Below are positions 1 through 64,000 of a stretch of 64,000 bases of DNA, in pieces. The notes beneath the pieces were generated by a model. The model saw nothing but the letters and a program-made list of their open reading frames with translations. It did not search any database and was not told where the DNA came from. Source of the DNA: Negativicutes bacterium (GTDB lineage: Bacteria > Bacillota > JAAYKD01); NCBI GenBank assembly GCA_021372785.1, contig JAJFTT010000011.1, positions 1 through 64,000 on the forward strand. Reading direction: 5' to 3'. Both the position numbers and the translations under genes were made by a program. Numbering within the stretch: the stretch's first letter is position 1; each line of letters opens with the position of its first letter.

Positions 1-1275
1 AGTCTCAGTTGGAGTGATTTATGCGAAGAAGCCATCTGGTGGGCAGATCACGGCAATCATGTTTCGGAATTTGAGCGGGAAGCAACTATGGATATGCATG
101 CTGTCTTTACCTATGATCCCGAAGCCAGAGAATACTTCAAACCCAACGGACGGCTGGTAAAAATCGGTGAACGTTTCCCCAAACCGGGTCTGGGCGACAC
201 CCTGCGCGGCTTCGCCAGGGAAGGACCCGACTATATGATCCGGGGCGATTGGGCCAAAGCTTACGTGGCAAAGGCCAATTCGCTCGGCTGGCAGATCAAT
301 CTTGCTCATATGACAGAAAATCCGCCCCGTTGGGTCGAGCCATACCGTTTTCGGATAAAAGATTACGAGATCGCCTGCCTGGCTTTACCGCAGCAGCAAG
401 GGCAGCAGCAAGCCCTGATTTTAGGAATTCTGGATCAGCTGCATCTCGAGCAATACGAACCTTATTCCGGCGAACATCTCTATTACATGGCGCAAGCCTT
501 ACGCATCGGAAATTTTCATACCGGTTACATGAATGACCCCGTCATAGCCAATCCGGATTTTGATCTCTTCCGGGATCCTGCTTATCATGCTTATCTGGCC
601 CGTCTGATCGAAAGCAACAAAGCCAAAGTCGATTTAAGCGAGCATCTGAAACTGACAGTCAAACCCGGTCCGCGCGGCAGTCTGGCCAGTGAGTGCTTTG
701 CTTCTGATGACCGGCCGAGGGCAGCCTGCGGCAGCTGTGAAATCAGCATTGTCGATACCTACGGTAATTGGCTGCAAATCATGAATACCATTCAGGGCAG
801 CGGCATTGCCGGTGCAGTGGTGGGCGGCGTGCCGATGGGCGGCAGTTCTGCCGCTGTCAATGGCTTTGAAGGCATGCAGGTCAAATTGGTCCCCGGCGCC
901 CGCATCCGCATGATCATGGGGCATACGCTGCTGTTTAAAAATGGTCGGCCGGTGCTGATGACCGGCAGTCCCGGTAATCCTTCCTTCTCTCAAGCGCAGA
1001 TGCTGACCAATCTGCTCTTTTACAAGCTGGACCCCTATACAGCCGGTTATCTGCCGCGCATGTATGGTTTTATCAACGATACCACTATCTTAATGGAAGA
1101 CCGGATCCGCCCTGAGGCAATCCGGACGCTGCACAAACTCGGTGTTGATCTGGTGGTTTCCGAGCCCTGGGACTCTCACACCGGCTCTTTCCAGACTTGT
1201 TTTCTGGACGAGAACGGCGCTCTCTGTACAACGGTCGATCCGCGCCGCTGCGGTGTGGCAGACGGACTGCAATAA
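1..1275 (+). CDS. Gamma-glutamyltransferase family protein, 5' end outside window
   Basis: The frame is open from base 1 with no start, so about 424 C-terminal codons of a longer gene are present. The sequence follows the Ggt (N-terminal nucleophile) fold: a large-subunit tail, then the small-subunit region with a VDTYGN segment and a Gly-rich stretch (GSGIAGAVVGG, GGSSAAVNG). Family members self-cleave before a Thr nucleophile (TTHxSVVD) and transfer or hydrolyse gamma-glutamyl groups of glutathione and similar peptides. Here the aligned stretch reads GSCEISIVD, so the nucleophile position looks like Ser (codon 733-735) and the following Thr-His is Cys-Glu. The fold assignment is secure, but activity and substrate are not. 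It converges on the nfo gene across a shared terminator. Confidence 0.85.
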   Translation, partial: SLSWSDLCEEAIWWADHGNHVSEFEREATMDMHAVFTYDPEAREYFKPNGRLVKIGERFPKPGLGDTLRGFAREGPDYMIRGDWAKAYVAKANSLGWQINLAHMTENPPRWVEPYRFRIKDYEIACLALPQQQGQQQALILGILDQLHLEQYEPYSGEHLYYMAQALRIGNFHTGYMNDPVIANPDFDLFRDPAYHAYLARLIESNKAKVDLSEHLKLTVKPGPRGSLASECFASDDRPRAACGSCEISIVDTYGNWLQIMNTIQGSGIAGAVVGGVPMGGSSAAVNGFEGMQVKLVPGARIRMIMGHTLLFKNGRPVLMTGSPGNPSFSQAQMLTNLLFYKLDPYTAGYLPRMYGFINDTTILMEDRIRPEAIRTLHKLGVDLVVSEPWDSHTGSFQTCFLDENGALCTTVDPRRCGVADGLQ

Positions 1276-1383
1276 TCATTGTCTGCCTTCCGCATCGGCA
1301 AGAACGAGAGGCTGCAATCAGCGGTAAAAGTGAGGGGATGAAACGATGATCTCAATCGCAATCCCGGGCAAGGATAATCGATA

Positions 1384-1435
1384 AAAAAAGCACCGCTGCC
1401 TGTTCTCGACTTTTGAAAACAGGCAGGGTGCTTTT
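1384..1435. terminator. Bidirectional Rho-independent terminator
   Basis: An inverted repeat pairs AAAAGCACC and GCCTGTT on the left with AACAGGC and GGTGCTTTT on the right, with A and T runs at the two outer edges. It sits between the convergent Ggt and nfo genes and can serve both. Confidence 0.8.
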
Positions 1436-1470
1436 CAAAATGCGACCTGCGGCGCTGTACGCTTTCAGCG

Positions 1471-2316
1471 TTATCGATTACCGCTCAATCGACGCAATAA
1501 AGCGATTTCGGCAGCATATCCCTCCAACTCATTGGGGGTTTCCAGATTGAACGGCAGGCCGGCTAATTCCGGCTGATTGATAAAATTAACAATGGCCTCT
1601 GTGCCGATCGTGCCTTCTCCAATCGGCGCATGCCTGTCCTTATGACTGTTCAGCTGATTCTTATTGTCGTTGACATGCACGCCCATCACCTTTGACAGCC
1701 CGATCACGCGATCCAATTCGCCCAAAACCTGCCTGGGTTGGTTGACGATATCATAACCGGCGGCATGCAGATGACAGGTATCAATGCAAATACCGAGTTT
1801 TTTCGTATGGGTGACCCCCTCCATGATTTGCTTCAGCTCTTCAAAAGTCGAGCCGATTTCAGAACCTTTGCCGGTCATGCCTTCCAATAAAACCCAGGGG
1901 CCGTCTTCTTCTTTGATCACCAGATTCAGGGCTTCAACGATATGATCAATCCCCTGCTCCGTGCCTGAGCCAATATGGCTGCCCGGATGGAACAAATAAC
2001 GCGCTTCATAGGGAAGACGCTGCACACGCTCATAATCGTCTTTCAGGGTATCCAGCGCGAATCTGCGTACCTCCTCCTTGGCGGAGCCTAAATTCATCGT
2101 ATAAGGCGCATGGGCTAATAGCGGTCCGAACTGATGTTCCTGCAGCAAGTCCGCGCATTCTGCCAGATCCTGCGCAGCATATGCTTTGGCTGCGCCTCCG
2201 CGCGGATTACGCGTAAAAAATTGAAAGCTGGTAGCATCGATCCGGATTGCATCGTGCGCCGCAGCCGTAAAGCCTCTGGCAATGGAAAGATGACAGCCTA
2301 AATAGAGCTTATTCAC
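1471..2316 (-). CDS. nfo: Endonuclease IV (AP endonuclease, base-excision repair)
   Basis: 281 residues when started at the GTG at 2316, which has GAGGAA just upstream and begins VNKLYLGCHLS, matching the usual Nfo N-terminus; a longer upstream frame exists but would add an atypical tail. Family metal-site motifs are present in order: GCHLS, AHAPY, FHPGSHIG, LLEGMTGKG, ICIDTCHLHAAGYD, HVNDNK, and DRHAPIGEG followed by NLETP. The enzyme cleaves DNA 5' to abasic sites using a trinuclear zinc centre. Its start lies inside the end of the upstream small gene (8-nt overlap), so the two are probably translationally coupled. The neighbouring MutM glycosylase on the other strand produces the lesions that Nfo processes. 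Confidence 0.93.
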   Translation of the reverse strand: MNKLYLGCHLSIARGFTAAAHDAIRIDATSFQFFTRNPRGGAAKAYAAQDLAECADLLQEHQFGPLLAHAPYTMNLGSAKEEVRRFALDTLKDDYERVQRLPYEARYLFHPGSHIGSGTEQGIDHIVEALNLVIKEEDGPWVLLEGMTGKGSEIGSTFEELKQIMEGVTHTKKLGICIDTCHLHAAGYDIVNQPRQVLGELDRVIGLSKVMGVHVNDNKNQLNSHKDRHAPIGEGTIGTEAIVNFINQPELAGLPFNLETPNELEGYAAEIALLRRLSGNR

Positions 2317-2596
2317 AGAGTTCCTCGCTGTTCTCCGTTGGCGTTTCTTTCGGCAGTCCTTCAAACAGATAACCGCCTTTGACACGGGCCCAGCGCGTGA
2401 TTTTTAAGTCCCGCGGGATCAGGGAAGAAAAGGTTTCCAAATCAAGTTTATAATCGTCACAGATTTTTAACTCCGATTCTGTTTTATCACGATGCGGCCC
2501 CATACAAGAACGTTGTTCCAGAGAAAACAAATGACAGGCCGGACAATTATCTTTGTATGCAACCATAACCCTTTTCTTCTTTTTATAACTAAACAA
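2309..2596 (-). CDS. Small cysteine-containing protein of unknown function
   Basis: 95 residues from a TTG start at 2596 preceded by GGGAGG; an ATG ten codons in is an alternative. After a Lys-rich N-terminus comes CPACHLF, then SCMGPHRD and ICDDY, giving four Cys and two His that could bind a metal. I do not recognise the family. It overlaps the nfo start by 8 nt and is almost certainly the first gene of a two-gene unit with it, which hints at but does not prove a link to DNA repair. Confidence 0.7.
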   Translation of the reverse strand: MFSYKKKKRVMVAYKDNCPACHLFSLEQRSCMGPHRDKTESELKICDDYKLDLETFSSLIPRDLKITRWARVKGGYLFEGLPKETPTENSEELCE

Positions 2597-2858
2597 AACG
2601 ATCGCCTCCCGCTCTTAAGCACGTTTCATATTGATACCTAAATTCTTATTTAACATCTTACAAATTCTCGAACAGTAAGGGAATTTCCTTTATTTCATTC
2701 TCTCTTTCTTCAGTATTTTTTACAATAACCGCGGCGAAAGCCCTGATCACGCTAAATTTCTCCGTTTTGTAAAAAACAATAAAATTCTCTCGCCCGAAAG
2801 GATTTCTTCTCTTAGGCGGCAAATAAAAGAGAGGAAAATGTAACAAAGGATGAGAAGA

Positions 2859-4394
2859 ATGCCGGAATTACCAGAAGTCGAAAATATACGCCGCAGTTTA
2901 CTGCCTTATTTACCGTCCGCTCCAATTTGCCGAACCGAGGTTCTCCGGGAAGGGGTGATCGCGCCGCTGGATGCGGCTGCCTTTGCCAGCTGTTTGCAGC
3001 ATAAGACTATCGTTGCTGCCAAACGGCGCGGTAAATATCTGCAGCTCTGTCTGCAGCCGGAGGGTTGCCTGCTGATCCATCTGCGTATGACCGGACAACT
3101 CTACTGGCTATCGGCCGAACGGAAGGCAGTTACACCTTTGCTGCCGCATACCCATGTTATCCTGCATTTTGCAGACGGCAGCTGCCTGCGCTATGTGGAT
3201 GTGCGGCGGTTTGGTAAAATTCGGTTTTGGCCGGCAGAACCGGAGGATCCGGGTTATCTTGCATTGGGTCCGGAACCGTTGGAATCTGATTTTAATGTTG
3301 CTTATCTGAGCCGAATCTGTCAAAATCGCCAGACGCCGATCAAAAGCTTGTTGCTGGATCAGCATCAAATCGCCGGCTTAGGCAATATCTATGCCGATGA
3401 AGCACTTTTTCGGGCAGGCATTCACCCGCTCGAAACAGCCGGCAACCTCAAATTCAGTCAGATCCGGCGCTTGCAGGCAGCGATTACCGAAGTTCTGCAG
3501 GAAGCGGTGCAGGCGAAAGGCAGCAGTATGCGGGACTATTTGGATGTAAATGGAAACAAAGGCAGTTTTCAGGAGCAATGGTCCGTCTACCGGCAAACCG
3601 GTAAACCTTGCCCAATTTGCGGCAGCCTTATCGAACGCTGCAAAGTAGCGGGCCGCAGCAGCCATTACTGCCCGCACTGTCAGGCAAAACAGGAAGCACA
3701 AGGTTTGATTATCGGCTTGACCGGCGGCATTGCCAGCGGTAAATCCAGTGTCGTCCAATGGCTGGCAGCCAAAGGAGCCAAAATTGTCGATACGGACGCC
3801 ATCTCGCACCGGATTACAGCGGATCAATCAGCCGCCGTGACGGAAATCAGCGAGGCATTTGGCAGAGACGTACTCCTGGCGCCGGGCGTCTTAAACCGCC
3901 GTCGGCTGGCTGAGCTTGTCTTCCAGGACCCGGCAAAGCTGGCCCGGCTCAATGCCATTTTACATCCCAAAATCGAAGCGGAAATGCAGCGGCAGATTCA
4001 TGAGTATCGTCAAAGTAAGAGCGGGCTGCCGCTGGTCCTCGATATTCCCCTCTTATTTGAAGCCGGTCTGACACGCTACTGCGACACCATCTGGCTGGTT
4101 TGGCTCGATCGTCAGAGTCAGCTGCAGCGTTTGCGGCAAAGAGATCAACTGAGCGAACCGGAAGCACTCGCCCGCCTGGATGCACAGTGGCCGATGGAAA
4201 AGAAAAAAGCGCTGAGCGATGTGCTGATTGATAACAGCGGCAGCTGGCCGGAAACCGAAAATCAGCTGCAAATCCAATGGGATCGTCTTCGCCTGACGAT
4301 GGAAAAGCAAACAGCGCAGAGCAAGCACTCCCCCGCTGCAAATCCTGACGGAATCCACGCCTTGTCAGCTTCTGATCCCTGCCGTTATCATTGA
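2859..4394 (+). CDS. MutM-CoaE fusion: formamidopyrimidine-DNA glycosylase plus dephospho-CoA kinase
   Basis: 511 residues in one uninterrupted frame. Residues 1-280 are Fpg/MutM: MPELPEVE with the catalytic Pro exposed after Met removal, KRRGKYL, HLRMTGQL, GNIYADEALF, and a zinc finger CPIC-CPHC near residues 250-274. Residues 283-511 are CoaE, starting LIIGLTGGIASGKSS (P-loop about 286-297), then DTDAISH and DIPLLFEAG. MutM removes 8-oxoguanine; CoaE phosphorylates dephospho-CoA. The start is placed at 2859, not the in-frame ATG at 2850, because Fpg needs Pro as residue 2 and AAAGGA is correctly spaced for 2859. The genes are neighbours in many Firmicutes, but here no stop separates them. 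A TTG at 3705 sits exactly where CoaE normally begins and could give a second, separate product. Confidence 0.92.
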   Translation: MPELPEVENIRRSLLPYLPSAPICRTEVLREGVIAPLDAAAFASCLQHKTIVAAKRRGKYLQLCLQPEGCLLIHLRMTGQLYWLSAERKAVTPLLPHTHVILHFADGSCLRYVDVRRFGKIRFWPAEPEDPGYLALGPEPLESDFNVAYLSRICQNRQTPIKSLLLDQHQIAGLGNIYADEALFRAGIHPLETAGNLKFSQIRRLQAAITEVLQEAVQAKGSSMRDYLDVNGNKGSFQEQWSVYRQTGKPCPICGSLIERCKVAGRSSHYCPHCQAKQEAQGLIIGLTGGIASGKSSVVQWLAAKGAKIVDTDAISHRITADQSAAVTEISEAFGRDVLLAPGVLNRRRLAELVFQDPAKLARLNAILHPKIEAEMQRQIHEYRQSKSGLPLVLDIPLLFEAGLTRYCDTIWLVWLDRQSQLQRLRQRDQLSEPEALARLDAQWPMEKKKALSDVLIDNSGSWPETENQLQIQWDRLRLTMEKQTAQSKHSPAANPDGIHALSASDPCRYH

Positions 4395-4419
4395 CTTTTA
4401 TCGGGGATGACCCTATACT
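4391..4419 (+). promoter_or_regulatory. Sigma-A type promoter of the decayed deacetylase
   Basis: TTGACT at 4391-4396, a 17-nt spacer, and TATACT at 4414-4419. The -35 box overlaps the stop of the upstream fusion gene. It points at the pseudogene starting at 4464. Confidence 0.65.
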
Positions 4420-4463
4420 AAAAGCAGATGATTCGGGCAAAATTCTGAAAAGAGTACAGTCAT

Positions 4464-4930
4464 ATGAAACATGCAAAGAGAACCTACTTGATCCTTCTAA
4501 CTTTGCTGATCCTGCTGCTTTCCGGCAACCTATTCGGCAGAAACAGGATCATGAATGAAAAGAACCAGGAAATTCCTGTGCTGACTTATCACTGTCTGAC
4601 CGATGATCCCGCCATAGCGAAATCCGATCCCCTTTCTGTCTCCGGCTAAAAATTTGCAGCAGAATAAGCGAAGATATAAGAAAGACAAATGAATGCTTCG
4701 AGCAATACCTGGGTTATCGTCCCCGTGCCTTTGCCTATCCCTACGGAGCTTATAATCAGATCAATGATGAAATTTTGAAAACGGCCGGCTATACCGTCGC
4801 CTTTACATCGGAAAACAAAATCGGCAGGCAAAATGACAGTCTTTATTTGTTCCCCAGAGTGGAAGTCTACGAACAGACCAGTTTGGGCTGCCTCTTGCTG
4901 AAATATAGCCTGATCAACCTTTTCCGTTAA
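4464..4930 (+). pseudogene. Polysaccharide deacetylase, internally deleted
   Basis: The 5' part encodes a signal-anchor (RTYLILLTLLILLLSG) and the family motif IPVLTYHCLTDDP, then SVSG, a stop, and KFAAE still in the same frame before further stops. From about 4651 another frame reads ISEDIRKTNECFEQYLGYRP, AFAYPYGAYN and a typical deacetylase C-terminus ending at TAA 4928-4930. The central catalytic part carrying TFDDG is missing, so the gene has lost a large internal segment and its frame. Intact relatives remove N-acetyl groups from extracellular polysaccharide. It still has an apparent promoter. Confidence 0.82.
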
Positions 4931-5033
4931 AACAGCGCACTGGCTTTTCTCTGTTTCCCGGTCTGCCTTGCTCTCTGATCCGCCGTTACAGCGGATCAAA
5001 ATGATCAAATACCGCCAAAAGGAGTGACGAGAC

Positions 5034-6902
5034 TTGAACCAACTGAGCGAAAAACTAAACGGCATCCTGAAAATGAATCTGGCAAAGAATTACACTTCTG
5101 TTTCCTATGCCATCCTGAAAAATGGCGAATTGCTGGCGGCCGGCGCAATCGGCAACAGCGGCGGGCCGCATAAAAAGCCTTCCACCATCCATGATACCTA
5201 TAATGTGGCTTCCATATCAAAAATTTACTCTACGCTCGCCGTAATGAAACTGGTGGAACAAGGTAAGGTGTCTTTGGATGAGCCGATTGTCAAGTATCTT
5301 CCCCGCTTTCGCATGCCGGACGAGCGTTATCGATTGATCACGCTGCGTCATTGTCTCAGCCATACCAGCGGACTGCCCGGCACACAATGGAAAGGGTTTT
5401 CCGTGTCCGATACCACCGATGCGCATTACTATGATGATGTCTACGATTATCTATCGTATAATTACCTGAAAGCCAACCCCGGTGAATACGCGGTTTATTG
5501 CAATGACGGCTTTACCATGGCGGAATTGGTGGTCGCAGAAGTCAGCGGCATCCGCTTCTCCGCTTTTTGCGAACAATTTATGATGCAACCTCTGGCGGCC
5601 GCTACGACCAAATTCTCCGAACAACTGACAGGCGAAAACACCTTGGTCAGCGAAGGCGGCAAACCCGCCGAATTGCTCTTAATTCAGGGCGCCGCCGGCA
5701 TCACGACCAGTATGCCTGATCTCTGCAAACTGGGTCAAATGATCCTGCACCCGGGAGAACTGTTTCTCCCCAGCTCTCTCGAAGAAATGGCAAAACCACA
5801 TGGCGTTAGTTTCCTGACGGAAGACGATCGCAGCACAAGTTTTGGTTTGGGCTGGGACAACGTCAATATGCAAGATCCGGAATATGATTTGGGGGAAGGG
5901 GTGCTGCAAAAAGGCGGCAACAGCTTTCAATTTAATAGCCAATTCATAGTAATCCCAAAGTTTGAGGCAGTCCTCGCGATTTCAGCCACACATGACTGCA
6001 AATGTGATGTCAGCGAAACCATCCTGCGTCTGTTTGCCGTTGCCTTGTTGGAAGAAGGCATCAATATTTATCAAAAACAGAAGCTGATTCCGCAGGAAAT
6101 GATCGGGCGATATGCCGGCCTCTATCTGCTACCGAACGCGATTTATCAGGTACATCTCTACGCTACAACCTGCAATATCACGCATGACACCACCCGCGGT
6201 GAAAGCGAAGGCGTGTATAAAAACCTGAAATTTAACGGCAATGTCTTCGAGGCTGCGGATGGTCAGACTTTTTACTTCAATGAAAGTAAGGGTTCTGTCT
6301 ACCTGATCACCAATCTGAAAGGCAGACGGATTCCGCTGGCACAGAAAGCAGCCAACTATCCGGCCATCTCCGCCGCCTGGCAGAAACGTCTCGGCAAGCA
6401 ATACATCGTGATCGATGCCTCCCCTTATGATCTGGTCATTCGGGATATCGCCACCGGCTTACAGGTGGCTTCGCTGCCGGATCACTCCGGTATTTTGATT
6501 GCCTCTCTTTCCGCCCGTGATGACAGTGAAATTTATGGTGTTTTTGAAGGTTCTTTTGTGCCGGCTACGGATGAGATCGGCAAGGGATTTATCAACACGC
6601 CGGCAAACGGCAGCCGCGACCTGCTTTTTCCCTGTTTTGAAGTGAAAAACGGCATCGAATACTGTCACGTCGCCTCCTATCTTTATCGTGATGTCGCAAC
6701 ACTTGCGGATTACTGCGGTCAGGGTTTTCATCAGGGCAGGATCAATCAGGTTTATCGCCTGAAAGAGGAGCTCAGCAGTCTGCCGGAGGTTCCAAATGGG
6801 CGCAGGCTGTTTGTACTGAACAAAGACATGTCGGTCGTCTATGATTCCCTTAGCAAAGATAGCTTCAAACCGGTCAAAGAAGGCTATATCTCATTCATTT
6901 AA
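5034..6902 (+). CDS. Serine hydrolase, beta-lactamase/class C (S12-like) family
   Basis: 622 residues from a TTG start at 5034, chosen because AGGAG lies 9 nt upstream. The N-terminal ~350 residues form a beta-lactamase-like domain: Ser60-Ile-Ser-Lys63 is the SxxK motif, and Tyr155-Cys-Asn157 is the YxN motif; HTSGLPG is the usual loop following a His. The remaining ~260 residues look like extra beta-rich domains of unknown role. No signal peptide is visible, so it is probably cytoplasmic. Members include D-amino-acid peptidases, esterases and penicillin-binding-like enzymes; substrate cannot be told here. It is followed by 139 bases before htrA with no clear terminator. Confidence 0.85.
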   Translation: MNQLSEKLNGILKMNLAKNYTSVSYAILKNGELLAAGAIGNSGGPHKKPSTIHDTYNVASISKIYSTLAVMKLVEQGKVSLDEPIVKYLPRFRMPDERYRLITLRHCLSHTSGLPGTQWKGFSVSDTTDAHYYDDVYDYLSYNYLKANPGEYAVYCNDGFTMAELVVAEVSGIRFSAFCEQFMMQPLAAATTKFSEQLTGENTLVSEGGKPAELLLIQGAAGITTSMPDLCKLGQMILHPGELFLPSSLEEMAKPHGVSFLTEDDRSTSFGLGWDNVNMQDPEYDLGEGVLQKGGNSFQFNSQFIVIPKFEAVLAISATHDCKCDVSETILRLFAVALLEEGINIYQKQKLIPQEMIGRYAGLYLLPNAIYQVHLYATTCNITHDTTRGESEGVYKNLKFNGNVFEAADGQTFYFNESKGSVYLITNLKGRRIPLAQKAANYPAISAAWQKRLGKQYIVIDASPYDLVIRDIATGLQVASLPDHSGILIASLSARDDSEIYGVFEGSFVPATDEIGKGFINTPANGSRDLLFPCFEVKNGIEYCHVASYLYRDVATLADYCGQGFHQGRINQVYRLKEELSSLPEVPNGRRLFVLNKDMSVVYDSLSKDSFKPVKEGYISFI

Positions 6903-7041
6903 GCAAGAACCATGTAAAGTTTTTTTCATTTTTACTTCACAATTTGATGATACATTTTTCTCTTCCATGGCTTATACTATCGTTGTTGCAGTGATTCGCT
7001 GCCGCTGAACCGATTCATAATCCTGTAAGGAGGTATAAAAA

Positions 7042-8514
7042 ATGGCACAACAAAACGACATTCCGGAAAAAACAAACGAACCTGAAATGAACCGTGCAAA
7101 TGCTCCTGACGTTGCCGATGCTTTGTCCGATTCCGCTGTCCCCGTGACAAAAGAAGAACTGTCACAGCCGCAGAATAAGGAAGACACAGCGCCGGAACAT
7201 GCGGTTGATTTTATCCTGATCGGAAAACCAATCGACAATGACAGGAAGGACGAAACGGAAATGATGAACCAGGCAGAGCCGGCTGCTTTTTTGCCGCCGC
7301 GGCGTGCGGAGCATAACGAAAGCAAGCCGCCGGCAGTTGATTTGTCTTTGCCAAAAGGTCCTTATATCACGGCGGATCGATTGTCCCGAAAATTGAAACG
7401 TCAGATTTTTGCTCTGGTCGCCGTCTGTATGCTGGTCACCGGTGCGCTTGGTTTTGGCGGGGGTTATTACCTGTCACGCCAGAACAGAAATGCTTCCTCA
7501 ATCAGTCTCTATGAATCCTCTCGGGATCACAACCGTGATGCGGCGCTCACCAAATTCAATTATATCCAGGAAGACGGCCTCAGTCAGCCCTTGAGCGTCA
7601 GTCAAATCACAGCGCTCGCGGCGGATTCCGTCGTAGAAATTCAAACCGAAGCGACGATTGAAAATTGGCGCAGCGTACAGTATGTCACAACCGGCGCCGG
7701 CAGCGGTGTCATTATTTCCGAAGACGGCTACATTATCACCAATCAGCATGTCATCGACGGAGCCAGCGTCATTGCCGTTTCCCTGCGCAACGGAGAAGCC
7801 TATGAAGCGAGTTTAGTCGGTTCCGACAGTAAGATCGATATTGCTATCTTAAAAATTAATGCGACCGGGCTTACACCCGCTGTCTTTGGGGATTCGGATC
7901 AACTGGTGGTCGGCGAACTGGCGGTTGCCATCGGCAATCCGCTCGGTCAGCTGGGAGGGACGGTCACAGACGGCATTATCAGCGCTTTGGACCGTGAATT
8001 GGAATTTGACAATGCAACCATGAATCTGCTGCAAACCAATGCCGCGATCAATCCGGGCAATTCGGGCGGCGGCTTATTCAACGCCTACGGTGAACTGATC
8101 GGCATTGTCAACGCCAAATCCACCGGTACCGGCGTGGAGGGTTTGGGCTTTGCGATTCCAATCAATGATGTCAAAGCAGTACTCGGCGACCTGATGACCT
8201 ACGGCTATGTCAGAGGCCGCATCGATTTGCATCTGACTTTGCAGGACGTCAGCAGCTACTACGGCATATTTTACGGGATTGCCAATCCCGGTGTCTATGT
8301 AGCCGGGGTGGATACCGGCTCCAATGCTGAGAAAAATGGTATTAAAGCAGGCGACTATCTGCTTTCAATCGACGATACCCGGGTTAATTCGGTTGCCGAA
8401 GTAAACAAACTGCTGCAAAATTACAGTGTCGGTGATCAAATCAACTTCCAAATCATGCGCAATAACCGCACTTATAGCGGTTCGATGATTCTGGAAGCGT
8501 ATACCGGAGAATAA
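7042..8514 (+). CDS. HtrA/DegP-type membrane-anchored serine protease with PDZ domain
   Basis: 490 residues; AAGGAGG precedes the ATG. Residues 1-118 are an acidic, low-complexity cytoplasmic tail, ~121-146 a single membrane span, ~185-385 an S1C protease domain with His236 (TNQHV), Asp266 (KIDIAIL) and Ser341 (NPGNSGGGLF), and ~400-490 one PDZ domain. The topology places the protease outside the membrane, where HtrA proteins degrade misfolded exported proteins. Firmicutes often carry such a gene under envelope-stress control; no operator is evident here. It ends at a very strong terminator shared with the convergent S9 peptidase. Confidence 0.93.
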   Translation: MAQQNDIPEKTNEPEMNRANAPDVADALSDSAVPVTKEELSQPQNKEDTAPEHAVDFILIGKPIDNDRKDETEMMNQAEPAAFLPPRRAEHNESKPPAVDLSLPKGPYITADRLSRKLKRQIFALVAVCMLVTGALGFGGGYYLSRQNRNASSISLYESSRDHNRDAALTKFNYIQEDGLSQPLSVSQITALAADSVVEIQTEATIENWRSVQYVTTGAGSGVIISEDGYIITNQHVIDGASVIAVSLRNGEAYEASLVGSDSKIDIAILKINATGLTPAVFGDSDQLVVGELAVAIGNPLGQLGGTVTDGIISALDRELEFDNATMNLLQTNAAINPGNSGGGLFNAYGELIGIVNAKSTGTGVEGLGFAIPINDVKAVLGDLMTYGYVRGRIDLHLTLQDVSSYYGIFYGIANPGVYVAGVDTGSNAEKNGIKAGDYLLSIDDTRVNSVAEVNKLLQNYSVGDQINFQIMRNNRTYSGSMILEAYTGE

Positions 8515-8541
8515 ATACCGGACTGTGCATTAAAAAATTGC

Positions 8542-8600
8542 AAGCCATAAAAGGAACACCGGGCGGTTCGCAACATCGCCCGGTGTTCCTTTTATGGCTT
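8542..8600. terminator. Strong bidirectional terminator, 24-bp perfect arms
   Basis: Perfect inverted repeat with arms 8542-8565 and 8577-8600 around an 11-nt loop; the arms include AAAAGG/CCTTTT near their outer ends. It lies between the convergent htrA and S9 peptidase genes. Confidence 0.85.
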
Positions 8601-8614
8601 ATGAGCGTCTTGGC

Positions 8615-10870
8615 TCACTGCTCCGGTTGTAAATACCTGACGAAGTATTCCAGCAAGCGACGACGATAATAGGGGTGGTCGTGTAAATCATGATGACGAT
8701 TGGGAATGATCAGCAAATCAAAATCCTTATCGGCATTGATCAGGGCGTTGACAATCCGCATGGTATTGGCCGGATGCACGTTGTCGTCCAAATCGCCGTG
8801 AATCAGCAATAAATGCCCGCTCAGCCGGTCCGCTAAGAATTCCGCATTCTGCGCCCGCCATAAATCGCGCTCAAACTCCTGCATAAACAGTTCCGACCAG
8901 CCGGCACTGTAGATTTCCTGCGCATGATTGCCGCTGGAGGAAACCCCGACCCGATACAGTTCCGGTTTTTTCACCATGTACTGAAAAGCGGCGAAACCGC
9001 CGCCGGAATGCCCCCAAATCCCCAGCCGCCCCAGGTCCAGAAAGGGATATTTTGCCGCCAGGGCATAGAGGACCGCCGCGTGATCTTCAATGCCCGCGCA
9101 GTCACCCATGTGGTTATAGCAGGCGTCATGGAATTGCTTGCCGCGCAGCGGGGTGCCCCGCCCATCGATAATCACGCAAATAAAACCGAGTTTGGCAAAA
9201 CTTTGACTGAAGCCGGCATGACGGCCGATTGTTTCGCTGAACGTCTGCGGCGCCAGCATTTTCTGATTACCGCCGTAGCAATATTCCACAACCGGATACT
9301 TTTTGCTCCGATCCAGATCAGGCGGTAATATCATTACACCATAGATCTCCGTTTGTTGGTCGGCAGCCTTTTCTGTAAAACCAATGGGGTAACTGTAACC
9401 GGCCGCCAGGAGCCGGCTGCAGTCGCAGCTGCTGATCGTGCGCAGCAGGCTGCCGTCGATACGATAGAGTTTCGTCACCGTCGCCCGATAGAAGGCGGAA
9501 ACGGAATCGATCATATAGCAGCCGTCCGGAGAGATTTGCGTTTCGTGATCGCCGTCTTCCTGCAGCAGGATCCGCAGCTCTCCCGTTATAAGGTCAAGAC
9601 AATAAGGAAATTTCTGATACGGTGTCTTGCCCATACCATGATTGCTGGCGGAGAAATACAACTTTTGCCGTTCCGCATCGAGATACAACAGCTGACGAAC
9701 ATAATATCCGTCGGTCAGCTGCGTGCAAGTCCCGTCGCTGAGATCGTAACGGTATAAATCAAGACTGCCGTTGCGTTCACTCAGCCAGAACAGACAGTGC
9801 AATTTCTCTGAGATACAGTATTTTCTTTTGCTGAATTCCGTGGCGTTCGGTCCGATACTCTGCATTTTCAATTGTTCGGCAAAAAGAAAGGTCTCCGCCG
9901 TTTCCGTAAACAACAGGCGGACTTCTCCGGTGCTGTGCTCGGTCAGATAAACATAACTGCGTGTATTGCTGCGGTTTTTCACTTCAAAGACCGTATAATT
10001 TCCCTCCAGCGAATCAGCAAAACCGCCCGGCATCGTGCCGGAAGAGGTGATTTGACCCAAGCCCAGCGAACGAAAACGATTCATCGACAAATCCGCCAGA
10101 TAATATTCCACGACCGGCAAATTGGCGTCGCCGGGCAGAGGATAATGATAGGTATATACGACAGGACGGACCGCCTGATCGCCCTCCGGAACACTTTGCA
10201 CCAACGTCAATTTTCCCACTTTTTTCAGATTCATGCGGTAGGTGAAGATTTGCCGGCTGTCCTGCGTCCAATATGCCCCCACGGGAGTGGCTGTCCCTTT
10301 CAGCTGCGCCGCGATCACACCGCTGGCATTGGCGCATAGGATGCCGTAGCCATCTTCCGCTTCTCCATCTTTGGTGAGGGCGGTGCTGACACCGGTCAAG
10401 AGATCCATGACGAATAAATTGCCTTCCGCAGCATAAACGGCTTTGCGCTGATCCGGGGAGATGCGGGCATCGGCAGGCGCTTCTTTGATCAAGTCTATGA
10501 TTTGCTTCCCGTCAAAAGCAAAACGCAGCTGATACTTGCCATCCGGCTTCAGGGAAAAAACGGGGATCTCATCAGCCTGTAACTCCTCAAATACAATCGG
10601 CAGCTGATCGGGCTCCGCTTCTTTTCCCAAGCGCTGCCCTAGCGCTTGGGCTAAAGCTTCGTGATCGAACAGTTCCCGCTCTTTCCCGTCCGACAGATTG
10701 TGCAGAACGTAGCGGACTTGTTTGTGATCATTGATGAATTCTTCCCGCAAATAAAGCAAACGATCCCCGCCGACAAACCAGGATTTGAAAACAGCATTCG
10801 TAATTAAAGCTTCTGCTTTTTCCGGCATCAATTGATAAGCGGCAGTCATTCTATCCTGTGCACTGGCCAT
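8615..10870 (-). CDS. S9 family prolyl oligopeptidase / dipeptidyl-peptidase IV-like
   Basis: 751 residues, ATG preceded by GGGAGGG. About 500 N-terminal residues form a repeat-rich beta-propeller (DPP IV N-terminal type); the C-terminal alpha/beta-hydrolase domain has Ser622 in GHSGGG, an Asp in HGDLDDNVHPAN and His in NRHHDLHDH near residue 726. Such enzymes remove dipeptides or cleave short peptides after Pro or similar residues. No signal peptide is seen, so it probably acts on imported peptides in the cytoplasm. It is the last gene of a minus-strand run (amidohydrolase, cupin isomerase, phosphohexomutase, S9), though a 45-nt gap separates it from the mutase. Confidence 0.92.
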   Translation of the reverse strand: MASAQDRMTAAYQLMPEKAEALITNAVFKSWFVGGDRLLYLREEFINDHKQVRYVLHNLSDGKERELFDHEALAQALGQRLGKEAEPDQLPIVFEELQADEIPVFSLKPDGKYQLRFAFDGKQIIDLIKEAPADARISPDQRKAVYAAEGNLFVMDLLTGVSTALTKDGEAEDGYGILCANASGVIAAQLKGTATPVGAYWTQDSRQIFTYRMNLKKVGKLTLVQSVPEGDQAVRPVVYTYHYPLPGDANLPVVEYYLADLSMNRFRSLGLGQITSSGTMPGGFADSLEGNYTVFEVKNRSNTRSYVYLTEHSTGEVRLLFTETAETFLFAEQLKMQSIGPNATEFSKRKYCISEKLHCLFWLSERNGSLDLYRYDLSDGTCTQLTDGYYVRQLLYLDAERQKLYFSASNHGMGKTPYQKFPYCLDLITGELRILLQEDGDHETQISPDGCYMIDSVSAFYRATVTKLYRIDGSLLRTISSCDCSRLLAAGYSYPIGFTEKAADQQTEIYGVMILPPDLDRSKKYPVVEYCYGGNQKMLAPQTFSETIGRHAGFSQSFAKLGFICVIIDGRGTPLRGKQFHDACYNHMGDCAGIEDHAAVLYALAAKYPFLDLGRLGIWGHSGGGFAAFQYMVKKPELYRVGVSSSGNHAQEIYSAGWSELFMQEFERDLWRAQNAEFLADRLSGHLLLIHGDLDDNVHPANTMRIVNALINADKDFDLLIIPNRHHDLHDHPYYRRRLLEYFVRYLQPEQ

Positions 10871-10915
10871 GCTTTCGATTCCCTCCCGTGCCGCAATTCC
10901 GGCTGAATCAACCGG

Positions 10916-12325
10916 TTAAAACGCCCAGTCAATGCGCTGATCCGGACAGAGCGTTTGATACACTTCATTCAGTATTGCAAGGTAAGCGAAAAGATCGGCT
11001 TCACTCTGCGCTTCACAGCGGCTGACAATCGCCGGCTGCGTATTGGAAGCGCGGAACAGTCCCCAACCATGCGGAAAAATCACTCTGACACCGTCGACCG
11101 TAATCACGGGATACTCCCGGCTCAAACGATCTTTCAGCTGCTCGACGAAACGGAATTTCAAATCATCCGCGCAGGCGATCCGTGTTTCAGCAGTGCTGTA
11201 ATATTTTGGTATACTGTTTACCATGTCAGACAGTGTTTCTTCGCTATGGCTTAAGATCCGCAGCAGACGGCCGGCGGCATAGAGCGCGTCATCAAAACCA
11301 TAATATTCATCGGCAAAAAAAAGATGTCCCGACATTTCACCGGTAAACAATGCCTTGGTTTCCCGCATTCTAGCTTTGATCAACGAATGTCCGGTGCGGC
11401 AGAATTCAGGCCGACCGCCCAGACGATTGATTTCATCAACCAGACTTTGTGAACATTTCACTTCCACCAGGCATAGCGCTCCCGGGTGTTCCGCTAAAAT
11501 CTCACGCCAGTAAATCGCCATCAGGGTATCACCGTAGAGAACAGTGCCGAACGGATCCACCACACCCAGACGATCTCCGTCACCGTCAAAGGCGATCCCC
11601 AAATCCGCCCGCTCCGCCAGGACTTTTTCCCGCAGGAACTGCAGATTTTTGGCTTTGGTGGGATCCGGTTCGTGATTGGGGAAGGTGCCGTCCGGTTCAA
11701 AGAAAAGCGGTGTGAAACTCAGATTGCGGTAATTTTGCAAAAAAGCCCGGCTGACCGCTCCGGCACTGCCGTTGCCGCAATCCACCACCACATGCAGCCG
11801 GCGCTGACCCAAACGAATTCGCCGGGTTAGTTCATTGACATAAACAGCCGCCAAATCAACCTTGGTGAAAAGCCCGCGGCGGGGCGGAACGATCGTCTGC
11901 AAAGTGCCCGCCTCGGCTTGCTGGGCCAATTGACATACCTTTTGAATTTCCTCGCCATAAATAGTCGACGGACCACAGGCAACCTTCATACCGTTATCCT
12001 GCGGCGGATTATGGCTGGCCGTGATCATGATACCGCCGTCAATAGCCAGTTTTTTACCCGCATAATAAAATAAAGGGCTGGTACACATGCCAATGTCTGT
12101 CACATCGAAACCAAATGTTAAAAACAATTCGATCATGGTCTGACTGATGCGGGGAGAATGGGTGCGACAATCGCGTCCGACCAATAAATGTCGGATCTTT
12201 TGGCTTTGAAAATAAGCGGCCAGCCCTTTTGCCAAAAACCGCAGTGCTTCGGTAGTCAGATCCGTTTCCGCAATCCCGCGAATGTCATATTCCCGAAAAA
12301 TGCCCGGATTGATAGCAGTCATCAT
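10916..12325 (-). CDS. Phosphomannomutase / phosphoglucomutase (alpha-D-phosphohexomutase)
   Basis: 469 residues. Motifs of the superfamily appear in order: FREYDIRG at the N-terminus, the phosphoserine loop TASHNPPQDNGMK with Ser104, the metal-binding loop FDGDGDRLG, GEMSGH as the sugar-binding loop, and a C-terminal phosphate-binding segment around FRASNTQPAIVSRCEA. The enzyme interconverts 1- and 6-phosphates of glucose and/or mannose, feeding sugar nucleotides for glycans. Its ATG follows the upstream gene's TAA directly, so it is co-translated with the cupin isomerase. Together they link fructose-6-P, glucose-6-P and glucose-1-P. Confidence 0.92.
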   Translation of the reverse strand: MMTAINPGIFREYDIRGIAETDLTTEALRFLAKGLAAYFQSQKIRHLLVGRDCRTHSPRISQTMIELFLTFGFDVTDIGMCTSPLFYYAGKKLAIDGGIMITASHNPPQDNGMKVACGPSTIYGEEIQKVCQLAQQAEAGTLQTIVPPRRGLFTKVDLAAVYVNELTRRIRLGQRRLHVVVDCGNGSAGAVSRAFLQNYRNLSFTPLFFEPDGTFPNHEPDPTKAKNLQFLREKVLAERADLGIAFDGDGDRLGVVDPFGTVLYGDTLMAIYWREILAEHPGALCLVEVKCSQSLVDEINRLGGRPEFCRTGHSLIKARMRETKALFTGEMSGHLFFADEYYGFDDALYAAGRLLRILSHSEETLSDMVNSIPKYYSTAETRIACADDLKFRFVEQLKDRLSREYPVITVDGVRVIFPHGWGLFRASNTQPAIVSRCEAQSEADLFAYLAILNEVYQTLCPDQRIDWAF

Positions 12326-13105
12326 TTAATCCTCTTTATTCAAAAAATAATGCTGAGGTTCGTTCAGTAAGCGCAGCTTCTCAGGATCCTGCGCAATCAG
12401 ACGATACATTGGCTCCCCGCTGACAAAACCCCAGTAGGGCAAATCGATTGGTGTCAGGCTGCGAATCTGCGGCACTTCGCTGTAATAGGGATTCACTGTC
12501 CAAACCGGCTGACCGGACTGCTCCCGCAAATAATAACCGCCGCCATGCAATTGCGCAATCTCACCGTAGATCGAATCAAACCGGGAAGACACCCAATTTG
12601 CCATCACCAGGACTTCGGGTCCGGCATTGATGGTGATGTGACCATAACCGGGCGGAATCACCGCTTTCTCTCCTGCTTTGACCTGCATTACCGTCACATC
12701 GCCCAGGGTGCCGGCAGTTTTGCCCGGACTTTGCAGCAAATAAGTTGCTTCTCCGTGTAAAACTTCATAGACTTCCGGCCAGGTCAAGGCAGAGCCCGCG
12801 ATCAGAGGATGATAATGACCAATGGTTTTGATATACTCATCACCGATTTTGCCCGGTCGAATCACGGTAATATCAAAGCGTAAACCCATTTTCTGCATGG
12901 TTGTTCGGTGTTCCGGCAAAGCCAAATCACGATACATCCAATAAAGTTCCTGCGGACCTGCCGCCTGCGGCTGTGCCAAGACATTGAGACAGTCGTTGAA
13001 TCGGCGCACGTTCGGCTGCGGATTGCCCAGAATCGGAGCATAACTCAAATGCATATCCTCATGCAGAACGAGATCGAAGCCTGCGGTTGCTCTTAAGTTT
13101 TTCAT
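12326..13105 (-). CDS. Cupin-type (archaeal-like) glucose-6-phosphate isomerase
   Basis: 259 residues from the ATG at 13105; an in-frame TTG at 13135 would add ten residues, with GAAAGGA lying between the two. Cupin phosphoglucose isomerase motifs are clear: GHYHPL, a later WPEVYEVLHG, and IPPGYGHITIN, supplying the two His, Glu and His metal ligands known for the Pyrococcus enzyme. It interconverts glucose-6-P and fructose-6-P. This family is unrelated to the usual bacterial Pgi and is far commoner in Euryarchaeota than in Bacteria. It abuts the phosphohexomutase gene with no gap. Confidence 0.88.
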   Translation of the reverse strand: MKNLRATAGFDLVLHEDMHLSYAPILGNPQPNVRRFNDCLNVLAQPQAAGPQELYWMYRDLALPEHRTTMQKMGLRFDITVIRPGKIGDEYIKTIGHYHPLIAGSALTWPEVYEVLHGEATYLLQSPGKTAGTLGDVTVMQVKAGEKAVIPPGYGHITINAGPEVLVMANWVSSRFDSIYGEIAQLHGGGYYLREQSGQPVWTVNPYYSEVPQIRSLTPIDLPYWGFVSGEPMYRLIAQDPEKLRLLNEPQHYFLNKED

Positions 13106-13179
13106 CGCAAAATCCATTCCTTTCGCAGTGCTCAAGGCACAAATAGAGATGAAAAGGATGCAAACAGTTCCTTTTCACG

Positions 13180-14805
13180 CTAATTCTCCTGGATTAATTT
13201 GCCGCCGATCCAAGTCTGCAGCACCCTGGTATCCTGAATCGCGCCGGACTCGAGGCTAAAAATATCGCGGTCCAGCAGAATAAAATCCGCCAGCATATTC
13301 TCCATCAGGCGGCCCTTCTCCGTTTCCTGAAAACAGCTGTAAGCGGAGCCAAAAGTATACATGCGCACCGCTTGCTCAATCGTAAGGCGCTGTTCCGGCA
13401 GCCAGCCTCCCAGCGGAAAACCGTTTGGGTCCTGTCGTGTCACGGCACAAGCGATTCCGATGAAGGGGTTAAACGGTTCGACCGGAGCATCGGAACCGCC
13501 CGCTACGGGGATACCCAGCTCAAGCATGGATTTCCAGGCATAAGAACTGGCAGCGCGCGCCGGACCGATGCGCTCCTCCACCACATGCAGGTCTGTACCG
13601 ACAAAACCCGGCTGTGCGTCAATCACAACACCGAGACGCTTGATCTGTTCCAGCTGGGCAGGGGTGGTAAGCTGCGCATGAATGATGCGCGGCCGCGCAT
13701 CACCGCTGGGATGGGTTCCCAAGGTTTTTTCAAAAGCGTTCAGTATGCCCTGAATTGCGGCATCTCCGATGGCATGACCGCTCATTTGATAACCTAAGAC
13801 ATGTCCCAGGCTGAGCAGAGCGGTTTTCTCTGCCTGTGTCAGGGTTTCCACGCCGCAGTTGGTCGGATCATCACTGTACGGCGCCAGCAGATGGGCAGTC
13901 CGGCCGCCCAGCGAACCGTCGCACATTATTTTCAGCGGGCCAAAACTCATCCGCTCCGCATCCACCTGCGGTTGATTGAGCTGCCGCCAGGCATGAAAAT
14001 TCAAGAAGGTTTCAACCTTGGCAAAGAGCAATTGATGGTTGACACGCAAGCCCACCGGATTGGCCTGGATCCAATCAGTATAGGCAGTCAGGCAAGTCTG
14101 CCAGCCCTCGTTGCCGGTATTGCCAACATCATTGGTCTGCACGCTGGTCAGACCGGAGGCAGTCACTGCCTTTGCGGCATTGCTGATATAGCGCTGCACA
14201 TCCGCAGTCGTATCTTTGGGGTAAAAAGCCGAAATCAAAGCAACGGCAGACTCCCGGAAAATCCCCAACGGTTCCCCCTGGGCATCCAAATCGACTTGCC
14301 CGTCCGAACCGCAGCGATAGCCATGGCCAACCCCGGCCAAACGCAGCATCGCGCTGTTGCAAACCGCAATATGACCGCAAGCGCGCACAATGACGACCGG
14401 TTTATTTTCCGTTACCTGATCCAAATCATAACGGGTTGGCATTGCCCTGTCATCAAAAAGGTCCTGCAAAAAGCCACGGCCGGTGATGATCTGCCGCTCC
14501 GGATGCGCGGCGGCATATGTCCGGCAGCGCGCCACCACTTCCGCTCTGGAAGCGGATCCGTTTAAATTCACCCAATCCATCATCCGTCCGATATTGACCA
14601 AATGCTGATGACTGTCGTGTAGACCGGGAATCACCCTTGCTCCAGCCAAATCTATCTTTTCGCAGCCCGTCACTTGATTGATTAAGTCAAGATTCTTACC
14701 GATTGCCCGAATACGTCCGTTTTCAACCAGCATGGCCTCGGCTTCCGGCTGATTTTGATTCCCGGTCCAGATCCGGCCGTTATAAAAAAATGTTTTCTGC
14801 CGCAC
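13180..14805 (-). CDS. YtcJ-like metal-dependent amidohydrolase
   Basis: 541 residues, amidohydrolase superfamily type 3. The N-terminal beta-sandwich strand FFYNGRIWTGN leads to the metal-site motif VIPGLHDSHQH; further ligands appear as IIHAQL and HAIGDAAIQG, and the catalytic Asp as GGSDAPVEPFNP. A C-terminal strand (ADFILLDRDIF) completes the sandwich. These enzymes hydrolyse amide or imide bonds of small molecules; the substrate is unknown. It begins a minus-strand run that is divergent from the M14 peptidases, with about 210 bases between, in which I see no clear promoter. Confidence 0.88.
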   Translation of the reverse strand: MRQKTFFYNGRIWTGNQNQPEAEAMLVENGRIRAIGKNLDLINQVTGCEKIDLAGARVIPGLHDSHQHLVNIGRMMDWVNLNGSASRAEVVARCRTYAAAHPERQIITGRGFLQDLFDDRAMPTRYDLDQVTENKPVVIVRACGHIAVCNSAMLRLAGVGHGYRCGSDGQVDLDAQGEPLGIFRESAVALISAFYPKDTTADVQRYISNAAKAVTASGLTSVQTNDVGNTGNEGWQTCLTAYTDWIQANPVGLRVNHQLLFAKVETFLNFHAWRQLNQPQVDAERMSFGPLKIMCDGSLGGRTAHLLAPYSDDPTNCGVETLTQAEKTALLSLGHVLGYQMSGHAIGDAAIQGILNAFEKTLGTHPSGDARPRIIHAQLTTPAQLEQIKRLGVVIDAQPGFVGTDLHVVEERIGPARAASSYAWKSMLELGIPVAGGSDAPVEPFNPFIGIACAVTRQDPNGFPLGGWLPEQRLTIEQAVRMYTFGSAYSCFQETEKGRLMENMLADFILLDRDIFSLESGAIQDTRVLQTWIGGKLIQEN

Positions 14806-15015
14806 TTACCGCTACATCCTTTCTCTATCCGGTTTCCACAATTTCTATCTGTTTCAATTCCCAGTCCGACGCAGAAAATCCTGCTTCTTCGCGAAGAAAA
14901 CAGGCAGCTTCTTTTTCTAAAAAAACAGGGAGGAATTATATTTTGTATGGCGAAATACTATTTGTCTTGATTATTCAGGATCAGACAAAAAACAAACGGA
15001 AGGGTGAAAAGATGT

Positions 15016-16698
15016 ATGGCTTCTCTGAAACTGGACTATACCCGCTATTACCGTTACCATGCGCTGGTGGAAGCGCTGGAGAATTTCTGCCTGGACCATC
15101 CGGAACTGACCCGTCTTTTTTCTCTCGGCAAAAGCTCGGGCGGCAGAGATCTTTGGTGTATGGAGCTGACCAATCATGCGACCGGCAAAGCTGAGGAGAA
15201 AGCGGGTTTCTATCTCGATGGCAACACGCACGCCGGTGAAGTCGCCGGCAGTATGGCCTGTCTTTATACCATCGATTACCTCTTGAGCAATTATGGCGAG
15301 GATACGCAGGCAACCTGGCTGCTTGACCACAAAACCTTTTATATTATCCCCCGCGTTTCTCCCGACGGAGCGGAGTTCTATCTGACGACACCCTATACCG
15401 TACGTTCCTCCGATAAAGAATTCACTTTCCCGGCTTACGCCGATCCCAGCGGTCTGGTGGGTGCCGATCTGGACGGTGACGGTTTGATCCTGCAAATGCG
15501 TGTGCGGGATGACCTGACCGGCTCGATGAAAATTTCCGAAAAAGATCCCCGCTTAATGATCAAACGCCGGCCCGATGATTTCGGCGGCGCCTATTATAAC
15601 GTTTATACCGAAGGTACCATCAACCAATATAACGGTTACGAAATCAAAATGGCGCCCAACAAATGGGGTTTGGATTTCAACCGTAATTACCCCATCAATT
15701 GGAAACCGCCTTACCTGCAAAACGGAGCGGGCCCGCGACCGAATTCAGAACCGGAAACCCAGGCGATCACTGATTTTTTACTCAAACAAAAAAACCTGGC
15801 CGGTTGCCTGTATTATCACACAGCCGGCGGCGAACACCTGCGCGCGTTCTGTATCGATACCGATGATAAAATGAATCCGGATGATTTGACCATGTATACC
15901 GCAATCGGCAGCATGGCGACCGGTTTTACCGATTATCCCGTCAAAAGCCTCTTTGCGGATTATTGTGATTATCAGCCGCAGTGGGGCACTTTCCTCGATA
16001 TGACCTTTACCTATATCGGGATGTTTTCTTATGCAACGGAATTGTGGGATCTGCTGGGCCGAGCCGGTATGAAGAATCTGACCTATGCCAAGATGATGAA
16101 AATGACGCCTGCCGAACAGGAAGAGATGCAGCTGAAATTGCTCAAGTGGAACGACGATGTCATGGCCGGCGACTGCTTTATCGCCTGGCATGAATTCGAG
16201 CATCCGCAGTTTGGTAAAGTGGAAATCGGCGGCTGGAACCCGAAATTCGGACGCCAGAATCCTCCGGCTAAGCTGCTGCAGGAGGAGTGTCATAAGAATA
16301 TGCTCTTCAGCCTTTCCTTTGCTGCCGCCACGCCCGGATTAGCGGTGCGTGACCTGACAGCCGAAAAAATCTCCGAAGGCATCTATCAAATCAGCGGTTG
16401 TGTGGAAAATACCGGTTTTATGCCCACCAGCGGTACTCTGCAGGCAGTCGCCACGAAGATGGCAGCCACCGTCAAAGCCACACTCAGCGGCGGTCAAGTC
16501 CTGCAGGGCGAAGCAGAACTGGATTTGGGGCACTTAAAAGGGCACGGAAATTCCGGCGGCGGCTACGGCAATGTCAGCGGCAGTGGTTCCCGCAAGAAAG
16601 TAGCCTGGATCATCCAGGCTGACGCCGGCAGTAAAATCTGCGTCACCGCCCTGGCTCCCCGCGCCGGCAAAGCCGTCGGGGAACTGGTCCTGGCTTAA
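15016..16698 (+). CDS. M14 family zinc carboxypeptidase, copy 1
   Basis: 560 residues from the ATG at 15016; an in-frame GTG at 15004 has no well-placed ribosome-binding site, and the chosen start matches the paralogue downstream. Zn ligands are His72 and Glu75 (NTHAGEV) and a later His in YYHTAGGEH; FNRNYP and ATELW are further active-site segments. A C-terminal ~130-residue domain follows WHEFEHPQFGKVEIGGW. There is no signal peptide, so action on cytoplasmic peptides is likely. M14 enzymes remove C-terminal residues or gamma-linked diamino acids; specificity is unknown. Confidence 0.9.
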   Translation: MASLKLDYTRYYRYHALVEALENFCLDHPELTRLFSLGKSSGGRDLWCMELTNHATGKAEEKAGFYLDGNTHAGEVAGSMACLYTIDYLLSNYGEDTQATWLLDHKTFYIIPRVSPDGAEFYLTTPYTVRSSDKEFTFPAYADPSGLVGADLDGDGLILQMRVRDDLTGSMKISEKDPRLMIKRRPDDFGGAYYNVYTEGTINQYNGYEIKMAPNKWGLDFNRNYPINWKPPYLQNGAGPRPNSEPETQAITDFLLKQKNLAGCLYYHTAGGEHLRAFCIDTDDKMNPDDLTMYTAIGSMATGFTDYPVKSLFADYCDYQPQWGTFLDMTFTYIGMFSYATELWDLLGRAGMKNLTYAKMMKMTPAEQEEMQLKLLKWNDDVMAGDCFIAWHEFEHPQFGKVEIGGWNPKFGRQNPPAKLLQEECHKNMLFSLSFAAATPGLAVRDLTAEKISEGIYQISGCVENTGFMPTSGTLQAVATKMAATVKATLSGGQVLQGEAELDLGHLKGHGNSGGGYGNVSGSGSRKKVAWIIQADAGSKICVTALAPRAGKAVGELVLA

Positions 16699-16755
16699 CG
16701 AAACCGGATCAACATTGCTATTCCAAAGAATGATCAAAAATGAAGGAGGATCTCT

Positions 16756-18399
16756 ATGAAAGTCGCTTATGAAGCCGCCAAATATTATGTCTGGGCAGAA
16801 ATTTTAGATTTGATTGAAAAATGGTGCGCTGCTTTTCCGGAATTAATCAAACAATATCCAATCGGCAAGACTTACGAAGGGCGGACCATCCTCTGTTTGG
16901 AATTATCCTCACCGAAAGGCATCGCCGCTGAAAAACCCGGGTATTATATCGATGCCAACTTCCATGCCGGTGAGGTGACCGGTTCCGCTGTCGCGCTCTA
17001 TACGGTCAGCTGGTTGCTGGAGAATTATGGTACGGATGCGGATGCCACCGCCCTATTGGATAACCGCACCATCTATGTGGTACCCCGTGTTTCCATTGAC
17101 GGATCGGAAATGTATTTCCACACCCCCTATACGCCGCGCTCTTCCACCCGTCTCTTCCCATTCACCGAAGATCAGCCCGGTTTGCATGCCGAAGACATGG
17201 ACGGCGACGGCTGGATTACCCAAATGCGCATCAAAGATCCCAACGGCGATTATAAACTTTGCCCGGAAGATCCCCGTCTGATGGTCAAACGGGAGCCCGA
17301 TGAAGTAAGCGGTGATTTTTACCGTGTTTATCAGGAAGGTAAAATCGTGGAATTCGATGGGGTTGAAGTCAATGCCGCCCGTTCGCGCTGGGGTTTGGAT
17401 GTCAACCGCAATATGCCCGCGTTCTGGGATATCGATGCCAAACAAATCGGCTCCGGTGATTATGCTCTTTCCGAACCGGAAACCAAATCCGTAGCCGATT
17501 TCCTGATCAAGCAAAAAAATATTGCCGGCGCCCAAAGCTATCATACCTCCGGGGAAGTCCATCTGCGCCCCTGCGCCACCATACCGGATAAAGCGATGAA
17601 TCAAGACGATGTGGCCGCCTATAAGGAGTTAGCCACCCGCGGCGTGGAATTTACCGGTTACGGACACTGCAGCATTTTTGAAGGTTATCTTCCTCCCAGC
17701 CAAAGAGATAAACCTTTGCGCGGCGTTTATCTCGATTGGATTTATAATCATCGCGGTATTCTCTCCTGGTCAACCGAACTGTGGAGTTCGACCAATGCAG
17801 CCGGCTGCCAGAAGAACGATTTTTCCAAAGAACGCAAAATTCAGACTGCCAAGGAACGGGAAGCCGACATGCTGAAAATGGCAAAGTGGCATGACGAAAA
17901 CAAGCTCGACTGCTTTGTGGATTGGCACGAGTTCAATCATCCGCAATTGGGTAAAGTGGAAATCGGCGGCTGGAAATCAAAATTCCTGATTCAAAATCCG
18001 CCGGAGCGCTACCTTGCCGATCTCTGCGAACGCAATATGCGCTTTACCAACGTTCAGATCAAAGCCATGGCCGAAGTGGATGTCCGCAAAGTCAAAGTGG
18101 AAACTATGGCCGATGGTTTGTATAAAATCAGCTGCGGTATCGTCAACAAAGGCTACTTGCCTACCGGCGGTACTCATCTCGCCGAACAAATCAAAATGGT
18201 TCGTCCAATTGAAGTCTCAATCAGCGGCGAAAACATTGTTGTCCCCAACGGCAAAGAAAAAATTAAACTGCCGCAGTTAAAAGGACGAGAAGAAAAGAAA
18301 GCCGAATGGCTGCTGCTCGGCAAAGCCGGCGGCAAAGTAACGATCACTGCCAGCAGCGAACGGGCAGGTACGGCCAGAGTTGAAGTAGTGCTGCCGTAA
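16756..18399 (+). CDS. M14 family zinc carboxypeptidase, copy 2
   Basis: 547 residues with AAGGAGG before the ATG. It is a clear paralogue of the preceding gene over its full length, with His70/Glu73 (NFHAGEV), DVNRNMP, SYHTSGEVH, STELW and WHEFNHPQLGKVEIGGW in the same order. The two genes lie 57 bases apart and are surely one transcript. Divergence is broad, not local, so the duplication is old and the two may have different peptide preferences. No secretion signal is present. Confidence 0.9.
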   Translation: MKVAYEAAKYYVWAEILDLIEKWCAAFPELIKQYPIGKTYEGRTILCLELSSPKGIAAEKPGYYIDANFHAGEVTGSAVALYTVSWLLENYGTDADATALLDNRTIYVVPRVSIDGSEMYFHTPYTPRSSTRLFPFTEDQPGLHAEDMDGDGWITQMRIKDPNGDYKLCPEDPRLMVKREPDEVSGDFYRVYQEGKIVEFDGVEVNAARSRWGLDVNRNMPAFWDIDAKQIGSGDYALSEPETKSVADFLIKQKNIAGAQSYHTSGEVHLRPCATIPDKAMNQDDVAAYKELATRGVEFTGYGHCSIFEGYLPPSQRDKPLRGVYLDWIYNHRGILSWSTELWSSTNAAGCQKNDFSKERKIQTAKEREADMLKMAKWHDENKLDCFVDWHEFNHPQLGKVEIGGWKSKFLIQNPPERYLADLCERNMRFTNVQIKAMAEVDVRKVKVETMADGLYKISCGIVNKGYLPTGGTHLAEQIKMVRPIEVSISGENIVVPNGKEKIKLPQLKGREEKKAEWLLLGKAGGKVTITASSERAGTARVEVVLP

Positions 18400-18443
18400 T
18401 TTTCCCGGCAGGCAGCAAAATTCCCTATCACAGCCTAGGCTCC

Positions 18444-18521
18444 AAAAAACTCGGGTTGCATATGCCTCAAGCCTCTCCACCCTTTCCGTGAGATGGCTCC
18501 GGAATACACCTCGAGTTTTTT
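18444..18521. terminator. Probable terminator after the M14 pair
   Basis: AAAAAACTCG at 18444 pairs with CGAGTTTTTT at 18512-18521. The intervening ~55 bases can extend the stem with bulges (GGTTGCATAT against TGTA...CC). The loop is longer than usual, so confidence is moderate. Confidence 0.45.
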
Positions 18522-18557
18522 ATGTTTTCATCTCTCTCAGCGCAACAGCATCACCAT

Positions 18558-18634
18558 CCCCAAAGCAAGCGGCTGTCTCCCGCAGCGCAGCATCAGCCTC
18601 CGGCTGCAGCTGCCGGAAGGAGATTGCCGTTTGC
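18558..18634. repeat. 77-bp palindromic repeat, copy 1 (REP-like)
   Basis: Nearly identical to 18694-18770 (two differences). Its outer arms, GCAAGCGGC near the left end and a GCCGTTTGC near the right, are an imperfect inverted repeat, and the centre CCGGCTGCAGCTGCCGG is an almost perfect palindrome, so the whole can fold into a long hairpin. It carries no gene. Confidence 0.75.
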
Positions 18635-18693
18635 GGCCAAAAAACAATTTACCCAACTCAGGAATAAATCCACCCCCTCGCTATCCACTCACT

Positions 18694-18770
18694 CCCCAAA
18701 GCAAGCGGCTGTCTCCCGCAGCGCGGCATCAGCCTCCGGCTGCAGCTGCCGGAAGGAGATTGCCGCTTGC
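18694..18770. repeat. 77-bp palindromic repeat, copy 2 (REP-like)
   Basis: Second copy of the element at 18558-18634. Here the outer arms are fully complementary (GCAAGCGGC with GCCGCTTGC), so one of the two differences between copies restores pairing. The 59 bases between copies hold nothing recognisable. It ends 22 bases before the asnS promoter. Confidence 0.75.
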
Positions 18771-18792
18771 CGATCTCTCCTGCATATTCTGC

Positions 18793-18821
18793 TTGACAAA
18801 AGATCTCAGTTTCGCTATAAT
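18793..18821 (+). promoter_or_regulatory. Consensus sigma-A promoter of asnS
   Basis: TTGACA at 18793-18798, a 17-nt spacer and TATAAT at 18816-18821: a perfect consensus. Transcription should begin near 18828, just before the T-box leader. Confidence 0.9.
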
Positions 18822-18827
18822 AAATCA

Positions 18828-19138
18828 ACTTCATCCACATTAAACGATGACGCGAAGAGTAACAAACAAACTGATTTTTCAGAGAGTCGGGAATGCTGCG
18901 AACCCGATAAGTCAATGTTTGCCAAGAACACCGCCGAGTTGCCGCCCGAACAAAAAGCCGGCTTCCTTTGCTTTTTCAGTAGACGCGGCCGGGTTCGCCC
19001 GCTGCAGCGATTCATGAGTTGGGAGATTGCCATCCGCAAATATTCGTCAGCGGGCAGCATCTCCAAAGTGGGTGGCACCGCGAATAGCAGCCCTTCGTCC
19101 CGCTGTAAAGTTTACAGCGTCAACGAAGGGCTTTCTTG
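18828..19138 (+). promoter_or_regulatory. T-box riboswitch (tRNA-Asn sensing) of asnS
   Basis: About 310 nt of leader with the classical parts. The stem I start has ACGCGAAGAGTA, the apical region follows, and an AAC triplet at 18927-18929 (in AAGAACACC) is in the expected specifier position for asparagine. The T-box GGTGGCACCGCG lies at 19071-19082. The terminator pairs CCCTTCGT (19091) with ACGAAGGG (ending 19130), contains an inner CGCTGTAAA/TTTACAGCG stem, and is followed by CTTTCTT. Uncharged tRNA-Asn should bind and favour read-through into asnS. The specifier assignment is mine by position. Confidence 0.93.
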
Positions 19139-19167
19139 ATAGCAAGAAAAAACAGGAGGTACTGAAA

Positions 19168-20562
19168 ATGACTGTCACCAAAATCAAACAACTCTACCGC
19201 ATGGCACAGCCGCCTTACGGCCAGACCATCACCGTCGCCGGCTGGGTTCGCACCACCCGCTCCTCCAACAGTATCGGTTTCATCGAACTGAACGACGGCA
19301 GCTTTTTTAAAAACCTGCAAATCGTATTTGAACCGCAGCAAGTCGCTAATTTTGCGGAAGTCGCGAAAATGCCCATCGCAACAGCCCTCAAGATCAGCGG
19401 CAGCTTACTTCAAACTCCGGCTGCCAAGCAGCCCTTTGAACTGCACGCGCAGGAAATCATTGAGCTGGCGTCTTCCTCTGCCGATTACCCGCTGCAGAAA
19501 AAACGTCATTCCCTGGAATATCTGCGTGAAATTGCCTGGTTCCGTCCGCGTTCCAATCTCTTCTCCGCTGTCCTGCGCGTCCGTTCCGTGGCGGCTTTTG
19601 CCATCCATCGTTTCTTCCAGGAGCAGGGTTTCGTTTACGCCAACACTCCTTTGATCACCGACTCCGATGGCGAAGGCGCCGGCGAAATGTTCCGTGTCAC
19701 CACACTGGATCTGATGAACCTGCCTCATCAGGCAGACGGCAGCATAGATTACAGCCGGGATTTTTTCGGCAAAGAAACCCATCTCAACGTCACCGGTCAG
19801 CTGCAGGCCGAAGCGATGGCGATGGCTTTTCGGGACATTTACACCTTCGGACCAACCTTCCGGGCTGAGAATTCCAACACCACCCGTCATGCAGCGGAAT
19901 TTTGGATGATGGAACCGGAAATGGCATTTGCCGATTTAGAGGACAACATGGCCAACATCGAAAGTATGATCAAATATGTCATCAACTATGTCCTGCAGGA
20001 ATGCCCGGAAGAAATGGAATTCTTCAACCAATTTGTCGATAACAATTTACTGACTCGCCTGAACAATGTGGTCTCCAATGAATTCAAACACCTTTCCTAC
20101 ACCGCAGCGGTCGAGCTGCTCCTGCAGAGCGGACAGTCGTTCGATTTCCCCGTCTCCTGGGGAATGGACTTACAGACAGAACATGAGCGTTACCTGACTG
20201 AGCAAATTTTTCAAAAGCCTGTCTTTGTCTACGACTATCCGAAAGAAATCAAGGCTTTTTACATGCGCCAAAATGACGACGGCAAGACCGTGGCGGCAGT
20301 CGATTTGCTGGTACCCGGCATCGGTGAAATTGTGGGAGGCAGCCAACGGGAAGAACGTTATGATGTGCTGATCCAGCGGATGAAGGAATTGAATATGGAC
20401 CTGACACCTTACAGTTGGTATTTGGAATTACGCAGATACGGCGGGGTATATCACAGCGGCTATGGTCTCGGTTTTGAACGATTGGTGATGTATCTGACGG
20501 GAGTCAGCAACATTCGCGATGTCTGCCTCAGTCCGCGCACAGTCGGCAGTATTTCATTCTAA
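19168..20562 (+). CDS. asnS: Asparaginyl-tRNA synthetase
   Basis: 464 residues from the ATG at 19168, which has AGGAGGT upstream; an open frame extends further into the T-box but is not translated sense. It has an N-terminal anticodon-binding OB fold ([18 protein letters not shown]), then class II catalytic motifs: [33 protein letters not shown] (motif 2), and [15 protein letters not shown] (motif 3). It charges tRNA-Asn with asparagine in the cytoplasm. Control by the upstream T-box supports AsnS over AspS. A thioredoxin-like gene follows after 27 bases. Confidence 0.96.
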
Positions 20563-20589
20563 GCAAAACGAAAGGAAGTTTTCCATCCC

Positions 20590-20871
20590 ATGAAAAAAAT
20601 CACCCTGTTCTATTTACCGCATTGTCCCTATTGCCAAGAAGCCCTGCGGATGCTGAATGAACTAATCGAACAGCATCCGGAATATGCTGCCATCGAAATC
20701 GAAAAAATCGATGAAAGTCAGCAAATGGAACTGGCAGCCAAGTACGATTATTATTTTGTTCCAACTTTTTATCTCGGCAGTCAAAAAATGCTGGAGGCGG
20801 CTCCGTTCAAAGGCGTCGGCAGCAAAGAAGCCGTTGAAGCAGTCCTGAAGGCTGCGCTGGCAGAGGCGTAA
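20590..20871 (+). CDS. Thioredoxin/glutaredoxin-like protein with CPYC motif
   Basis: 93 residues. The start KKITLFYLPHCPYCQEA gives a CxxC redox site at residues 11-14 in the glutaredoxin form CPYC; FVPTFYLG supplies the cis-Pro loop. It is a small cytoplasmic thiol-disulfide oxidoreductase; partner unknown. It follows asnS closely and ends at a terminator, so it is probably expressed from the T-box-controlled promoter. Confidence 0.88.
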   Translation: MKKITLFYLPHCPYCQEALRMLNELIEQHPEYAAIEIEKIDESQQMELAAKYDYYFVPTFYLGSQKMLEAAPFKGVGSKEAVEAVLKAALAEA

Positions 20872-20903
20872 TTTCTGCTAAAAATTGAACCGTCCCTACA
20901 ATC

Positions 20904-20955
20904 AAAAGGCAAGACCGCGTTCCGACTGCTTCCCGGAATGCCGTCTTGCCTTTTT
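20904..20955 (+). terminator. Rho-independent terminator after asnS operon
   Basis: AAAAGGCAAGAC...TTCCG pairs with CGGAA...GTCTTGCCTTTTT over about 20 bp with two mismatches, followed by a T run. Confidence 0.85.
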
Positions 20956-21030
20956 CATAGAAAAAATACGACAATCTGTCTTTCTCTGCCGGAAAAATTC
21001 GATTATTTTCTGAAATAAAACAATTCGTAA

Positions 21031-21059
21031 TTGACAAATACTGTTGGAAGATTTATCAT
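21031..21059 (+). promoter_or_regulatory. Promoter and long leader of the GGDEF/HD-GYP sensor
   Basis: TTGACA at 21031-21036, 17-nt spacer, TATCAT at 21054-21059. The resulting leader runs about 185 nt to the start codon at 21252; it contains no c-di-GMP aptamer motif (GGCAAAC/GACGCAAAG) and no other element I can name. Confidence 0.7.
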
Positions 21060-21251
21060 GAAACTATTACGCAATATAAAAAAAACTTATTTGTTTTTTT
21101 ATCTGTCGATAAACATAGAAAAGCGCTCCTCGTGTTTTTGCTTCACGCTCGACGATCCTAAAAAACAGATCGCAAGATGCCGTTCGGAGGAATCCAGGCA
21201 AAAATCAATTGCGGACCACGGATCATGCATCTTTGGAGGTGTTTCAACTTC

Positions 21252-23276
21252 ATGCGTCTCATTCGAAATGATGGATTCTTAACCAACCGTCATCACTTTA
21301 CCCCCAGTCACCCGGAATACCGCAGCGTGATTCTGCTCAATGTGGTCCTGCTGGCCATGATTCCCATATCTGTCTTTTGTGCCTTCAGCAATCTGTTTTT
21401 TTTTCAAAACGCCACCCTGGCAGCTGTCAACCTGCTGGTCATCCTCTTCGCCTGCGGTCTGCTCTGTTATTTTCATAAGACCAATCAATTTATCAAAGCC
21501 AGTCATCTTACCGTTTTGCTTCTCCTGTTTTCTTTGAGTCTATATATTGTTTTCAATGGGACCGCCAACTATGCCCTTTATTGGATTTGCTGTTTCCCTC
21601 CCTATCTCTACTTCCAGCTGGGGTTAAAGGTTGGCCGGCGTCTGACTCTGATCTATGGTTCGGGGCTCTTAATTTATCTTCTCAGCCGGCATGAACTATG
21701 GCAGCCTGCCGGCATGAACTGGAGCGCTATCGGCAATCTATTCTTCGCCACCTTGATGCTAATCCTGATCATCGATTATTTCGAACAAAGCAGGAATGAA
21801 GTATCCGCTTTTGTGAGAGAAAAAAACCGTGAATTGAACCTCACCAATGAAGCGCTGCAAAACAGCCAGGAGCAATTGCGGCTGATTCTGGATTCCACCG
21901 CCGAAGCGATTTATGGCATTGATCTGCAGGAAAATTGTACTTTCTGCAATCAAAGCTGCCTGGCTTTATTGGGCTATCAAAGAGAAGAAGACTTGCTGGG
22001 TAAAAATATGCACAGTCAAATTCTGCATAACCTGCAAGACGGCAAAGTATGTCCGCCGGAAGAATGCCGCATCATCGCATCCCTGCAGGAAGCCAGTACT
22101 TTGCATGTGAAGGAGGAAGTTTTCTGGCGGGCCGATGCCAGCAGTTTTGATGCGGAGTACCATTCCTATCCTCAATATAAGGACGGAAAAGTAACCGGTG
22201 CCGTGATCACTTTTATGGATATTACCGAACGCAAAAAAGATGAAGATCGGATCAGATTTCTTAGTTATCACGATTCTCTGACCGGTCTTTTGAATAAAAG
22301 CCGCTTTTATGAACAGGTTGCCGCAATGGACACCGAGCAGAATCTGCCGATCTCCCTGTTATTCGGCGACATCAACGGTTTAAAATTAATCAACGATATC
22401 TTCGGTCATAGCCTTGGTGATCAATTGATCCAAAAATCAGCGGAAATCCTGCAAAAAACCTGCGGGGACTCGGCAATCATTGCCCGGGCAGGCGGAGATG
22501 AATTTATTCTGCTCTTGGCGAAAACAGATGCCGCAGCAGCAGAAAAAATCACAGACAAAATTACGGCGGAACTTTTTAAAGAAAAAGTATCCGGCATTCC
22601 CTGCAGCATGTCTATGGGGTTCGACACCAAAACAGACTGCTCCCAGGATATTGAACGGACGATTCTCAATGCGGAAAGCAATATGTACCAGAATAAAACC
22701 AGCAACCGCAAACAAATCGACTCAGGCATACTCAACACGGTGATCTCAACCCTGCATAATAAACATCCCCGGGAACGTCAGCATTCCCTCAACACCGGCA
22801 GGCTTTGCAGCCAAATTGGGGCGGCTTTGCAACTGCCCGAAACCCGAATTAAGAAACTGGGACAAGCCGGCTATCTGCATGATATCGGCAAAATCGTTTT
22901 AAAGGATGAAATGCTGCGGACCGATACGATGACAAAAGAAAAACGGGCAGAGCGGCAAAAACACCCGATCATGGGTTACCGTATCCTCAATTTATTTGAC
23001 GAAACCTTGGATTTAGCGGAGTCGGTTTACAGCCATCATGAAAACTGGGATGGTTCCGGTTATCCGAAGGGATTGCATGGTCTGGAAATCCCGGAAATGT
23101 CCCGTATCATAGCAGTCGCTGAGGCTTATGATGCCATGACGAATATTTATTGCAGCAACCCTTTATCCAATGAAGAAGCGCTGCTGAAGATGAGCGAAAT
23201 GGCAGGCAAAGTCATTGATCCCAACATCACCGCCGTATTTATCGCACTGATGTCAAAAAAACCGGAAACGGCATAA
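21252..23276 (+). CDS. Membrane PAS-GGDEF-HD-GYP protein (c-di-GMP turnover)
   Basis: 674 residues from the ATG at 21252 (GGAGGTG ten nt upstream). Residues ~30-185 hold five or six membrane spans, then a coiled linker, and a PAS domain (~205-330: LILDSTAEAIYGID, GAVITFMDITERK). The GGDEF domain at ~340-490 has an intact active site in RAGGDEFILLLA. The HD-GYP phosphodiesterase domain at ~500-670 has HDIGKI, HHENWDGSGYP and DAMT. It could both make and degrade c-di-GMP, switched by a membrane or PAS signal. It is convergent with the matrix locus and shares its terminator. Confidence 0.92.
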   Translation: MRLIRNDGFLTNRHHFTPSHPEYRSVILLNVVLLAMIPISVFCAFSNLFFFQNATLAAVNLLVILFACGLLCYFHKTNQFIKASHLTVLLLLFSLSLYIVFNGTANYALYWICCFPPYLYFQLGLKVGRRLTLIYGSGLLIYLLSRHELWQPAGMNWSAIGNLFFATLMLILIIDYFEQSRNEVSAFVREKNRELNLTNEALQNSQEQLRLILDSTAEAIYGIDLQENCTFCNQSCLALLGYQREEDLLGKNMHSQILHNLQDGKVCPPEECRIIASLQEASTLHVKEEVFWRADASSFDAEYHSYPQYKDGKVTGAVITFMDITERKKDEDRIRFLSYHDSLTGLLNKSRFYEQVAAMDTEQNLPISLLFGDINGLKLINDIFGHSLGDQLIQKSAEILQKTCGDSAIIARAGGDEFILLLAKTDAAAAEKITDKITAELFKEKVSGIPCSMSMGFDTKTDCSQDIERTILNAESNMYQNKTSNRKQIDSGILNTVISTLHNKHPRERQHSLNTGRLCSQIGAALQLPETRIKKLGQAGYLHDIGKIVLKDEMLRTDTMTKEKRAERQKHPIMGYRILNLFDETLDLAESVYSHHENWDGSGYPKGLHGLEIPEMSRIIAVAEAYDAMTNIYCSNPLSNEEALLKMSEMAGKVIDPNITAVFIALMSKKPETA

Positions 23277-23304
23277 GATTGGCGCTCCTTGTTAATTCAC
23301 TGCA

Positions 23305-23353
23305 AAAAAATCCCAGCTGTTGACAGTCTGACTGTCAACAGCTGGGATTTTTT
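23305..23353. terminator. Bidirectional terminator, 23-bp perfect arms
   Basis: Arms 23305-23327 and 23331-23353 are perfectly complementary around a CTG loop, with A6 and T6 at the outer edges. It ends both the sensor gene and, in the other direction, the SipW-2 gene. Confidence 0.9.
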
Positions 23354-23999
23354 ATTCTTTTGGCTGATCGTCCTTGTTACCCTGTTTTTCCGCCAGTTGC
23401 TGACGCATTTTTTCCAACTCGGCTTCCAATGCCTGAGTCTGCCGGTTCTTCTTACGGTTGAAAAGCATGCGGCGCAGAACATCATATAAAATAAACAATA
23501 CCAGCGGACAGGCGATAAAAATTACCATACCAATCGGTGTCTGCATAAAAATCGCGAAATTACCCAGTTTGGAGACATGCAGCAAATATTGCCCTTCCAC
23601 CATGCTCTCCAGGACCGGATTTCTGTCATTGACGTTGTTGTTATCCCCTTTGGTAGTAAATTTACGCCCGTCGGTGCTCTCGGTGATCTCGACGATTCTA
23701 TGGGTAATGACTGAATTCCCCTCGCGATAGGAAATGACATCGCCGACCTGCAGGGTATCAGTCGCTACTTCTTTCACCAGGACAAGATCTCCTGAGTAAA
23801 ACTCCGGTTCCATTGAGCCGGACAAAACAATGAACGGTTTATAACCGAGAAAGCTTGGTACTTCGTTGGGATAGACAAAGGATTTCACGATCAGCGTTGC
23901 ATTGATGATCAGAAGCGGTAATAATAGGATACAAAGCAGGATGCCGATCACCGTCACGGTTTTATCCCATGTTTTTTTGGTGTGATCCGTCGTGTTCAT
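23352..23999 (-). CDS. SipW-type (ER-type) signal peptidase I, copy 2
   Basis: 215 residues from the ATG at 23999; a longer frame upstream is not supported by any ribosome-binding site, and even this start has only a weak G-run. An N-terminal span (~14-37) is followed by the catalytic VLSGSMEPEF (Ser nucleophile), GDVISYR, VITHRIVEI where His replaces the Lys of ordinary bacterial peptidases, and TKGDNNNVND. A second span lies near 160-180, and the tail is highly charged and coiled-coil-like. SipW peptidases process TasA-type matrix proteins. It is immediately downstream of the giant repeat gene but has its own promoter. Confidence 0.9.
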   Translation of the reverse strand: MNTTDHTKKTWDKTVTVIGILLCILLLPLLIINATLIVKSFVYPNEVPSFLGYKPFIVLSGSMEPEFYSGDLVLVKEVATDTLQVGDVISYREGNSVITHRIVEITESTDGRKFTTKGDNNNVNDRNPVLESMVEGQYLLHVSKLGNFAIFMQTPIGMVIFIACPLVLFILYDVLRRMLFNRKKNRQTQALEAELEKMRQQLAEKQGNKDDQPKE

Positions 24000-24171
24000 C
24001 TCAAAACCCCCACTCAATTTTTTCCGGATTGGCATAGCGGAATCGTTCCTGCCGGACCAGCGTTGGCCGGATCCGGCGCAATCGATTCTGACCTGATTTG
24101 TAACCTTGACTCTGGATCTGTCTTGCAAAGGAACCGCTTACCGTTTCCTTTATCAACCAACCGATAATGTG

Positions 24172-24200
24172 ATTATATGCCGGCAAAGTCACTCAGTCAA
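24172..24200 (-). promoter_or_regulatory. Strong promoter of the SipW-2 gene
   Basis: On the minus strand TTGACT (24195-24200), 17-nt spacer and TATAAT (24172-24177). The leader to the start is about 165 nt and includes a hairpin AAAGGAA/TTCCTTT (roughly 24127-24151). This lets the peptidase be made independently of the 15.7-kb gene before it. Confidence 0.8.
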
Positions 24201-24252
24201 TAGTTTTTTGCGATATGAAAAGATTTTATACGGTGTTGTCCCATTTTGTGCT

Positions 24253-27200
24253 CTAGTCGTTACCCGTTTTTGGAAAAATCGCGCTGACCGTTCCGGAATC
24301 AGCGGAGTTTGTCACCGTGACTGCACCGGCGATGCTGAAATAATTGTCAGGGATGCCAATGGTTGTATAGCCTTCCGCTGCTGTCAGGCTAATCACAGCC
24401 GTGTAAACAATGTTTTTTTTGAACTTATCTCCGGGCGACGGATTCCAGACGATGGTGGCTGTATATTGACTGGTAGCATCTACCATCAGATCGGGTGCGG
24501 CATTTTTAACGGGCGGCGTAATACCGGAGATGACGGTCAGGTCAATCGGTTTCGCTGTGACAGCCGCCGTGGCAGCACTTTCTACGGCGCTGCCGGCGGT
24601 GATTCCCGTTGCGGCTATTGGCGTCACTTCAAATTTCAAGACAGCGCCGATCACAGCCGCCGTTACCAAATACGTTTTTGCCTCGGCGCCGGTGATCAAA
24701 ACCCCATCGGCATACCAGCGGAAAATAGAACTACCTTCGAGATCACCGTTCACATCACTGTAGCTATAATTGCCTGTTAGCGTTTGACCAAATTGCGCCA
24801 TGCCGCTGATTGTCACATTGGTAGCTTGCGGCGCTGCTTCGGCCGGTAGCACGGCGGCTGTTGCGGTGCTGATTGCCGCCAAACCACTGCTCGTGCCCGT
24901 TGCTGCCATCGGTGTCACTTCAAATTGGATCGCTTTCCCCAGTTCATTCGCCGATAGCACATAAGTCCGCTCCGTGGCACCGGAGATTTCCGTATCATCG
25001 GCAAACCAGCGGAAAATAGAACTACCTTCGAGATCACCGTTCACATCGCTGTAGGTATAATTGCCTGTCAGCGTTTGCCCTACCTGCGCCGTACCGCTGA
25101 TGCCGACTGCGTCGGCAGTCGGAGCCGCTTCCGCTGCCGTTTCCGCCACTGCCGCAGTCGCTTCGCTCAGTACAGCACTGCCGGCGAGTATGCCGCTTGC
25201 CGCCACCGGTGTGACTTCAAAGCGAACCGCTTTCCCCAATTCATTCGCCGATAGCACATAAGTCCGTTCCGTGGCACCGGAGATTTCCGTATCATCGGCA
25301 AACCAGCGGAAAATAGAACTACCTTCGGGATCACCGTTCACATCACTGTAAATATAACTGCCTGTCAGCGTTTTGCCAACCTGTAAAAGTCCGCTGATGC
25401 TGACCAGGCTGACGCTGGGCGCCGTTTCGGCTGCCACAACGTTCGCTGTCGCAGCGCTTTGCACGGCTGTACCAGAGGTGATGCCGCTTGCGGCTATCGG
25501 TGTGACTTCAAATCGGATCGCTTTCCCCAATTCACTCACCGTTAGCACATAAGTCAGCTCCGTGGCACCGGGAATTTCCGTATCATCGGCATACCAGCGG
25601 AAAATAGAACTACCTTCGAGATCACCGTTCACATCGCTGTAGGTATAATTGCCTGTCAGCGTTTGCCCTACCTGCGCCGTACCGCTGATAGCGACGCTGC
25701 TCACAAAGGGAGCCTCCTCTGCTGCCCGCACCGGCCCGACTGCCTCGCTTGTTTTCACACCGCTGTAACTACCGGAACCAGTGATAATCACCCTAAGATA
25801 AGAGGAATCATCCGTCTCTGTCGGCGTATAATTCTTGTCTGTTGCTCCCAAAATATCTTCAAAATTACCGGTTGAAGCGGTGCCTCTTTGCCATTGATAC
25901 GTTGCCGTCGCCGCTGCCGGGGTCAGATTGCCCGCAGTCAGCTGACTGCCAACCTGTGCGGTACCCTGGATCGCAGCCATCGCTGAAATTGCAGTGGCCG
26001 GCGCAGAGGTTACTCTACCCGTAGTATAAGCACTCTCTATTGTGCCGCTATAAGCTCCGCTGCCGGTTACCACCACTCTGAGGAAAGACCAACTGTATTG
26101 CAGATTCACAACATAAGTATTGGCAATGGCTCCGTTGATTAAGTCAATAGGACCGCTGTCCGGTGTCTGACAAGCTTGCCATTGATAGGTGACAGTTGCG
26201 CCCAGCGGCAGGACCGTTCCTGCGGTTAAAGTTTGCCCTTCTGTGGTGGAACCGATAATTGGCGAGATCGCTGTGATCGGGCAGCTCGCTACCGCAGCTG
26301 TTTCTGCGCTGATTTGCGTCCCGTTATAAACGCCTGCACCGCTTACTTTCACGACCAGGAATTTGTTGTAATCGTCCGCCGTCAGCATGTAGCTCGCCGC
26401 AGTCGCACCGGCAATGTCACTGTAGCTGCCGCCGGCAGAATTCGCTCGTTGCCACTGATAGGTTACACTAGCGCCGTTTGGAGTGACGCTGCCCGCCGTC
26501 AGCAATTGTCCGACTTGTACCGTTCCACTGATAGGTCCGAACGCCGTGATGGGAATTGCGCTATTCACGACCGGACCGGTAGCAACGCTGTATACACTGC
26601 CAAAATAGCTGCCGGTGCCGCTCACCATCACTCTGAGATAGCGATTCAGATCAGACTCCTGCATGGTATAACTTTCTTGTGTCTCGCCGGCAATATCCGT
26701 AAAGCTGCCGTTTGATGCATTACTGCTCTGCCATTGATAATTGACCGTGGCGGCAAGCGGCGTAATGCTGCCGGCTGTCAAGGTTTCTCCCTTGATCGTG
26801 CTGCCGCGGATCGGACCGATTGCCGTAACCGGGGCCAGACTGACCGGCCCGACTGCCTCGCTTGTTTTCACACCGCTGTAACTACCGGAACCGGTGGCGA
26901 CGACTTTGAGATAATAGTTGTAATCCGCTGCCGACAGACGATAGGTCTTGCCGGCCGCACCGGGAATATTGGCATAAACGCCGTTTTCGGTCTCGCACTT
27001 CTGCCATTGATAGGTGGCAGTCGCGCCGCTCGGGCTCAAAACCCCGGCAGTCAACAAGCTGCCGACCTGCGCTCCGCCGCTTGTGGCAGCGATGGAAGAC
27101 AATGCTGTGGCGGTTCCGCCAGTGATGATGCTGACGGAATAGGCACTGGCGACACTGCCCGTATAGGCTCCCGTCCCTGTCGCGACAACCCGGATATAGT

Positions 27201-30200
27201 TTTGGCTATAGCGTAAGTCCGCGATGTAATAGGTAGCCGCGGTTGCCCCGCTAATCACCGCAGGCGTTCCGCTTCCCGGTGTTCTGGTTACCTGCCATTC
27301 GTAGGTAACCGTCGCGCCAAGCGGGCTCACACTGCCGGCTGTCAGCGTCTGGCCTTGCCTCGTTGTGCCGATCAGATCGGAAATTGCCGTCAGCGGGCAG
27401 GCAAGTACCTGTCCTGTGGCTGCGCTCGTAACCGTTTCCGCATAACTACCGGATCCGGTTGCTCTGACCCGGATATACTTCGCATAATCCTCAACCTGCA
27501 AGGTATAATTTTTGGCGGTTGCTCCCGGAATATCGTCATACGTGCCGTTCGCTTCGGCTGCTCTCTGCCACTGATATGTGACTGTGGCATTCCCCGGCGT
27601 CAGACTTCCCGCGGTCAGCACGCTGCCGACCTGTGCGGTTCCGTTGATTGCCGTAATGGCGGTAATCGGTGTCAGGGTCAGACCCACCGGACCACAATAA
27701 GCGCTGGTGATGCTTCCCGTGTAGCCGTTGACGCCAGTGATCACTACCTTCAAATAGTAACCGGCATCCTCCGCTTGCAGAACATAAGTATTTTGCTGAG
27801 CACCGTCGATATTGAGATAGGCCCCCCCCACTGCCGCGCTTCTCTGCCACTGATAGGTCAGGTTAGCGGTAGCCGGCTGCGCCGTGCCGGCAGTCAGAGC
27901 CTGACCGACAGCCAGTGAACCGGCTGTCGCGCCGATACCGGTGATCGGACAGGCAGTAACCCCGGCGGTAGCGGAACTGATCACGCTGCCGGTATAAACT
28001 CCGGAACCGGTCGCCACCACCTTAAAAAAGTAATTCAAGTCAGCCGCCGTCAGGACATAAGTCGTTTTGCTGGCTCCGCTGATATTTTCAAAACTGCCGT
28101 CGGCTGTAGCGCAGCGCTGCCATTGATAAGTTGCCGTGCCGTGCGGTGTCAGCCCGCCGGCTGTCAGCGTTTGTCCTACCACAGCGCTGCCGCTGATGGC
28201 GGCAATACTTTGCAGCGGAGTCAGTTCACCCGCACTCACTCTGGCGACGGTGGATTCACTGATCACAGTGCCGCTGTAAGCGCCCTTGCCCGTGGCAATG
28301 ACGCGAAGATAACGATAGCTGTCCTCGCCGGTCATGGTATAGTTTATCGCCGTGGCGCCGGGGATATCGCTGTAAGTCAAACCATTGCCGGTGTCGGAAC
28401 GCTGCCATTGATAATCGGCGGTCGCTCCGCCTGGCGTCAATTCGCCGGCAGTCAGGGTTAAGCCGATTTTTGTGCTGCCGATTAGATCCGCAATGGCCGT
28501 GACCGCCGCTTTTTGCACCAAGCCTGTTGCCAAACTGCTTAAGCTGCCGCCATAGTTACCCGAACCGTTGACCGCCAGGCGGATATAATAACCGTATTCG
28601 CTGGCGGTCAACAGATAATAACTCTTGGTGGCGCCGACAATGTCTTCGTATTGGCCATCCGGCGTCAGACACTTCTGCCATTGATAGGTTACCGTCGCCC
28701 CTGCGGGAGACACTGCCCCGGCCGTCAGTTGCTGCGCTACGGCAGCCGTACCATGAATCGCTTCCAGCGCAGTCAGCGCAAACGATGCATTGCTGATTTT
28801 ACTGCTGGGCGCACTGCTGATGCTGCCGCTATAACTGCCGCTGCCCGTAACCGTCACTTTCAGATAACTGTTATAATCGGCTTCGCTGATTGTATAATGA
28901 GCAAAGGTCTCACCCGTTAAATCGGTATAGACGCCGTCTGCCATCGGACTGATTTGCCATTGATAAGTCACCGTCGCGCCGCCCGGTTCGATGGTTCCCA
29001 CGCTTACTGTCTGCCCGATTGCCGCCATGCCGCCGATCGGTCCCAGCGCTGTTATCGTTCCGGCTTCGACCGGTCCTGCAACCGCGCTGACAACTTTGCC
29101 AATATAGCTGCCGGAAGCAGTGGCGACGACCCGCAGATAGTATGGATAATCAGCCGCCGTCAGCCGATAAGAATTGTCTGCCGCACCCGGAATATTCTCA
29201 TAAGTGCCGTCGGCAACCGTACACTTTTGCCATTGATAAGTTGCGTCCGTACCGGTCGGACTCAGATTCCCCGCAGTGAGCGTATTGCCGACTTTGGCCG
29301 TGCCGACAATCGGATCCATTCCGCTGAGGGTAGCAAGCACGGTTCCAACCACGCGGCTGGTTGTTTGGGCGCTGGCGATCGTTCCGCTATAAGCGCCGCT
29401 GCCGGTAACCAGCACTCTGAGATAGCGATAATTATATTCCGCAAGCACAATGAAATTCTGCGCGGTCGCTCCGGCGATATCAATAAAACGGGTCTCATCG
29501 GTTGCATCTGAAGTCTGCCATTGATATGTGACCGTCGCGCCCAGCGGCGTGACCGTGCCGGCGGTTAAGGTTTCTCCCGCGGTTGTGGTTCCGATGATAT
29601 CCGAAATGGAGGTGATGGGGCAGGCTGCCGTCAAAGCGGAAACCGCACTCGTTACACTGCCGCTGTAACTGCCGGAACCGACAGCAGTGACCTTCATATA
29701 ACAATTATAATCCGCAGCGGTTAGGCGATAAGTCGAGCCGGTCGCCCCTGCAATCGGTTCATAGCTGCCTTCTTCTGTAGAACAGCGCAGCCATTGATAG
29801 GTCGCGGTGGCAGCGGCAGGCGTTAAAGCTCCCGCGCTGATCGTATTGCCGACCTGTGCAAGACCAACAATCGCGCCGATTTTGCTGATGGGCGTATGGG
29901 CACTGCCTACTCTACCGGCGGTCGGCGCGCTGGTGGCGGCAGCGGTATAACTGCCGTAACCGGTAGCAACAACGCGGAGATAGTAATTGAAATCAGCCGC
30001 TGTGATCGTATAGGTCGCCGAAGTGGCTCCGCTGATATCAGTATAGCTGCCGCCGGCTGTTCTGCATTTTTGCCATTGATAGGTTACGCTGGCTTCAAAC
30101 GGTGTCAGAGCGCCGGCGCTTAAGGTTTGGCCGATCATGGTCGTACCCTTGATGGCGGCAATCGCAGAGACAACACCGGTAGTGGCCGGGCCGACCGCGA

Positions 30201-33200
30201 TGCTGGTCAGGCTGCCTGTATAGAGGCCGGAACCCAGCACCGTAACCCGCAGATACTGATTGCAGTCTGCCGCTGTCAGCGTATAAGCCGCATTGGTCGC
30301 GCCGGCAATTGGTTCATACTCGCCCTCTGCTGCCGCAGAACGGTACCATTGATAGGTCACCGTCGCTTCGTAGGGAGTCAATTCGCCTGCAGTCAGCGTG
30401 CGGCCGACCTGGGCGCTGCCGCCGGTGGCTGCAAGGCTGATCAGCGCAACGCTGCTTTGCGTGACCTTATGCACGGTGGAGTCACTCGTCACGCTGCCGG
30501 TATAAACGCCCGTGCCGGTCGCAATCACTCTTAGGAAGAACTGACTGTCCGAACCGGTGATCTGATAGCTGCTCGCCGTAGCACCTGTAATATCCACATA
30601 GGCCCCGGTGGTGCCGCATCTCTGCCATTGGTAGGTCACCGAAGCGCCGAGCGGTGTGACTGTTCCGGCTGTCAGGATTTGTCCGATTACGGTGGTACCA
30701 ATTACATCGGAGATGGCGGTCAACGGCCCTTTCTGCACTTGCGCCGTAGCCGCGCTGGTAATCACGCCGGAGAAACCGGCGGAGCCTGTCGCGACTACCT
30801 TCAGATAAGCTTGATAATCGTCGGCTGTCAGCAGATAACTGCTGCCGGTGGCTCCACTGATCGCAAGATATTCGCCGTCTATCGTGGCGCATCTTTGCCA
30901 CTGATAAGTTGCGCTGGCGCCGGCTGGCGTCAGAACCCCCGCAGTCAGAAGGTTGGCTACCTGAGGCAGACCCCCGATTGCCGTGATACCGTTGAGAACT
31001 CTACCTTGCGTACTGACCGGTCCGATAGAGACACTGCTCAGCGTACCGGTGAAATTTCCTGAACCACTGACCGACAGACGCAGATATTGCAGATCATCCT
31101 CTGCCGTCAGCACATATTGATTTGTATTCGCCCCGGCAATATCACTGTAACTACCGTCAAAGGCCGTACTTCTTTGCCATTGATAAGTTACCGCAGCGTT
31201 AGCGGGCAGCAATTGATCCATTGTCAGAGTTTCACCGATGACCGGGTTGCCGCTGATTGAAACGCTGATCAGCGTTTCTTTTGCAGTAGCCGGAAAGACT
31301 GCCGTTACGCTGCCGCTATGAGCTGCGTTGGCAGCAACCGCTCCCGTCACCGTAAAGCTGTTATGCTTGACTTTCGCCAGACTATAGCCTGCTTTCGGCG
31401 TAACCTGAATGGTCGCAGTATAAACTGTATTGGCGGCAAAAGTAGATACTGCAGGAGACCAGACCAGGGAAAGCGTATATTCCGTTGTTTCGGCTAGACT
31501 CACCACCGGAACGGCTCCTTTCACCGGAGCAGTCACCCCATTAATGGTAAGCAGGCTGATATCCGTTGTTACCGCGTTTGTTTTGGCGCTGCGGGCAGGA
31601 TTTCCGATTTTTTTACCCCTGGTCGCCACCGGAGTGACTTCCACATCGATCTGTTTTTGCTGCAGTGCTGCTGTGATAACTAAGGTTCTTGCGGTAGCGC
31701 CGCTAATTGCCGTACGATTCGGATTTCCTGCCAGTATCAACATTTGTGAGCCATCACTGAGGTCACTGGCATACCATTGAATCTGGCTGTCGCCTTCCGG
31801 ATCGCCATTGAAATCCAGATAAGTATAATCTACGCTCAGCGTTTCGCCAACCATAGAGGTTCCTAAGATACTGACATTGAGCGCCAGCGGCGCCATTTCT
31901 TCCACCAGTACAGCCGGGGTCGGCAGACTTCTGCTGGCTGCGCCGGGTGTCGTGCCGCTTTGCGCTGCCGGCGTCACTTCAAAGCGAATGGTCTTACCGC
32001 TTTCCGCTATCGTCAGCAGATAAGTGAGGGAGGTCGCGCCGCTGATGGGAGTATCATCCGCATACCACTGGAAAGTACTCGTTGCCTCCGGATCGCTGTT
32101 GCTGTCGCTATAAGTATAGGAACCGGTCAGGGTTTGTCCAACCGAAGCGCTGCCGCTGATGCTGACATTGTTGGCCCGCGGGGCGTCCGCTGTCACCACC
32201 GCACAACCGGCAGTACTTCTGACTGCCGTACCGCTTAAAGTACCGCTGAGCGCGATGGGGGTTACTTCAAATTGAATCGTTTTGCCGAGCTCAGCCGCCG
32301 TGATCAGGTAGGTATTTGCCGTTGCGCCGCTGATCGCGGTATTGTCCGCCAGCCAGCGGTAAGTCGAAGTTCCCTGCAAATCGCCGTTCAGATCGCTGTA
32401 AGTATAATAGCCACTCATCGTCTGACCAACTTGCGCCGAACCGGTGCTGCCGACATTACCGGCGACCGGTGCAGCTTCCGCATAGACGACCGGTCCGACG
32501 GCAGCGCTGGTATAACTGCCGGAATAGGCACCGGAACCGGTCAGGCTAACCCGCAGATATTGACCAAGTTCGTTGGCGCTCAGCGCCAATGTGGCATTGG
32601 TTGCCCCGGCTAGATCCGTAAAGTCAGCCGCATTGCCGGTAGCGGAAATTTGCCATTGGTAAGCACCGGTGGCCGCCGCCGGGGTCAAGCCGCCCGCCGT
32701 TATCGTATTGCCCACAACGGCTGTGCCGCCGATCGGCGCCATGGCCGAAATCGGGAAAGCGGCGATGCGATCCGTAGAAGCGCTGATCACTGTCCCGGTA
32801 TAGGCACCGGACCCGATGGCGACAACGCGCAGATAGTAGTTGTATTCTACCACCGTGACAAGGAAGGTTGAAGCAGTGGCTCCGGCTAGATCGGTATAGG
32901 TCCCATTGACTGTGGTTGAAATCTGCCACTGATAGGTTACGGTGGCATTGGTCGGCTGTACAGCGGCTGTCAGAGTCTGTCCCGCCTGCGCCGTACCGTT
33001 GATTGCAACACTGGTCAGGGGAGTAGGAGTTTCTACGACTGGCCCGGTATAATTGCTGGTGACGGTGCCGGTATAGGAACCGGAACCGGTCGCTTTTACT
33101 TTGAAATAATAGCCATAGGTTTGAGTCAAAGGTATTGTATAGGTGTTGGCTGTCGCACCGGCAATATCGGTATAGCTGCCGGATATACTGCTGCTGACCT

Positions 33201-36200
33201 GCCACTGATAGGTCACAGTAGCCAGCAATGGCGTCACCGTGCCTGCGGTCAAAGTCACGTTGCGGGCAGTGGTATAAAGGATATCCGAAATGGCAGTAAT
33301 CGGCGTCGTTTGACTGAGTGCGATGACCGGCCCCTTAAAGCCCGAAATCACAATACCGGTATAAGCTCCGGTTCCCGTTGCGCTGACCTTGAGATAGTAA
33401 CCTAAATCCGTATTTTGGATGGTATAGGAAGCAGAAGTTGCAGCTGTGATCGTTTCATAAGTTCCATCGGAAGTCAGGCAGCGCAGCCATTGATAAGTAA
33501 CCGTGGCACCGTTCGGCGTCAGACTGCCTGCACTGACCAGCTGTGTTGGCGCTGTTGTACCAATGATCGACCCAATTGCAGTCAGCGGAGTCAGGGAGGT
33601 TTTTGCGCCGATGGCAACACTCACCTTTTCTAAACTGCCGCTGAAAGCGCCAGAACCTGTGACCACTAACTTAAGATAATAGCCTACTGTATTTGTCCCC
33701 TGACCGGAACCCAGTTTATTTTCCGGAACAACGATGGCTGCGGTCGTTGCTCCGATCAAATCCCAACCTTGTGGATTCGGACTATTGGAAAGATACCACT
33801 GATATGTCACGGTTGCGTTGGCAGGGGTAATTACTCCCGCAACGAACGCTTGCCCAATATTGCAGCTGCCGGTAAAATCTCCGAGCGCGGTGATAGGGCA
33901 GGCGGCAATGGCTCCTTTCACAGCAGCATTCTCCACACTGCCGGCATAAACACCGGAGCCGGTGGCGACGACTTTGATAAATTTACCATAATCAGCAGCT
34001 GTTAAAGTGTACTGCGAATTCGTTGCTCCGCTGATGTCGGTATAGTTCCCTCCGCTTGAATCCGCCCGCTTCCACTGATAGGTCACACTGGCATTAGTCG
34101 GTACGATAGCTCCCGCTGTCAGGGTTTGGTTAACAGTCGCTGTCCCTGTAATCGGTCCAATCGAGGTGAGCGATTGAAAGGTTGCACTGACCGGTCCGGC
34201 CGCAGAACTCGTCACTGTCCCGGTATAGCTGCCCGTGCCGGTTGCAATGACTTTCAAAGAACAATTCAAATCGGACGCTCCCAGGAGATAAGTTTTTTCG
34301 GTCGCGTTGGCGATATTGCTGAAGTTCAAACCGGAGGAATCGGAACGCTGCCACTGATAAGTGACCGTGGCATCAAGCGGTGTCAACGGTCCGGCTGTAA
34401 TGGTTTGTCCCGTAGCGACGGTGCCGCTGATGCTGCCGATAGCAGTCAGCGGTGCTGCCGCAATCAAAGCAGTCGGCGCGCTTTCTACCCAACCGGAAAA
34501 GGAACCGGCACCGGTGGCAATCACCTTAATATAAGCATGATAGTCACTGCTCGTTGTTGTATAGCTGCTGGCGGTTGCTCCGATAATTTCAGCATAGGTT
34601 TCCGCTCCGGCAACTTTGCGCAGCCATTGATAGGTGACCGCCGCGCCGTAAGGTGTGGTGGCACCGGCATGCAGGAGCTGACCGACCTGTGAAATCCCGG
34701 TGATGGCACTGATTGCGGTGATCTTAAAGGGGTAAGGTTCGATGCGACCGTAAGCGGCGCTGAGTAAACCGGCCGTCGGATTTGTCTCATAAGCTCCGGT
34801 GCCAACAATTAAAACTTTCAGATAACCATCATCATCCGCATCGACAATCGTATAGCTTCTGCCGGTGGCGCCGGCAATATTGCTATAATCTGTACCGTTT
34901 TTACTGGCGCGCTGCCACTGATAGGTGACCGTGGCATCAGCAGGCGTCAAGACACCCGCAACCACTGTCTCACCAACCGCCGGTGTACCGGTGATATTGC
35001 CGGCTGTGACCAGTTGCTTCAGGGTAATTGACGTACCGCTGGGATTGACCGAACCGCTGAAGGTGCCACTGCCGGTCGCGACCGGTCTGACATATTTACC
35101 AAAATCGGCTGCTGTCAAAACATAACTGCTGGCAACAGCACCGCTGATATTGGCATACGCACTGTCGGACGCTCCGGCAGAACGCTGCCACTGATAAGTC
35201 ACTGTTGCATTGCTTGGTGAAACGGCTCCTGCCGTTAAGGTTTGCCCTACTCTCGCCGTGCCACCGGTCGCTGCAATGCTGATCAGCGCCGTGGGAACCG
35301 TACCGCTGGGTGAAATCACAGCCGTCGGTAAACTGGTTACTGAACTCTCATACGATTGACTGCCGGTGACTAGAACCCGCAGATAACATGCTACATCCGC
35401 ATTTGTTAATAAGTAGGTGTTGGCTGTGGCATCCGTGATATTGGTGTAATTGCTGCCGGAGGTATCGCTTCGCTGCCATTGATAGGTGACAGTCGCTCCG
35501 AGAGGAGTCACTGCACCGGCAGTCAGCGTTTGACCGGAGATCGTTGAACCGCTAATGTTGGAGATTGCTGTGATCGAACCCTTGCTGATCAGATCGGTCG
35601 GCGTACTGATGACTTCGCCAAAATAGACACCAGTGCCTTCGGCAATTACTTTCAAATATTTCCCATAATCGGCAGTGGTTAGCGTATAGCTGCTGCTCGT
35701 CGCTCCGCTGATATTAGCGTAAGTACCGTCGGCTTCACTGGAATTTTGCCACTGATAGGAGACGGAAGCACCATACGGCAGCACGGTACCGGCTGTCAGC
35801 ACCTGACTGACTTTGGTTACGCCGGTAATGGCGCTGATCGAGCTGATGGCATTGGGGCTGCCGACCGGTCCTGTGTTGTTGCTGTACACCATACCGGAAT
35901 AACCGGAAATCCCGCTGACCGCTACCCGAATATAATAAGTGTTATCCGCTGTGACCAACGTATAGGTGCTGGCGGTTGCACCGCTGATGGCTGCATAACT
36001 GCCGTTGACATAACGCTGCCATTGGTAACTGACAGTCGCTCCGTAGGGTGTTACTGTACCGGCAGTTAGAATTTGATCTACTTCCGCCTTGCCGATGATA
36101 TTGGAAACAGCGGTGATCGGACACACCGCCACAGGGCCAAGGGCTGTGCTGCTGATGCCCTCGGCTGGCGTAGCATAGATACCGGCACCGTGAACAACCA

Positions 36201-39200
36201 ATTTGATGTACTGATTGAGATCACTTGGTGTCAGCGTGTAGGTTGCCGTTGTCGCTCCGCTGATGTTACTGTAAACTCCGTTGATTTCCGTGCAGCGCTG
36301 CCACTGATAGGTAACGGTCGCTCCCAAGGGTGTGGTCGTACCTGCGTTTAAAGTCTGGCCGACGCGGGCAATCCCGTCGATGGCGCTGAGTGCTGTAATT
36401 GGCGTTGCATTGGTTAATACCGGACCGGTGCGCAGACTAGTCAGAGTTCCACTGTAATAACCGAAGCCGGTCACGGTAACTTTGAGATATCGGTTTTCAT
36501 CGCCGGCAGTCAGGGTGTAGGTATTGGAGGTTGCGCCGGTAATGTCGCTGTAATTCTCACCGTTCAGATCGGATCTCTGCCACTGGTAATTGACTGTTGC
36601 GGCGGATGGTGTCAGATTGCCGGCGGTAATCACCTGCCCGATCGTCGCCGTACCGCTGATCGAACCGATCGCGCTGAGAGGGGCTGCCGTGATGGGACCG
36701 GCATAACGGCTCCAAACCGTACCGCTGTAGGAACCGGAGCCGGTTGCTTCCACTTTGAAAAAATAGCCTTTATCAATTCCTAAGATATTATAAGTTTTCG
36801 AAGTTGCACCATTCACCACAGCGTAAGTACCGCTTGCCGTATCGCAGCGATACCATTGATAGGTGACGGTAGCACCGTAAGGTGTGACTGTACCTGCTGT
36901 CAGCGACTGAAATACTTCCGTCAAACCAATGCTGTCTGCAATGGCAGTGATGGCGGTGATTCCGCCGGTATTGGCTTTCGGCACAATATAATTGCTGAGC
37001 ACTGTTCCGGTATAAGGCAAGATTCCGGTCACTGCCACTCGGATATAGATAGTGTTAGTCAAATTGTTATCCGCGGCGACTAAGGTATAGCTGGCTGAAG
37101 TTGCTCCTAGAATATCTGAATAAGTGCTGCCGCTGTTAGTGGATCTCTGCCATTGATAACTCACCGTGGCACCGGCAGGGGTTACCGTTCCTGCAGTCAC
37201 CGTGTAGGTGATCACCGTGGTACCGCTGATATTGGTGATCGAGATTAACGGACAGGCGGTGACTGAACCCACCGCACTGCTTTCCACGCTGGCAGCATAT
37301 GCGCCGGAGCCGGTCGCTTTGACGCGGAGATACTTGCCTAAATTTGCGGCGGTTACCGTATAGGAAGAAGCTGTGGCATAACTGAGATCCGTAAAGGGCC
37401 CGCTCAGGCTATCCGCTGTCTGCCATTGGTAAGTCACCGTCGCATTCGTCGGTGCCACAGCACCGGCGGTCAGCATCGAACCAACTTGAGCGGTTCCTGT
37501 AATCGCACCAATGGACGTGATATTCTGTGTGCTGGTCGCTACCAGACTGCTGCGGGGGCTGATGACTGTGCCGGTATAAGCACCATAACCGGTTGCCACG
37601 ACTTTTAAATAGCAGTTTAGGTCAGCATCACTCAAGGTATAACTGGCGGAAGTTGCACCGGCAAGATCTGTATAGATACTGCCGCTGAGATCGGATCTTT
37701 GCCATTGATAGGTAACCGTCGCCTCGGCCGGAGTCAGGGTGCCGGCGGTCAAAACCTGTCCGGATACCGTGGAACCACTAATCGCACCGATGGCGGTAAT
37801 CTGCTGCGCCGCCGTTTTAATCGGACCGATGCTGGCGCTGACTGTGCCGGAGAAGGTTCCCGAGCCGGTCGCCACCACGCGGTAAAATTGATTCAAGGCA
37901 GCCGCGGTTAAGTAATAGCTGCTATTGGTTGCTCCGCTGATGTTGGTATAGGTCCCATTGAGAGCAGTGCTTTGCTGCCACTGATAGGATGCTGTCGCTT
38001 CCGCTGGGGTCAAGGCGCCGGCGGTCAAGGTTTGACCAATATAAGGCGTGCCATTGATTGCAGCCATAGCGGTGATGGCCGTCGCCGCAAAGACAACCGG
38101 TCCGGAGCTGACGCTTTCCACACTGCCGCTATAACTGCCTGTGCCGCTGATTCTCACTTTGATATAGTGGTTCTTATCATCAAAAACCAAAGTATAGGTG
38201 GAAGAGGTGGCGCCAACAATCTCGCTGTATTCGCCGTCCGCACTGTCTGCACGCAGCCATTGATAACTGACGGTCGCTTCCGCCGGTGAGCAGGCTCCTG
38301 CGGTTAAGGTTTCATACTGACGGGTGGTGCCGCTGATTTCTCCGATACCGGTTAAGGGAATGCCGCTTACTTTGGCGCTGGGGCTGCTGTAAACCGTCGC
38401 GCTGTAATTGCCGCTGCCGCTGGCAGCGACTCTGAGGTAATTGTTCTTATCGGCAAGCACTAGGGTATAAGCAATGTCCGTTGCTTCGGCAATATCGGCA
38501 TAGCTGCCGTCAATCGTCTCGCAGCGCTGCCACTGATAGGTTGCCGTGGCGCCGGAAGGAATGAGGTCAACAGCCGTCAGCTGTTGGCCGATGATTGCGG
38601 TTCCGCTCAGATTGACACCGGTTAGATTTTCTTTGGCCGTTGCCGGGAAGATTGCCGTGATCAACCCGGAATTCGCTGCGTTGGCAGCGGTCGCACCCGC
38701 TACCGTAAAGAAATTCTCGGCGACACCGGCTAAGGTGTAGCCGGATTTTGGCGTGAGCGAGATCGTTGCCGTATAAACGGTATTCGCCTTAAAGGGAGAA
38801 TCCGCCGGTGACCAGGAAATGGCAGCAGTATACTGCTCGGTAGCCGTAACGCTTGCTGCCGGCAAGGCGCCTTTGACCGGAACGGTTACGCCTTCGATAG
38901 CAGGTAAGGAAATCGGCAGCAATGCTGTTATGGGGAAAACGGCCGTTACCACCCCGCTGTCGGCGGCATTGGTTGCGGCAGCACCCGCCACGGTAAAGAA
39001 GTTTTGCGCAACGCCGGTTAAGGTATAACCCGTTTTCGCCGTCAGTGTGATGGTCGCGGTATAGATCGTATCGGTCAGAAATTGGCTGTGCGCGGGGGAC
39101 CAGGTAATGCTTGCCGTATATTGCTCCGTAGCGCTTATGCCGGCGACCGGTGTCGCACCGATCACCGGCGGCGTCACGCCGGCAATCGCGGCCAGGTTAA

Positions 39201-39945
39201 TCACGGCAGGCGCCGTTCTGGGGAAGACCGCCGTCACTGCGCCGGAATTCGCGGCATGGGAGGCGGCGGCGCCGTCTACCGTGAAAAAATTCTCGGGCAC
39301 CCCATCCAGGGTATAGCCGCTATTTGGCGTAATGGTGATGGCAGCGGTATAGACGGTATATGCTTTGAAAGGAGAATCCGCGGGAGACCAGCTGATGCCG
39401 GCCGTATATTGCGCATTGGCGGTGACGGTGAGGTCGGGCACTTCCCCTCGGACCGGTACCGTGATCCCCGCAAGGGCGGCAATCGTGATGGGAGCCGCGC
39501 TGACCGGACCCACAGCAGCGCTGGTCAGTTGGCCGCTGTAACCGTCGCCGCCGGTGACCGTCACTTTGATAAAGCGGCCGTATTCGGCAGCCGACAGCGT
39601 GCAGGAGGCGGCAGTGGCGCCGCTGATTGCGGTATAGCTGCCGTCAATGGCGGCACTACTGAACCACTGATAGGTGGCGTCGGCCATCGCATCAGCGGGA
39701 GTCAGCGCGCCGGCTGTCAGTAATTGCCCCACTTGCGCCGTGCCTTCTATCGGCGCCATTGCCGTTAACGGAAATTGCTGCGCGGAAGTAAGCGAAATCG
39801 TGTAAGTTTTTGGTTCCAGTACATATTTAGAAAGCGACAGCCGAGCTGCCGCCGGTGAAAGGAAAAATGTCAATACAATCAGAGCACAGAGAAGCAAGAT
39901 CCGCTTTGGCGCCGAACCCGTTCTCATCCGCTTTGGTTTTTTCAA
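24253..39945 (-). CDS. Giant exported repeat protein, 5230 aa, 55 modules (putative matrix adhesin)
   Basis: Start TTG at 39945 with AAAGGGG upstream. Residues 1-35 form a signal peptide (KRILLLCALIVLTFFLSPAAA), followed by SLSKY like the neighbouring TasA-like proteins. The rest is repeats. There are 43 A modules (~93 aa; VGQTLTAG, TYQWQR, ISGAT, YLRVVATGSG). There are 5 B modules (~95 aa; QYTA, GYTLxGV, NFFTV, VTAVFP). There are 7 C modules (~97 aa; YSDVNGD, RWYADDT, ISGAT, FEVTP). Order: A-B3, then A22-C3-B, then A20-C4-B. A and C resemble bacterial Ig-like domains. No sortase tail, SLH domain, membrane anchor or enzyme is present, so retention at the surface must use another contact. Role as a fibre-associated adhesin is inferred from context. 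Confidence 0.9.
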   Translation of the reverse strand: MKKPKRMRTGSAPKRILLLCALIVLTFFLSPAAARLSLSKYVLEPKTYTISLTSAQQFPLTAMAPIEGTAQVGQLLTAGALTPADAMADATYQWFSSAAIDGSYTAISGATAASCTLSAAEYGRFIKVTVTGGDGYSGQLTSAAVGPVSAAPITIAALAGITVPVRGEVPDLTVTANAQYTAGISWSPADSPFKAYTVYTAAITITPNSGYTLDGVPENFFTVDGAAASHAANSGAVTAVFPRTAPAVINLAAIAGVTPPVIGATPVAGISATEQYTASITWSPAHSQFLTDTIYTATITLTAKTGYTLTGVAQNFFTVAGAAATNAADSGVVTAVFPITALLPISLPAIEGVTVPVKGALPAASVTATEQYTAAISWSPADSPFKANTVYTATISLTPKSGYTLAGVAENFFTVAGATAANAANSGLITAIFPATAKENLTGVNLSGTAIIGQQLTAVDLIPSGATATYQWQRCETIDGSYADIAEATDIAYTLVLADKNNYLRVAASGSGNYSATVYSSPSAKVSGIPLTGIGEISGTTRQYETLTAGACSPAEATVSYQWLRADSADGEYSEIVGATSSTYTLVFDDKNHYIKVRISGTGSYSGSVESVSSGPVVFAATAITAMAAINGTPYIGQTLTAGALTPAEATASYQWQQSTALNGTYTNISGATNSSYYLTAAALNQFYRVVATGSGTFSGTVSASIGPIKTAAQQITAIGAISGSTVSGQVLTAGTLTPAEATVTYQWQRSDLSGSIYTDLAGATSASYTLSDADLNCYLKVVATGYGAYTGTVISPRSSLVATSTQNITSIGAITGTAQVGSMLTAGAVAPTNATVTYQWQTADSLSGPFTDLSYATASSYTVTAANLGKYLRVKATGSGAYAASVESSAVGSVTACPLISITNISGTTVITYTVTAGTVTPAGATVSYQWQRSTNSGSTYSDILGATSASYTLVAADNNLTNTIYIRVAVTGILPYTGTVLSNYIVPKANTGGITAITAIADSIGLTEVFQSLTAGTVTPYGATVTYQWYRCDTASGTYAVVNGATSKTYNILGIDKGYFFKVEATGSGSYSGTVWSRYAGPITAAPLSAIGSISGTATIGQVITAGNLTPSAATVNYQWQRSDLNGENYSDITGATSNTYTLTAGDENRYLKVTVTGFGYYSGTLTSLRTGPVLTNATPITALSAIDGIARVGQTLNAGTTTPLGATVTYQWQRCTEINGVYSNISGATTATYTLTPSDLNQYIKLVVHGAGIYATPAEGISSTALGPVAVCPITAVSNIIGKAEVDQILTAGTVTPYGATVSYQWQRYVNGSYAAISGATASTYTLVTADNTYYIRVAVSGISGYSGMVYSNNTGPVGSPNAISSISAITGVTKVSQVLTAGTVLPYGASVSYQWQNSSEADGTYANISGATSSSYTLTTADYGKYLKVIAEGTGVYFGEVISTPTDLISKGSITAISNISGSTISGQTLTAGAVTPLGATVTYQWQRSDTSGSNYTNITDATANTYLLTNADVACYLRVLVTGSQSYESSVTSLPTAVISPSGTVPTALISIAATGGTARVGQTLTAGAVSPSNATVTYQWQRSAGASDSAYANISGAVASSYVLTAADFGKYVRPVATGSGTFSGSVNPSGTSITLKQLVTAGNITGTPAVGETVVAGVLTPADATVTYQWQRASKNGTDYSNIAGATGRSYTIVDADDDGYLKVLIVGTGAYETNPTAGLLSAAYGRIEPYPFKITAISAITGISQVGQLLHAGATTPYGAAVTYQWLRKVAGAETYAEIIGATASSYTTTSSDYHAYIKVIATGAGSFSGWVESAPTALIAAAPLTAIGSISGTVATGQTITAGPLTPLDATVTYQWQRSDSSGLNFSNIANATEKTYLLGASDLNCSLKVIATGTGSYTGTVTSSAAGPVSATFQSLTSIGPITGTATVNQTLTAGAIVPTNASVTYQWKRADSSGGNYTDISGATNSQYTLTAADYGKFIKVVATGSGVYAGSVENAAVKGAIAACPITALGDFTGSCNIGQAFVAGVITPANATVTYQWYLSNSPNPQGWDLIGATTAAIVVPENKLGSGQGTNTVGYYLKLVVTGSGAFSGSLEKVSVAIGAKTSLTPLTAIGSIIGTTAPTQLVSAGSLTPNGATVTYQWLRCLTSDGTYETITAATSASYTIQNTDLGYYLKVSATGTGAYTGIVISGFKGPVIALSQTTPITAISDILYTTARNVTLTAGTVTPLLATVTYQWQVSSSISGSYTDIAGATANTYTIPLTQTYGYYFKVKATGSGSYTGTVTSNYTGPVVETPTPLTSVAINGTAQAGQTLTAAVQPTNATVTYQWQISTTVNGTYTDLAGATASTFLVTVVEYNYYLRVVAIGSGAYTGTVISASTDRIAAFPISAMAPIGGTAVVGNTITAGGLTPAAATGAYQWQISATGNAADFTDLAGATNATLALSANELGQYLRVSLTGSGAYSGSYTSAAVGPVVYAEAAPVAGNVGSTGSAQVGQTMSGYYTYSDLNGDLQGTSTYRWLADNTAISGATANTYLITAAELGKTIQFEVTPIALSGTLSGTAVRSTAGCAVVTADAPRANNVSISGSASVGQTLTGSYTYSDSNSDPEATSTFQWYADDTPISGATSLTYLLTIAESGKTIRFEVTPAAQSGTTPGAASRSLPTPAVLVEEMAPLALNVSILGTSMVGETLSVDYTYLDFNGDPEGDSQIQWYASDLSDGSQMLILAGNPNRTAISGATARTLVITAALQQKQIDVEVTPVATRGKKIGNPARSAKTNAVTTDISLLTINGVTAPVKGAVPVVSLAETTEYTLSLVWSPAVSTFAANTVYTATIQVTPKAGYSLAKVKHNSFTVTGAVAANAAHSGSVTAVFPATAKETLISVSISGNPVIGETLTMDQLLPANAAVTYQWQRSTAFDGSYSDIAGANTNQYVLTAEDDLQYLRLSVSGSGNFTGTLSSVSIGPVSTQGRVLNGITAIGGLPQVANLLTAGVLTPAGASATYQWQRCATIDGEYLAISGATGSSYLLTADDYQAYLKVVATGSAGFSGVITSAATAQVQKGPLTAISDVIGTTVIGQILTAGTVTPLGASVTYQWQRCGTTGAYVDITGATASSYQITGSDSQFFLRVIATGTGVYTGSVTSDSTVHKVTQSSVALISLAATGGSAQVGRTLTAGELTPYEATVTYQWYRSAAAEGEYEPIAGATNAAYTLTAADCNQYLRVTVLGSGLYTGSLTSIAVGPATTGVVSAIAAIKGTTMIGQTLSAGALTPFEASVTYQWQKCRTAGGSYTDISGATSATYTITAADFNYYLRVVATGYGSYTAAATSAPTAGRVGSAHTPISKIGAIVGLAQVGNTISAGALTPAAATATYQWLRCSTEEGSYEPIAGATGSTYRLTAADYNCYMKVTAVGSGSYSGSVTSAVSALTAACPITSISDIIGTTTAGETLTAGTVTPLGATVTYQWQTSDATDETRFIDIAGATAQNFIVLAEYNYRYLRVLVTGSGAYSGTIASAQTTSRVVGTVLATLSGMDPIVGTAKVGNTLTAGNLSPTGTDATYQWQKCTVADGTYENIPGAADNSYRLTAADYPYYLRVVATASGSYIGKVVSAVAGPVEAGTITALGPIGGMAAIGQTVSVGTIEPGGATVTYQWQISPMADGVYTDLTGETFAHYTISEADYNSYLKVTVTGSGSYSGSISSAPSSKISNASFALTALEAIHGTAAVAQQLTAGAVSPAGATVTYQWQKCLTPDGQYEDIVGATKSYYLLTASEYGYYIRLAVNGSGNYGGSLSSLATGLVQKAAVTAIADLIGSTKIGLTLTAGELTPGGATADYQWQRSDTGNGLTYSDIPGATAINYTMTGEDSYRYLRVIATGKGAYSGTVISESTVARVSAGELTPLQSIAAISGSAVVGQTLTAGGLTPHGTATYQWQRCATADGSFENISGASKTTYVLTAADLNYFFKVVATGSGVYTGSVISSATAGVTACPITGIGATAGSLAVGQALTAGTAQPATANLTYQWQRSAAVGGAYLNIDGAQQNTYVLQAEDAGYYLKVVITGVNGYTGSITSAYCGPVGLTLTPITAITAINGTAQVGSVLTAGSLTPGNATVTYQWQRAAEANGTYDDIPGATAKNYTLQVEDYAKYIRVRATGSGSYAETVTSAATGQVLACPLTAISDLIGTTRQGQTLTAGSVSPLGATVTYEWQVTRTPGSGTPAVISGATAATYYIADLRYSQNYIRVVATGTGAYTGSVASAYSVSIITGGTATALSSIAATSGGAQVGSLLTAGVLSPSGATATYQWQKCETENGVYANIPGAAGKTYRLSAADYNYYLKVVATGSGSYSGVKTSEAVGPVSLAPVTAIGPIRGSTIKGETLTAGSITPLAATVNYQWQSSNASNGSFTDIAGETQESYTMQESDLNRYLRVMVSGTGSYFGSVYSVATGPVVNSAIPITAFGPISGTVQVGQLLTAGSVTPNGASVTYQWQRANSAGGSYSDIAGATAASYMLTADDYNKFLVVKVSGAGVYNGTQISAETAAVASCPITAISPIIGSTTEGQTLTAGTVLPLGATVTYQWQACQTPDSGPIDLINGAIANTYVVNLQYSWSFLRVVVTGSGAYSGTIESAYTTGRVTSAPATAISAMAAIQGTAQVGSQLTAGNLTPAAATATYQWQRGTASTGNFEDILGATDKNYTPTETDDSSYLRVIITGSGSYSGVKTSEAVGPVRAAEEAPFVSSVAISGTAQVGQTLTGNYTYSDVNGDLEGSSIFRWYADDTEIPGATELTYVLTVSELGKAIRFEVTPIAASGITSGTAVQSAATANVVAAETAPSVSLVSISGLLQVGKTLTGSYIYSDVNGDPEGSSIFRWFADDTEISGATERTYVLSANELGKAVRFEVTPVAASGILAGSAVLSEATAAVAETAAEAAPTADAVGISGTAQVGQTLTGNYTYSDVNGDLEGSSIFRWFADDTEISGATERTYVLSANELGKAIQFEVTPMAATGTSSGLAAISTATAAVLPAEAAPQATNVTISGMAQFGQTLTGNYSYSDVNGDLEGSSIFRWYADGVLITGAEAKTYLVTAAVIGAVLKFEVTPIAATGITAGSAVESAATAAVTAKPIDLTVISGITPPVKNAAPDLMVDATSQYTATIVWNPSPGDKFKKNIVYTAVISLTAAEGYTTIGIPDNYFSIAGAVTVTNSADSGTVSAIFPKTGND
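24540..25710 (-). repeat. Four near-identical C modules (291-297 bp tandem repeat)
   Basis: The phrase GAAAATAGAACTACCTTCG recurs (once with a G for the A) at 24721, 25012, 25309 and 25600, i.e. at 291, 297 and 291 bp, with long identical DNA stretches around it. These are the most recently duplicated or homogenised modules of the protein. Confidence 0.85.
25600..30730 (-). repeat. Higher-order 1.1-kb tandem repeat (4 A modules) within the giant gene
   Basis: In the second A block every fourth module begins with a TAISDxIGTT-like sequence with TPLGATVTYQW; these recur near 30.70, 29.60, 28.49, 27.38 and 26.26 kb, a spacing close to 1.11 kb. The modules in between also match best at a distance of four. 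Unequal crossing-over of a four-module unit is the simplest explanation. Confidence 0.7.
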
Positions 39946-40016
39946 TTTCTCATCCCCTTTCCGCCGATCGGAGCGTCTGTCGCCGAGGTTTTTTAGACTG
40001 CCGGCTATTTTTCTGT

Positions 40017-41114
40017 CTAATCGACCCGGTCCACAATGCGTGCCACAAATAAGTCTGCAATGGTCGGATCAAATTGGCTGCCGGAAAATTTCTTGATTTC
40101 TGCAATGGCAGACCGCTTGTTCATCGCCTTGCGGTACGACCGGTTATTGGTCATGGCATCATAGGCATCCAGAATCGATACGATGCGGGCGAGCAGCGGT
40201 ATTTCCGTTGCTTTCAGACCAAGCGGATAGCCTTTTCCGTTCCAGAATTCGTGATGACAAAGAATGTCATAAGCGATCGGTTTCAGCTCTTCATAAGAGA
40301 GCGCCATGCGATAACCAATTTCGGTATGCTCGTGAATCACCTTATTTTCAGCTGCCGAGAGGGCAAACGGTTTGGTTAAAACGGAATCGCTGATAATAAA
40401 TTTCCCGATATCATGCACAATGGAAAGTAATTCCAAATTGTTCATCTGATGATTTGATAAATGCATTTCAGTCCCGATTGCGCGCGCATACTTGATCAGG
40501 CGCAGGGAGTGTTCTTCCGTTTCCCGGCTTTTTTCATGCATGACCGTGGCAATGAAATGGATTAAAGAAGTACACTGTTCCCGATTCTGCAGCAGCTTAT
40601 GCTGATTCATGTTTTCTATTGCGGTTTTGATGATCGTTTCCAGCGCTTCCTGCGGTTTGCTCTTGGTGGCGCAGCCGCAGGACAGGGTGATGACGACCGT
40701 TCCGTCGCCGATATTGCTTTGAAAGGTACTGAAACGATGAATAATTTGCGTTAGAATACGGTCGGCTTCCAGATCATTGGTCTCTGGTAAAAGAATGCTG
40801 AAACTTTTACCGACAATAGCTGCCAAAACACCCGCTTTGCGGCAGCAGTCTTTCAGTATTTCCACCGAGCGGATCATCAGCCTGTCTTCTTCATCGCAGC
40901 CCAAGGAAGCGGCGTCAAAGCCAGGACCATTGATTTCACCGATGATCAAGGAAAAAGGCAGCCGGTTCTCATCATCCAGCTTCTTCATTTCCTGCCTTAA
41001 GTAATTATGGCGATATAAACCCGTTCTGGGATCGCGATTGTTAAAATATCCGGCATCAATCCCCGGCCCGGTCGCCTGATCCCACGGATAATTCTCATCC
41101 ATCGTTCCATTCAT
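40017..41114 (-). CDS. Cytosolic degenerate-GGDEF + HD-GYP protein (probable c-di-GMP phosphodiesterase)
   Basis: 365 residues, ATG with AAAGGGGGGAG upstream, no membrane spans. Residues ~25-170 form a GGDEF-like domain (DPRTGLYRHNYL, SLIIGEING), but the signature is VGKSFSILLP where active enzymes have GGDEF, so cyclase activity should be lost. Residues ~180-365 form an HD-GYP domain with the key motifs HDIGKF, HEHTEIGY, CHHEFWNGKGYP and DAYDAMT intact. It most likely hydrolyses c-di-GMP, perhaps tuned by GTP binding to the dead GGDEF. It lies inside the matrix gene run, 71 bases upstream of the giant gene, which fits local feedback on the signal that opens the operon. Confidence 0.9.
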   Translation of the reverse strand: MNGTMDENYPWDQATGPGIDAGYFNNRDPRTGLYRHNYLRQEMKKLDDENRLPFSLIIGEINGPGFDAASLGCDEEDRLMIRSVEILKDCCRKAGVLAAIVGKSFSILLPETNDLEADRILTQIIHRFSTFQSNIGDGTVVITLSCGCATKSKPQEALETIIKTAIENMNQHKLLQNREQCTSLIHFIATVMHEKSRETEEHSLRLIKYARAIGTEMHLSNHQMNNLELLSIVHDIGKFIISDSVLTKPFALSAAENKVIHEHTEIGYRMALSYEELKPIAYDILCHHEFWNGKGYPLGLKATEIPLLARIVSILDAYDAMTNNRSYRKAMNKRSAIAEIKKFSGSQFDPTIADLFVARIVDRVD

Positions 41115-41184
41115 TGCCCGACTCCCCCCTTTCTCTGCCGCGCGAGATTTTCTATCTTTGCAAAAAAGTGTCCCGCTTTTGTTC

Positions 41185-41727
41185 TTAGGTCAAACTGTCT
41201 ACCTGCTCTGCTTCAATCTTGATCTGCAGTGTCTGCTGCTTGTCGAGATAAGCGGAGCCGGCATCGGTCTCATCCCAGGTGATGGTCAGCGTATAGCTGT
41301 GCGTAATCTGTCCGCCAAACCCCAGATAAACATAGCCATCGCCGGCAGAATCATAAGTCGCAGCGGGTTCCAGCGTATACGAAAAGGGTAAGTTCGGCAA
41401 AACCGGATTCCATTCAACCGTGACTCTATATTTCAATAAAACCTGATTCAGGTTGCTGTTTTCAAAATTAACGATGTCAAAATGATAAACCAAAATATCG
41501 CCGGGCAAGAGGTCGCCGACATGCAAACCGCTGCCTATCTCTAAAATCTCAGTTCCGTTGAGCTCTGCGCTCTGCGGCAGATAGCTGAGGACAGGTTTCG
41601 CGACCGAAACCGTGTCCGTTCCCTCTCCGGTGGTACTGAATTTGGAAAGAGAAACGGCGGCAACCACGACGGTCACCATCAGCAAATAAAGAAGATAGAC
41701 GACATAGCTTTTTTTCATTTTCATCAC
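41185..41727 (-). CDS. TasA/camelysin-like secreted subunit, minor
   Basis: 180 residues from a GTG at 41727 (an ATG follows as the next codon). Residues 7-25 are a hydrophobic signal ending VSLSKF, then STTGEGTDTVSVA. The mature part is beta-rich with LLPGDILVYHFDIVNF and a C-terminal strand set (SYTLTITWDETD, LQIKIEAEQV) typical of the jelly-roll of SipW-processed matrix proteins. GTG overlaps the upstream SipW-1 stop by 4 nt, so peptidase and substrate are translationally coupled. Similar subunits co-polymerise into extracellular fibres; that role is inferred from family and context. Confidence 0.8.
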   Translation of the reverse strand: MMKMKKSYVVYLLYLLMVTVVVAAVSLSKFSTTGEGTDTVSVAKPVLSYLPQSAELNGTEILEIGSGLHVGDLLPGDILVYHFDIVNFENSNLNQVLLKYRVTVEWNPVLPNLPFSYTLEPAATYDSAGDGYVYLGFGGQITHSYTLTITWDETDAGSAYLDKQQTLQIKIEAEQVDSLT

Positions 41728-42260
41728 TGCTTTGGTTTATTTTTATACTCCCGGATGGCGTCTGCCGCATAGGGTACCGCAAACAAGAGGATCGCCAGCA
41801 ACGCCGTCAGATAAATGCCCTGTTTCGTTTTGAGAAAATAGATCAGCTTACCCAAACCGGACAAGCGCAGCACGACTTTCCCTTCCACTTGCGACAAAGC
41901 AATGGCCGGATCCGCCACATTATTGGCATCGCCTTTGGTCACCAACTGATCCCCCTGCACAGAAAGAAGACGGTGCGTCACTAAGCTCGCACCGGAACGG
42001 TAAGTGATCACATCGTTCACGGCATACTCTGCCTGCTGATGAATGATCAAAAGATCGCCGACCTGGATTTCCGGCAGCATGCTGCCGGAAACCACGACGA
42101 CCTGGGCATAACCGAAAATCTTCGGCAATTCGTTTTTTTGAAAAAACTGTGCGCTGATTACATAAAGATTAAACAGAATGATCAGACTCAAAAAAACAAG
42201 GAACAGATTGCGTAGGACAATTTTCCAACCCGGTAATTTCAGCGCTGTCCTTGTTTTCAT
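41724..42260 (-). CDS. SipW-type (ER-type) signal peptidase I, copy 1
   Basis: 178 residues from the ATG at 42260, which overlaps the upstream stop as ATGA. One N-terminal span (~15-37) precedes VVSGSMLPEIQVGD with the nucleophilic Ser, VITYRSG, LVTHRLLSV with the catalytic His, and TKGDANNVADPA; a second span lies near residue 145-165. Replacement of the catalytic Lys by His defines the SipW/ER type, whose known substrates are TasA-like proteins. Tight coupling on both sides to TasA-like genes supports a dedicated function. It is clearly a diverged paralogue of the peptidase at 23352-23999. Confidence 0.93.
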   Translation of the reverse strand: MKTRTALKLPGWKIVLRNLFLVFLSLIILFNLYVISAQFFQKNELPKIFGYAQVVVVSGSMLPEIQVGDLLIIHQQAEYAVNDVITYRSGASLVTHRLLSVQGDQLVTKGDANNVADPAIALSQVEGKVVLRLSGLGKLIYFLKTKQGIYLTALLAILLFAVPYAADAIREYKNKPKQ

Positions 42261-43609
42261 TGAAAGGTACCTCCAATCAAAATATCCAGAATATAGAGAG
42301 GATTCCCCTGCTGCATCCCGATTGTGGTGTCGATGCTGTCGGAGGTATCCTGCCACTGCCATTCCAATGTGTAAAAAGTCTCACTTTTGGCAGCCAGCGT
42401 CAGATTGAGCAGGCTGACATCCTCTGCCGATTTCCAGTCGTAATACTGATTTGTGCCTCTCGGGATCACACCTTGCGACAGGCGGTAACGCATCGGCAGC
42501 CTGGGAAAATTCTGATCCTCTTCCCGGAGCCGGATCTGGAAAACAACGGCAAAGTTCTCCGGGTTTTTGATCTTAAAGATATATCTGCCGGTGGCGCCGG
42601 GCGCAATCACGGTTTGCCCGCCGATTTTGCTGACGCCGGTATTGCCGTCGCGCGGCGCAAAAATATCGACGGCGGTGGCCTGCTGCCAGACCCGGGCGGG
42701 GGCAATGGTATCCGTGACAATCAGGTTGGGAGCCCTGTTTGGGGTTTGCGCAGCCGGCAGACCGGGATCAGCCGGCAGCACAGGGGTGGTCGGGTTGGTT
42801 GGCGTGGATGGCTCCGCCGGAATCACCGGGTCCGGCTTGCCCGGCACCGTTGGCGTCAGCGGCCCTTCCGGCGGCAACGGCTCGCCCGGGTTGGTGGGAT
42901 TCGTCGGATTGGTCGGATTCGTCGGATTGGTCGGATTGGTGGGATTCGTCGGGGTGCTGCTGCCGCCGTCCTGCGGGCTGAGATCACCCGGCAGGATTGG
43001 ATGAACGGACAAATCGGGCTGACCCGCTTCGCTTGGCAGCACCGTATCCGGATCCAGAACAATCGTCTCCTGCTCCCCTTCGCCTTTTAATTCCACCACC
43101 AGGTTGATGACCGTGACTTCCAAAGGAATCTTGATCAGATAATGGCCATTGCCAAGCCGGATGGTTTGTTTGATTCTTAAGGAATTGACGCCGGTAAAGG
43201 TGACCGTGCTGGAGGCAAGCCGCCTGCTTCCCTCAATGACGCTGATCGTATGCTGCCCTTCGCTGACACGTAAGAATTCAAAGTTGCCGTTCGCATCGGT
43301 AACGGTATAGCGCACATCGCTTCTCAGTTCGACGATACCGTTGCGATACGGCCTGCCGTCGGTATACATAACCGTGCCCGAAATGTCAAACTGGTATAAG
43401 GTGACCGGCTGTGCTTCGCCGCTCTGTCCGCTTTCACCCAAGTCGAGCTCAATCGTATCCACGATGCGCCCGGTGAAATCATCCAGATTTGCCTGCTTGC
43501 CAATCAAGTAGCCGATATAGCTGAAAGAAAGGGAGAGCAGCAGCAACAACAAAAGCAGCAGCCACCATAAACGCCGGAGTGTGGTCTGCTTTTCCTGCGT
43601 TTCCGTCAT
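42257..43609 (-). CDS. Membrane-anchored TasA-like multidomain protein with PTN linker
   Basis: About 450 residues. After TLRR comes a span (WWLLLLLLLLLSLSFSYIGYLIG) without an obvious cleavage site. Residues ~70-175 contain a carboxypeptidase-regulatory-like beta-sandwich (TDGRPYRNGIVELRS, YTVTDANGNFEFLRV). A Pro/Thr/Asn linker includes seven PTN repeats, and the C-terminal ~140 residues are a TasA/camelysin-like jelly roll (APGATGRYIFKIKN, YTLEWQWQDTSDSIDTTIG). It may tether fibres to the cell. The start is uncertain: the ATG at 43609 has no ribosome-binding site, whereas GGAGGAGG at about 43651-43659 would suit a CTG at 43642. Confidence 0.75.
   Translation of the reverse strand: MTETQEKQTTLRRLWWLLLLLLLLLSLSFSYIGYLIGKQANLDDFTGRIVDTIELDLGESGQSGEAQPVTLYQFDISGTVMYTDGRPYRNGIVELRSDVRYTVTDANGNFEFLRVSEGQHTISVIEGSRRLASSTVTFTGVNSLRIKQTIRLGNGHYLIKIPLEVTVINLVVELKGEGEQETIVLDPDTVLPSEAGQPDLSVHPILPGDLSPQDGGSSTPTNPTNPTNPTNPTNPTNPTNPGEPLPPEGPLTPTVPGKPDPVIPAEPSTPTNPTTPVLPADPGLPAAQTPNRAPNLIVTDTIAPARVWQQATAVDIFAPRDGNTGVSKIGGQTVIAPGATGRYIFKIKNPENFAVVFQIRLREEDQNFPRLPMRYRLSQGVIPRGTNQYYDWKSAEDVSLLNLTLAAKSETFYTLEWQWQDTSDSIDTTIGMQQGNPLYILDILIGGTFQ
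42890..42952 (-). repeat. PTN tripeptide-coding tandem repeat
   Basis: A 9-bp unit reading Pro-Thr-Asn is repeated seven times with slight variation in the linker of the anchored TasA-like protein. Length changes in units of 9 bp would keep the frame. Confidence 0.8.
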
Positions 43610-43680
43610 TTTTATTGTCGTTTCATGATTCGACTGAGCCAGGCAGATCACCTCCTCCGCAGTTTTTAATTTCGGCAGCA

Positions 43681-43727
43681 AGAAAGAAAACCCCCGGCAA
43701 AGCTGGTCTTATTCACCTTTGCCGGGG
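43681..43727 (-). terminator. Internal terminator after the first TasA-like gene
   Basis: On the minus strand CCCCGGCAAAG and CTTTGCCGGGG form an 11-bp stem with a 14-nt loop, followed by GTTTTCTTTCTT. It lies between the 222-aa subunit gene and the downstream export genes and should let only part of the transcripts through. Confidence 0.88.
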
Positions 43728-43790
43728 TCTCTATGCCAGCTTTTTGCTGCTCTGAGTCATTAACTGGGTAAGTCATTAAAGAGTTATATA

Positions 43791-44459
43791 TTACGGGTTA
43801 ACGTTAAGTTGAGTCACTGTAACTTCAATCGACAGAGTTATTTCTGGAGTCCCATCTATACCAAGAGCTGTATCAATAGCGTCAGATTGTTGAACTGCTG
43901 CACCAACAGCCTCGAAGTCCCATGTCCAATGTAATATTTGGGTAGATGTCCCATCCGTATCTTCAAGGGAAGCGATCGCAAGAGCAGTACTTAAGTTAGC
44001 TAAAGTCTTATAGCTCGCAGGAGTTACAGCATCGTATACTCCAGTTAAAACGGCAGAATATCTTTGTGTATTTGCACCTATAGTATAATATACAGGTACA
44101 AAATCTGTATTAGTTTCAGAAATTACAAAATCTGCTTTTACATCAACTTCGCCAGTGTTGTTTACTTCAATTGGAACTTCTCCGGTTGTTCCCGGAGCAA
44201 TCACTTCATTTGCTGCGCCATCACCGATGATACCAGTGTCCTCCGCCATGGTGAAAATATCAAATGTATCAGTTGCAGTCGCAGTATCGAGTAACCCAGC
44301 GTCAGTATCGTTGACATCAAATTCGAATAAAGCTACCCGAATCGTATCAGTTGCAGTTACTTCCTTCGTATACTTGGCATACGTTCCAGAGACGAGCGGC
44401 AGGGTTACGAGCGTTAGAACCATGACCAGGACGCTCAGTTTTAAGAAAAGTTTTTTCAT
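43791..44459 (-). CDS. TasA/camelysin-like secreted subunit, probable major fibre protein
   Basis: 222 residues, AAGGAG 9 nt before the ATG. The signal (KLFLKLSVLVMVLTLVTLPLVSG) ends in TYAKY, followed by TKEVTATDTIRVALFEFDVND; this compares well with the -TYA.F- cleavage zone of SipW-dependent proteins. The mature part is acidic and beta-rich, includes APGTTGEVPIEVNNTGEVDV, and ends with HWTWDFEA, DAIDTALG and a final beta strand, the same C-terminal signature as the anchored protein downstream. As first gene after the riboswitch leader and just before an internal terminator, it should be the most abundant product. Codon use is more AT-rich than its neighbours. Confidence 0.85.
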   Translation of the reverse strand: MKKLFLKLSVLVMVLTLVTLPLVSGTYAKYTKEVTATDTIRVALFEFDVNDTDAGLLDTATATDTFDIFTMAEDTGIIGDGAANEVIAPGTTGEVPIEVNNTGEVDVKADFVISETNTDFVPVYYTIGANTQRYSAVLTGVYDAVTPASYKTLANLSTALAIASLEDTDGTSTQILHWTWDFEAVGAAVQQSDAIDTALGIDGTPEITLSIEVTVTQLNVNP

Positions 44460-44646
44460 TACTTACACTCCTTTTATTATTTTGAATTTTATTTACAGCC
44501 ATTTTGCCGGCTATATTCACGTTTTCTAGGTTATTCTCATCATTTTCTTGATTTTTTGTCAGCTGCCGGCAGATTAGCACCGGTTTGACGTTCTATTTTT
44601 GCTTTTTAAGGTTTTTCTGTGGTTCGCATGGGATCTTAGTGTCTGA

Positions 44647-44846
44647 TTAGTAAGGATCAATAAAAACGAGCATCTCTCCGCTTGACTCGGGCACCGCCGG
44701 GTCCAACTCACATTCATCTGAGCCCCCTTTGTTCTGAATTTTCGTTCCCTGTTCTTCTGTCATTTCAAGAATTCTATGAGTAATAACCGATTGGCCACCC
44801 TAGAAGAGATCAAATCTCCAACCTCGAGGTCAGTGGTTAGAACTTC
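44647..44846 (-). pseudogene. Remnant of a third SipW-type signal peptidase
   Basis: One frame gives EVLTTDLEVGDLIS; the next frame continues with a stop and then GGQSVITHRILEMTEEQG, TKIQNKGG and DPAVPESS, ending TAA at 44647-44649. These match the region from VKEVATDTLQVGDVIS through VITHRIVEI to the TKGD motif of the intact SipW-2 protein. The Ser motif and N-terminal span are missing (the sequence breaks off just below the riboswitch terminator), and KGD has become KGG, so it is dead. It forms part of the leader of the TasA-like gene. Confidence 0.82.
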
Positions 44847-44870
44847 CCTGATTCAAATGCGATGACCGAT

Positions 44871-44908
44871 AAAAAAAGTCCGGCCGCAACGAAAACTTGC
44901 GGTCGGAC
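44871..44908 (-). terminator. Terminator of riboswitch unit 1, overlapping its aptamer
   Basis: Minus-strand arms GTCCGACCGCAA (44897-44908) and TTGCGGCCGGAC (44878-44889) with one A-C mismatch, followed by seven T. The left arm contains TCCGAC, which the aptamer also needs. Confidence 0.88.
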
Positions 44909-44980
44909 GGTCATCACATCGTAATGTTTTAGACTCCTGACTTTGCGTCCTAACCTTTCGGTTAGTTTGCCCGGGAACAC
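44902..44980 (-). promoter_or_regulatory. c-di-GMP-I (GEMM) riboswitch, unit 1 (promoter-proximal to the gene)
   Basis: Minus-strand order: GGGCAAAC, hairpin CTAACC-GAAA-GGTTAG, GGACGCAAAG, GTCAGGA, GTCTAAAAC, small hairpin, GATGAC, TCCGAC. This is the GEMM-I core with GNRA tetraloop helix and TCTAAA receptor-side strand. The 109-bp segment 44864-44972 repeats at 45076-45184; the tetraloop helix differs by a compensated pair (ACC/GGT versus ATC/GAT). Flanking P1 pairing is not evident in this copy, so it may be weaker than unit 2. Confidence 0.82.
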
Positions 44981-45018
44981 CGATTCATTTTGTAAATGCT
45001 CTGATTTGCTGAGGTTGC

Positions 45019-45045
45019 AATATACCCTATGGCAAGAATTGTCAA
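45019..45045 (-). promoter_or_regulatory. Possible second promoter, before riboswitch unit 1
   Basis: Minus-strand TTGACA (45040-45045) and TATATT (45019-45024) with a short 15-nt spacer. Its distance to the aptamer (about 45 nt) is like that of the upstream promoter to unit 2, suggesting that a promoter-switch unit was duplicated. Confidence 0.45.
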
Positions 45046-45082
45046 TTGCAATGCTCAATTTTTCGCTGGATCCACGACCGAT

Positions 45083-45120
45083 AAAAAAAGTCCGGCCGCA
45101 AATAAAGCTTGCGGTCGGAC
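45083..45120 (-). terminator. Terminator of riboswitch unit 2, overlapping its aptamer
   Basis: Minus-strand arms GTCCGACCGCAA (45109-45120) and TTGCGGCCGGAC (45090-45101), loop GCTTTAT, then seven T. It has the same single A-C mismatch as unit 1. Confidence 0.9.
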
Positions 45121-45195
45121 GGTCATCACATCGTAATGTTTTAGACTCCTGACTTTGCGTCCTAATCTTTCGATTAGTTTGCCCTGAAGTTTGAT
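45114..45195 (-). promoter_or_regulatory. c-di-GMP-I (GEMM) riboswitch, unit 2 (first transcribed)
   Basis: Minus-strand GGGCAAAC, CTAATC-GAAA-GATTAG, GGACGCAAAG, GTCAGGAGTCTAAAAC, ACAT-TACG-ATGT hairpin, GATGAC, TCCGAC. In the folded aptamer GTC(A)GGA pairs with TCCGAC (45114-45119), which is also the left arm of the terminator; P1 may be AAACTT with AAG(C)TTT. Binding of c-di-GMP should therefore prevent the terminator and turn transcription on. Location upstream of matrix genes agrees. Confidence 0.87.
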
Positions 45196-45225
45196 TCAAT
45201 TGGATCACTCTTGCTTACTGACCAC

Positions 45226-45254
45226 ATCTTATAACAGTAAAGACCTCTTGTCAA
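45226..45254 (-). promoter_or_regulatory. Promoter of the matrix locus
   Basis: Minus-strand TTGACA (45249-45254), 17-nt spacer, TAAGAT (45226-45231). It starts the leader with the two tandem riboswitches. The 100 or so bases between here and mscL hold a GACCGG/CCGGTC hairpin without a T run and nothing else I can name. Confidence 0.75.
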
Positions 45255-45369
45255 TAGCCTTAATGCGTTTTTTGAAAATTATTTTTTTCTTGCTGCCCGG
45301 CAGCTGCCGTTTTGTACCCCGGGCGTTCCCGGTCTTCCGTCTTTTTCCGAACCGACCGGTTTGCCGGTC

Positions 45370-45774
45370 CTAGCTTTGACTTTTTGCTTGCAGGAGATCT
45401 CTGATTTCAGCCAGCAGCACTTCTTCTTTGGAAGGAGCCGGCGGAATGACCGGCGCTGCTTTCTCTTTTTTCTTAAAGGAGGAAAGCAGTTTGATCATCA
45501 GAAAAATCGCCAGGGCGACAATCAAAAAGTCGATGACGGATTGCAGAAAAGCGCCATATTTCAAGGCGACTTCTCCGCTTGTCGCGCTGGCGGGATTGAT
45601 GATCACTTTCAAGCCGGCCAGATTAATCCTGCCTAAAATCACGCTGAGCAGCGGCATCACGATATCGTTGACCAGCGACGTGACGATTTTTCCGAAGGCG
45701 CCGCCGATAATCACGCCGACTGCCAGATCAATAACATTTCCCCGCATAATAAATTTTTTAAATTCCGAAATCAT
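45370..45774 (-). CDS. mscL: Large-conductance mechanosensitive channel
   Basis: 134 residues from the ATG at 45774, with AGGAAGG 7 nt upstream. The N-terminal amphipathic helix and first span read FKKFIMRGNVIDLAVGVIIGGAFGKIV, the MscL hallmark; the periplasmic-type loop is followed by a second span (FLQSVIDFLIVALAIFLMIK) and a charged C-terminal helix bundle (EEVLLAEIRDLL). The homopentamer opens on membrane stretch to release solutes. It is a single gene with an 18-bp inverted repeat ATTCGCAG-TG-CTGCGAAT upstream (45793-45810) of unknown role. Confidence 0.96.
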   Translation of the reverse strand: MISEFKKFIMRGNVIDLAVGVIIGGAFGKIVTSLVNDIVMPLLSVILGRINLAGLKVIINPASATSGEVALKYGAFLQSVIDFLIVALAIFLMIKLLSSFKKKEKAAPVIPPAPSKEEVLLAEIRDLLQAKSQS

Positions 45775-45907
45775 TTTCAAACCTTCCTTCCGATTCGCAG
45801 TGCTGCGAATGACTTCGCTCCCTCAATTTCCGCATGCCGCGCAGAAATTCCTTCCCGTTTGTCTGAATTCTTTGCTCAGGTTCTGTCATCCCGCCAGGCG
45901 CTGTCCC

Positions 45908-46819
45908 TTAGCGGTGCTCATCCGGCGGCGCAGCTTCTTTCCTTACCGGCGACTGCCTGCACATTGCGATAAAAGCCTGCGCCGCGACGGAAAGCAGCTT
46001 GTTCTTGTGCCGGATGATCGTGAATTTACGTTTCAACTGCAAACCCTGCACCCGAACCAGCGCAATCTCCTGCCGCTGCAGTTTTTCTTCCACCAGAATG
46101 TAAGGCAAAACGGAGAGCCCCAGCCCGCGGCTGACCGCATTGACCAGCGCGGTTGTGCTGGTACTCTCCCAGATTGGCCGCACGGCAAGGTTCTGGGCTG
46201 CCAGAATCTGATCGAATAATTCTCTGGTGCCGCTGCCTTTTTCCCGCAGGAGGAAGGGTTCGGCCAGAAATTGATCCAGCGCGATCGGCTCAGCGTTGCT
46301 GAATCGATGGTTGACCGGGCAGACTGCAACCAATTCATCGTCCAGATAAGTTTCCGAAACAATACTGTCCAGATGCGTAACGCCTTCAATCAAGGCAAAA
46401 TCCAGTTCGCTGGCCGCAATCATTTTTTCAATGGTTTCGGAACTGTCAATCGTCACGAAAATGGCTGTCTGTGGATAACTGATTTTGAATTGCCGCACGT
46501 AATCGGGCATAAAGTAGCTGCCGATGGTAATGCTGGCGCCGATGCGCAGTTTTCCGGTGCTGCCCTGGCTGCGCAGATTTGTTTCCATCTCTTCCAACAA
46601 ATCGAGGATCGGTCTGGCATAGCCGAGTAAGTTCTTGCCGGCTTCCGTCAGATAGAGGTGCCGGGAAATCCGGTCAAACAGCTGAAGATCATATTCTGTT
46701 TCCAATTCCTTGATGGTCCGGCTGACTGCCGGCTGAGCCAGGTAAAGCTGTTCGGCGGCTTTGGTAATGCTGTTCCATTCACAGACGGTGACGAATACTT
46801 TTAAATGATGCAGTGTCAG
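45908..46819 (-). CDS. LysR-type transcriptional regulator (probable CTG start)
   Basis: 303 residues if begun at CTG 46819, which follows AAGGAGAGG. From there the frame gives TLHHLKVFVTVCEWNSIT then KAAEQLYLAQPAVSRTIKELE, a complete LysR winged helix; starting at the first standard codon (TTG 46705) would remove the DNA-binding domain. Residues ~90-290 form the two-lobed effector domain (GKLRIGAS, LLREKGSGTRELFD). It is divergent from the ChrA genes, with a palindrome between, the usual arrangement for a LysR regulator and its target. Effector unknown. Confidence 0.85.
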   Translation of the reverse strand: MTLHHLKVFVTVCEWNSITKAAEQLYLAQPAVSRTIKELETEYDLQLFDRISRHLYLTEAGKNLLGYARPILDLLEEMETNLRSQGSTGKLRIGASITIGSYFMPDYVRQFKISYPQTAIFVTIDSSETIEKMIAASELDFALIEGVTHLDSIVSETYLDDELVAVCPVNHRFSNAEPIALDQFLAEPFLLREKGSGTRELFDQILAAQNLAVRPIWESTSTTALVNAVSRGLGLSVLPYILVEEKLQRQEIALVRVQGLQLKRKFTIIRHKNKLLSVAAQAFIAMCRQSPVRKEAAPPDEHR

Positions 46820-46835
46820 GCTTACCCTCTCCTTT

Positions 46836-46853
46836 CATAACATAATTGTTATG
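46836..46853. promoter_or_regulatory. Candidate LysR operator
   Basis: CATAACA-TAAT-TGTTATG is a perfect 7-bp inverted repeat in the divergent lysR-chrA gap, immediately upstream of the LysR ribosome-binding site. Size and placement fit an autoregulatory LysR box. Confidence 0.6.
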
Positions 46854-46936
46854 ACATTTATCTTATTATACTATTTTACTTGAGTATTGGCAAGCCTTAT
46901 ACTGGACTGAAAGCAAAAGACATGGGAGGCAGCCTC

Positions 46937-47521
46937 TTGAAACGTGATGCAAAATTTTATACTCTGCTTTTCTTTACTACTTTTCAATTGAGTGCTTTTA
47001 CCTTTGGCGGCGGTTATGTGATTGTGCCGCTGATGAAAAAGCAGTTCGTGGAAAAACTCGCCTGGATTGATGAAAAAGAAATGCTCGACTTTGCCGCTAT
47101 CGCTCAGGCCACACCCGGTCCGATGGCAGTCAACGCCGCCACTTTGCTCGGTTATCATCTCGCCGGCATCAAAGGCGCGCTCGTGGCAATTTTCGGCACG
47201 GTTCTGCCGCCGTTTATTTTATTATCGGTGATCTCACTCTTCTATACTGCTTTTGCTGCCAACCCAATCGTGAAAAATGTGCTGCGCGCCATGCAGGCTG
47301 CCGTCAGCGCGGTGATTTTGGATGTGGTATTTGGCATGGCCGGCTCGATCATCCAAAAAAAGCAGCTGATTGCCTTCTTGCTGATGATTGCCGCTTTTCT
47401 TGCCAGCGCGTTCTTTGAGGTTGACGTGATCACGATCATTCTGGTCTGCGCGGCGGTTGGTCTCTTATCTACCCTGATCTCAAAACGGAAAGCAAAGGGG
47501 ACCTCTGATGATCTATCTTAA
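46937..47521 (+). CDS. Chromate transporter family protein, N-half (short ChrA)
   Basis: 194 residues from TTG 46937, chosen because GGGAGG lies 7 nt upstream; open frame further upstream lacks such a site. Family motifs FTFGGGYVIVPLMKKQFVEK and ATPGPMAVNAATLLGY are clear, with five to six membrane spans. Short ChrA proteins occur as adjacent pairs that act together. In anaerobes without chromate exposure the natural substrate is unknown. The last 14 nt overlap the next gene, which encodes the partner half. Confidence 0.9.
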   Translation: MKRDAKFYTLLFFTTFQLSAFTFGGGYVIVPLMKKQFVEKLAWIDEKEMLDFAAIAQATPGPMAVNAATLLGYHLAGIKGALVAIFGTVLPPFILLSVISLFYTAFAANPIVKNVLRAMQAAVSAVILDVVFGMAGSIIQKKQLIAFLLMIAAFLASAFFEVDVITIILVCAAVGLLSTLISKRKAKGTSDDLS

Positions 47522-48080
47522 TTTATTCTGGTCGTTTTTCCAGATCGGTCTCTTCAGCATCGGCGGCGGCTATGCAGCCATGCCCCTGATTCAAAATCAG
47601 GTTGTCCGGCTGCACGCCTGGCTGACTCTGCAGGAATTTGGCGATATCGTCACAATTTCCCAGATGACGCCCGGACCGATTGCCATCAATGCAGCCACCT
47701 TTGTCGGCACCCGCATCGCAGGATTTGGCGGCGCTCTGACAGCCACCCTGGGCTGTATCCTGCCCTCCTGCCTGATTGTCCTGCTGTTCGCCGCTCTCTA
47801 CAAGAAATATCAGAATCTGGACACGGTGCAGGGAATTCTCGGCGGCTTGCGCCCGGCGGTGATCGGGCTGATCGCCTCGGCCGGTCTGACCATTCTCAGT
47901 CTGGCCATTTGGCATGGTGAAGCGGCTTCGCCGGATCCTGGCAGCATTGATTTTTTGGCGGTTCTCCTGATTGCGCTCTGCCTGTTCTTCCTGCGCAAAA
48001 GCAAGCTCAATCCCACCTATATTATGCTGGCAGCCGGTGTGATCGGCGGTCTGCTTTATACTTTATTGCCGCTCGCCTAA
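47508..48080 (+). CDS. Chromate transporter family protein, C-half (short ChrA)
   Basis: 190 residues, starting inside the end of the preceding gene. It carries the same motif set, FSIGGGYAAMPLIQNQVV and MTPGPIAINAATFVG, and about six spans. The two proteins probably form one transporter unit with opposite orientation in the membrane, as proposed for short-chain ChrA pairs. Both are likely under the divergent LysR regulator. Confidence 0.9.
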   Translation: MIYLNLFWSFFQIGLFSIGGGYAAMPLIQNQVVRLHAWLTLQEFGDIVTISQMTPGPIAINAATFVGTRIAGFGGALTATLGCILPSCLIVLLFAALYKKYQNLDTVQGILGGLRPAVIGLIASAGLTILSLAIWHGEAASPDPGSIDFLAVLLIALCLFFLRKSKLNPTYIMLAAGVIGGLLYTLLPLA

Positions 48081-48124
48081 AAACTTCAGCGCTCCGCTGC
48101 GGCGGAGCAGCCGACGTTCTCCCT

Positions 48125-48165
48125 AAAAAAGTGTCTGAAGCCGCTTGCCTCAGACACTTTTTTTT
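48125..48165. terminator. Bidirectional terminator between chrA and nadC
   Basis: AAAAAAGTGTCTGA pairs with TCAGACACTTTTTT around an 11-nt loop. It serves both convergent operons. Confidence 0.9.
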
Positions 48166-48167
48166 AT

Positions 48168-49010
48168 CTATGCTTCATTGACAAAACGTAAACTGATATC
48201 CAGGGCTTTGACCGAATGGGTTAGGGCCCCGATGGAGATAAAATCGACCCCGGTTGCCGCAATTTCCCGCAGATCCTTCTCGCCCATGTTGCCGGAGGCT
48301 TCCGTCAAGGCTCGGCCGGCGACGACTTGCACCGCCTCTGCCATCTCTGCCGCACTCATATTATCCAGAAGAATCACCTCGGCACCGCCTTGCAGCGCTT
48401 CCGTCAGCTGCAGCATATTCTCCACTTCAATTTCTATTTTCATGAGATGCGGCACTTGCCGGCGCACGCCGGCGATGGCCGGCGCAATCCCTCCCGCTGC
48501 CGCGATATGATTGTCTTTGATCAGGACACCGTCCGCCAGATTATAGCGATGATTCAGCGCGCCGCCAATCTGCACCGCGTATTTTTCCACCCAACGCAAA
48601 CCCGGCATGGTTTTACGGGTATCGACAATTTTGGTTTTCGTGCCCTGCACCTGCAGCACGGCAGCGCGGGTCCGGGTCGCGATACCGGACAGATGCTGCA
48701 GAAAATTCAAGGCGACACGCTCGCCGCTCAAGATACTGCCGGCCGGTCCGCTGATCTTTGCTAAAATCGTGCCTTTGCTGATCGGATCCCCTTCATTTAG
48801 GCAAAATGTACATTGAATCTGCGGATCCAGCAAGAAAAATATGCGCTGCATGACGAACAAACCGCAGACAATTCCCTCTGCCTTGGCGATGACGTTTGCC
48901 CGCGCCCACCGCTCGGGAGCAACGGTCGCATTCGTCGTGATATCGCCGTGACCGATATCCTCCTCCAAAGCCAGAAACAATAATTCATCCAACTGCCGGG
49001 AATTTTGCAT
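48168..49010 (-). CDS. nadC: Quinolinate phosphoribosyltransferase (decarboxylating)
   Basis: 280 residues from the ATG at 49010 (AAGGAGG upstream); a longer frame is not supported. Family motifs: LEEDIGHGDITTNA at the N-terminus, RVALNFLQHLSGIATRT, VDTRKTMPGLRWVEKYAV, GGALNHRYNLADGVLIKDNH and IEIEVENMLQ. The enzyme turns quinolinate and PRPP into nicotinate mononucleotide, the third step of de novo NAD synthesis. It ends the niaR-nadA-nadC operon. Confidence 0.95.
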   Translation of the reverse strand: MQNSRQLDELLFLALEEDIGHGDITTNATVAPERWARANVIAKAEGIVCGLFVMQRIFFLLDPQIQCTFCLNEGDPISKGTILAKISGPAGSILSGERVALNFLQHLSGIATRTRAAVLQVQGTKTKIVDTRKTMPGLRWVEKYAVQIGGALNHRYNLADGVLIKDNHIAAAGGIAPAIAGVRRQVPHLMKIEIEVENMLQLTEALQGGAEVILLDNMSAAEMAEAVQVVAGRALTEASGNMGEKDLREIAATGVDFISIGALTHSVKALDISLRFVNEA

Positions 49011-49076
49011 CACAATTTCCTCCTTCGTCCGAATTATTTCTTGATCATTGCTTTGCCGCTTCATTTCTAAAAACTG

Positions 49077-49988
49077 CTAGGAAAGCGCCAGCATGCGTTC
49101 CAGACTGCGCGCCGCTTTTTGTCTGATCTTTTCATCCACTTGCACAACAAATTTTAATTCCTCTAACGCCGCCGCCAGATTCGGCAGCGTCGTTTTTTTC
49201 ATATTGGCGCAGATCAGGCGCGGGGCGGCCGGATAAAATTGTTTGCCGGGACAAGCCAGCTGAAGCTGATGTAAAATGCCTGCTTCGGTCGCAATGATAA
49301 ATTCCTGCGCCGGGGAATGAGCGGCAAAATCGATAATCTGAGCCGTGCTGCCGGTGAGATCGGACATCCCTGAGATTTCCGGAGGACATTCCGGATGCAC
49401 CAGCAGCAAGGCTGCCGGATGCTGCTGTTTGGTCTCGTTCACCTGCTGCACGGTGATAAAGTGATGCGTCGGGCAGAAACCTTTGGCTAAAACGATCTGC
49501 TTTTCCGGGCAGAAAGCGGCAAGATAGCGGCCGAGATTTTGGTCCGGCACAAAGATCACTTGCTGTTCCGCTAAGCCCCGCACGATTTTCACGGCATTGG
49601 CGGAGGTGCAGCAGATATCGCTGACCGCCTTGACTTCGATGGAGGAGTTGACATAGCAGACGACTGCCGCTTTGGGATACTGCTCTTTCAGCCGCAGAAT
49701 TTCCTGCGCGTCGATACTGTCGGCCATGGGGCAGCCGGCGCTTCGGTCCGGCAAAAGCACCATGCGCCCGGGGTTCAGGATTTTCGCGGTCTCCGCCATA
49801 AAGGTAACACCGCAAAAAACGATCACCTCCGCGCCGGTTGTTTTGGCCATGCGGCTCAATTCCAGGGAATCACCCACAAAATCGGCAATATCCTGAATTT
49901 CTGCCGGCTGATAGAGATGCGCCAGAACCACGGCATGGCGTTCCTTTTTTAGTTTTTCAATTTTCTTGATCAGTTCCGTATTCGGCAA
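49077..49988 (-). CDS. nadA: Quinolinate synthase (4Fe-4S)
   Basis: 303 residues from TTG 49988, which follows GAGGG at a good distance; this start lies 32 nt inside niaR. AHLYQPAEIQDIADFVGDSL and the YVNSS segment are typical, and three Cys in VIFCGVTFMAE, ICCTSANA and HPECPPEI would hold the 4Fe-4S cluster. It condenses iminoaspartate with dihydroxyacetone phosphate to quinolinate. The usual partner nadB (L-aspartate oxidase) is not in this operon, so the iminoaspartate source must be elsewhere. Confidence 0.94.
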   Translation of the reverse strand: MPNTELIKKIEKLKKERHAVVLAHLYQPAEIQDIADFVGDSLELSRMAKTTGAEVIVFCGVTFMAETAKILNPGRMVLLPDRSAGCPMADSIDAQEILRLKEQYPKAAVVCYVNSSIEVKAVSDICCTSANAVKIVRGLAEQQVIFVPDQNLGRYLAAFCPEKQIVLAKGFCPTHHFITVQQVNETKQQHPAALLLVHPECPPEISGMSDLTGSTAQIIDFAAHSPAQEFIIATEAGILHQLQLACPGKQFYPAAPRLICANMKKTTLPNLAAALEELKFVVQVDEKIRQKAARSLERMLALS

Positions 49989-50544
49989 AGCTGTTTCCCT
50001 CTTCTTTCTGTTTTGTTGCTTCCGCTTTTTCATAAAGCAGCCCGGCGTTGCGCAGGGCGGACTCAATTTGATTCAGCGTTTCTTCGTCTGCCGCTTCCAC
50101 GGTATGCATGTGGATGCCATCGGTGATGGTGGTGAGCATCAGCGAACGGCTGGCGCGGACTCTCTGCAGCCAGGACTCAACGGCCGCCAATGAGCCGAGC
50201 ATCAGGCTGCCGGTAATTTCCCCGTAGATCGGATGATCCACAATCACGTCGCGCACCAGACCGCCCTGCCGCACGATCATTTTCAGTTCCACCTCTGCTT
50301 CCGGCAGCGTTTTATGATAACAGGTGAACACCTTCAGACAACGGTTTTTGGCAGCGCTGCCCAGATAAATATAACCGGCAACGGTAGAAAGCAGCGGCTG
50401 ACCGCCTGCTTTGAGCAAAGCGATATCTTGCACAACGATCTGTCTCGTCACACCCAGCAGCAGCGCCAGTTCGCTGCCGGTGATCGGTTTATCCGCCCGG
50501 CTGATGACCTCCAGGATCTTTTCCCTTCTGTTGTTTGCATCCAT
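49957..50544 (-). CDS. niaR: NiaR-type transcriptional repressor (HTH + 3H domain)
   Basis: 195 residues, GGGAGGGG before the ATG. Residues 1-60 form a winged helix (REKILEVISRADKPITGSEL, GVTRQIVVQDIALLK). The 3H domain follows with its conserved His residues in CYHKTLPE, VDHPIYGEI and GIHMHTVEA. NiaR proteins bind nicotinate and repress NAD synthesis or niacin uptake genes. Here it heads the nadA-nadC operon, and a perfect palindrome abuts the promoter, implying autoregulation. Confidence 0.92.
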   Translation of the reverse strand: MDANNRREKILEVISRADKPITGSELALLLGVTRQIVVQDIALLKAGGQPLLSTVAGYIYLGSAAKNRCLKVFTCYHKTLPEAEVELKMIVRQGGLVRDVIVDHPIYGEITGSLMLGSLAAVESWLQRVRASRSLMLTTITDGIHMHTVEAADEETLNQIESALRNAGLLYEKAEATKQKEEGNSFAEYGTDQEN

Positions 50545-50577
50545 CCGCTCACCCCTCCCGGTTTGTTTTCTATTTGC

Positions 50578-50623
50578 ATTATAGCGGAGTTTGCGGCAAT
50601 GTCAACAGCTGTATATACAGCTG
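50578..50623 (-). promoter_or_regulatory. niaR-nadAC promoter with candidate NiaR operator
   Basis: Minus-strand TTGACA (50600-50605), 16-nt spacer, TATAAT (50578-50583). Directly against the -35 lies the perfect 18-bp palindrome CAGCTGTATATACAGCTG (50606-50623). A repressor here would block RNA polymerase. Confidence 0.8.
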
Positions 50624-50928
50624 ACAAGAAATGCTGGCAAAGCCTGAATTCAGACAAAAAGAAAGGCATAAAGAGCAAAAAAACAAAGAATCTGTCCGGC
50701 TCGAACCATTCTCTGCTTTCAGCTGAAAGGAAAGAGCAAACCACGCTCAGATTTCTGTTCGATTTTTTAGACATCAACAGAGGGTAAGGCACCGTTCCTG
50801 AAGATCCTTTTACTTCGCTTAAAAAGCCGGCCGCTTGCTCCTGCGTTTTACCGGCCGGGCGATTCCAGTACAGAGTTTAACTGCCGTCGTCGTTCCATGC
50901 ACAATCGGCCCGGCTGCTTTTTTGAGAT
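50624..50928. other. Non-coding gap between nad operon and SHOCT genes
   Basis: About 300 bases with no supported gene. The only structure is a hairpin with CCGGCCG/CGGCCGG arms near 50827-50860, lacking a T run. Confidence 0.5.
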
Positions 50929-50961
50929 AAAAAAAGAACCTTCGGTTGAGGCGCCGAAGGT
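50929..50961 (-). terminator. Terminator after the SHOCT genes
   Basis: Minus-strand ACCTTCGG and CCGAAGGT arms with an 8-nt loop, followed by TCTTTTTTT. Confidence 0.88.
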
Positions 50962-50985
50962 CCTGCTGTTTGCCATGGACTTGCT

Positions 50986-51243
50986 TTATTCGAGATTGAG
51001 AAAATTCTTCTTGCGCAGATACTCTTCTTCACTGATCTCGCCTTTGGCCAGTTTCATTTTCAATAAATCCAAAATATCCGCATTTGCTTGATTCTTGCTT
51101 TTCTTTCCGGTAAAATGCAGAATGGTAAAAATCACAAGCAGCAAAACCGCTGCCATGATCAGCATCATCCAGCCACCCATCAAGAACCTGGATCCGAATC
51201 CAAGACAGCGGCCGATTTCGTTGGTCCCTCTCAAAAACATCAT
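50986..51243 (-). CDS. Small membrane protein with C-terminal SHOCT motif
   Basis: 85 residues from ATG 51243 (AAGGAG 8 nt upstream). One span (GGWMMLIMAAVLLLVIFTILHF) is followed by a Lys-rich linker and DILDLLKMKLAKGEISEEEYLRKK, a SHOCT-type short C-terminal helix pair found on many small membrane proteins and thought to mediate oligomerisation. Function is unknown. It follows a second SHOCT gene by 12 bases. Confidence 0.8.
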   Translation of the reverse strand: MMFLRGTNEIGRCLGFGSRFLMGGWMMLIMAAVLLLVIFTILHFTGKKSKNQANADILDLLKMKLAKGEISEEEYLRKKNFLNLE

Positions 51244-51255
51244 TTGATTCACTCC

Positions 51256-51432
51256 TTATTTGCACAATTCCGCTAATCTTGTAAAGGTTTCCTCGTCGAT
51301 TTCTCCGTTGATATATCTTAACTGCAGAGTTTCCATCGGATTGATCGGATTACGTTTACCGCTTTTTGTATTCTGATGATCCTTTGCAGCTAAGTAGAAG
51401 AGATAAGCTAAAATCAGCAGTGGTATGAGCAT
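51256..51432 (-). CDS. Very small membrane protein with SHOCT-like C-terminus
   Basis: 58 residues from ATG 51432 (AAAGGGG 8 nt upstream). One span (LIPLLILAYLFYLAA) and then METLQLRYINGEIDEETFTRL, a SHOCT-like segment with the characteristic RYxxGEIxxExF spacing. Paired with the next gene; probably the two products interact. TATAAT in TTCGCTATAATCGG near 51527-51532 may be its -10 box. Confidence 0.75.
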   Translation of the reverse strand: MLIPLLILAYLFYLAAKDHQNTKSGKRNPINPMETLQLRYINGEIDEETFTRLAELCK

Positions 51433-51469
51433 GCTGGCATCCCCTTTCGGCTTGATAAAGCGCTTCATT

Positions 51470-51508
51470 CGTTCCCGGCAGCCGCTCATTGCCGCGCTGC
51501 CGGGAACG
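51470..51508 (-). other. Hairpin in the leader of the SHOCT pair
   Basis: Perfect 13-bp arms CGTTCCCGGCAGC / GCTGCCGGGAACG around a 13-nt loop, located between the probable -10 box and the start codon. No T run follows, so it is not a simple terminator; it might protect or regulate the mRNA. Confidence 0.6.
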
Positions 51509-51585
51509 TAAACTTTATTCTGTGCCGATTATAGCGAAACCTTATGAAGATTTTGTGAAGAATCAGATCCCGCCGGGGATCTTTT

Positions 51586-52269
51586 CTACTTTCTTTGCAC
51601 CTGTCCCGCGTGATTGAGATAGCAAAGCAAAGGACTGCCATAGGTTGTCATTTTGCCCTCCGCATCCACACGCAGCAGACTGCCGCTGGGAATGCCGTAA
51701 CCGCAGGCTCCCTCCCCTTGCAACTGTAATACTTTCTTCAGTTCAACCCAGTCCTCGTCTTCGGCATGGGTGTCAAAGACAGTCGGCACAAACCCGAGAC
51801 AATCGAATAACGCCGCTGTGCTGTCATCCGCGGGATCTTGCCAGCGCACCCAGGCAGACCCCATCATAATGCTGCCCGCTGACATACCAAAAAACAGCTT
51901 CCCCCCCTGACGCAACTGAGCCAGAAAATCAATCAATTGATGCCGCTGCAGCCAGCGCATGCCGTCCTCCACTTCTCCTCCCGAGATGAAAACAGCGTCC
52001 GCGTTTTCCAGCGCCTGCTTTACGGCCGCCAGATCGATTTTTGGCCGGGCTAATTGCAACAAGAAGACTTCACCCGCGCCTGCCTCCTGCAGCATACTTT
52101 TGATGGATTGAAAAAAGCCCACCTGATCCCCGTTGGCTGCGCCCAGATAGGCAATCCGTGGCCTGACGGTGCCGCATTCGGCGAGAATGGCTTTGATGGC
52201 AGCGAGCATAGCCTGCGGGTCACGCGGCCGGCCGCCGGCAAGTAAATAAAGCGGTTTGATTGTACTCAT
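51586..52269 (-). CDS. Peptidase S51 (dipeptidase E-like) family protein
   Basis: 227 residues. The alpha/beta fold resembles class I glutamine amidotransferases: FISGGEVEDGMRWL, then GMSAGSIMMG, where Ser in the GxSAG turn is the nucleophile, and FDTHAEDEDW. Family members cleave Asp-X dipeptides or process cyanophycin-type dipeptides; substrate here unknown. Its ATG overlaps the upstream AMP-ligase stop by 4 nt, so the two are coupled. Confidence 0.85.
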   Translation of the reverse strand: MSTIKPLYLLAGGRPRDPQAMLAAIKAILAECGTVRPRIAYLGAANGDQVGFFQSIKSMLQEAGAGEVFLLQLARPKIDLAAVKQALENADAVFISGGEVEDGMRWLQRHQLIDFLAQLRQGGKLFFGMSAGSIMMGSAWVRWQDPADDSTAALFDCLGFVPTVFDTHAEDEDWVELKKVLQLQGEGACGYGIPSGSLLRVDAEGKMTTYGSPLLCYLNHAGQVQRK

Positions 52270-53552
52270 CGGAACATCCCTTTTGCATCAAATTCAAAGT
52301 TTGCCTGCGTGCGGCGATATTTCCCTGCCGGTCCGGGCCAAAGATTTGCTGTTGGGGTCAGTATAAATTCGCCGTCTGCGCCGTAGAGCGAAGCCAGCGC
52401 TTGCCGGATACGCCGGAAGACGGCTTCGCTTCGGTCTGTCAAAACCAATTCCGCTTCATATTTACTCCCGGTATGCTGTTCCAAATGATAATCGCGAATT
52501 TCCGGAATGCCAGCCAATTGCCGGTCAAGCGCCAGGGTGGTCACCAAATCACCGCTTGTTGTAAAAGTGGCGTTCGCGATGCGGCCTTCCACGGCCTGCA
52601 CCAGGTACCCTTCGCTGTAGTCGCTCATCGGCTGCAAGCGGATCAGATCACCCATATCGAAGCGCACAATTGCCGCCCAGGGATTATCGAAGGTAGTGAC
52701 CAAAATCCGCCCCAGCTGCGGTCCGCCATGCCGCGCCGCCAGCGGATAAAAGTCGATCCGGCAGAACTCCGTGTTTTGACGGAACAAACCGTCTTCCCCC
52801 TGCATCAGGACAAAACCGGTTTCCGTACTGCCGTAAGAGCTGATCAGGGGCGAGGCAAACGCTTTGCGGATTGCCGCCAGATGAATTTGAGACGGAAACT
52901 CATAGGTGAAGATAATAGCGGCCGGTGAAAAGAGTTTTTGGCCGTGATCCATCGCCCACCAGGCCAAACGTGCCAGCAAGGAAGGATTGGCTTCCAGAAT
53001 CACCGGCTGAAAAAGCGCCAGCTCTCTCGCCATGCGTTCCAGATGACGGGGCTGCCAGGCGATCACGTTAATCTTCTCGTTGAGATATAACGTATTCCCC
53101 AAAATACGATGATCCATCGGTAAATCTTCTTCGCAGTGAATGCCAATGTTCAGGGCGCTGGCAAGCTTCGCCTGCTTCTGAGGATAGCTTAGCCGGGCGG
53201 TATGGGCGTTCAAGCGCCAGGACGCCGCCTCCGAAGCATTCCACCATTTCTGATTCCAAAGGTTGATCACTTTCTCACCGGTACTGCCGCTGGTAAAGGT
53301 GTATTCTATTTCGTCCCGGGCCAGCGCCTCCTCCACCTGCAAGGAATTGGGCACCAGACCATTCGGAAAATTCTCTCTCATTGTCTGCTTGGTCAGTTCC
53401 GGCAGCGCGGCATATCTTTGCTCCAGCGCGGTTCCGCTGCCGGGATCAGCAGCCCGCCAGGATGCGTAGACAGGTACCGAGTTCAAAGCAATTTCCAGCG
53501 CCCTCAGCGATTTTTTTTGATATTCCGATTGGTTAAACTCTTGCTTTTGCAT
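52266..53552 (-). CDS. AMP-forming ligase of the PaaK/CapK-like ANL family
   Basis: 428 residues from ATG 53552; AGGAGG lies 14 nt upstream, somewhat far. ANL motifs are clear: FTSGSTGE (phosphate-binding loop), SSYGSTETGF, and RFDMGDLIRL with the Asp that contacts ribose. PaaK-like ligases activate a carboxylate as acyl-AMP and often transfer it to CoA; CapK-like members act in surface polysaccharide or natural-product pathways. The substrate cannot be deduced. It is coupled to an S51 peptidase gene. Confidence 0.82.
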   Translation of the reverse strand: MQKQEFNQSEYQKKSLRALEIALNSVPVYASWRAADPGSGTALEQRYAALPELTKQTMRENFPNGLVPNSLQVEEALARDEIEYTFTSGSTGEKVINLWNQKWWNASEAASWRLNAHTARLSYPQKQAKLASALNIGIHCEEDLPMDHRILGNTLYLNEKINVIAWQPRHLERMARELALFQPVILEANPSLLARLAWWAMDHGQKLFSPAAIIFTYEFPSQIHLAAIRKAFASPLISSYGSTETGFVLMQGEDGLFRQNTEFCRIDFYPLAARHGGPQLGRILVTTFDNPWAAIVRFDMGDLIRLQPMSDYSEGYLVQAVEGRIANATFTTSGDLVTTLALDRQLAGIPEIRDYHLEQHTGSKYEAELVLTDRSEAVFRRIRQALASLYGADGEFILTPTANLWPGPAGKYRRTQANFEFDAKGMFR

Positions 53553-53665
53553 TGTGTTTGGTCTGTCCTCCTTTGCTGTCTCCGCCCCGGCAACCCAAAA
53601 ATCGCTCATTTCCGGGCGGCGACAGCCTGTTTTGTCATTCTGCCTGCCGATTCGCCTGCGTGCTG

Positions 53666-54097
53666 TCAGACTTTTTCCACGAGCTGGCTGATCTGCTCAC
53701 TGATCGGCTGGCGTGTCAGCGTTTGTCCCAGCAATTCCTGAATGACAATTTCACAAACAAATAAAATACGGCTTTCTTCCAAATGGCCGGCAACCGCTTT
53801 GTCGGCGTCGGAAACCACCACATGCAGATGCGGTATGCCATCCGCAATTACCCCTTGAATCGCGCAAACCTCCAGCGGTGTATCCAGCCATTCCGGATAA
53901 ACAAATTCAGGCGGCAGCTTTGTGTTGACCGCCGTATGCAAGCGGCAACGGTCAAATGTAGCGATACCGGAGGCAATATAGCCGTCGCGGATTCCCGCTT
54001 CGGCGATGACCTGCCGGATCCCTGCCAAGATCAATTCACCCGGTTCCAATCTGACAACAATCGTGCGGCCCGGTTTCGCCTGGTCAAAGTACTTCAT
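53666..54097 (-). CDS. DUF296 / PPC domain protein
   Basis: 143 residues from ATG 54097 (AAGGGGG upstream). The single domain shows RLEPGELILAGIRQVIAEAGI, YIASGIATFDRCRL and PHLHVVVSD, typical of the trimeric PPC (DUF296) fold, which in Bacteria has putative metal-binding His residues. Biochemical role unknown; plants fuse it to AT-hooks. It lies between an ANL ligase and an NhaC antiporter on the same strand. Confidence 0.85.
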   Translation of the reverse strand: MKYFDQAKPGRTIVVRLEPGELILAGIRQVIAEAGIRDGYIASGIATFDRCRLHTAVNTKLPPEFVYPEWLDTPLEVCAIQGVIADGIPHLHVVVSDADKAVAGHLEESRILFVCEIVIQELLGQTLTRQPISEQISQLVEKV

Positions 54098-54137
54098 AAA
54101 AAAATCCCCCTTCGTGTTGCTGATCACCGATCTGGGC

Positions 54138-55463
54138 TCAGCGAATTGATTTGATCTTTCCATTGGCATGGCGCCAATTGCGCAGCAATCCCCAAAGTGG
54201 CAGCAGCCAGAGAAAGACTGCCCATGGAATGGCAGCCGCCGTCACACCCAAAAGGCTCAAAGGAATCGCGCAGGCCGTATTCCAGGGAATCAGACCTGCG
54301 ATGGTCACTGTGGAATCCGCCATATCCAGCATCAACTGATTCGGCGCAATGTTGCGCTTTTCGTAAATCGGCCGCATTAACTGAGCTTCCAACAGTAAGG
54401 ACAGGGTTTGGTTGCAGGCGATGGCGGATACCGGCAAACTGGTTAGGACCATGACGGGAAACAAACCGATTTGAGCGGCAAATTGATCCAGGCGGGCAAG
54501 AACGCCGGCCAGCATGTTCGTGCCTTTGAGAATACCGGAAAAAGTGGCGGAAATCCCCATGATTAATATCGCGTTCTTCATACTGAACATGCCGCCGCCG
54601 TTGAAAATTGCCGTGGAATTGCCGGGAGCCGTATAGCCGAAAAACAAGATTCCGAGCAGATTAAGCAACGTCTGCCCTTGCAGCAGCATCGCCAGCAAAA
54701 CAGCAAGAACGATACTGACCGCCATGGCAGATTTGATTTTTATTTTGAACACTGGCGCCAGCAAAATCACCGCCACCGGCAGCAGCATCCAGAGGGACAG
54801 ATGAAAGGAAGACAAAATGGAAGCGGTCACCCGCTCCACACTGCCATTGAGCGGGGAAAAAAAGCTGACGACGGCATAGAAGGCGGTTGTGAGCAGCATC
54901 GGCGCGAGACAGTCGCGCAGCATCAGCTTGACATTGGCATAGAGCTCTGTTCCGGTCAGATAGGCAACCAAGTTAGCGCAGCTGGAAGCAGGACTGGCGC
55001 GGTCGCCAAAATAAACGCCGGAAATAACCGCTCCGGCCGTCAGCACCGGATTGACACCACCGGCATTGGCCAGAACCATCAGCACGACGCCAATCGTACC
55101 GCAGGTTCCGATACTGGTGCCGATCAGATAGGAGACGGCAACCGAAAGCAGGAAAGAAAATAAGATAAAAGTTTGCGGCGCAATCAGATGAATACCATAA
55201 TACACCAGAAACGGAATCGTGCCGCAGGCACGCCAGACGCCGGTCATACTGCCGATCAGCAGCAGAATACTCATGACCATCAAGCTGTCGCGCACCCCGC
55301 GCCACATCATTCGTCCCACAGCAAGCGGTTTATGTCCCAAAGCAAGCGCAGCAAAGACAAAAGCAACGGCGCCGGCCGTCAGACCGTAAAGAATGCTGCT
55401 GCCGGAGATCACACAAAACATGAGAGAGCCGATCAGTACGGAGATGGCAATCATAAAAGGCAT
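54138..55463 (-). CDS. NhaC-type Na+/H+ antiporter family protein
   Basis: 441 residues, about eleven membrane spans. SGVYFGDRASPASSCANLVA is the conserved NhaC signature, and IACNQTLSLLLEAQLM with DSTVTIAGLIPWN occur in the expected second half. NhaC exchangers import protons for sodium, or in some cases exchange organic acids (malate-lactate). Which ion or acid is moved cannot be said. It may share a transcript with the downstream DUF296 gene (40-base gap). Confidence 0.88.
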   Translation of the reverse strand: MPFMIAISVLIGSLMFCVISGSSILYGLTAGAVAFVFAALALGHKPLAVGRMMWRGVRDSLMVMSILLLIGSMTGVWRACGTIPFLVYYGIHLIAPQTFILFSFLLSVAVSYLIGTSIGTCGTIGVVLMVLANAGGVNPVLTAGAVISGVYFGDRASPASSCANLVAYLTGTELYANVKLMLRDCLAPMLLTTAFYAVVSFFSPLNGSVERVTASILSSFHLSLWMLLPVAVILLAPVFKIKIKSAMAVSIVLAVLLAMLLQGQTLLNLLGILFFGYTAPGNSTAIFNGGGMFSMKNAILIMGISATFSGILKGTNMLAGVLARLDQFAAQIGLFPVMVLTSLPVSAIACNQTLSLLLEAQLMRPIYEKRNIAPNQLMLDMADSTVTIAGLIPWNTACAIPLSLLGVTAAAIPWAVFLWLLPLWGLLRNWRHANGKIKSIR

Positions 55464-55568
55464 AAAAGACCTTCTTTCTGTATCTGCAGCATTACCCGGA
55501 ATCCTGAAAAGCGCGATCAGGCCCTACCCTCCGGCTCTCTCTGCATACAGGAATGCCTGCAAATGTTC

Positions 55569-56129
55569 CTAAAGTTTTTTGAGACTCATTCTGTTGCCTT
55601 CTTGATGCGCCATTGCCAGCTGATAATAATGTTGGGCATGCTCCCTTCTGGCGCTGATTGATTCCTCCGGCAGCGTTTTCACCACTTTCGCCGGCATGCC
55701 CAAAACAACGGAAAAGGGTGGGATCACCGTCCCTTTGGTTACCACAGCCCCCGCCCCCACGATCGACCCCCTGCCAATGACGGCGCCGTCCAGAATGACC
55801 GCGCCCATGCCGATCAGACAATAGTCTTCGACCAGGCAGGCATGCAGAATACAGCCATGGCCCACTGTGACATACTCGCCTAAAATCGTCGGCAGTCCCT
55901 GCGTTAAACCGCTGCCTTCTCCGCTGTCTTCGTGTATGGTGCTGTTGTCCTGGATGTTGCTGAACTTACCGATGCGAATTGGATTCACATCGGCACGCAG
56001 GACCGCGTTATACCAAACACTGACGCCTTCCGCTAAGGTTACCTCACCGATGATCTTCGCGCCGGGTGCGAGCATGGTATTTTGATGGATGACAGGACTT
56101 TTATTTTGAAACTGATAAATTTCACTCAT
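55569..56129 (-). CDS. Gamma-carbonic-anhydrase-like hexapeptide-repeat protein
   Basis: 186 residues from ATG 56129 (GGAGGG upstream). Left-handed beta-helix hexapeptide repeats run from about residue 18 to 140 (SVWYNAVLRADVNPIRIG, VTVGHGCILHAC, MGAVILDGAVIGRGSIVGAGAVV), with His in STIHED, VGHGC and ILHAC as likely metal ligands of the gamma-CA family. Such proteins (YrdA/PaaY-like) are metal-binding trimers; some have thioesterase or carbonic anhydrase activity. Confidence 0.9.
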   Translation of the reverse strand: MSEIYQFQNKSPVIHQNTMLAPGAKIIGEVTLAEGVSVWYNAVLRADVNPIRIGKFSNIQDNSTIHEDSGEGSGLTQGLPTILGEYVTVGHGCILHACLVEDYCLIGMGAVILDGAVIGRGSIVGAGAVVTKGTVIPPFSVVLGMPAKVVKTLPEESISARREHAQHYYQLAMAHQEGNRMSLKKL

Positions 56130-56702
56130 CCGGTTCCCTCCGATATTGGATTTGTTGAGGCTTGACTGCCCAAGACAGGGCACTGTCTGCTCTTCCGCTC
56201 CATTGTTCGATAACCGGGAGGATATTTCCTTTTGTCTTCGCTTGATCTGTTAAAAAAGAGTTGGTCCGCATCAAAACCAGAAAAAATGCTCATTGTCTGT
56301 GCAGTTACAAGACGGTAAGCTGCAAATTCCCTGTTTCTCCCCATGCAAAACGGAATCCGCTGAGATGGAAGGGCAGTTTCCGGCGCCTCCCTACGCATTG
56401 ATGCGGTTTTCAAAGGATTGTCTCGCTAGAGTGATTCTGCCATTTTTCTAATGCCTCCAAATCATTGGAAAACAATCCAGAATAGACTAGAAATAATTTA
56501 TCGGGTCTCTCGTTTACGCTATAATACCGCAGCGCAAGCGTTTGTTGCTTTAGTGATAAAATTCAGTGCAGGCATCCATCGTCATCTCTGAAATTCTTCC
56601 TAAGCTTGTATCTCTGAGCTTGCAAAATACTTCGCTGATCGTTATAATAAGAATGCGGAGCAAATCTGCACGAGATTCAATTTGATAGAGGAGGAACTGC
56701 TC
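56130..56702. other. 573-base intergenic region
   Basis: No supported gene. Two TATAAT boxes face right: one at about 56519-56525 without a good -35, the other the promoter described separately. The rest shows no repeat or structure I can name. Confidence 0.5.
56620..56648 (+). promoter_or_regulatory. Promoter of the S10 peptidase gene
   Basis: TTGCAA at 56620-56625, 17-nt spacer, TATAAT at 56643-56648; leader of about 48 nt to the start at 56703. Confidence 0.75.
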
Positions 56703-58139
56703 ATGTTGAAAACCGATGTTTTTACCCCTTCGGCATTCACTTCAGAAGGCAGCCTGACGCTGCGCGGTGTGAAGGTACCCTACCATACCGTCTGCGAAGA
56801 CAACGTCTTTTATGATGATGAAGGAAAACCGATGGCATCCATCTTTTCTTACTCGTATTTCCGTTCCGATGTCACCGATTTGAAATCCCGTCCGGTGCTG
56901 TTTGGCTTTAACGGCGGTCCGGGCACCTCTTCGATGATGGTTCATGTAGGATTTTTAAGTACAAAGCGGGTAAAATACGGTGAAGTCGATGCCGATGGCC
57001 TGCCGCTGCCGCCTTACGAATCCTGCGATAATGCGCAGTGTCTGCTGGATATTGCCGATCTGGTCCTGATTGATCCGGTTGGTACCGGTTTTGGCCGTTT
57101 GCTGAACGAAGCGAACAAAGATCAGTTTTACGGCATCGAACCGGATGCGGAAGCCATCCTCACCTTCATTCAAGCGTGGTTGGCCCGCTACAACCGTTGG
57201 GAAAGTCCCAAATATATGGTCGGCGAAAGTTATGGCTGCACCCGTGCCAGCACGGTTGCCGGCATGGGATCTCTGATTGGTTCCGACCGCGCTTATAGTG
57301 TTACTTTCGACGGTATTATTATGATTGGCAACACCGTCACGGTTGGCAAATCCTTCGGGGATAAAGCTCCGGTCTATCCGGCGGTCTTGGCCTTCCCGAC
57401 GCTCGCCGCTGTCAACTGGTATCACAATCACCCTTCCGGGCAGACAGTGGAAGCATTCGTTGCCGAAGCAAAACAATTTGCCGACAGCGAATATTTATTG
57501 GCGCTGTATCAAGGTGAAGCATTGAGCGCAGAAACCCGTGAGCATATCATCGAACGCGTCATCTACTATAGCGGGGTTTCCCGCGAATACCTGGAAAAAC
57601 GCAATCTTGTGGTGGAAGATGTTGAGTATCGCAGCCAGGTAGCCCGCAAGAAAGGCCGCTCCGTGGCCCGCCTGGACGGCAGAATCACCCGTCCTTTATA
57701 TGACCCGCTGCTCGATGAACAGCAATGGGGAGTGCGTGATGACCCTGCCGAAGGGAAGTACAACGCTTTCTTCCAATCCGTGCTCTGCGGCGAAGTCTTC
57801 CCGATGCTGAATATCAAATGGGATCGTAATTTCGTCAATTCTCATTCCCTGTACGCAAATTGGAATAACGAAATCAAAGGCCGCAACACCGCGCAAAGTC
57901 TCAGCGCCGCCATGCGCCGGACGCCCGGCATGCGCACCTTCTTTGCCAATGGCTGGTATGATATCTGCACACAGACCGGAATCCTTTATTATACTTTGAA
58001 TCACGCCGGCTTGCCGATGGACCGCGTCTACTTCAAGGGTTATGAATCGGGACATATGGCATACCTTGGTGAAAAAAACATTCAAGCGCTGACCGATGAC
58101 ATGTATACCTTCATTCAGGGCGGCAATCCCTGCAAATAA
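56703..58139 (+). CDS. S10 family serine carboxypeptidase-like protein
   Basis: 478 residues from ATG 56703, with AGGAGG well placed. FGFNGGPGTSSMM forms the oxyanion region, Ser176 is in GESYG, and NGWYDICTQTG and GYESGHMAYLG supply the Asp and His of the triad. S10 enzymes remove C-terminal residues at acid pH and are common in eukaryotes but less so in Bacteria. There is no signal peptide, so a cytoplasmic peptidase is likely, in line with the several other peptidases here. Confidence 0.9.
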   Translation: MLKTDVFTPSAFTSEGSLTLRGVKVPYHTVCEDNVFYDDEGKPMASIFSYSYFRSDVTDLKSRPVLFGFNGGPGTSSMMVHVGFLSTKRVKYGEVDADGLPLPPYESCDNAQCLLDIADLVLIDPVGTGFGRLLNEANKDQFYGIEPDAEAILTFIQAWLARYNRWESPKYMVGESYGCTRASTVAGMGSLIGSDRAYSVTFDGIIMIGNTVTVGKSFGDKAPVYPAVLAFPTLAAVNWYHNHPSGQTVEAFVAEAKQFADSEYLLALYQGEALSAETREHIIERVIYYSGVSREYLEKRNLVVEDVEYRSQVARKKGRSVARLDGRITRPLYDPLLDEQQWGVRDDPAEGKYNAFFQSVLCGEVFPMLNIKWDRNFVNSHSLYANWNNEIKGRNTAQSLSAAMRRTPGMRTFFANGWYDICTQTGILYYTLNHAGLPMDRVYFKGYESGHMAYLGEKNIQALTDDMYTFIQGGNPCK

Positions 58140-58157
58140 CTTAACCTCAAGGGAAAA

Positions 58158-58208
58158 AAGCTGCCCTACCCTGCAGAAAATTCAGCAGGGCGGGGCGGCT
58201 TGCTTTTT
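58158..58208 (+). terminator. Terminator after the S10 gene
   Basis: AAGCTGCCCTACCCTGC pairs with GCAGGGCGGGGCGGCTT with three non-Watson-Crick positions, followed by GCTTTTT. Confidence 0.65.
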
Positions 58209-58430
58209 CCAGGCAATTGCCGGAGCTTTTGTCATTCTACTGCCTTCGTCCGCAGGTTGTTCTTGGATTTCCATGCTCAACTCCAATTGCCGGCTGACGG
58301 CGAGCCCCATGGCGGACTGTCCTCCCGGCGTGCGACCATTACCGCCCGCCGGAAAATCTGCGCGGTCAAAAATTTGGCTGCGCCATCTTTCTTTTTCAGC
58401 TCATTGCAATAGGAAGCTTGCAAAAAATGA
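58209..58430. other. Gap between convergent S10 and phosphoketolase genes
   Basis: About 220 bases with no supported gene or clear structure. Confidence 0.45.
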
Positions 58431-60911
58431 TCAGGAAGATCGACTGCATGGACCGAAAGATTGATTTTTATGATCTCTGAGGTTGCCCTGCCGGTCGCCT
58501 CCTTTTTTTTGACGATTCTTTTCCGGCAAATGCCATTGCCAATTGACGACTTCATCCAGATCCTGACCGTTTGTATGGGTATACTGTTCGTGTTCCACCA
58601 GTTTATCATTCATCTGCTGCACCAGATAAGCGCCCCGGTTGCCCAATTGCGGCAGGCGCAGAATCACTTTTTTGACCAGGTCAAAACGATCCATCTCATT
58701 CTGCACGCGCATGTCAAACGGCGTTGTAATGGTACCTTCTTCGCGGTAGCCGCAGACATGCAGATTGCGATTGTGACGGTGGTAAGTTAATTCATGAATC
58801 AGTTTGGGATAGCCATGGAAAGCAAAGATAATCGGTTTATCTTTGGTAAAGAGCAGATCATACTCCTCATCCGACAAGCCATGTGAGTGCTGATTGCTCG
58901 GCTGCAATTTCATCAGATCCACTACGTTGATCACCCGGATTTTGATCTCCGGCAGATTTTCGCGCAGGATCGTTACCGCCGCCAGGGTTTCCAGCGTAGG
59001 CGTATCGCCGCAGCACGCCAAAACGATATCCGGCTCCTGCCCCTGGTCGTTGCTGGCCCAGTCCCAGATGCCGATGCCTTGTGAACAATGCTGCACGGCT
59101 TCCGCCATGCTCAGCCATTGCGGACGCGGATGCTTGGAAGTTACCATTACATTGACATAGTTTTTGCTCCGGATACAGTGATCAAAAACGGACAATAAAC
59201 AGTTGGTATCCGGCGGCAGATAGATGCGGACAACATCCGCTTTTTTGTTGGCAATATGGTCAAGGAATCCCGGATCCTGGTGAGTGAAACCGTTATGATC
59301 CTGCTGCCAAACGTTTGAACTCAGGATCAGATTCAGGGAGGCGATCTTCTGCCGCCAGGGCAGCTGATTGCATACCTTCAGCCATTTGGCATGCTGAGCG
59401 GCCATGGAATCAATAATACGGATAAATGCTTCATAACTGGCAAAGAAACCATGGCGTCCGGTTAATAAATATCCTTCCAGCCAACCCTCACAAAGATGCT
59501 CACTCAGCATCGAGTCCATGACCCGCCCATCGCTCGCCAGAAATTCATCCTGTTCCTTCTGTTCCGCATTCCAGGTGCGGTTTGTCACCTCAAATACTTT
59601 ATTCAAACGATTGGACATGGTTTCATCCGGTCCAAAGATACGGAAATTTTTGTTTTCGGCATTCAAGCTGAAAATGTCACGCACAAATCCTCCCAGAACC
59701 GCCATATCCTGCGCCGCAATGGCTCCCGGCTGCGGAACTTTAACCGCATAATCACGGAAATCCGGCAGCCGCAGGTCTCTGAGCAGTTTCCCGCCGTTGG
59801 TATGCGGATTCGCGCCGATTCTGCTGTCGCCTTTCGGGGCTAAAGCAGCCAGTTCCGCAATCAGACGACCTTTTGAATCGAATAACTCTTCCGGATGATA
59901 ACTGGCCAGCCACGCTTCCAGTAATGCCAGGTGCTCCGGCTTTTGCATCGTGAGCGGAATTTGATGTGCCCGGAAGCTGCCTTCCATTTGCTGACCGTCC
60001 ACCATTTTCGGTCCGGTCCAGCCTTTGGGGCTGCGGAGGATGATCATTGGCCACAATGGTCTTGTGGTATCCCCTGTCTCGCGCGCATACTTTTGAATCG
60101 CTAAAATCTCTTCAATAACGGTATCCAGGGTGGCTGCCATTGCCCGATGCATTGGCATGGCTTCGTCCCCTTCGACAAAATAAGGTTTCCAGCCGCAGCC
60201 TTCAAAGAATTTGCGGATTTCTTCCGCTGACATACGGGCAAAAATAGTCGGACTGTTAATTTTATAACCATTGAGATGTAAAATGGGCAAAACGGCGCCA
60301 TCGTACATTGCATTCAGGAATTTTGTGGAATGCCAGGACGTGGCGAGAGCGCCTGTTTCCGCTTCCCCATCTCCCACAATACAGGCGGCGATTAAACCCG
60401 GATTATCAAATACCGCGCCAAACGCATGGGCAATCGAATAACCCAGCTCGCCGCCTTCGTGAATAGAGCCCGGCGTTTCCGGGGCGACATGACTGGAGAT
60501 ACCGCCGGGAAAAGAAAATTGTTTGAACAGCTTTTGCATACCCGCTTCATCCTGACTGATGTTTGGATAGACTTCACTGTAACTGCCTTCCAGATAGGTA
60601 TGCGCCACAAAAAAGTTCCCGCCATGACCCGGTCCCGAGATCAAAAGCAGATCCAGATCATATTTTTTTATGACACGGTTCAAATGCGTATAGACAAAGC
60701 TTTGCCCCGGCACCGTTCCCCAATGCCCGACGATTGTCTTTTTGATATGCTCTGCTGCAAGCGGTTGTTTCAGCAGGGGGTTATCCAATAAATAGAGCTG
60801 TCCTACCGCCAGATAATTGGCTGCGCGCCAATAGGCGTTCATGCGGTTGAGGTAAGCCTCTGTAAGGACGCCTTTTTCTTCGCTTCCAGACTGTTGCGTT
60901 TCATTTGACAC
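58431..60911 (-). CDS. xfp: Phosphoketolase (xylulose-5-P / fructose-6-P)
   Basis: 826 residues from GTG 60911 (AGGAGGGG upstream). Thiamine-diphosphate enzyme with GPGHGGN, SPGGISSH-like [26 protein letters not shown], the TPP-binding VGDGEAETG, and [13 protein letters not shown] and YLPPDTNC in the second half. It splits xylulose-5-P or fructose-6-P with phosphate to acetyl-P plus a triose- or erythrose-P. The last ~35 residues are Lys/Arg/Gln-rich and not conserved in the family. With acetyl-P formed directly, it gives a route to acetate and ATP. Confidence 0.95.
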
Positions 60912-61059
60912 TTTCAGTCCCCTCCTTTTTCGTAAAATAAGCTGTGTTGTTTTTTTTCAGAAAGCTCTCTGCCTGATCTCAGACCAACGAACAAGCCAAC
61001 CGCAACAACAGTTCCAGTTTACTCTATTTACTACATTTTAGCAATAAGAATCATCAGCT

Positions 61060-61100
61060 AAAAAAGCAAAGGCGGTGTCGCACACTGTGACATCGCCTTT
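61060..61100 (-). terminator. Terminator left behind by the hppA remnant
   Basis: Minus-strand AAAGGCG and CGCCTTT arms extended by TGTC/GACA with one mismatch, followed by GCTTTTTT. It lies where the terminator of the truncated hppA gene is expected. Confidence 0.75.
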
Positions 61101-61188
61101 AACTCATCGGAAGGATTTGCGGAGATCATAAATGTTTTCTTTTTTTTGAAAGTCAGCGATCATTTGCTTTGGGCGGATTGCCGGCTCC

Positions 61189-61326
61189 TTAAATCAGAGG
61201 AGCAATCAGCAGCGCGGTCATGCCGACTAATTTCATGAAAATCAGGATAGAAGGTCCGGCAACGTCCTTCATGGGATCACCGACCGTATCGCCAATAATG
61301 GCAGCTTGCAGCTGCGGGCTGCCCTT
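61189..61326 (-). pseudogene. C-terminal scrap of membrane pyrophosphatase HppA
   Basis: One frame reads [20 protein letters not shown], then DVAGPSIL and a final span ending LLIAPLI before TAA (61189-61191). GDTVGDPxKDxAGPS is the conserved C-terminal signature of sodium- or proton-pumping pyrophosphatases. Similarity stops abruptly at about 61326, so some 600 N-terminal residues are gone; a G-run and AT-rich unrelated DNA begin within 100 bases. A rearrangement removed the rest of the gene. Confidence 0.85.
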
Positions 61327-61395
61327 GAGTGTTAAAAACGATCGGAAGCAATGGATGTCCCGCCCCCCCAGTGATATATGGTGGGAATCCAGGTG

Positions 61396-62808
61396 TCAAG
61401 ATAAGGCCTTATATTTTAGGTCAAAAACTACATTTCCATCTACAATAATTTCATAATGATAAACGCCCGGCAGTGGATTGCCACTTAAACTCCGCAGCGC
61501 AACCGGCTCGCCATTAATATTTGTTGTAAATTGGTCTTCCATAATCCCAATCCAAGATTTTGTATCAATATCACCAGCTTCATTCGTCATGTATTGTTTC
61601 ACTGTCCCGCCTATCACTTCTCCTTTTGGAGATTGTACCCAGACTGTCATAGATTCGGGCCCTTTTCTGGTATAGCTATCGTAATATTTATTGGGATCAC
61701 CCTTTACTGTAATATAAGCAGTTAATTTTTCAATCGTTTCTTTATCATAAGGAACGATTGAAAAATTACTTTCCGCAACAATGATCCCTTTCGGCTTCTC
61801 TATTTTGAAAAGTTGAATCGTATAATCGCCGATATTGAGAGGAAGCCAATGATCTTTGTTAAACTTATTTTGCAGAGCAACGTCCTTCAAATTGAGGTAA
61901 CGGAAAATGATTCCACGCTGAAAAATTTCCCCGTTTTTCTTTATTTTAAAAATTGGCCAGTTATCCAAGGGATAACTAATTCCAACGCCCTCTCCTTGTC
62001 TTGTTTGGATAATTCGGAAGGAATACCATGTGCCTTCCTGCAATCCTTTTCCCCTGGCGGTGATTTCTTGGTAGACATGAAATGTTGTTGCTATTTTACC
62101 GGTACCATCCACTAATTCTATGCTATTCTCATGATTTATGTTTTTGCTGATCGTTAAACTGTTTTCATGAACTACACTATTTGTGTTTTCCCATAACAGG
62201 CCAAATCCAATAATCAGGGCAGCGACCAATCCGATTGCGATATGCCACTTGATTTTAAATAGTCTAAGTACAATTGATAAAAACATATATATAATTGCTA
62301 TTAAAAAGATAAAAGCATCGCCGGTGGGCACTAAAAATATTGTCAGCCCAAAAAGAAGCAAAACGCTTAAAGTGAAAATGTTGTTCTTCTTCGTTAAAAT
62401 GAGCGCAATGGCGGGAATAAATCTTGAATAAATGATTATACTTAGTAATCCTTTCGGGGGTCCATTAAAATAAACAACAAATCCGATCATTAATAAGCCC
62501 AGTACTATATTTACCGGTTGCCATTTCTTTTTTTCTTTTGTTTTCTTGATATTTTCTTCGGGTGTATATTTCAGTCCCTGCTCTTCTTGTTCTCCGGCAA
62601 TTTTCTTCGCCGCTTTATTTTTTGATAAGAGATCATGCAAAGTTTTAATAATTCCAACTAGGAAAAGCAAACCGCTGAGTACTGCAATGAGAGAGGCAAT
62701 TGGATTGAGCGCCTGATTATCGATAACCTGAAGATTTCCTAATGTGAAAAAATCAATGAACAATACAATTATCGCTAAAACGATGAGATGCCAGCCTTTA
62801 ATCTTCAA
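61396..62808 (-). CDS. Unknown multi-span membrane protein with large extracytoplasmic domain
   Basis: 470 residues from TTG 62808, which follows a GAGGGGGGGAG ribosome-binding site; an in-frame ATG at 62850 would add 14 residues. N-terminal spans (~6-26, 36-58), a Lys/Glu-rich cytoplasmic loop, then several spans between ~95 and 210, followed by about 260 residues of beta-rich sequence outside (WYSFRIIQTRQGEG, FSIVPYDKE, PGVYHYEIIVDG). The last part resembles an Ig-like accessory fold only in general character. I do not recognise the family. The gene is markedly AT-richer than its surroundings and lies between a truncated hppA and a broken transposase, suggesting acquisition by transfer. Confidence 0.75.
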   Translation of the reverse strand: MKIKGWHLIVLAIIVLFIDFFTLGNLQVIDNQALNPIASLIAVLSGLLFLVGIIKTLHDLLSKNKAAKKIAGEQEEQGLKYTPEENIKKTKEKKKWQPVNIVLGLLMIGFVVYFNGPPKGLLSIIIYSRFIPAIALILTKKNNIFTLSVLLLFGLTIFLVPTGDAFIFLIAIIYMFLSIVLRLFKIKWHIAIGLVAALIIGFGLLWENTNSVVHENSLTISKNINHENSIELVDGTGKIATTFHVYQEITARGKGLQEGTWYSFRIIQTRQGEGVGISYPLDNWPIFKIKKNGEIFQRGIIFRYLNLKDVALQNKFNKDHWLPLNIGDYTIQLFKIEKPKGIIVAESNFSIVPYDKETIEKLTAYITVKGDPNKYYDSYTRKGPESMTVWVQSPKGEVIGGTVKQYMTNEAGDIDTKSWIGIMEDQFTTNINGEPVALRSLSGNPLPGVYHYEIIVDGNVVFDLKYKALS

Positions 62809-62945
62809 AAGACTCCCCCCCTCAACATTGTATTTCACTATCTGTTTCACTATCTTAGAGTGTGTTTATAGGGAAACGCGGAAAATGTACTTTTGCAGTT
62901 GTCACTGCAGTTCCGGCAAGCCATTTTTGTTGAAAACCGATCTTT

Positions 62946-63509
62946 TCAATCTTTGGCAGGACCATCCGCCAGAGCATTGACTTTCTCTGGACGCAGATTG
63001 ATTCGATACTCAATAGCAGGTTTGTTGAAATTATTTCCGACCTCCTCCCGTTTATTTAGCCCAAGATAAGCGGCATCCCTGTAAACAGCGGTGTCGTCCT
63101 CACGAATAAGTTCTGCCGGCTGGTCAATATCGCGAGTATTGGCTGCAGCTGCCGTAAAGGTATGGGTATAGCCAGGTCCCTCATCTGCACCGGCATGTCT
63201 TTTCACGCCGAAATGCCATTGGGTTTCCCTTTTTGGTCCGATGCATTTTCGGGCCGCGTTCGTGGGAAGCACTCCTGGTGGGGAAGGCGCCGCGATAATG
63301 GCGGCGTCCACAACCGTGCCGCCACGCATGCTTCTGCCGCACTTTTCAAGTCCGTTTTTGATTGTATCAAAGTAGAGTTTGCCGATTCCGTTTTTCTCAA
63401 GCGGGCGGCGGAAATGCAGAAGCGTTGTTGCGTCTGGAACCTGTTTTTCCGGAAAGTTGCTGCCCATGAACTTGCGCCTGGCATAACTGTCATAAATAGC
63501 ATCTTCCAA
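62946..63509 (-). pseudogene. Broken IS5-family transposase
   Basis: About 187 codons matching the middle of IS5-type transposases: DSYARRKFMGSNFPEKQ, PDATTLLHFRR, VVDAAIIAAPS, QWHFGVKRHAGAD, and a second DDE-type Asp region VYRDAAYLGLNKREE. The N-terminal ~80 residues and the C-terminal part with the catalytic Glu (normally KVEHPF-like) are missing. The upstream DNA runs on in frame but is unrelated, so the element was cut at both ends. No terminal inverted repeats are evident. Confidence 0.82.
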
Positions 63510-63677
63510 TCCAAAAACAAGATATTTGAATCCGTAAGTTACGAACGCCAGGCGAAGCCTGAAACGCCTTGCTTGGCGTCGGAATCATCACGGATAAGTT
63601 CCCTCTACCAGGCTATGCCCTGGAGGTCGCCGCTCATCCCGTGGAAGAGTGACAAGCATACTCCTTAAATGACAGGC
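63510..63677. other. Unassigned junction segment with short inverted repeats
   Basis: Between the transposase remnant and the restriction gene. It holds nested short repeats (AACGCCAGGCG / CGCCTTGCTTGGCG, CCAGGCTATGCCCTGG) that could fold on either strand. It might be the edge of another mobile element, but no ORF or known end sequence supports this. Confidence 0.35.
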
Positions 63678-64000
63678 TTACCCCTGTACCAGTCTCCATA
63701 AGCTGTCGTAGCTATCCACCACATCGTACTTGACATTTTCGCCGCTGATGGCGCGGAAATGCTCGCGGGCGCAGTGGGCTTTGGCTTCCTCGATTTTGCG
63801 AAGTTCCATAGAGGACATATCGCCCTTCGTTTCAGCAACAAAGAAAATGTGCTTTACCTTGCCCTCGTAGAAGGCAATCGCCCAATCGGGGTTGTACTTT
63901 CCAACGGGGGTGCTGATATAAAAGCCTTTTGGCAGCTTCACATAGACCTCGACCTCCTGGCTGTGGGCTTCAAGCTCGGTAGCAAAGTCCCGCTCGTTGG
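63678..64000 (-). CDS. Type III restriction enzyme Res subunit, C-terminal part
   Basis: The frame is open to the window edge, so only the last ~107 codons are seen. [20 protein letters not shown], then [20 protein letters not shown] and [12 protein letters not shown] form the PD-(D/E)XK nuclease site (Asp in NPDWAI, Glu-Thr-Lys in AETKG) at the C-terminus of type III Res proteins. The helicase part and any Mod methylase would lie beyond the window. It cuts DNA near unmethylated asymmetric sites when intact. Confidence 0.85.

Follow-up and report, generated by a model that had tools for sequence, protein, structure and literature searches.

A probable promoter-riboswitch-terminator duplication predicted to switch on a SipW/TasA-type exported-protein operon at high c-di-GMP in a Negativicutes bacterium

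Introduction

The triple-tandem c-di-GMP-I riboswitch Bc3-5 of Bacillus thuringiensis, which controls cspABCDE, has been tested experimentally: according to the available portion of its report, c-di-GMP raises reporter expression, tandem control is more digital, and in each unit the binding-site C and nucleotides of P1 and P3 are proposed to be withheld from the terminator (PMC4759541). The pilM riboswitch of Geobacter metallireducens was shown to be an ON switch whose terminator sequesters the ligand-pairing C (PMC9262584). Additionally, a catalog of tandem c-di-GMP-I riboswitches gives, in the sections available, 347 doublets and 12 triplets (PMC9481103).

Here we describe a tandem pair found in a 64,000-nt stretch of contig JAJFTT010000011.1 from a Negativicutes bacterium (the window). 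We consider it highly probable that a duplicated cassette of promoter, riboswitch and terminator controls in this bacterium an operon for SipW/TasA-type exported proteins, turning it on at high c-di-GMP. Like Bc3-5, as described in the accessible part of that report, the locus consists of complete tandem aptamer-terminator units in which the terminator captures the 3′ strand of P3 together with the ligand-contacting C. It differs in having two units rather than three, in not serving cspABCDE and in a promoter-like sequence between the units, none being described between those of Bc3-5 in that part. With pilM it shares the ON design and a terminator that takes the ligand-pairing C of the aptamer, but pilM is a single unit, has cGAMP as its ligand and serves other genes. 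As in the catalogued doublets, the leader holds two complete c-di-GMP-I riboswitches; that source, in the sections available, is a catalog only, and we did not find in it a link to sipW/tasA-like operons.

The switch mechanism is already established, for a single unit by pilM and for tandem units by Bc3-5 as far as the available text of that report goes, and the pair in the window is a good but unremarkable instance of it. What the locus adds is a probable duplication of the promoter, a recurring link to sipW/tasA-like genes, a decayed copy of sipW and a possible feedback through an HD-GYP protein. A search of the literature gave no relevant report that connects c-di-GMP riboswitches with TasA/SipW or camelysin.

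Two complete aptamer-terminator units

A segment of 109 nt occurs twice in the window as a direct repeat (44864-44972 and 45076-45184, 95 % identity), and the two complete units are spaced by 212 nt. A covariance search with the Rfam model RF01051 (gathering threshold 35 bits) identified a c-di-GMP-I (GEMM-I) aptamer on the minus strand of each, at 45107..45193 in the upstream unit 1 (70.8 bits, E 7e-12) and at 44895..44981 in the gene-proximal unit 2 (65.7 bits, E 1.3e-10). Both match the model over its full length (positions 1-87 of 87) and are its only matches in this genome, which also contains 15 GGDEF domain matches. The duplicated segment and the GEMM-I identity, claimed in an original prediction made from the letters of the DNA, were borne out by these results, and every core motif that it quoted is present in both copies. 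Its compensated base pair is real as well: the GAAA-capped helix reads CUAAUC-GAAA-GAUUAG in one copy and CUAACC-GAAA-GGUUAG in the other, a change from U-A to C-G. At sequence level, the identification of tandem c-di-GMP-I aptamer-terminator units is confirmed.

At position 11 of the Rfam model, which we take to be G20 in Vc2 numbering, both units carry a G, as c-di-GMP sensors do, whereas cGAMP sensors have an A. Position G20 of Vc2 is described as a selectivity position, G against the A of cGAMP sensors (PMC9262584; PMC9481103, in the sections available). No third, degenerate aptamer was detected in the leader (Rfam at E up to 1; alignment scores below those of shuffles), and an exact-pattern scan of viral contigs gave no match. 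The c-di-GMP-II search of the genome also gave no match, a weak result given that the control genomes gave none either.

Each aptamer runs into an intrinsic terminator on the minus strand, at 45083..45120 in unit 1 (stem 45120-45090, U-tract 45089-45083; ΔG -18.1 kcal/mol, z -5.1) and at 44871..44908 in unit 2 (stem 44908-44878, U-tract 44877-44871; ΔG -18.2 kcal/mol, z -5.2). In both units, none of 200 shuffles was equally stable and seven U residues come directly after the hairpin. The sequence GUCCGACCGC is, in both, at once the terminator left arm and the 3′ strand of the aptamer, ligand-pairing C included. The left arm GUCCGACCGCAA starts within the aptamer, where UCCGAC supplies the 3′ side of the P3 base; the claim that TCCGAC is shared by aptamer and terminator therefore holds. 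The next conserved C after UCCGAC lies inside the terminator stem and, like the GAAA tetraloop (GNRA), is invariant in an alignment of 31 aptamers. This ligand-pairing C, matched here by alignment position, corresponds to C75 in pilM and C87 in Cd1 (PMC9262584).

When the growing transcript was folded, the P3 base was lost once the right arm GCGGCCGGAC had been made. Without ligand, the terminator state was favored by 6.7 kcal/mol in unit 1 and by 4.2 kcal/mol in unit 2, values from equilibrium folding, which ignores transcription speed and tertiary contacts. A gap of this size should be within the range of nanomolar ligand binding.

The overlap of aptamer and terminator recurs in a sister genus of the same family (MAG AS10tlH2TH_376; genome G001, loci L043 and L044/L095), which has five GEMM-I units before sipW/tasA-like genes; in every one of them the aptamer 3′ strand contains the start of the terminator stem. 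The overlap does not follow automatically from the aptamer 3′ end, because of 17 GEMM-I elements taken from other genomes in the phylum and having a clear terminator, 15 have it apart from the aptamer and two have it overlapping. The single A-C mismatch of the stem, to which the original prediction had drawn attention, is indeed kept in both copies of the window, but the five sister units show that it is not fixed: one has A-C there, two have A-U and two have G-C. The C-G pair two steps further is U-A or U-G in other units. The sister units thus resemble those of the window in the overlap and in the kind of genes downstream, but they are mostly single and spread along the locus, with one doublet at a spacing of ca. 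620 nt. This doublet (L044 2231-1471, minus strand) is situated between two tasA-like genes; of its two units, the second has a good promoter match, and the first has none and could attenuate transcription that reads through from the preceding gene.

The probable downstream operon and its leader

The genes that follow unit 2 lie on the same strand (minus) with short gaps and probably form one operon; of the gaps that were scanned, none contained a strong terminator. The first of them, 400 nt from terminator 2 (43791..44459), encodes a TasA/BsaA-like protein of 222 aa with a SipW-type signal peptide, whose homologs in the sister genus lie beside sipW. Its TasA-like identity is weak at sequence level, with no Pfam match and 17.1 bits to TIGR04090 against a cut-off of 60. 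Next come a membrane-anchored protein of 474 aa with a CarboxypepD_reg-like domain (42257..43681, start uncertain; PF13620, E 8.6e-7, just below cut-off), which resembles the product of a sister-genus gene following a GEMM-I unit (L043 9057-10439), and a SipW-type signal peptidase (41724..42362, start uncertain) that scores 73.8 bits with TIGR02228 (cut-off 51.85) and falls below the cut-off of the Bacillus SipW equivalog NF046067. Another small exported protein (41185..41727, 180 aa) matches no family and is considered TasA-like from its position and aligned N-terminus.

The following gene (40017..41114) codes for a protein of 365 aa with a degenerate GGDEF and an HD-GYP domain (PF13487, 107.5 bits), which aligns to the solved HD-GYP protein 4mcw with an E of 8.8e-30. 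The HD and GYP motifs are kept (HHEFWNGKGYP) and the GGDEF position reads VGKSF; from its sequence, it is likely a c-di-GMP phosphodiesterase. Since it is encoded within the operon, its product would lower c-di-GMP and a negative feedback loop would be expected. The operon continues with an open reading frame for a giant repetitive protein of 5230 aa, putatively at the surface (24253..39945), followed by a second intact sipW gene (23352..24128; TIGR02228, 113.7 bits at 23942-23478). The 5230-aa product contains many diverged repeats of the form GxxQVGQTLTAG...YQWQ... Convergent to the far end of the operon there is a gene for a GGDEF and HD-GYP protein of 699 aa (21177-23276, plus strand), with both motifs intact (AGGDEF and HHENWDGSGYP).

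The original prediction had these as matrix genes. A matrix function is plausible from the SipW context, with intact SipW genes and SipW-type exported proteins following the switches, but the score of the TasA-like protein exceeds the cut-off of no curated family. It is possible, if rather doubtful, that the regulated genes encode instead other SipW-dependent proteins of the surface or the spore, which would agree with the lack of a curated TasA/camelysin match above cut-off and with an AlphaFold model of the first protein that is unusable (mean pLDDT 43). Nevertheless, the two intact sipW genes and the SipW-type signal peptides, the weak match to the BsaA family (TIGR04090), the giant putative surface protein and control by c-di-GMP all fit a role in matrix or adhesion, and we keep matrix genes as the plausible reading.

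The leader also contains a decayed, frameshifted fragment of sipW (44710..44847, minus strand), which the original prediction did not mention. Its DNA aligns to the intact sipW at 24128-23352 with a score of 71 (maximum 45 for shuffles and 48 for other pieces of the window), tblastn finds it in two frames (E 6e-7 and 7e-6), and its profile match reaches 11.2 bits versus 4.3 for the best unrelated control; it gave no match to curated families. One GEMM-I unit of the sister genus directly precedes sipW, which is followed by a tasA-like gene. This order and the decayed sipW of the leader, taken together, point to switch, sipW, tasA as the probable ancestral arrangement.

Promoter-like sequences and the contribution of the gene-proximal unit

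Unit 1 is preceded by a promoter-like sequence (45226..45254, minus strand), a consensus match in which TTGACA (45254-45249) is followed by TATAAG after a spacer of 15 nt or by TAAGAT after one of 17 nt. Unit 2 has one of its own (45019..45045, minus strand; TTGACA at 45045-45040, a 15-nt spacer and TATATT at 45024-45019), again a consensus match and absent from the original prediction. The distance from TTGACA to the aptamer core is 72 nt in unit 1 and 75 nt in unit 2, and in both the best -10-like hexamer is found at 15 nt (TATAAG and TATATT, respectively). With spacers of 15-19 nt allowed, the sequence before unit 2 matches 11 of the 12 consensus letters, a score that 0.1 % of shuffled versions of the intervening 94 nt attain; with spacers of 16-18 nt the best match is 9/12, reached by 19 % of shuffles. 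A 15-nt spacer is poor, being unfavorable for sigma-70-type promoters. Four of the five sister units, including the second one of the doublet, have their own promoter match (TTGACA or TTGACT, 17 nt, TACAAT or TATAAT). These sequences are most likely explained by a joint duplication of promoter, switch and terminator, the promoter of unit 2 being weak or degraded.

This bears on the idea, also in the original prediction, that two switches in series give a steeper response. Transcripts from the upstream promoter would pass both switches, and for these the idea would hold; those starting at the promoter-like sequence before unit 2 would pass the second only, and the series may thus account for just part of the output. 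If that promoter is active, the output would be P1 x f1 x f2 + P2 x f2 (P for promoters, f for switches), with a partial gain in steepness. The near-identical units, possibly with separate promoters, would allow a direct test of what tandem switches add.

In the equilibrium fold of the ligand-free aptamer, which leaves tertiary contacts out of account, the P3 base has a probability of ca. 0.06 in unit 2 versus ca. 0.75 in unit 1, because in unit 2 the core CGGGC can pair with GUCCG. Unit 2 also lacks P1, and the earlier guess that the gene-proximal copy binds ligand less well is consistent with both features. It is conceivable, but in our opinion unlikely, that a single unit works, either because the gene-proximal copy is weak or dead and amounts to a roughly constant terminator, or because transcription from the second promoter skips the upstream unit. 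The poorly preformed aptamer of unit 2, its alternative GGGC-GUCCG pairing, its Rfam score 5 bits below that of unit 1 and the promoter-like sequence between the units would agree with this; however, the 109 nt stay 95 % identical, with a compensated pair, though the upstream flanks have diverged, pointing to selection or gene conversion acting on both copies, and a regular P1 is not required for binding by known GEMM-I aptamers (Cd1, PMC9262584).

Predicted direction of the switch

In each unit, the nascent RNA would fold the GEMM-I aptamer first. With c-di-GMP bound, P3 and the ligand-pairing C would be locked and GUCCGACCGC would not be free, such that no terminator would form and the polymerase would read on; without ligand, GUCCGACCGC would pair with the arriving GCGGCCGGAC and transcription would stop. 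Because the left arm is the aptamer 3′ strand with its ligand-pairing C, ligand binding and termination should exclude each other, and a terminator made of the aptamer's own strand predicts that the operon is ON at high c-di-GMP. Good support for this logic, which agrees with the original prediction, comes from the strand common to aptamer and terminator, from the persistence of this overlap in the sister genus, from the folding and from the two published precedents, pilM and Bc3-5; the response to the ligand is what these would predict. An OFF switch, in which the bound aptamer favors termination through an antiterminator as in Cd1 of C. difficile, is very improbable, since that design needs a terminator apart from the aptamer, as is common among GEMM-I switches (the 15 of 17 above), whereas both terminators here use the aptamer 3′ strand and the ligand-pairing C and cannot coexist with the bound aptamer, and no antiterminator was found in the computed folds.

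Distribution in other genomes

In other genomes, 80 sipW loci were examined, of which four have a GEMM-I element at the head of, or within, a sipW-tasA cluster: L055, with a doublet, L065, L089 and L095, the latter from the sister genus. A fifth match, in L046, precedes an unrelated gene. GEMM-I doublets with a spacing of 159-204 nt are also present elsewhere in the phylum, in at least five genomes (G005, G017, G019, G026 and G046).

We propose, only tentatively, that c-di-GMP directly controls the SipW/TasA-type matrix operons of this lineage, with two promoters, two switches and feedback by the HD-GYP protein. If true, this would be a matrix circuit based on RNA of a kind that the literature found does not describe. 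The predicted switches in the window would in themselves link c-di-GMP, through nothing but RNA, to a predicted Gram-positive matrix operon, a connection for which the literature searched contained no report.

Two of the sipW loci have inverted repeats between a tyrosine-recombinase-like gene and the GEMM-I aptamer heading the sipW-tasA operon: L065, from Clostridium citroniae, with a perfect repeat of 21 bp (6091-6111 / 6296-6316), and L089, from Gordonibacter, with one of 27 bp and 96 % identity (6047-6073 / 6374-6400). From their sequence, these look like invertible promoters ahead of a c-di-GMP riboswitch, comparable to the cmr switch of C. difficile (PMC8844915) but differently arranged.
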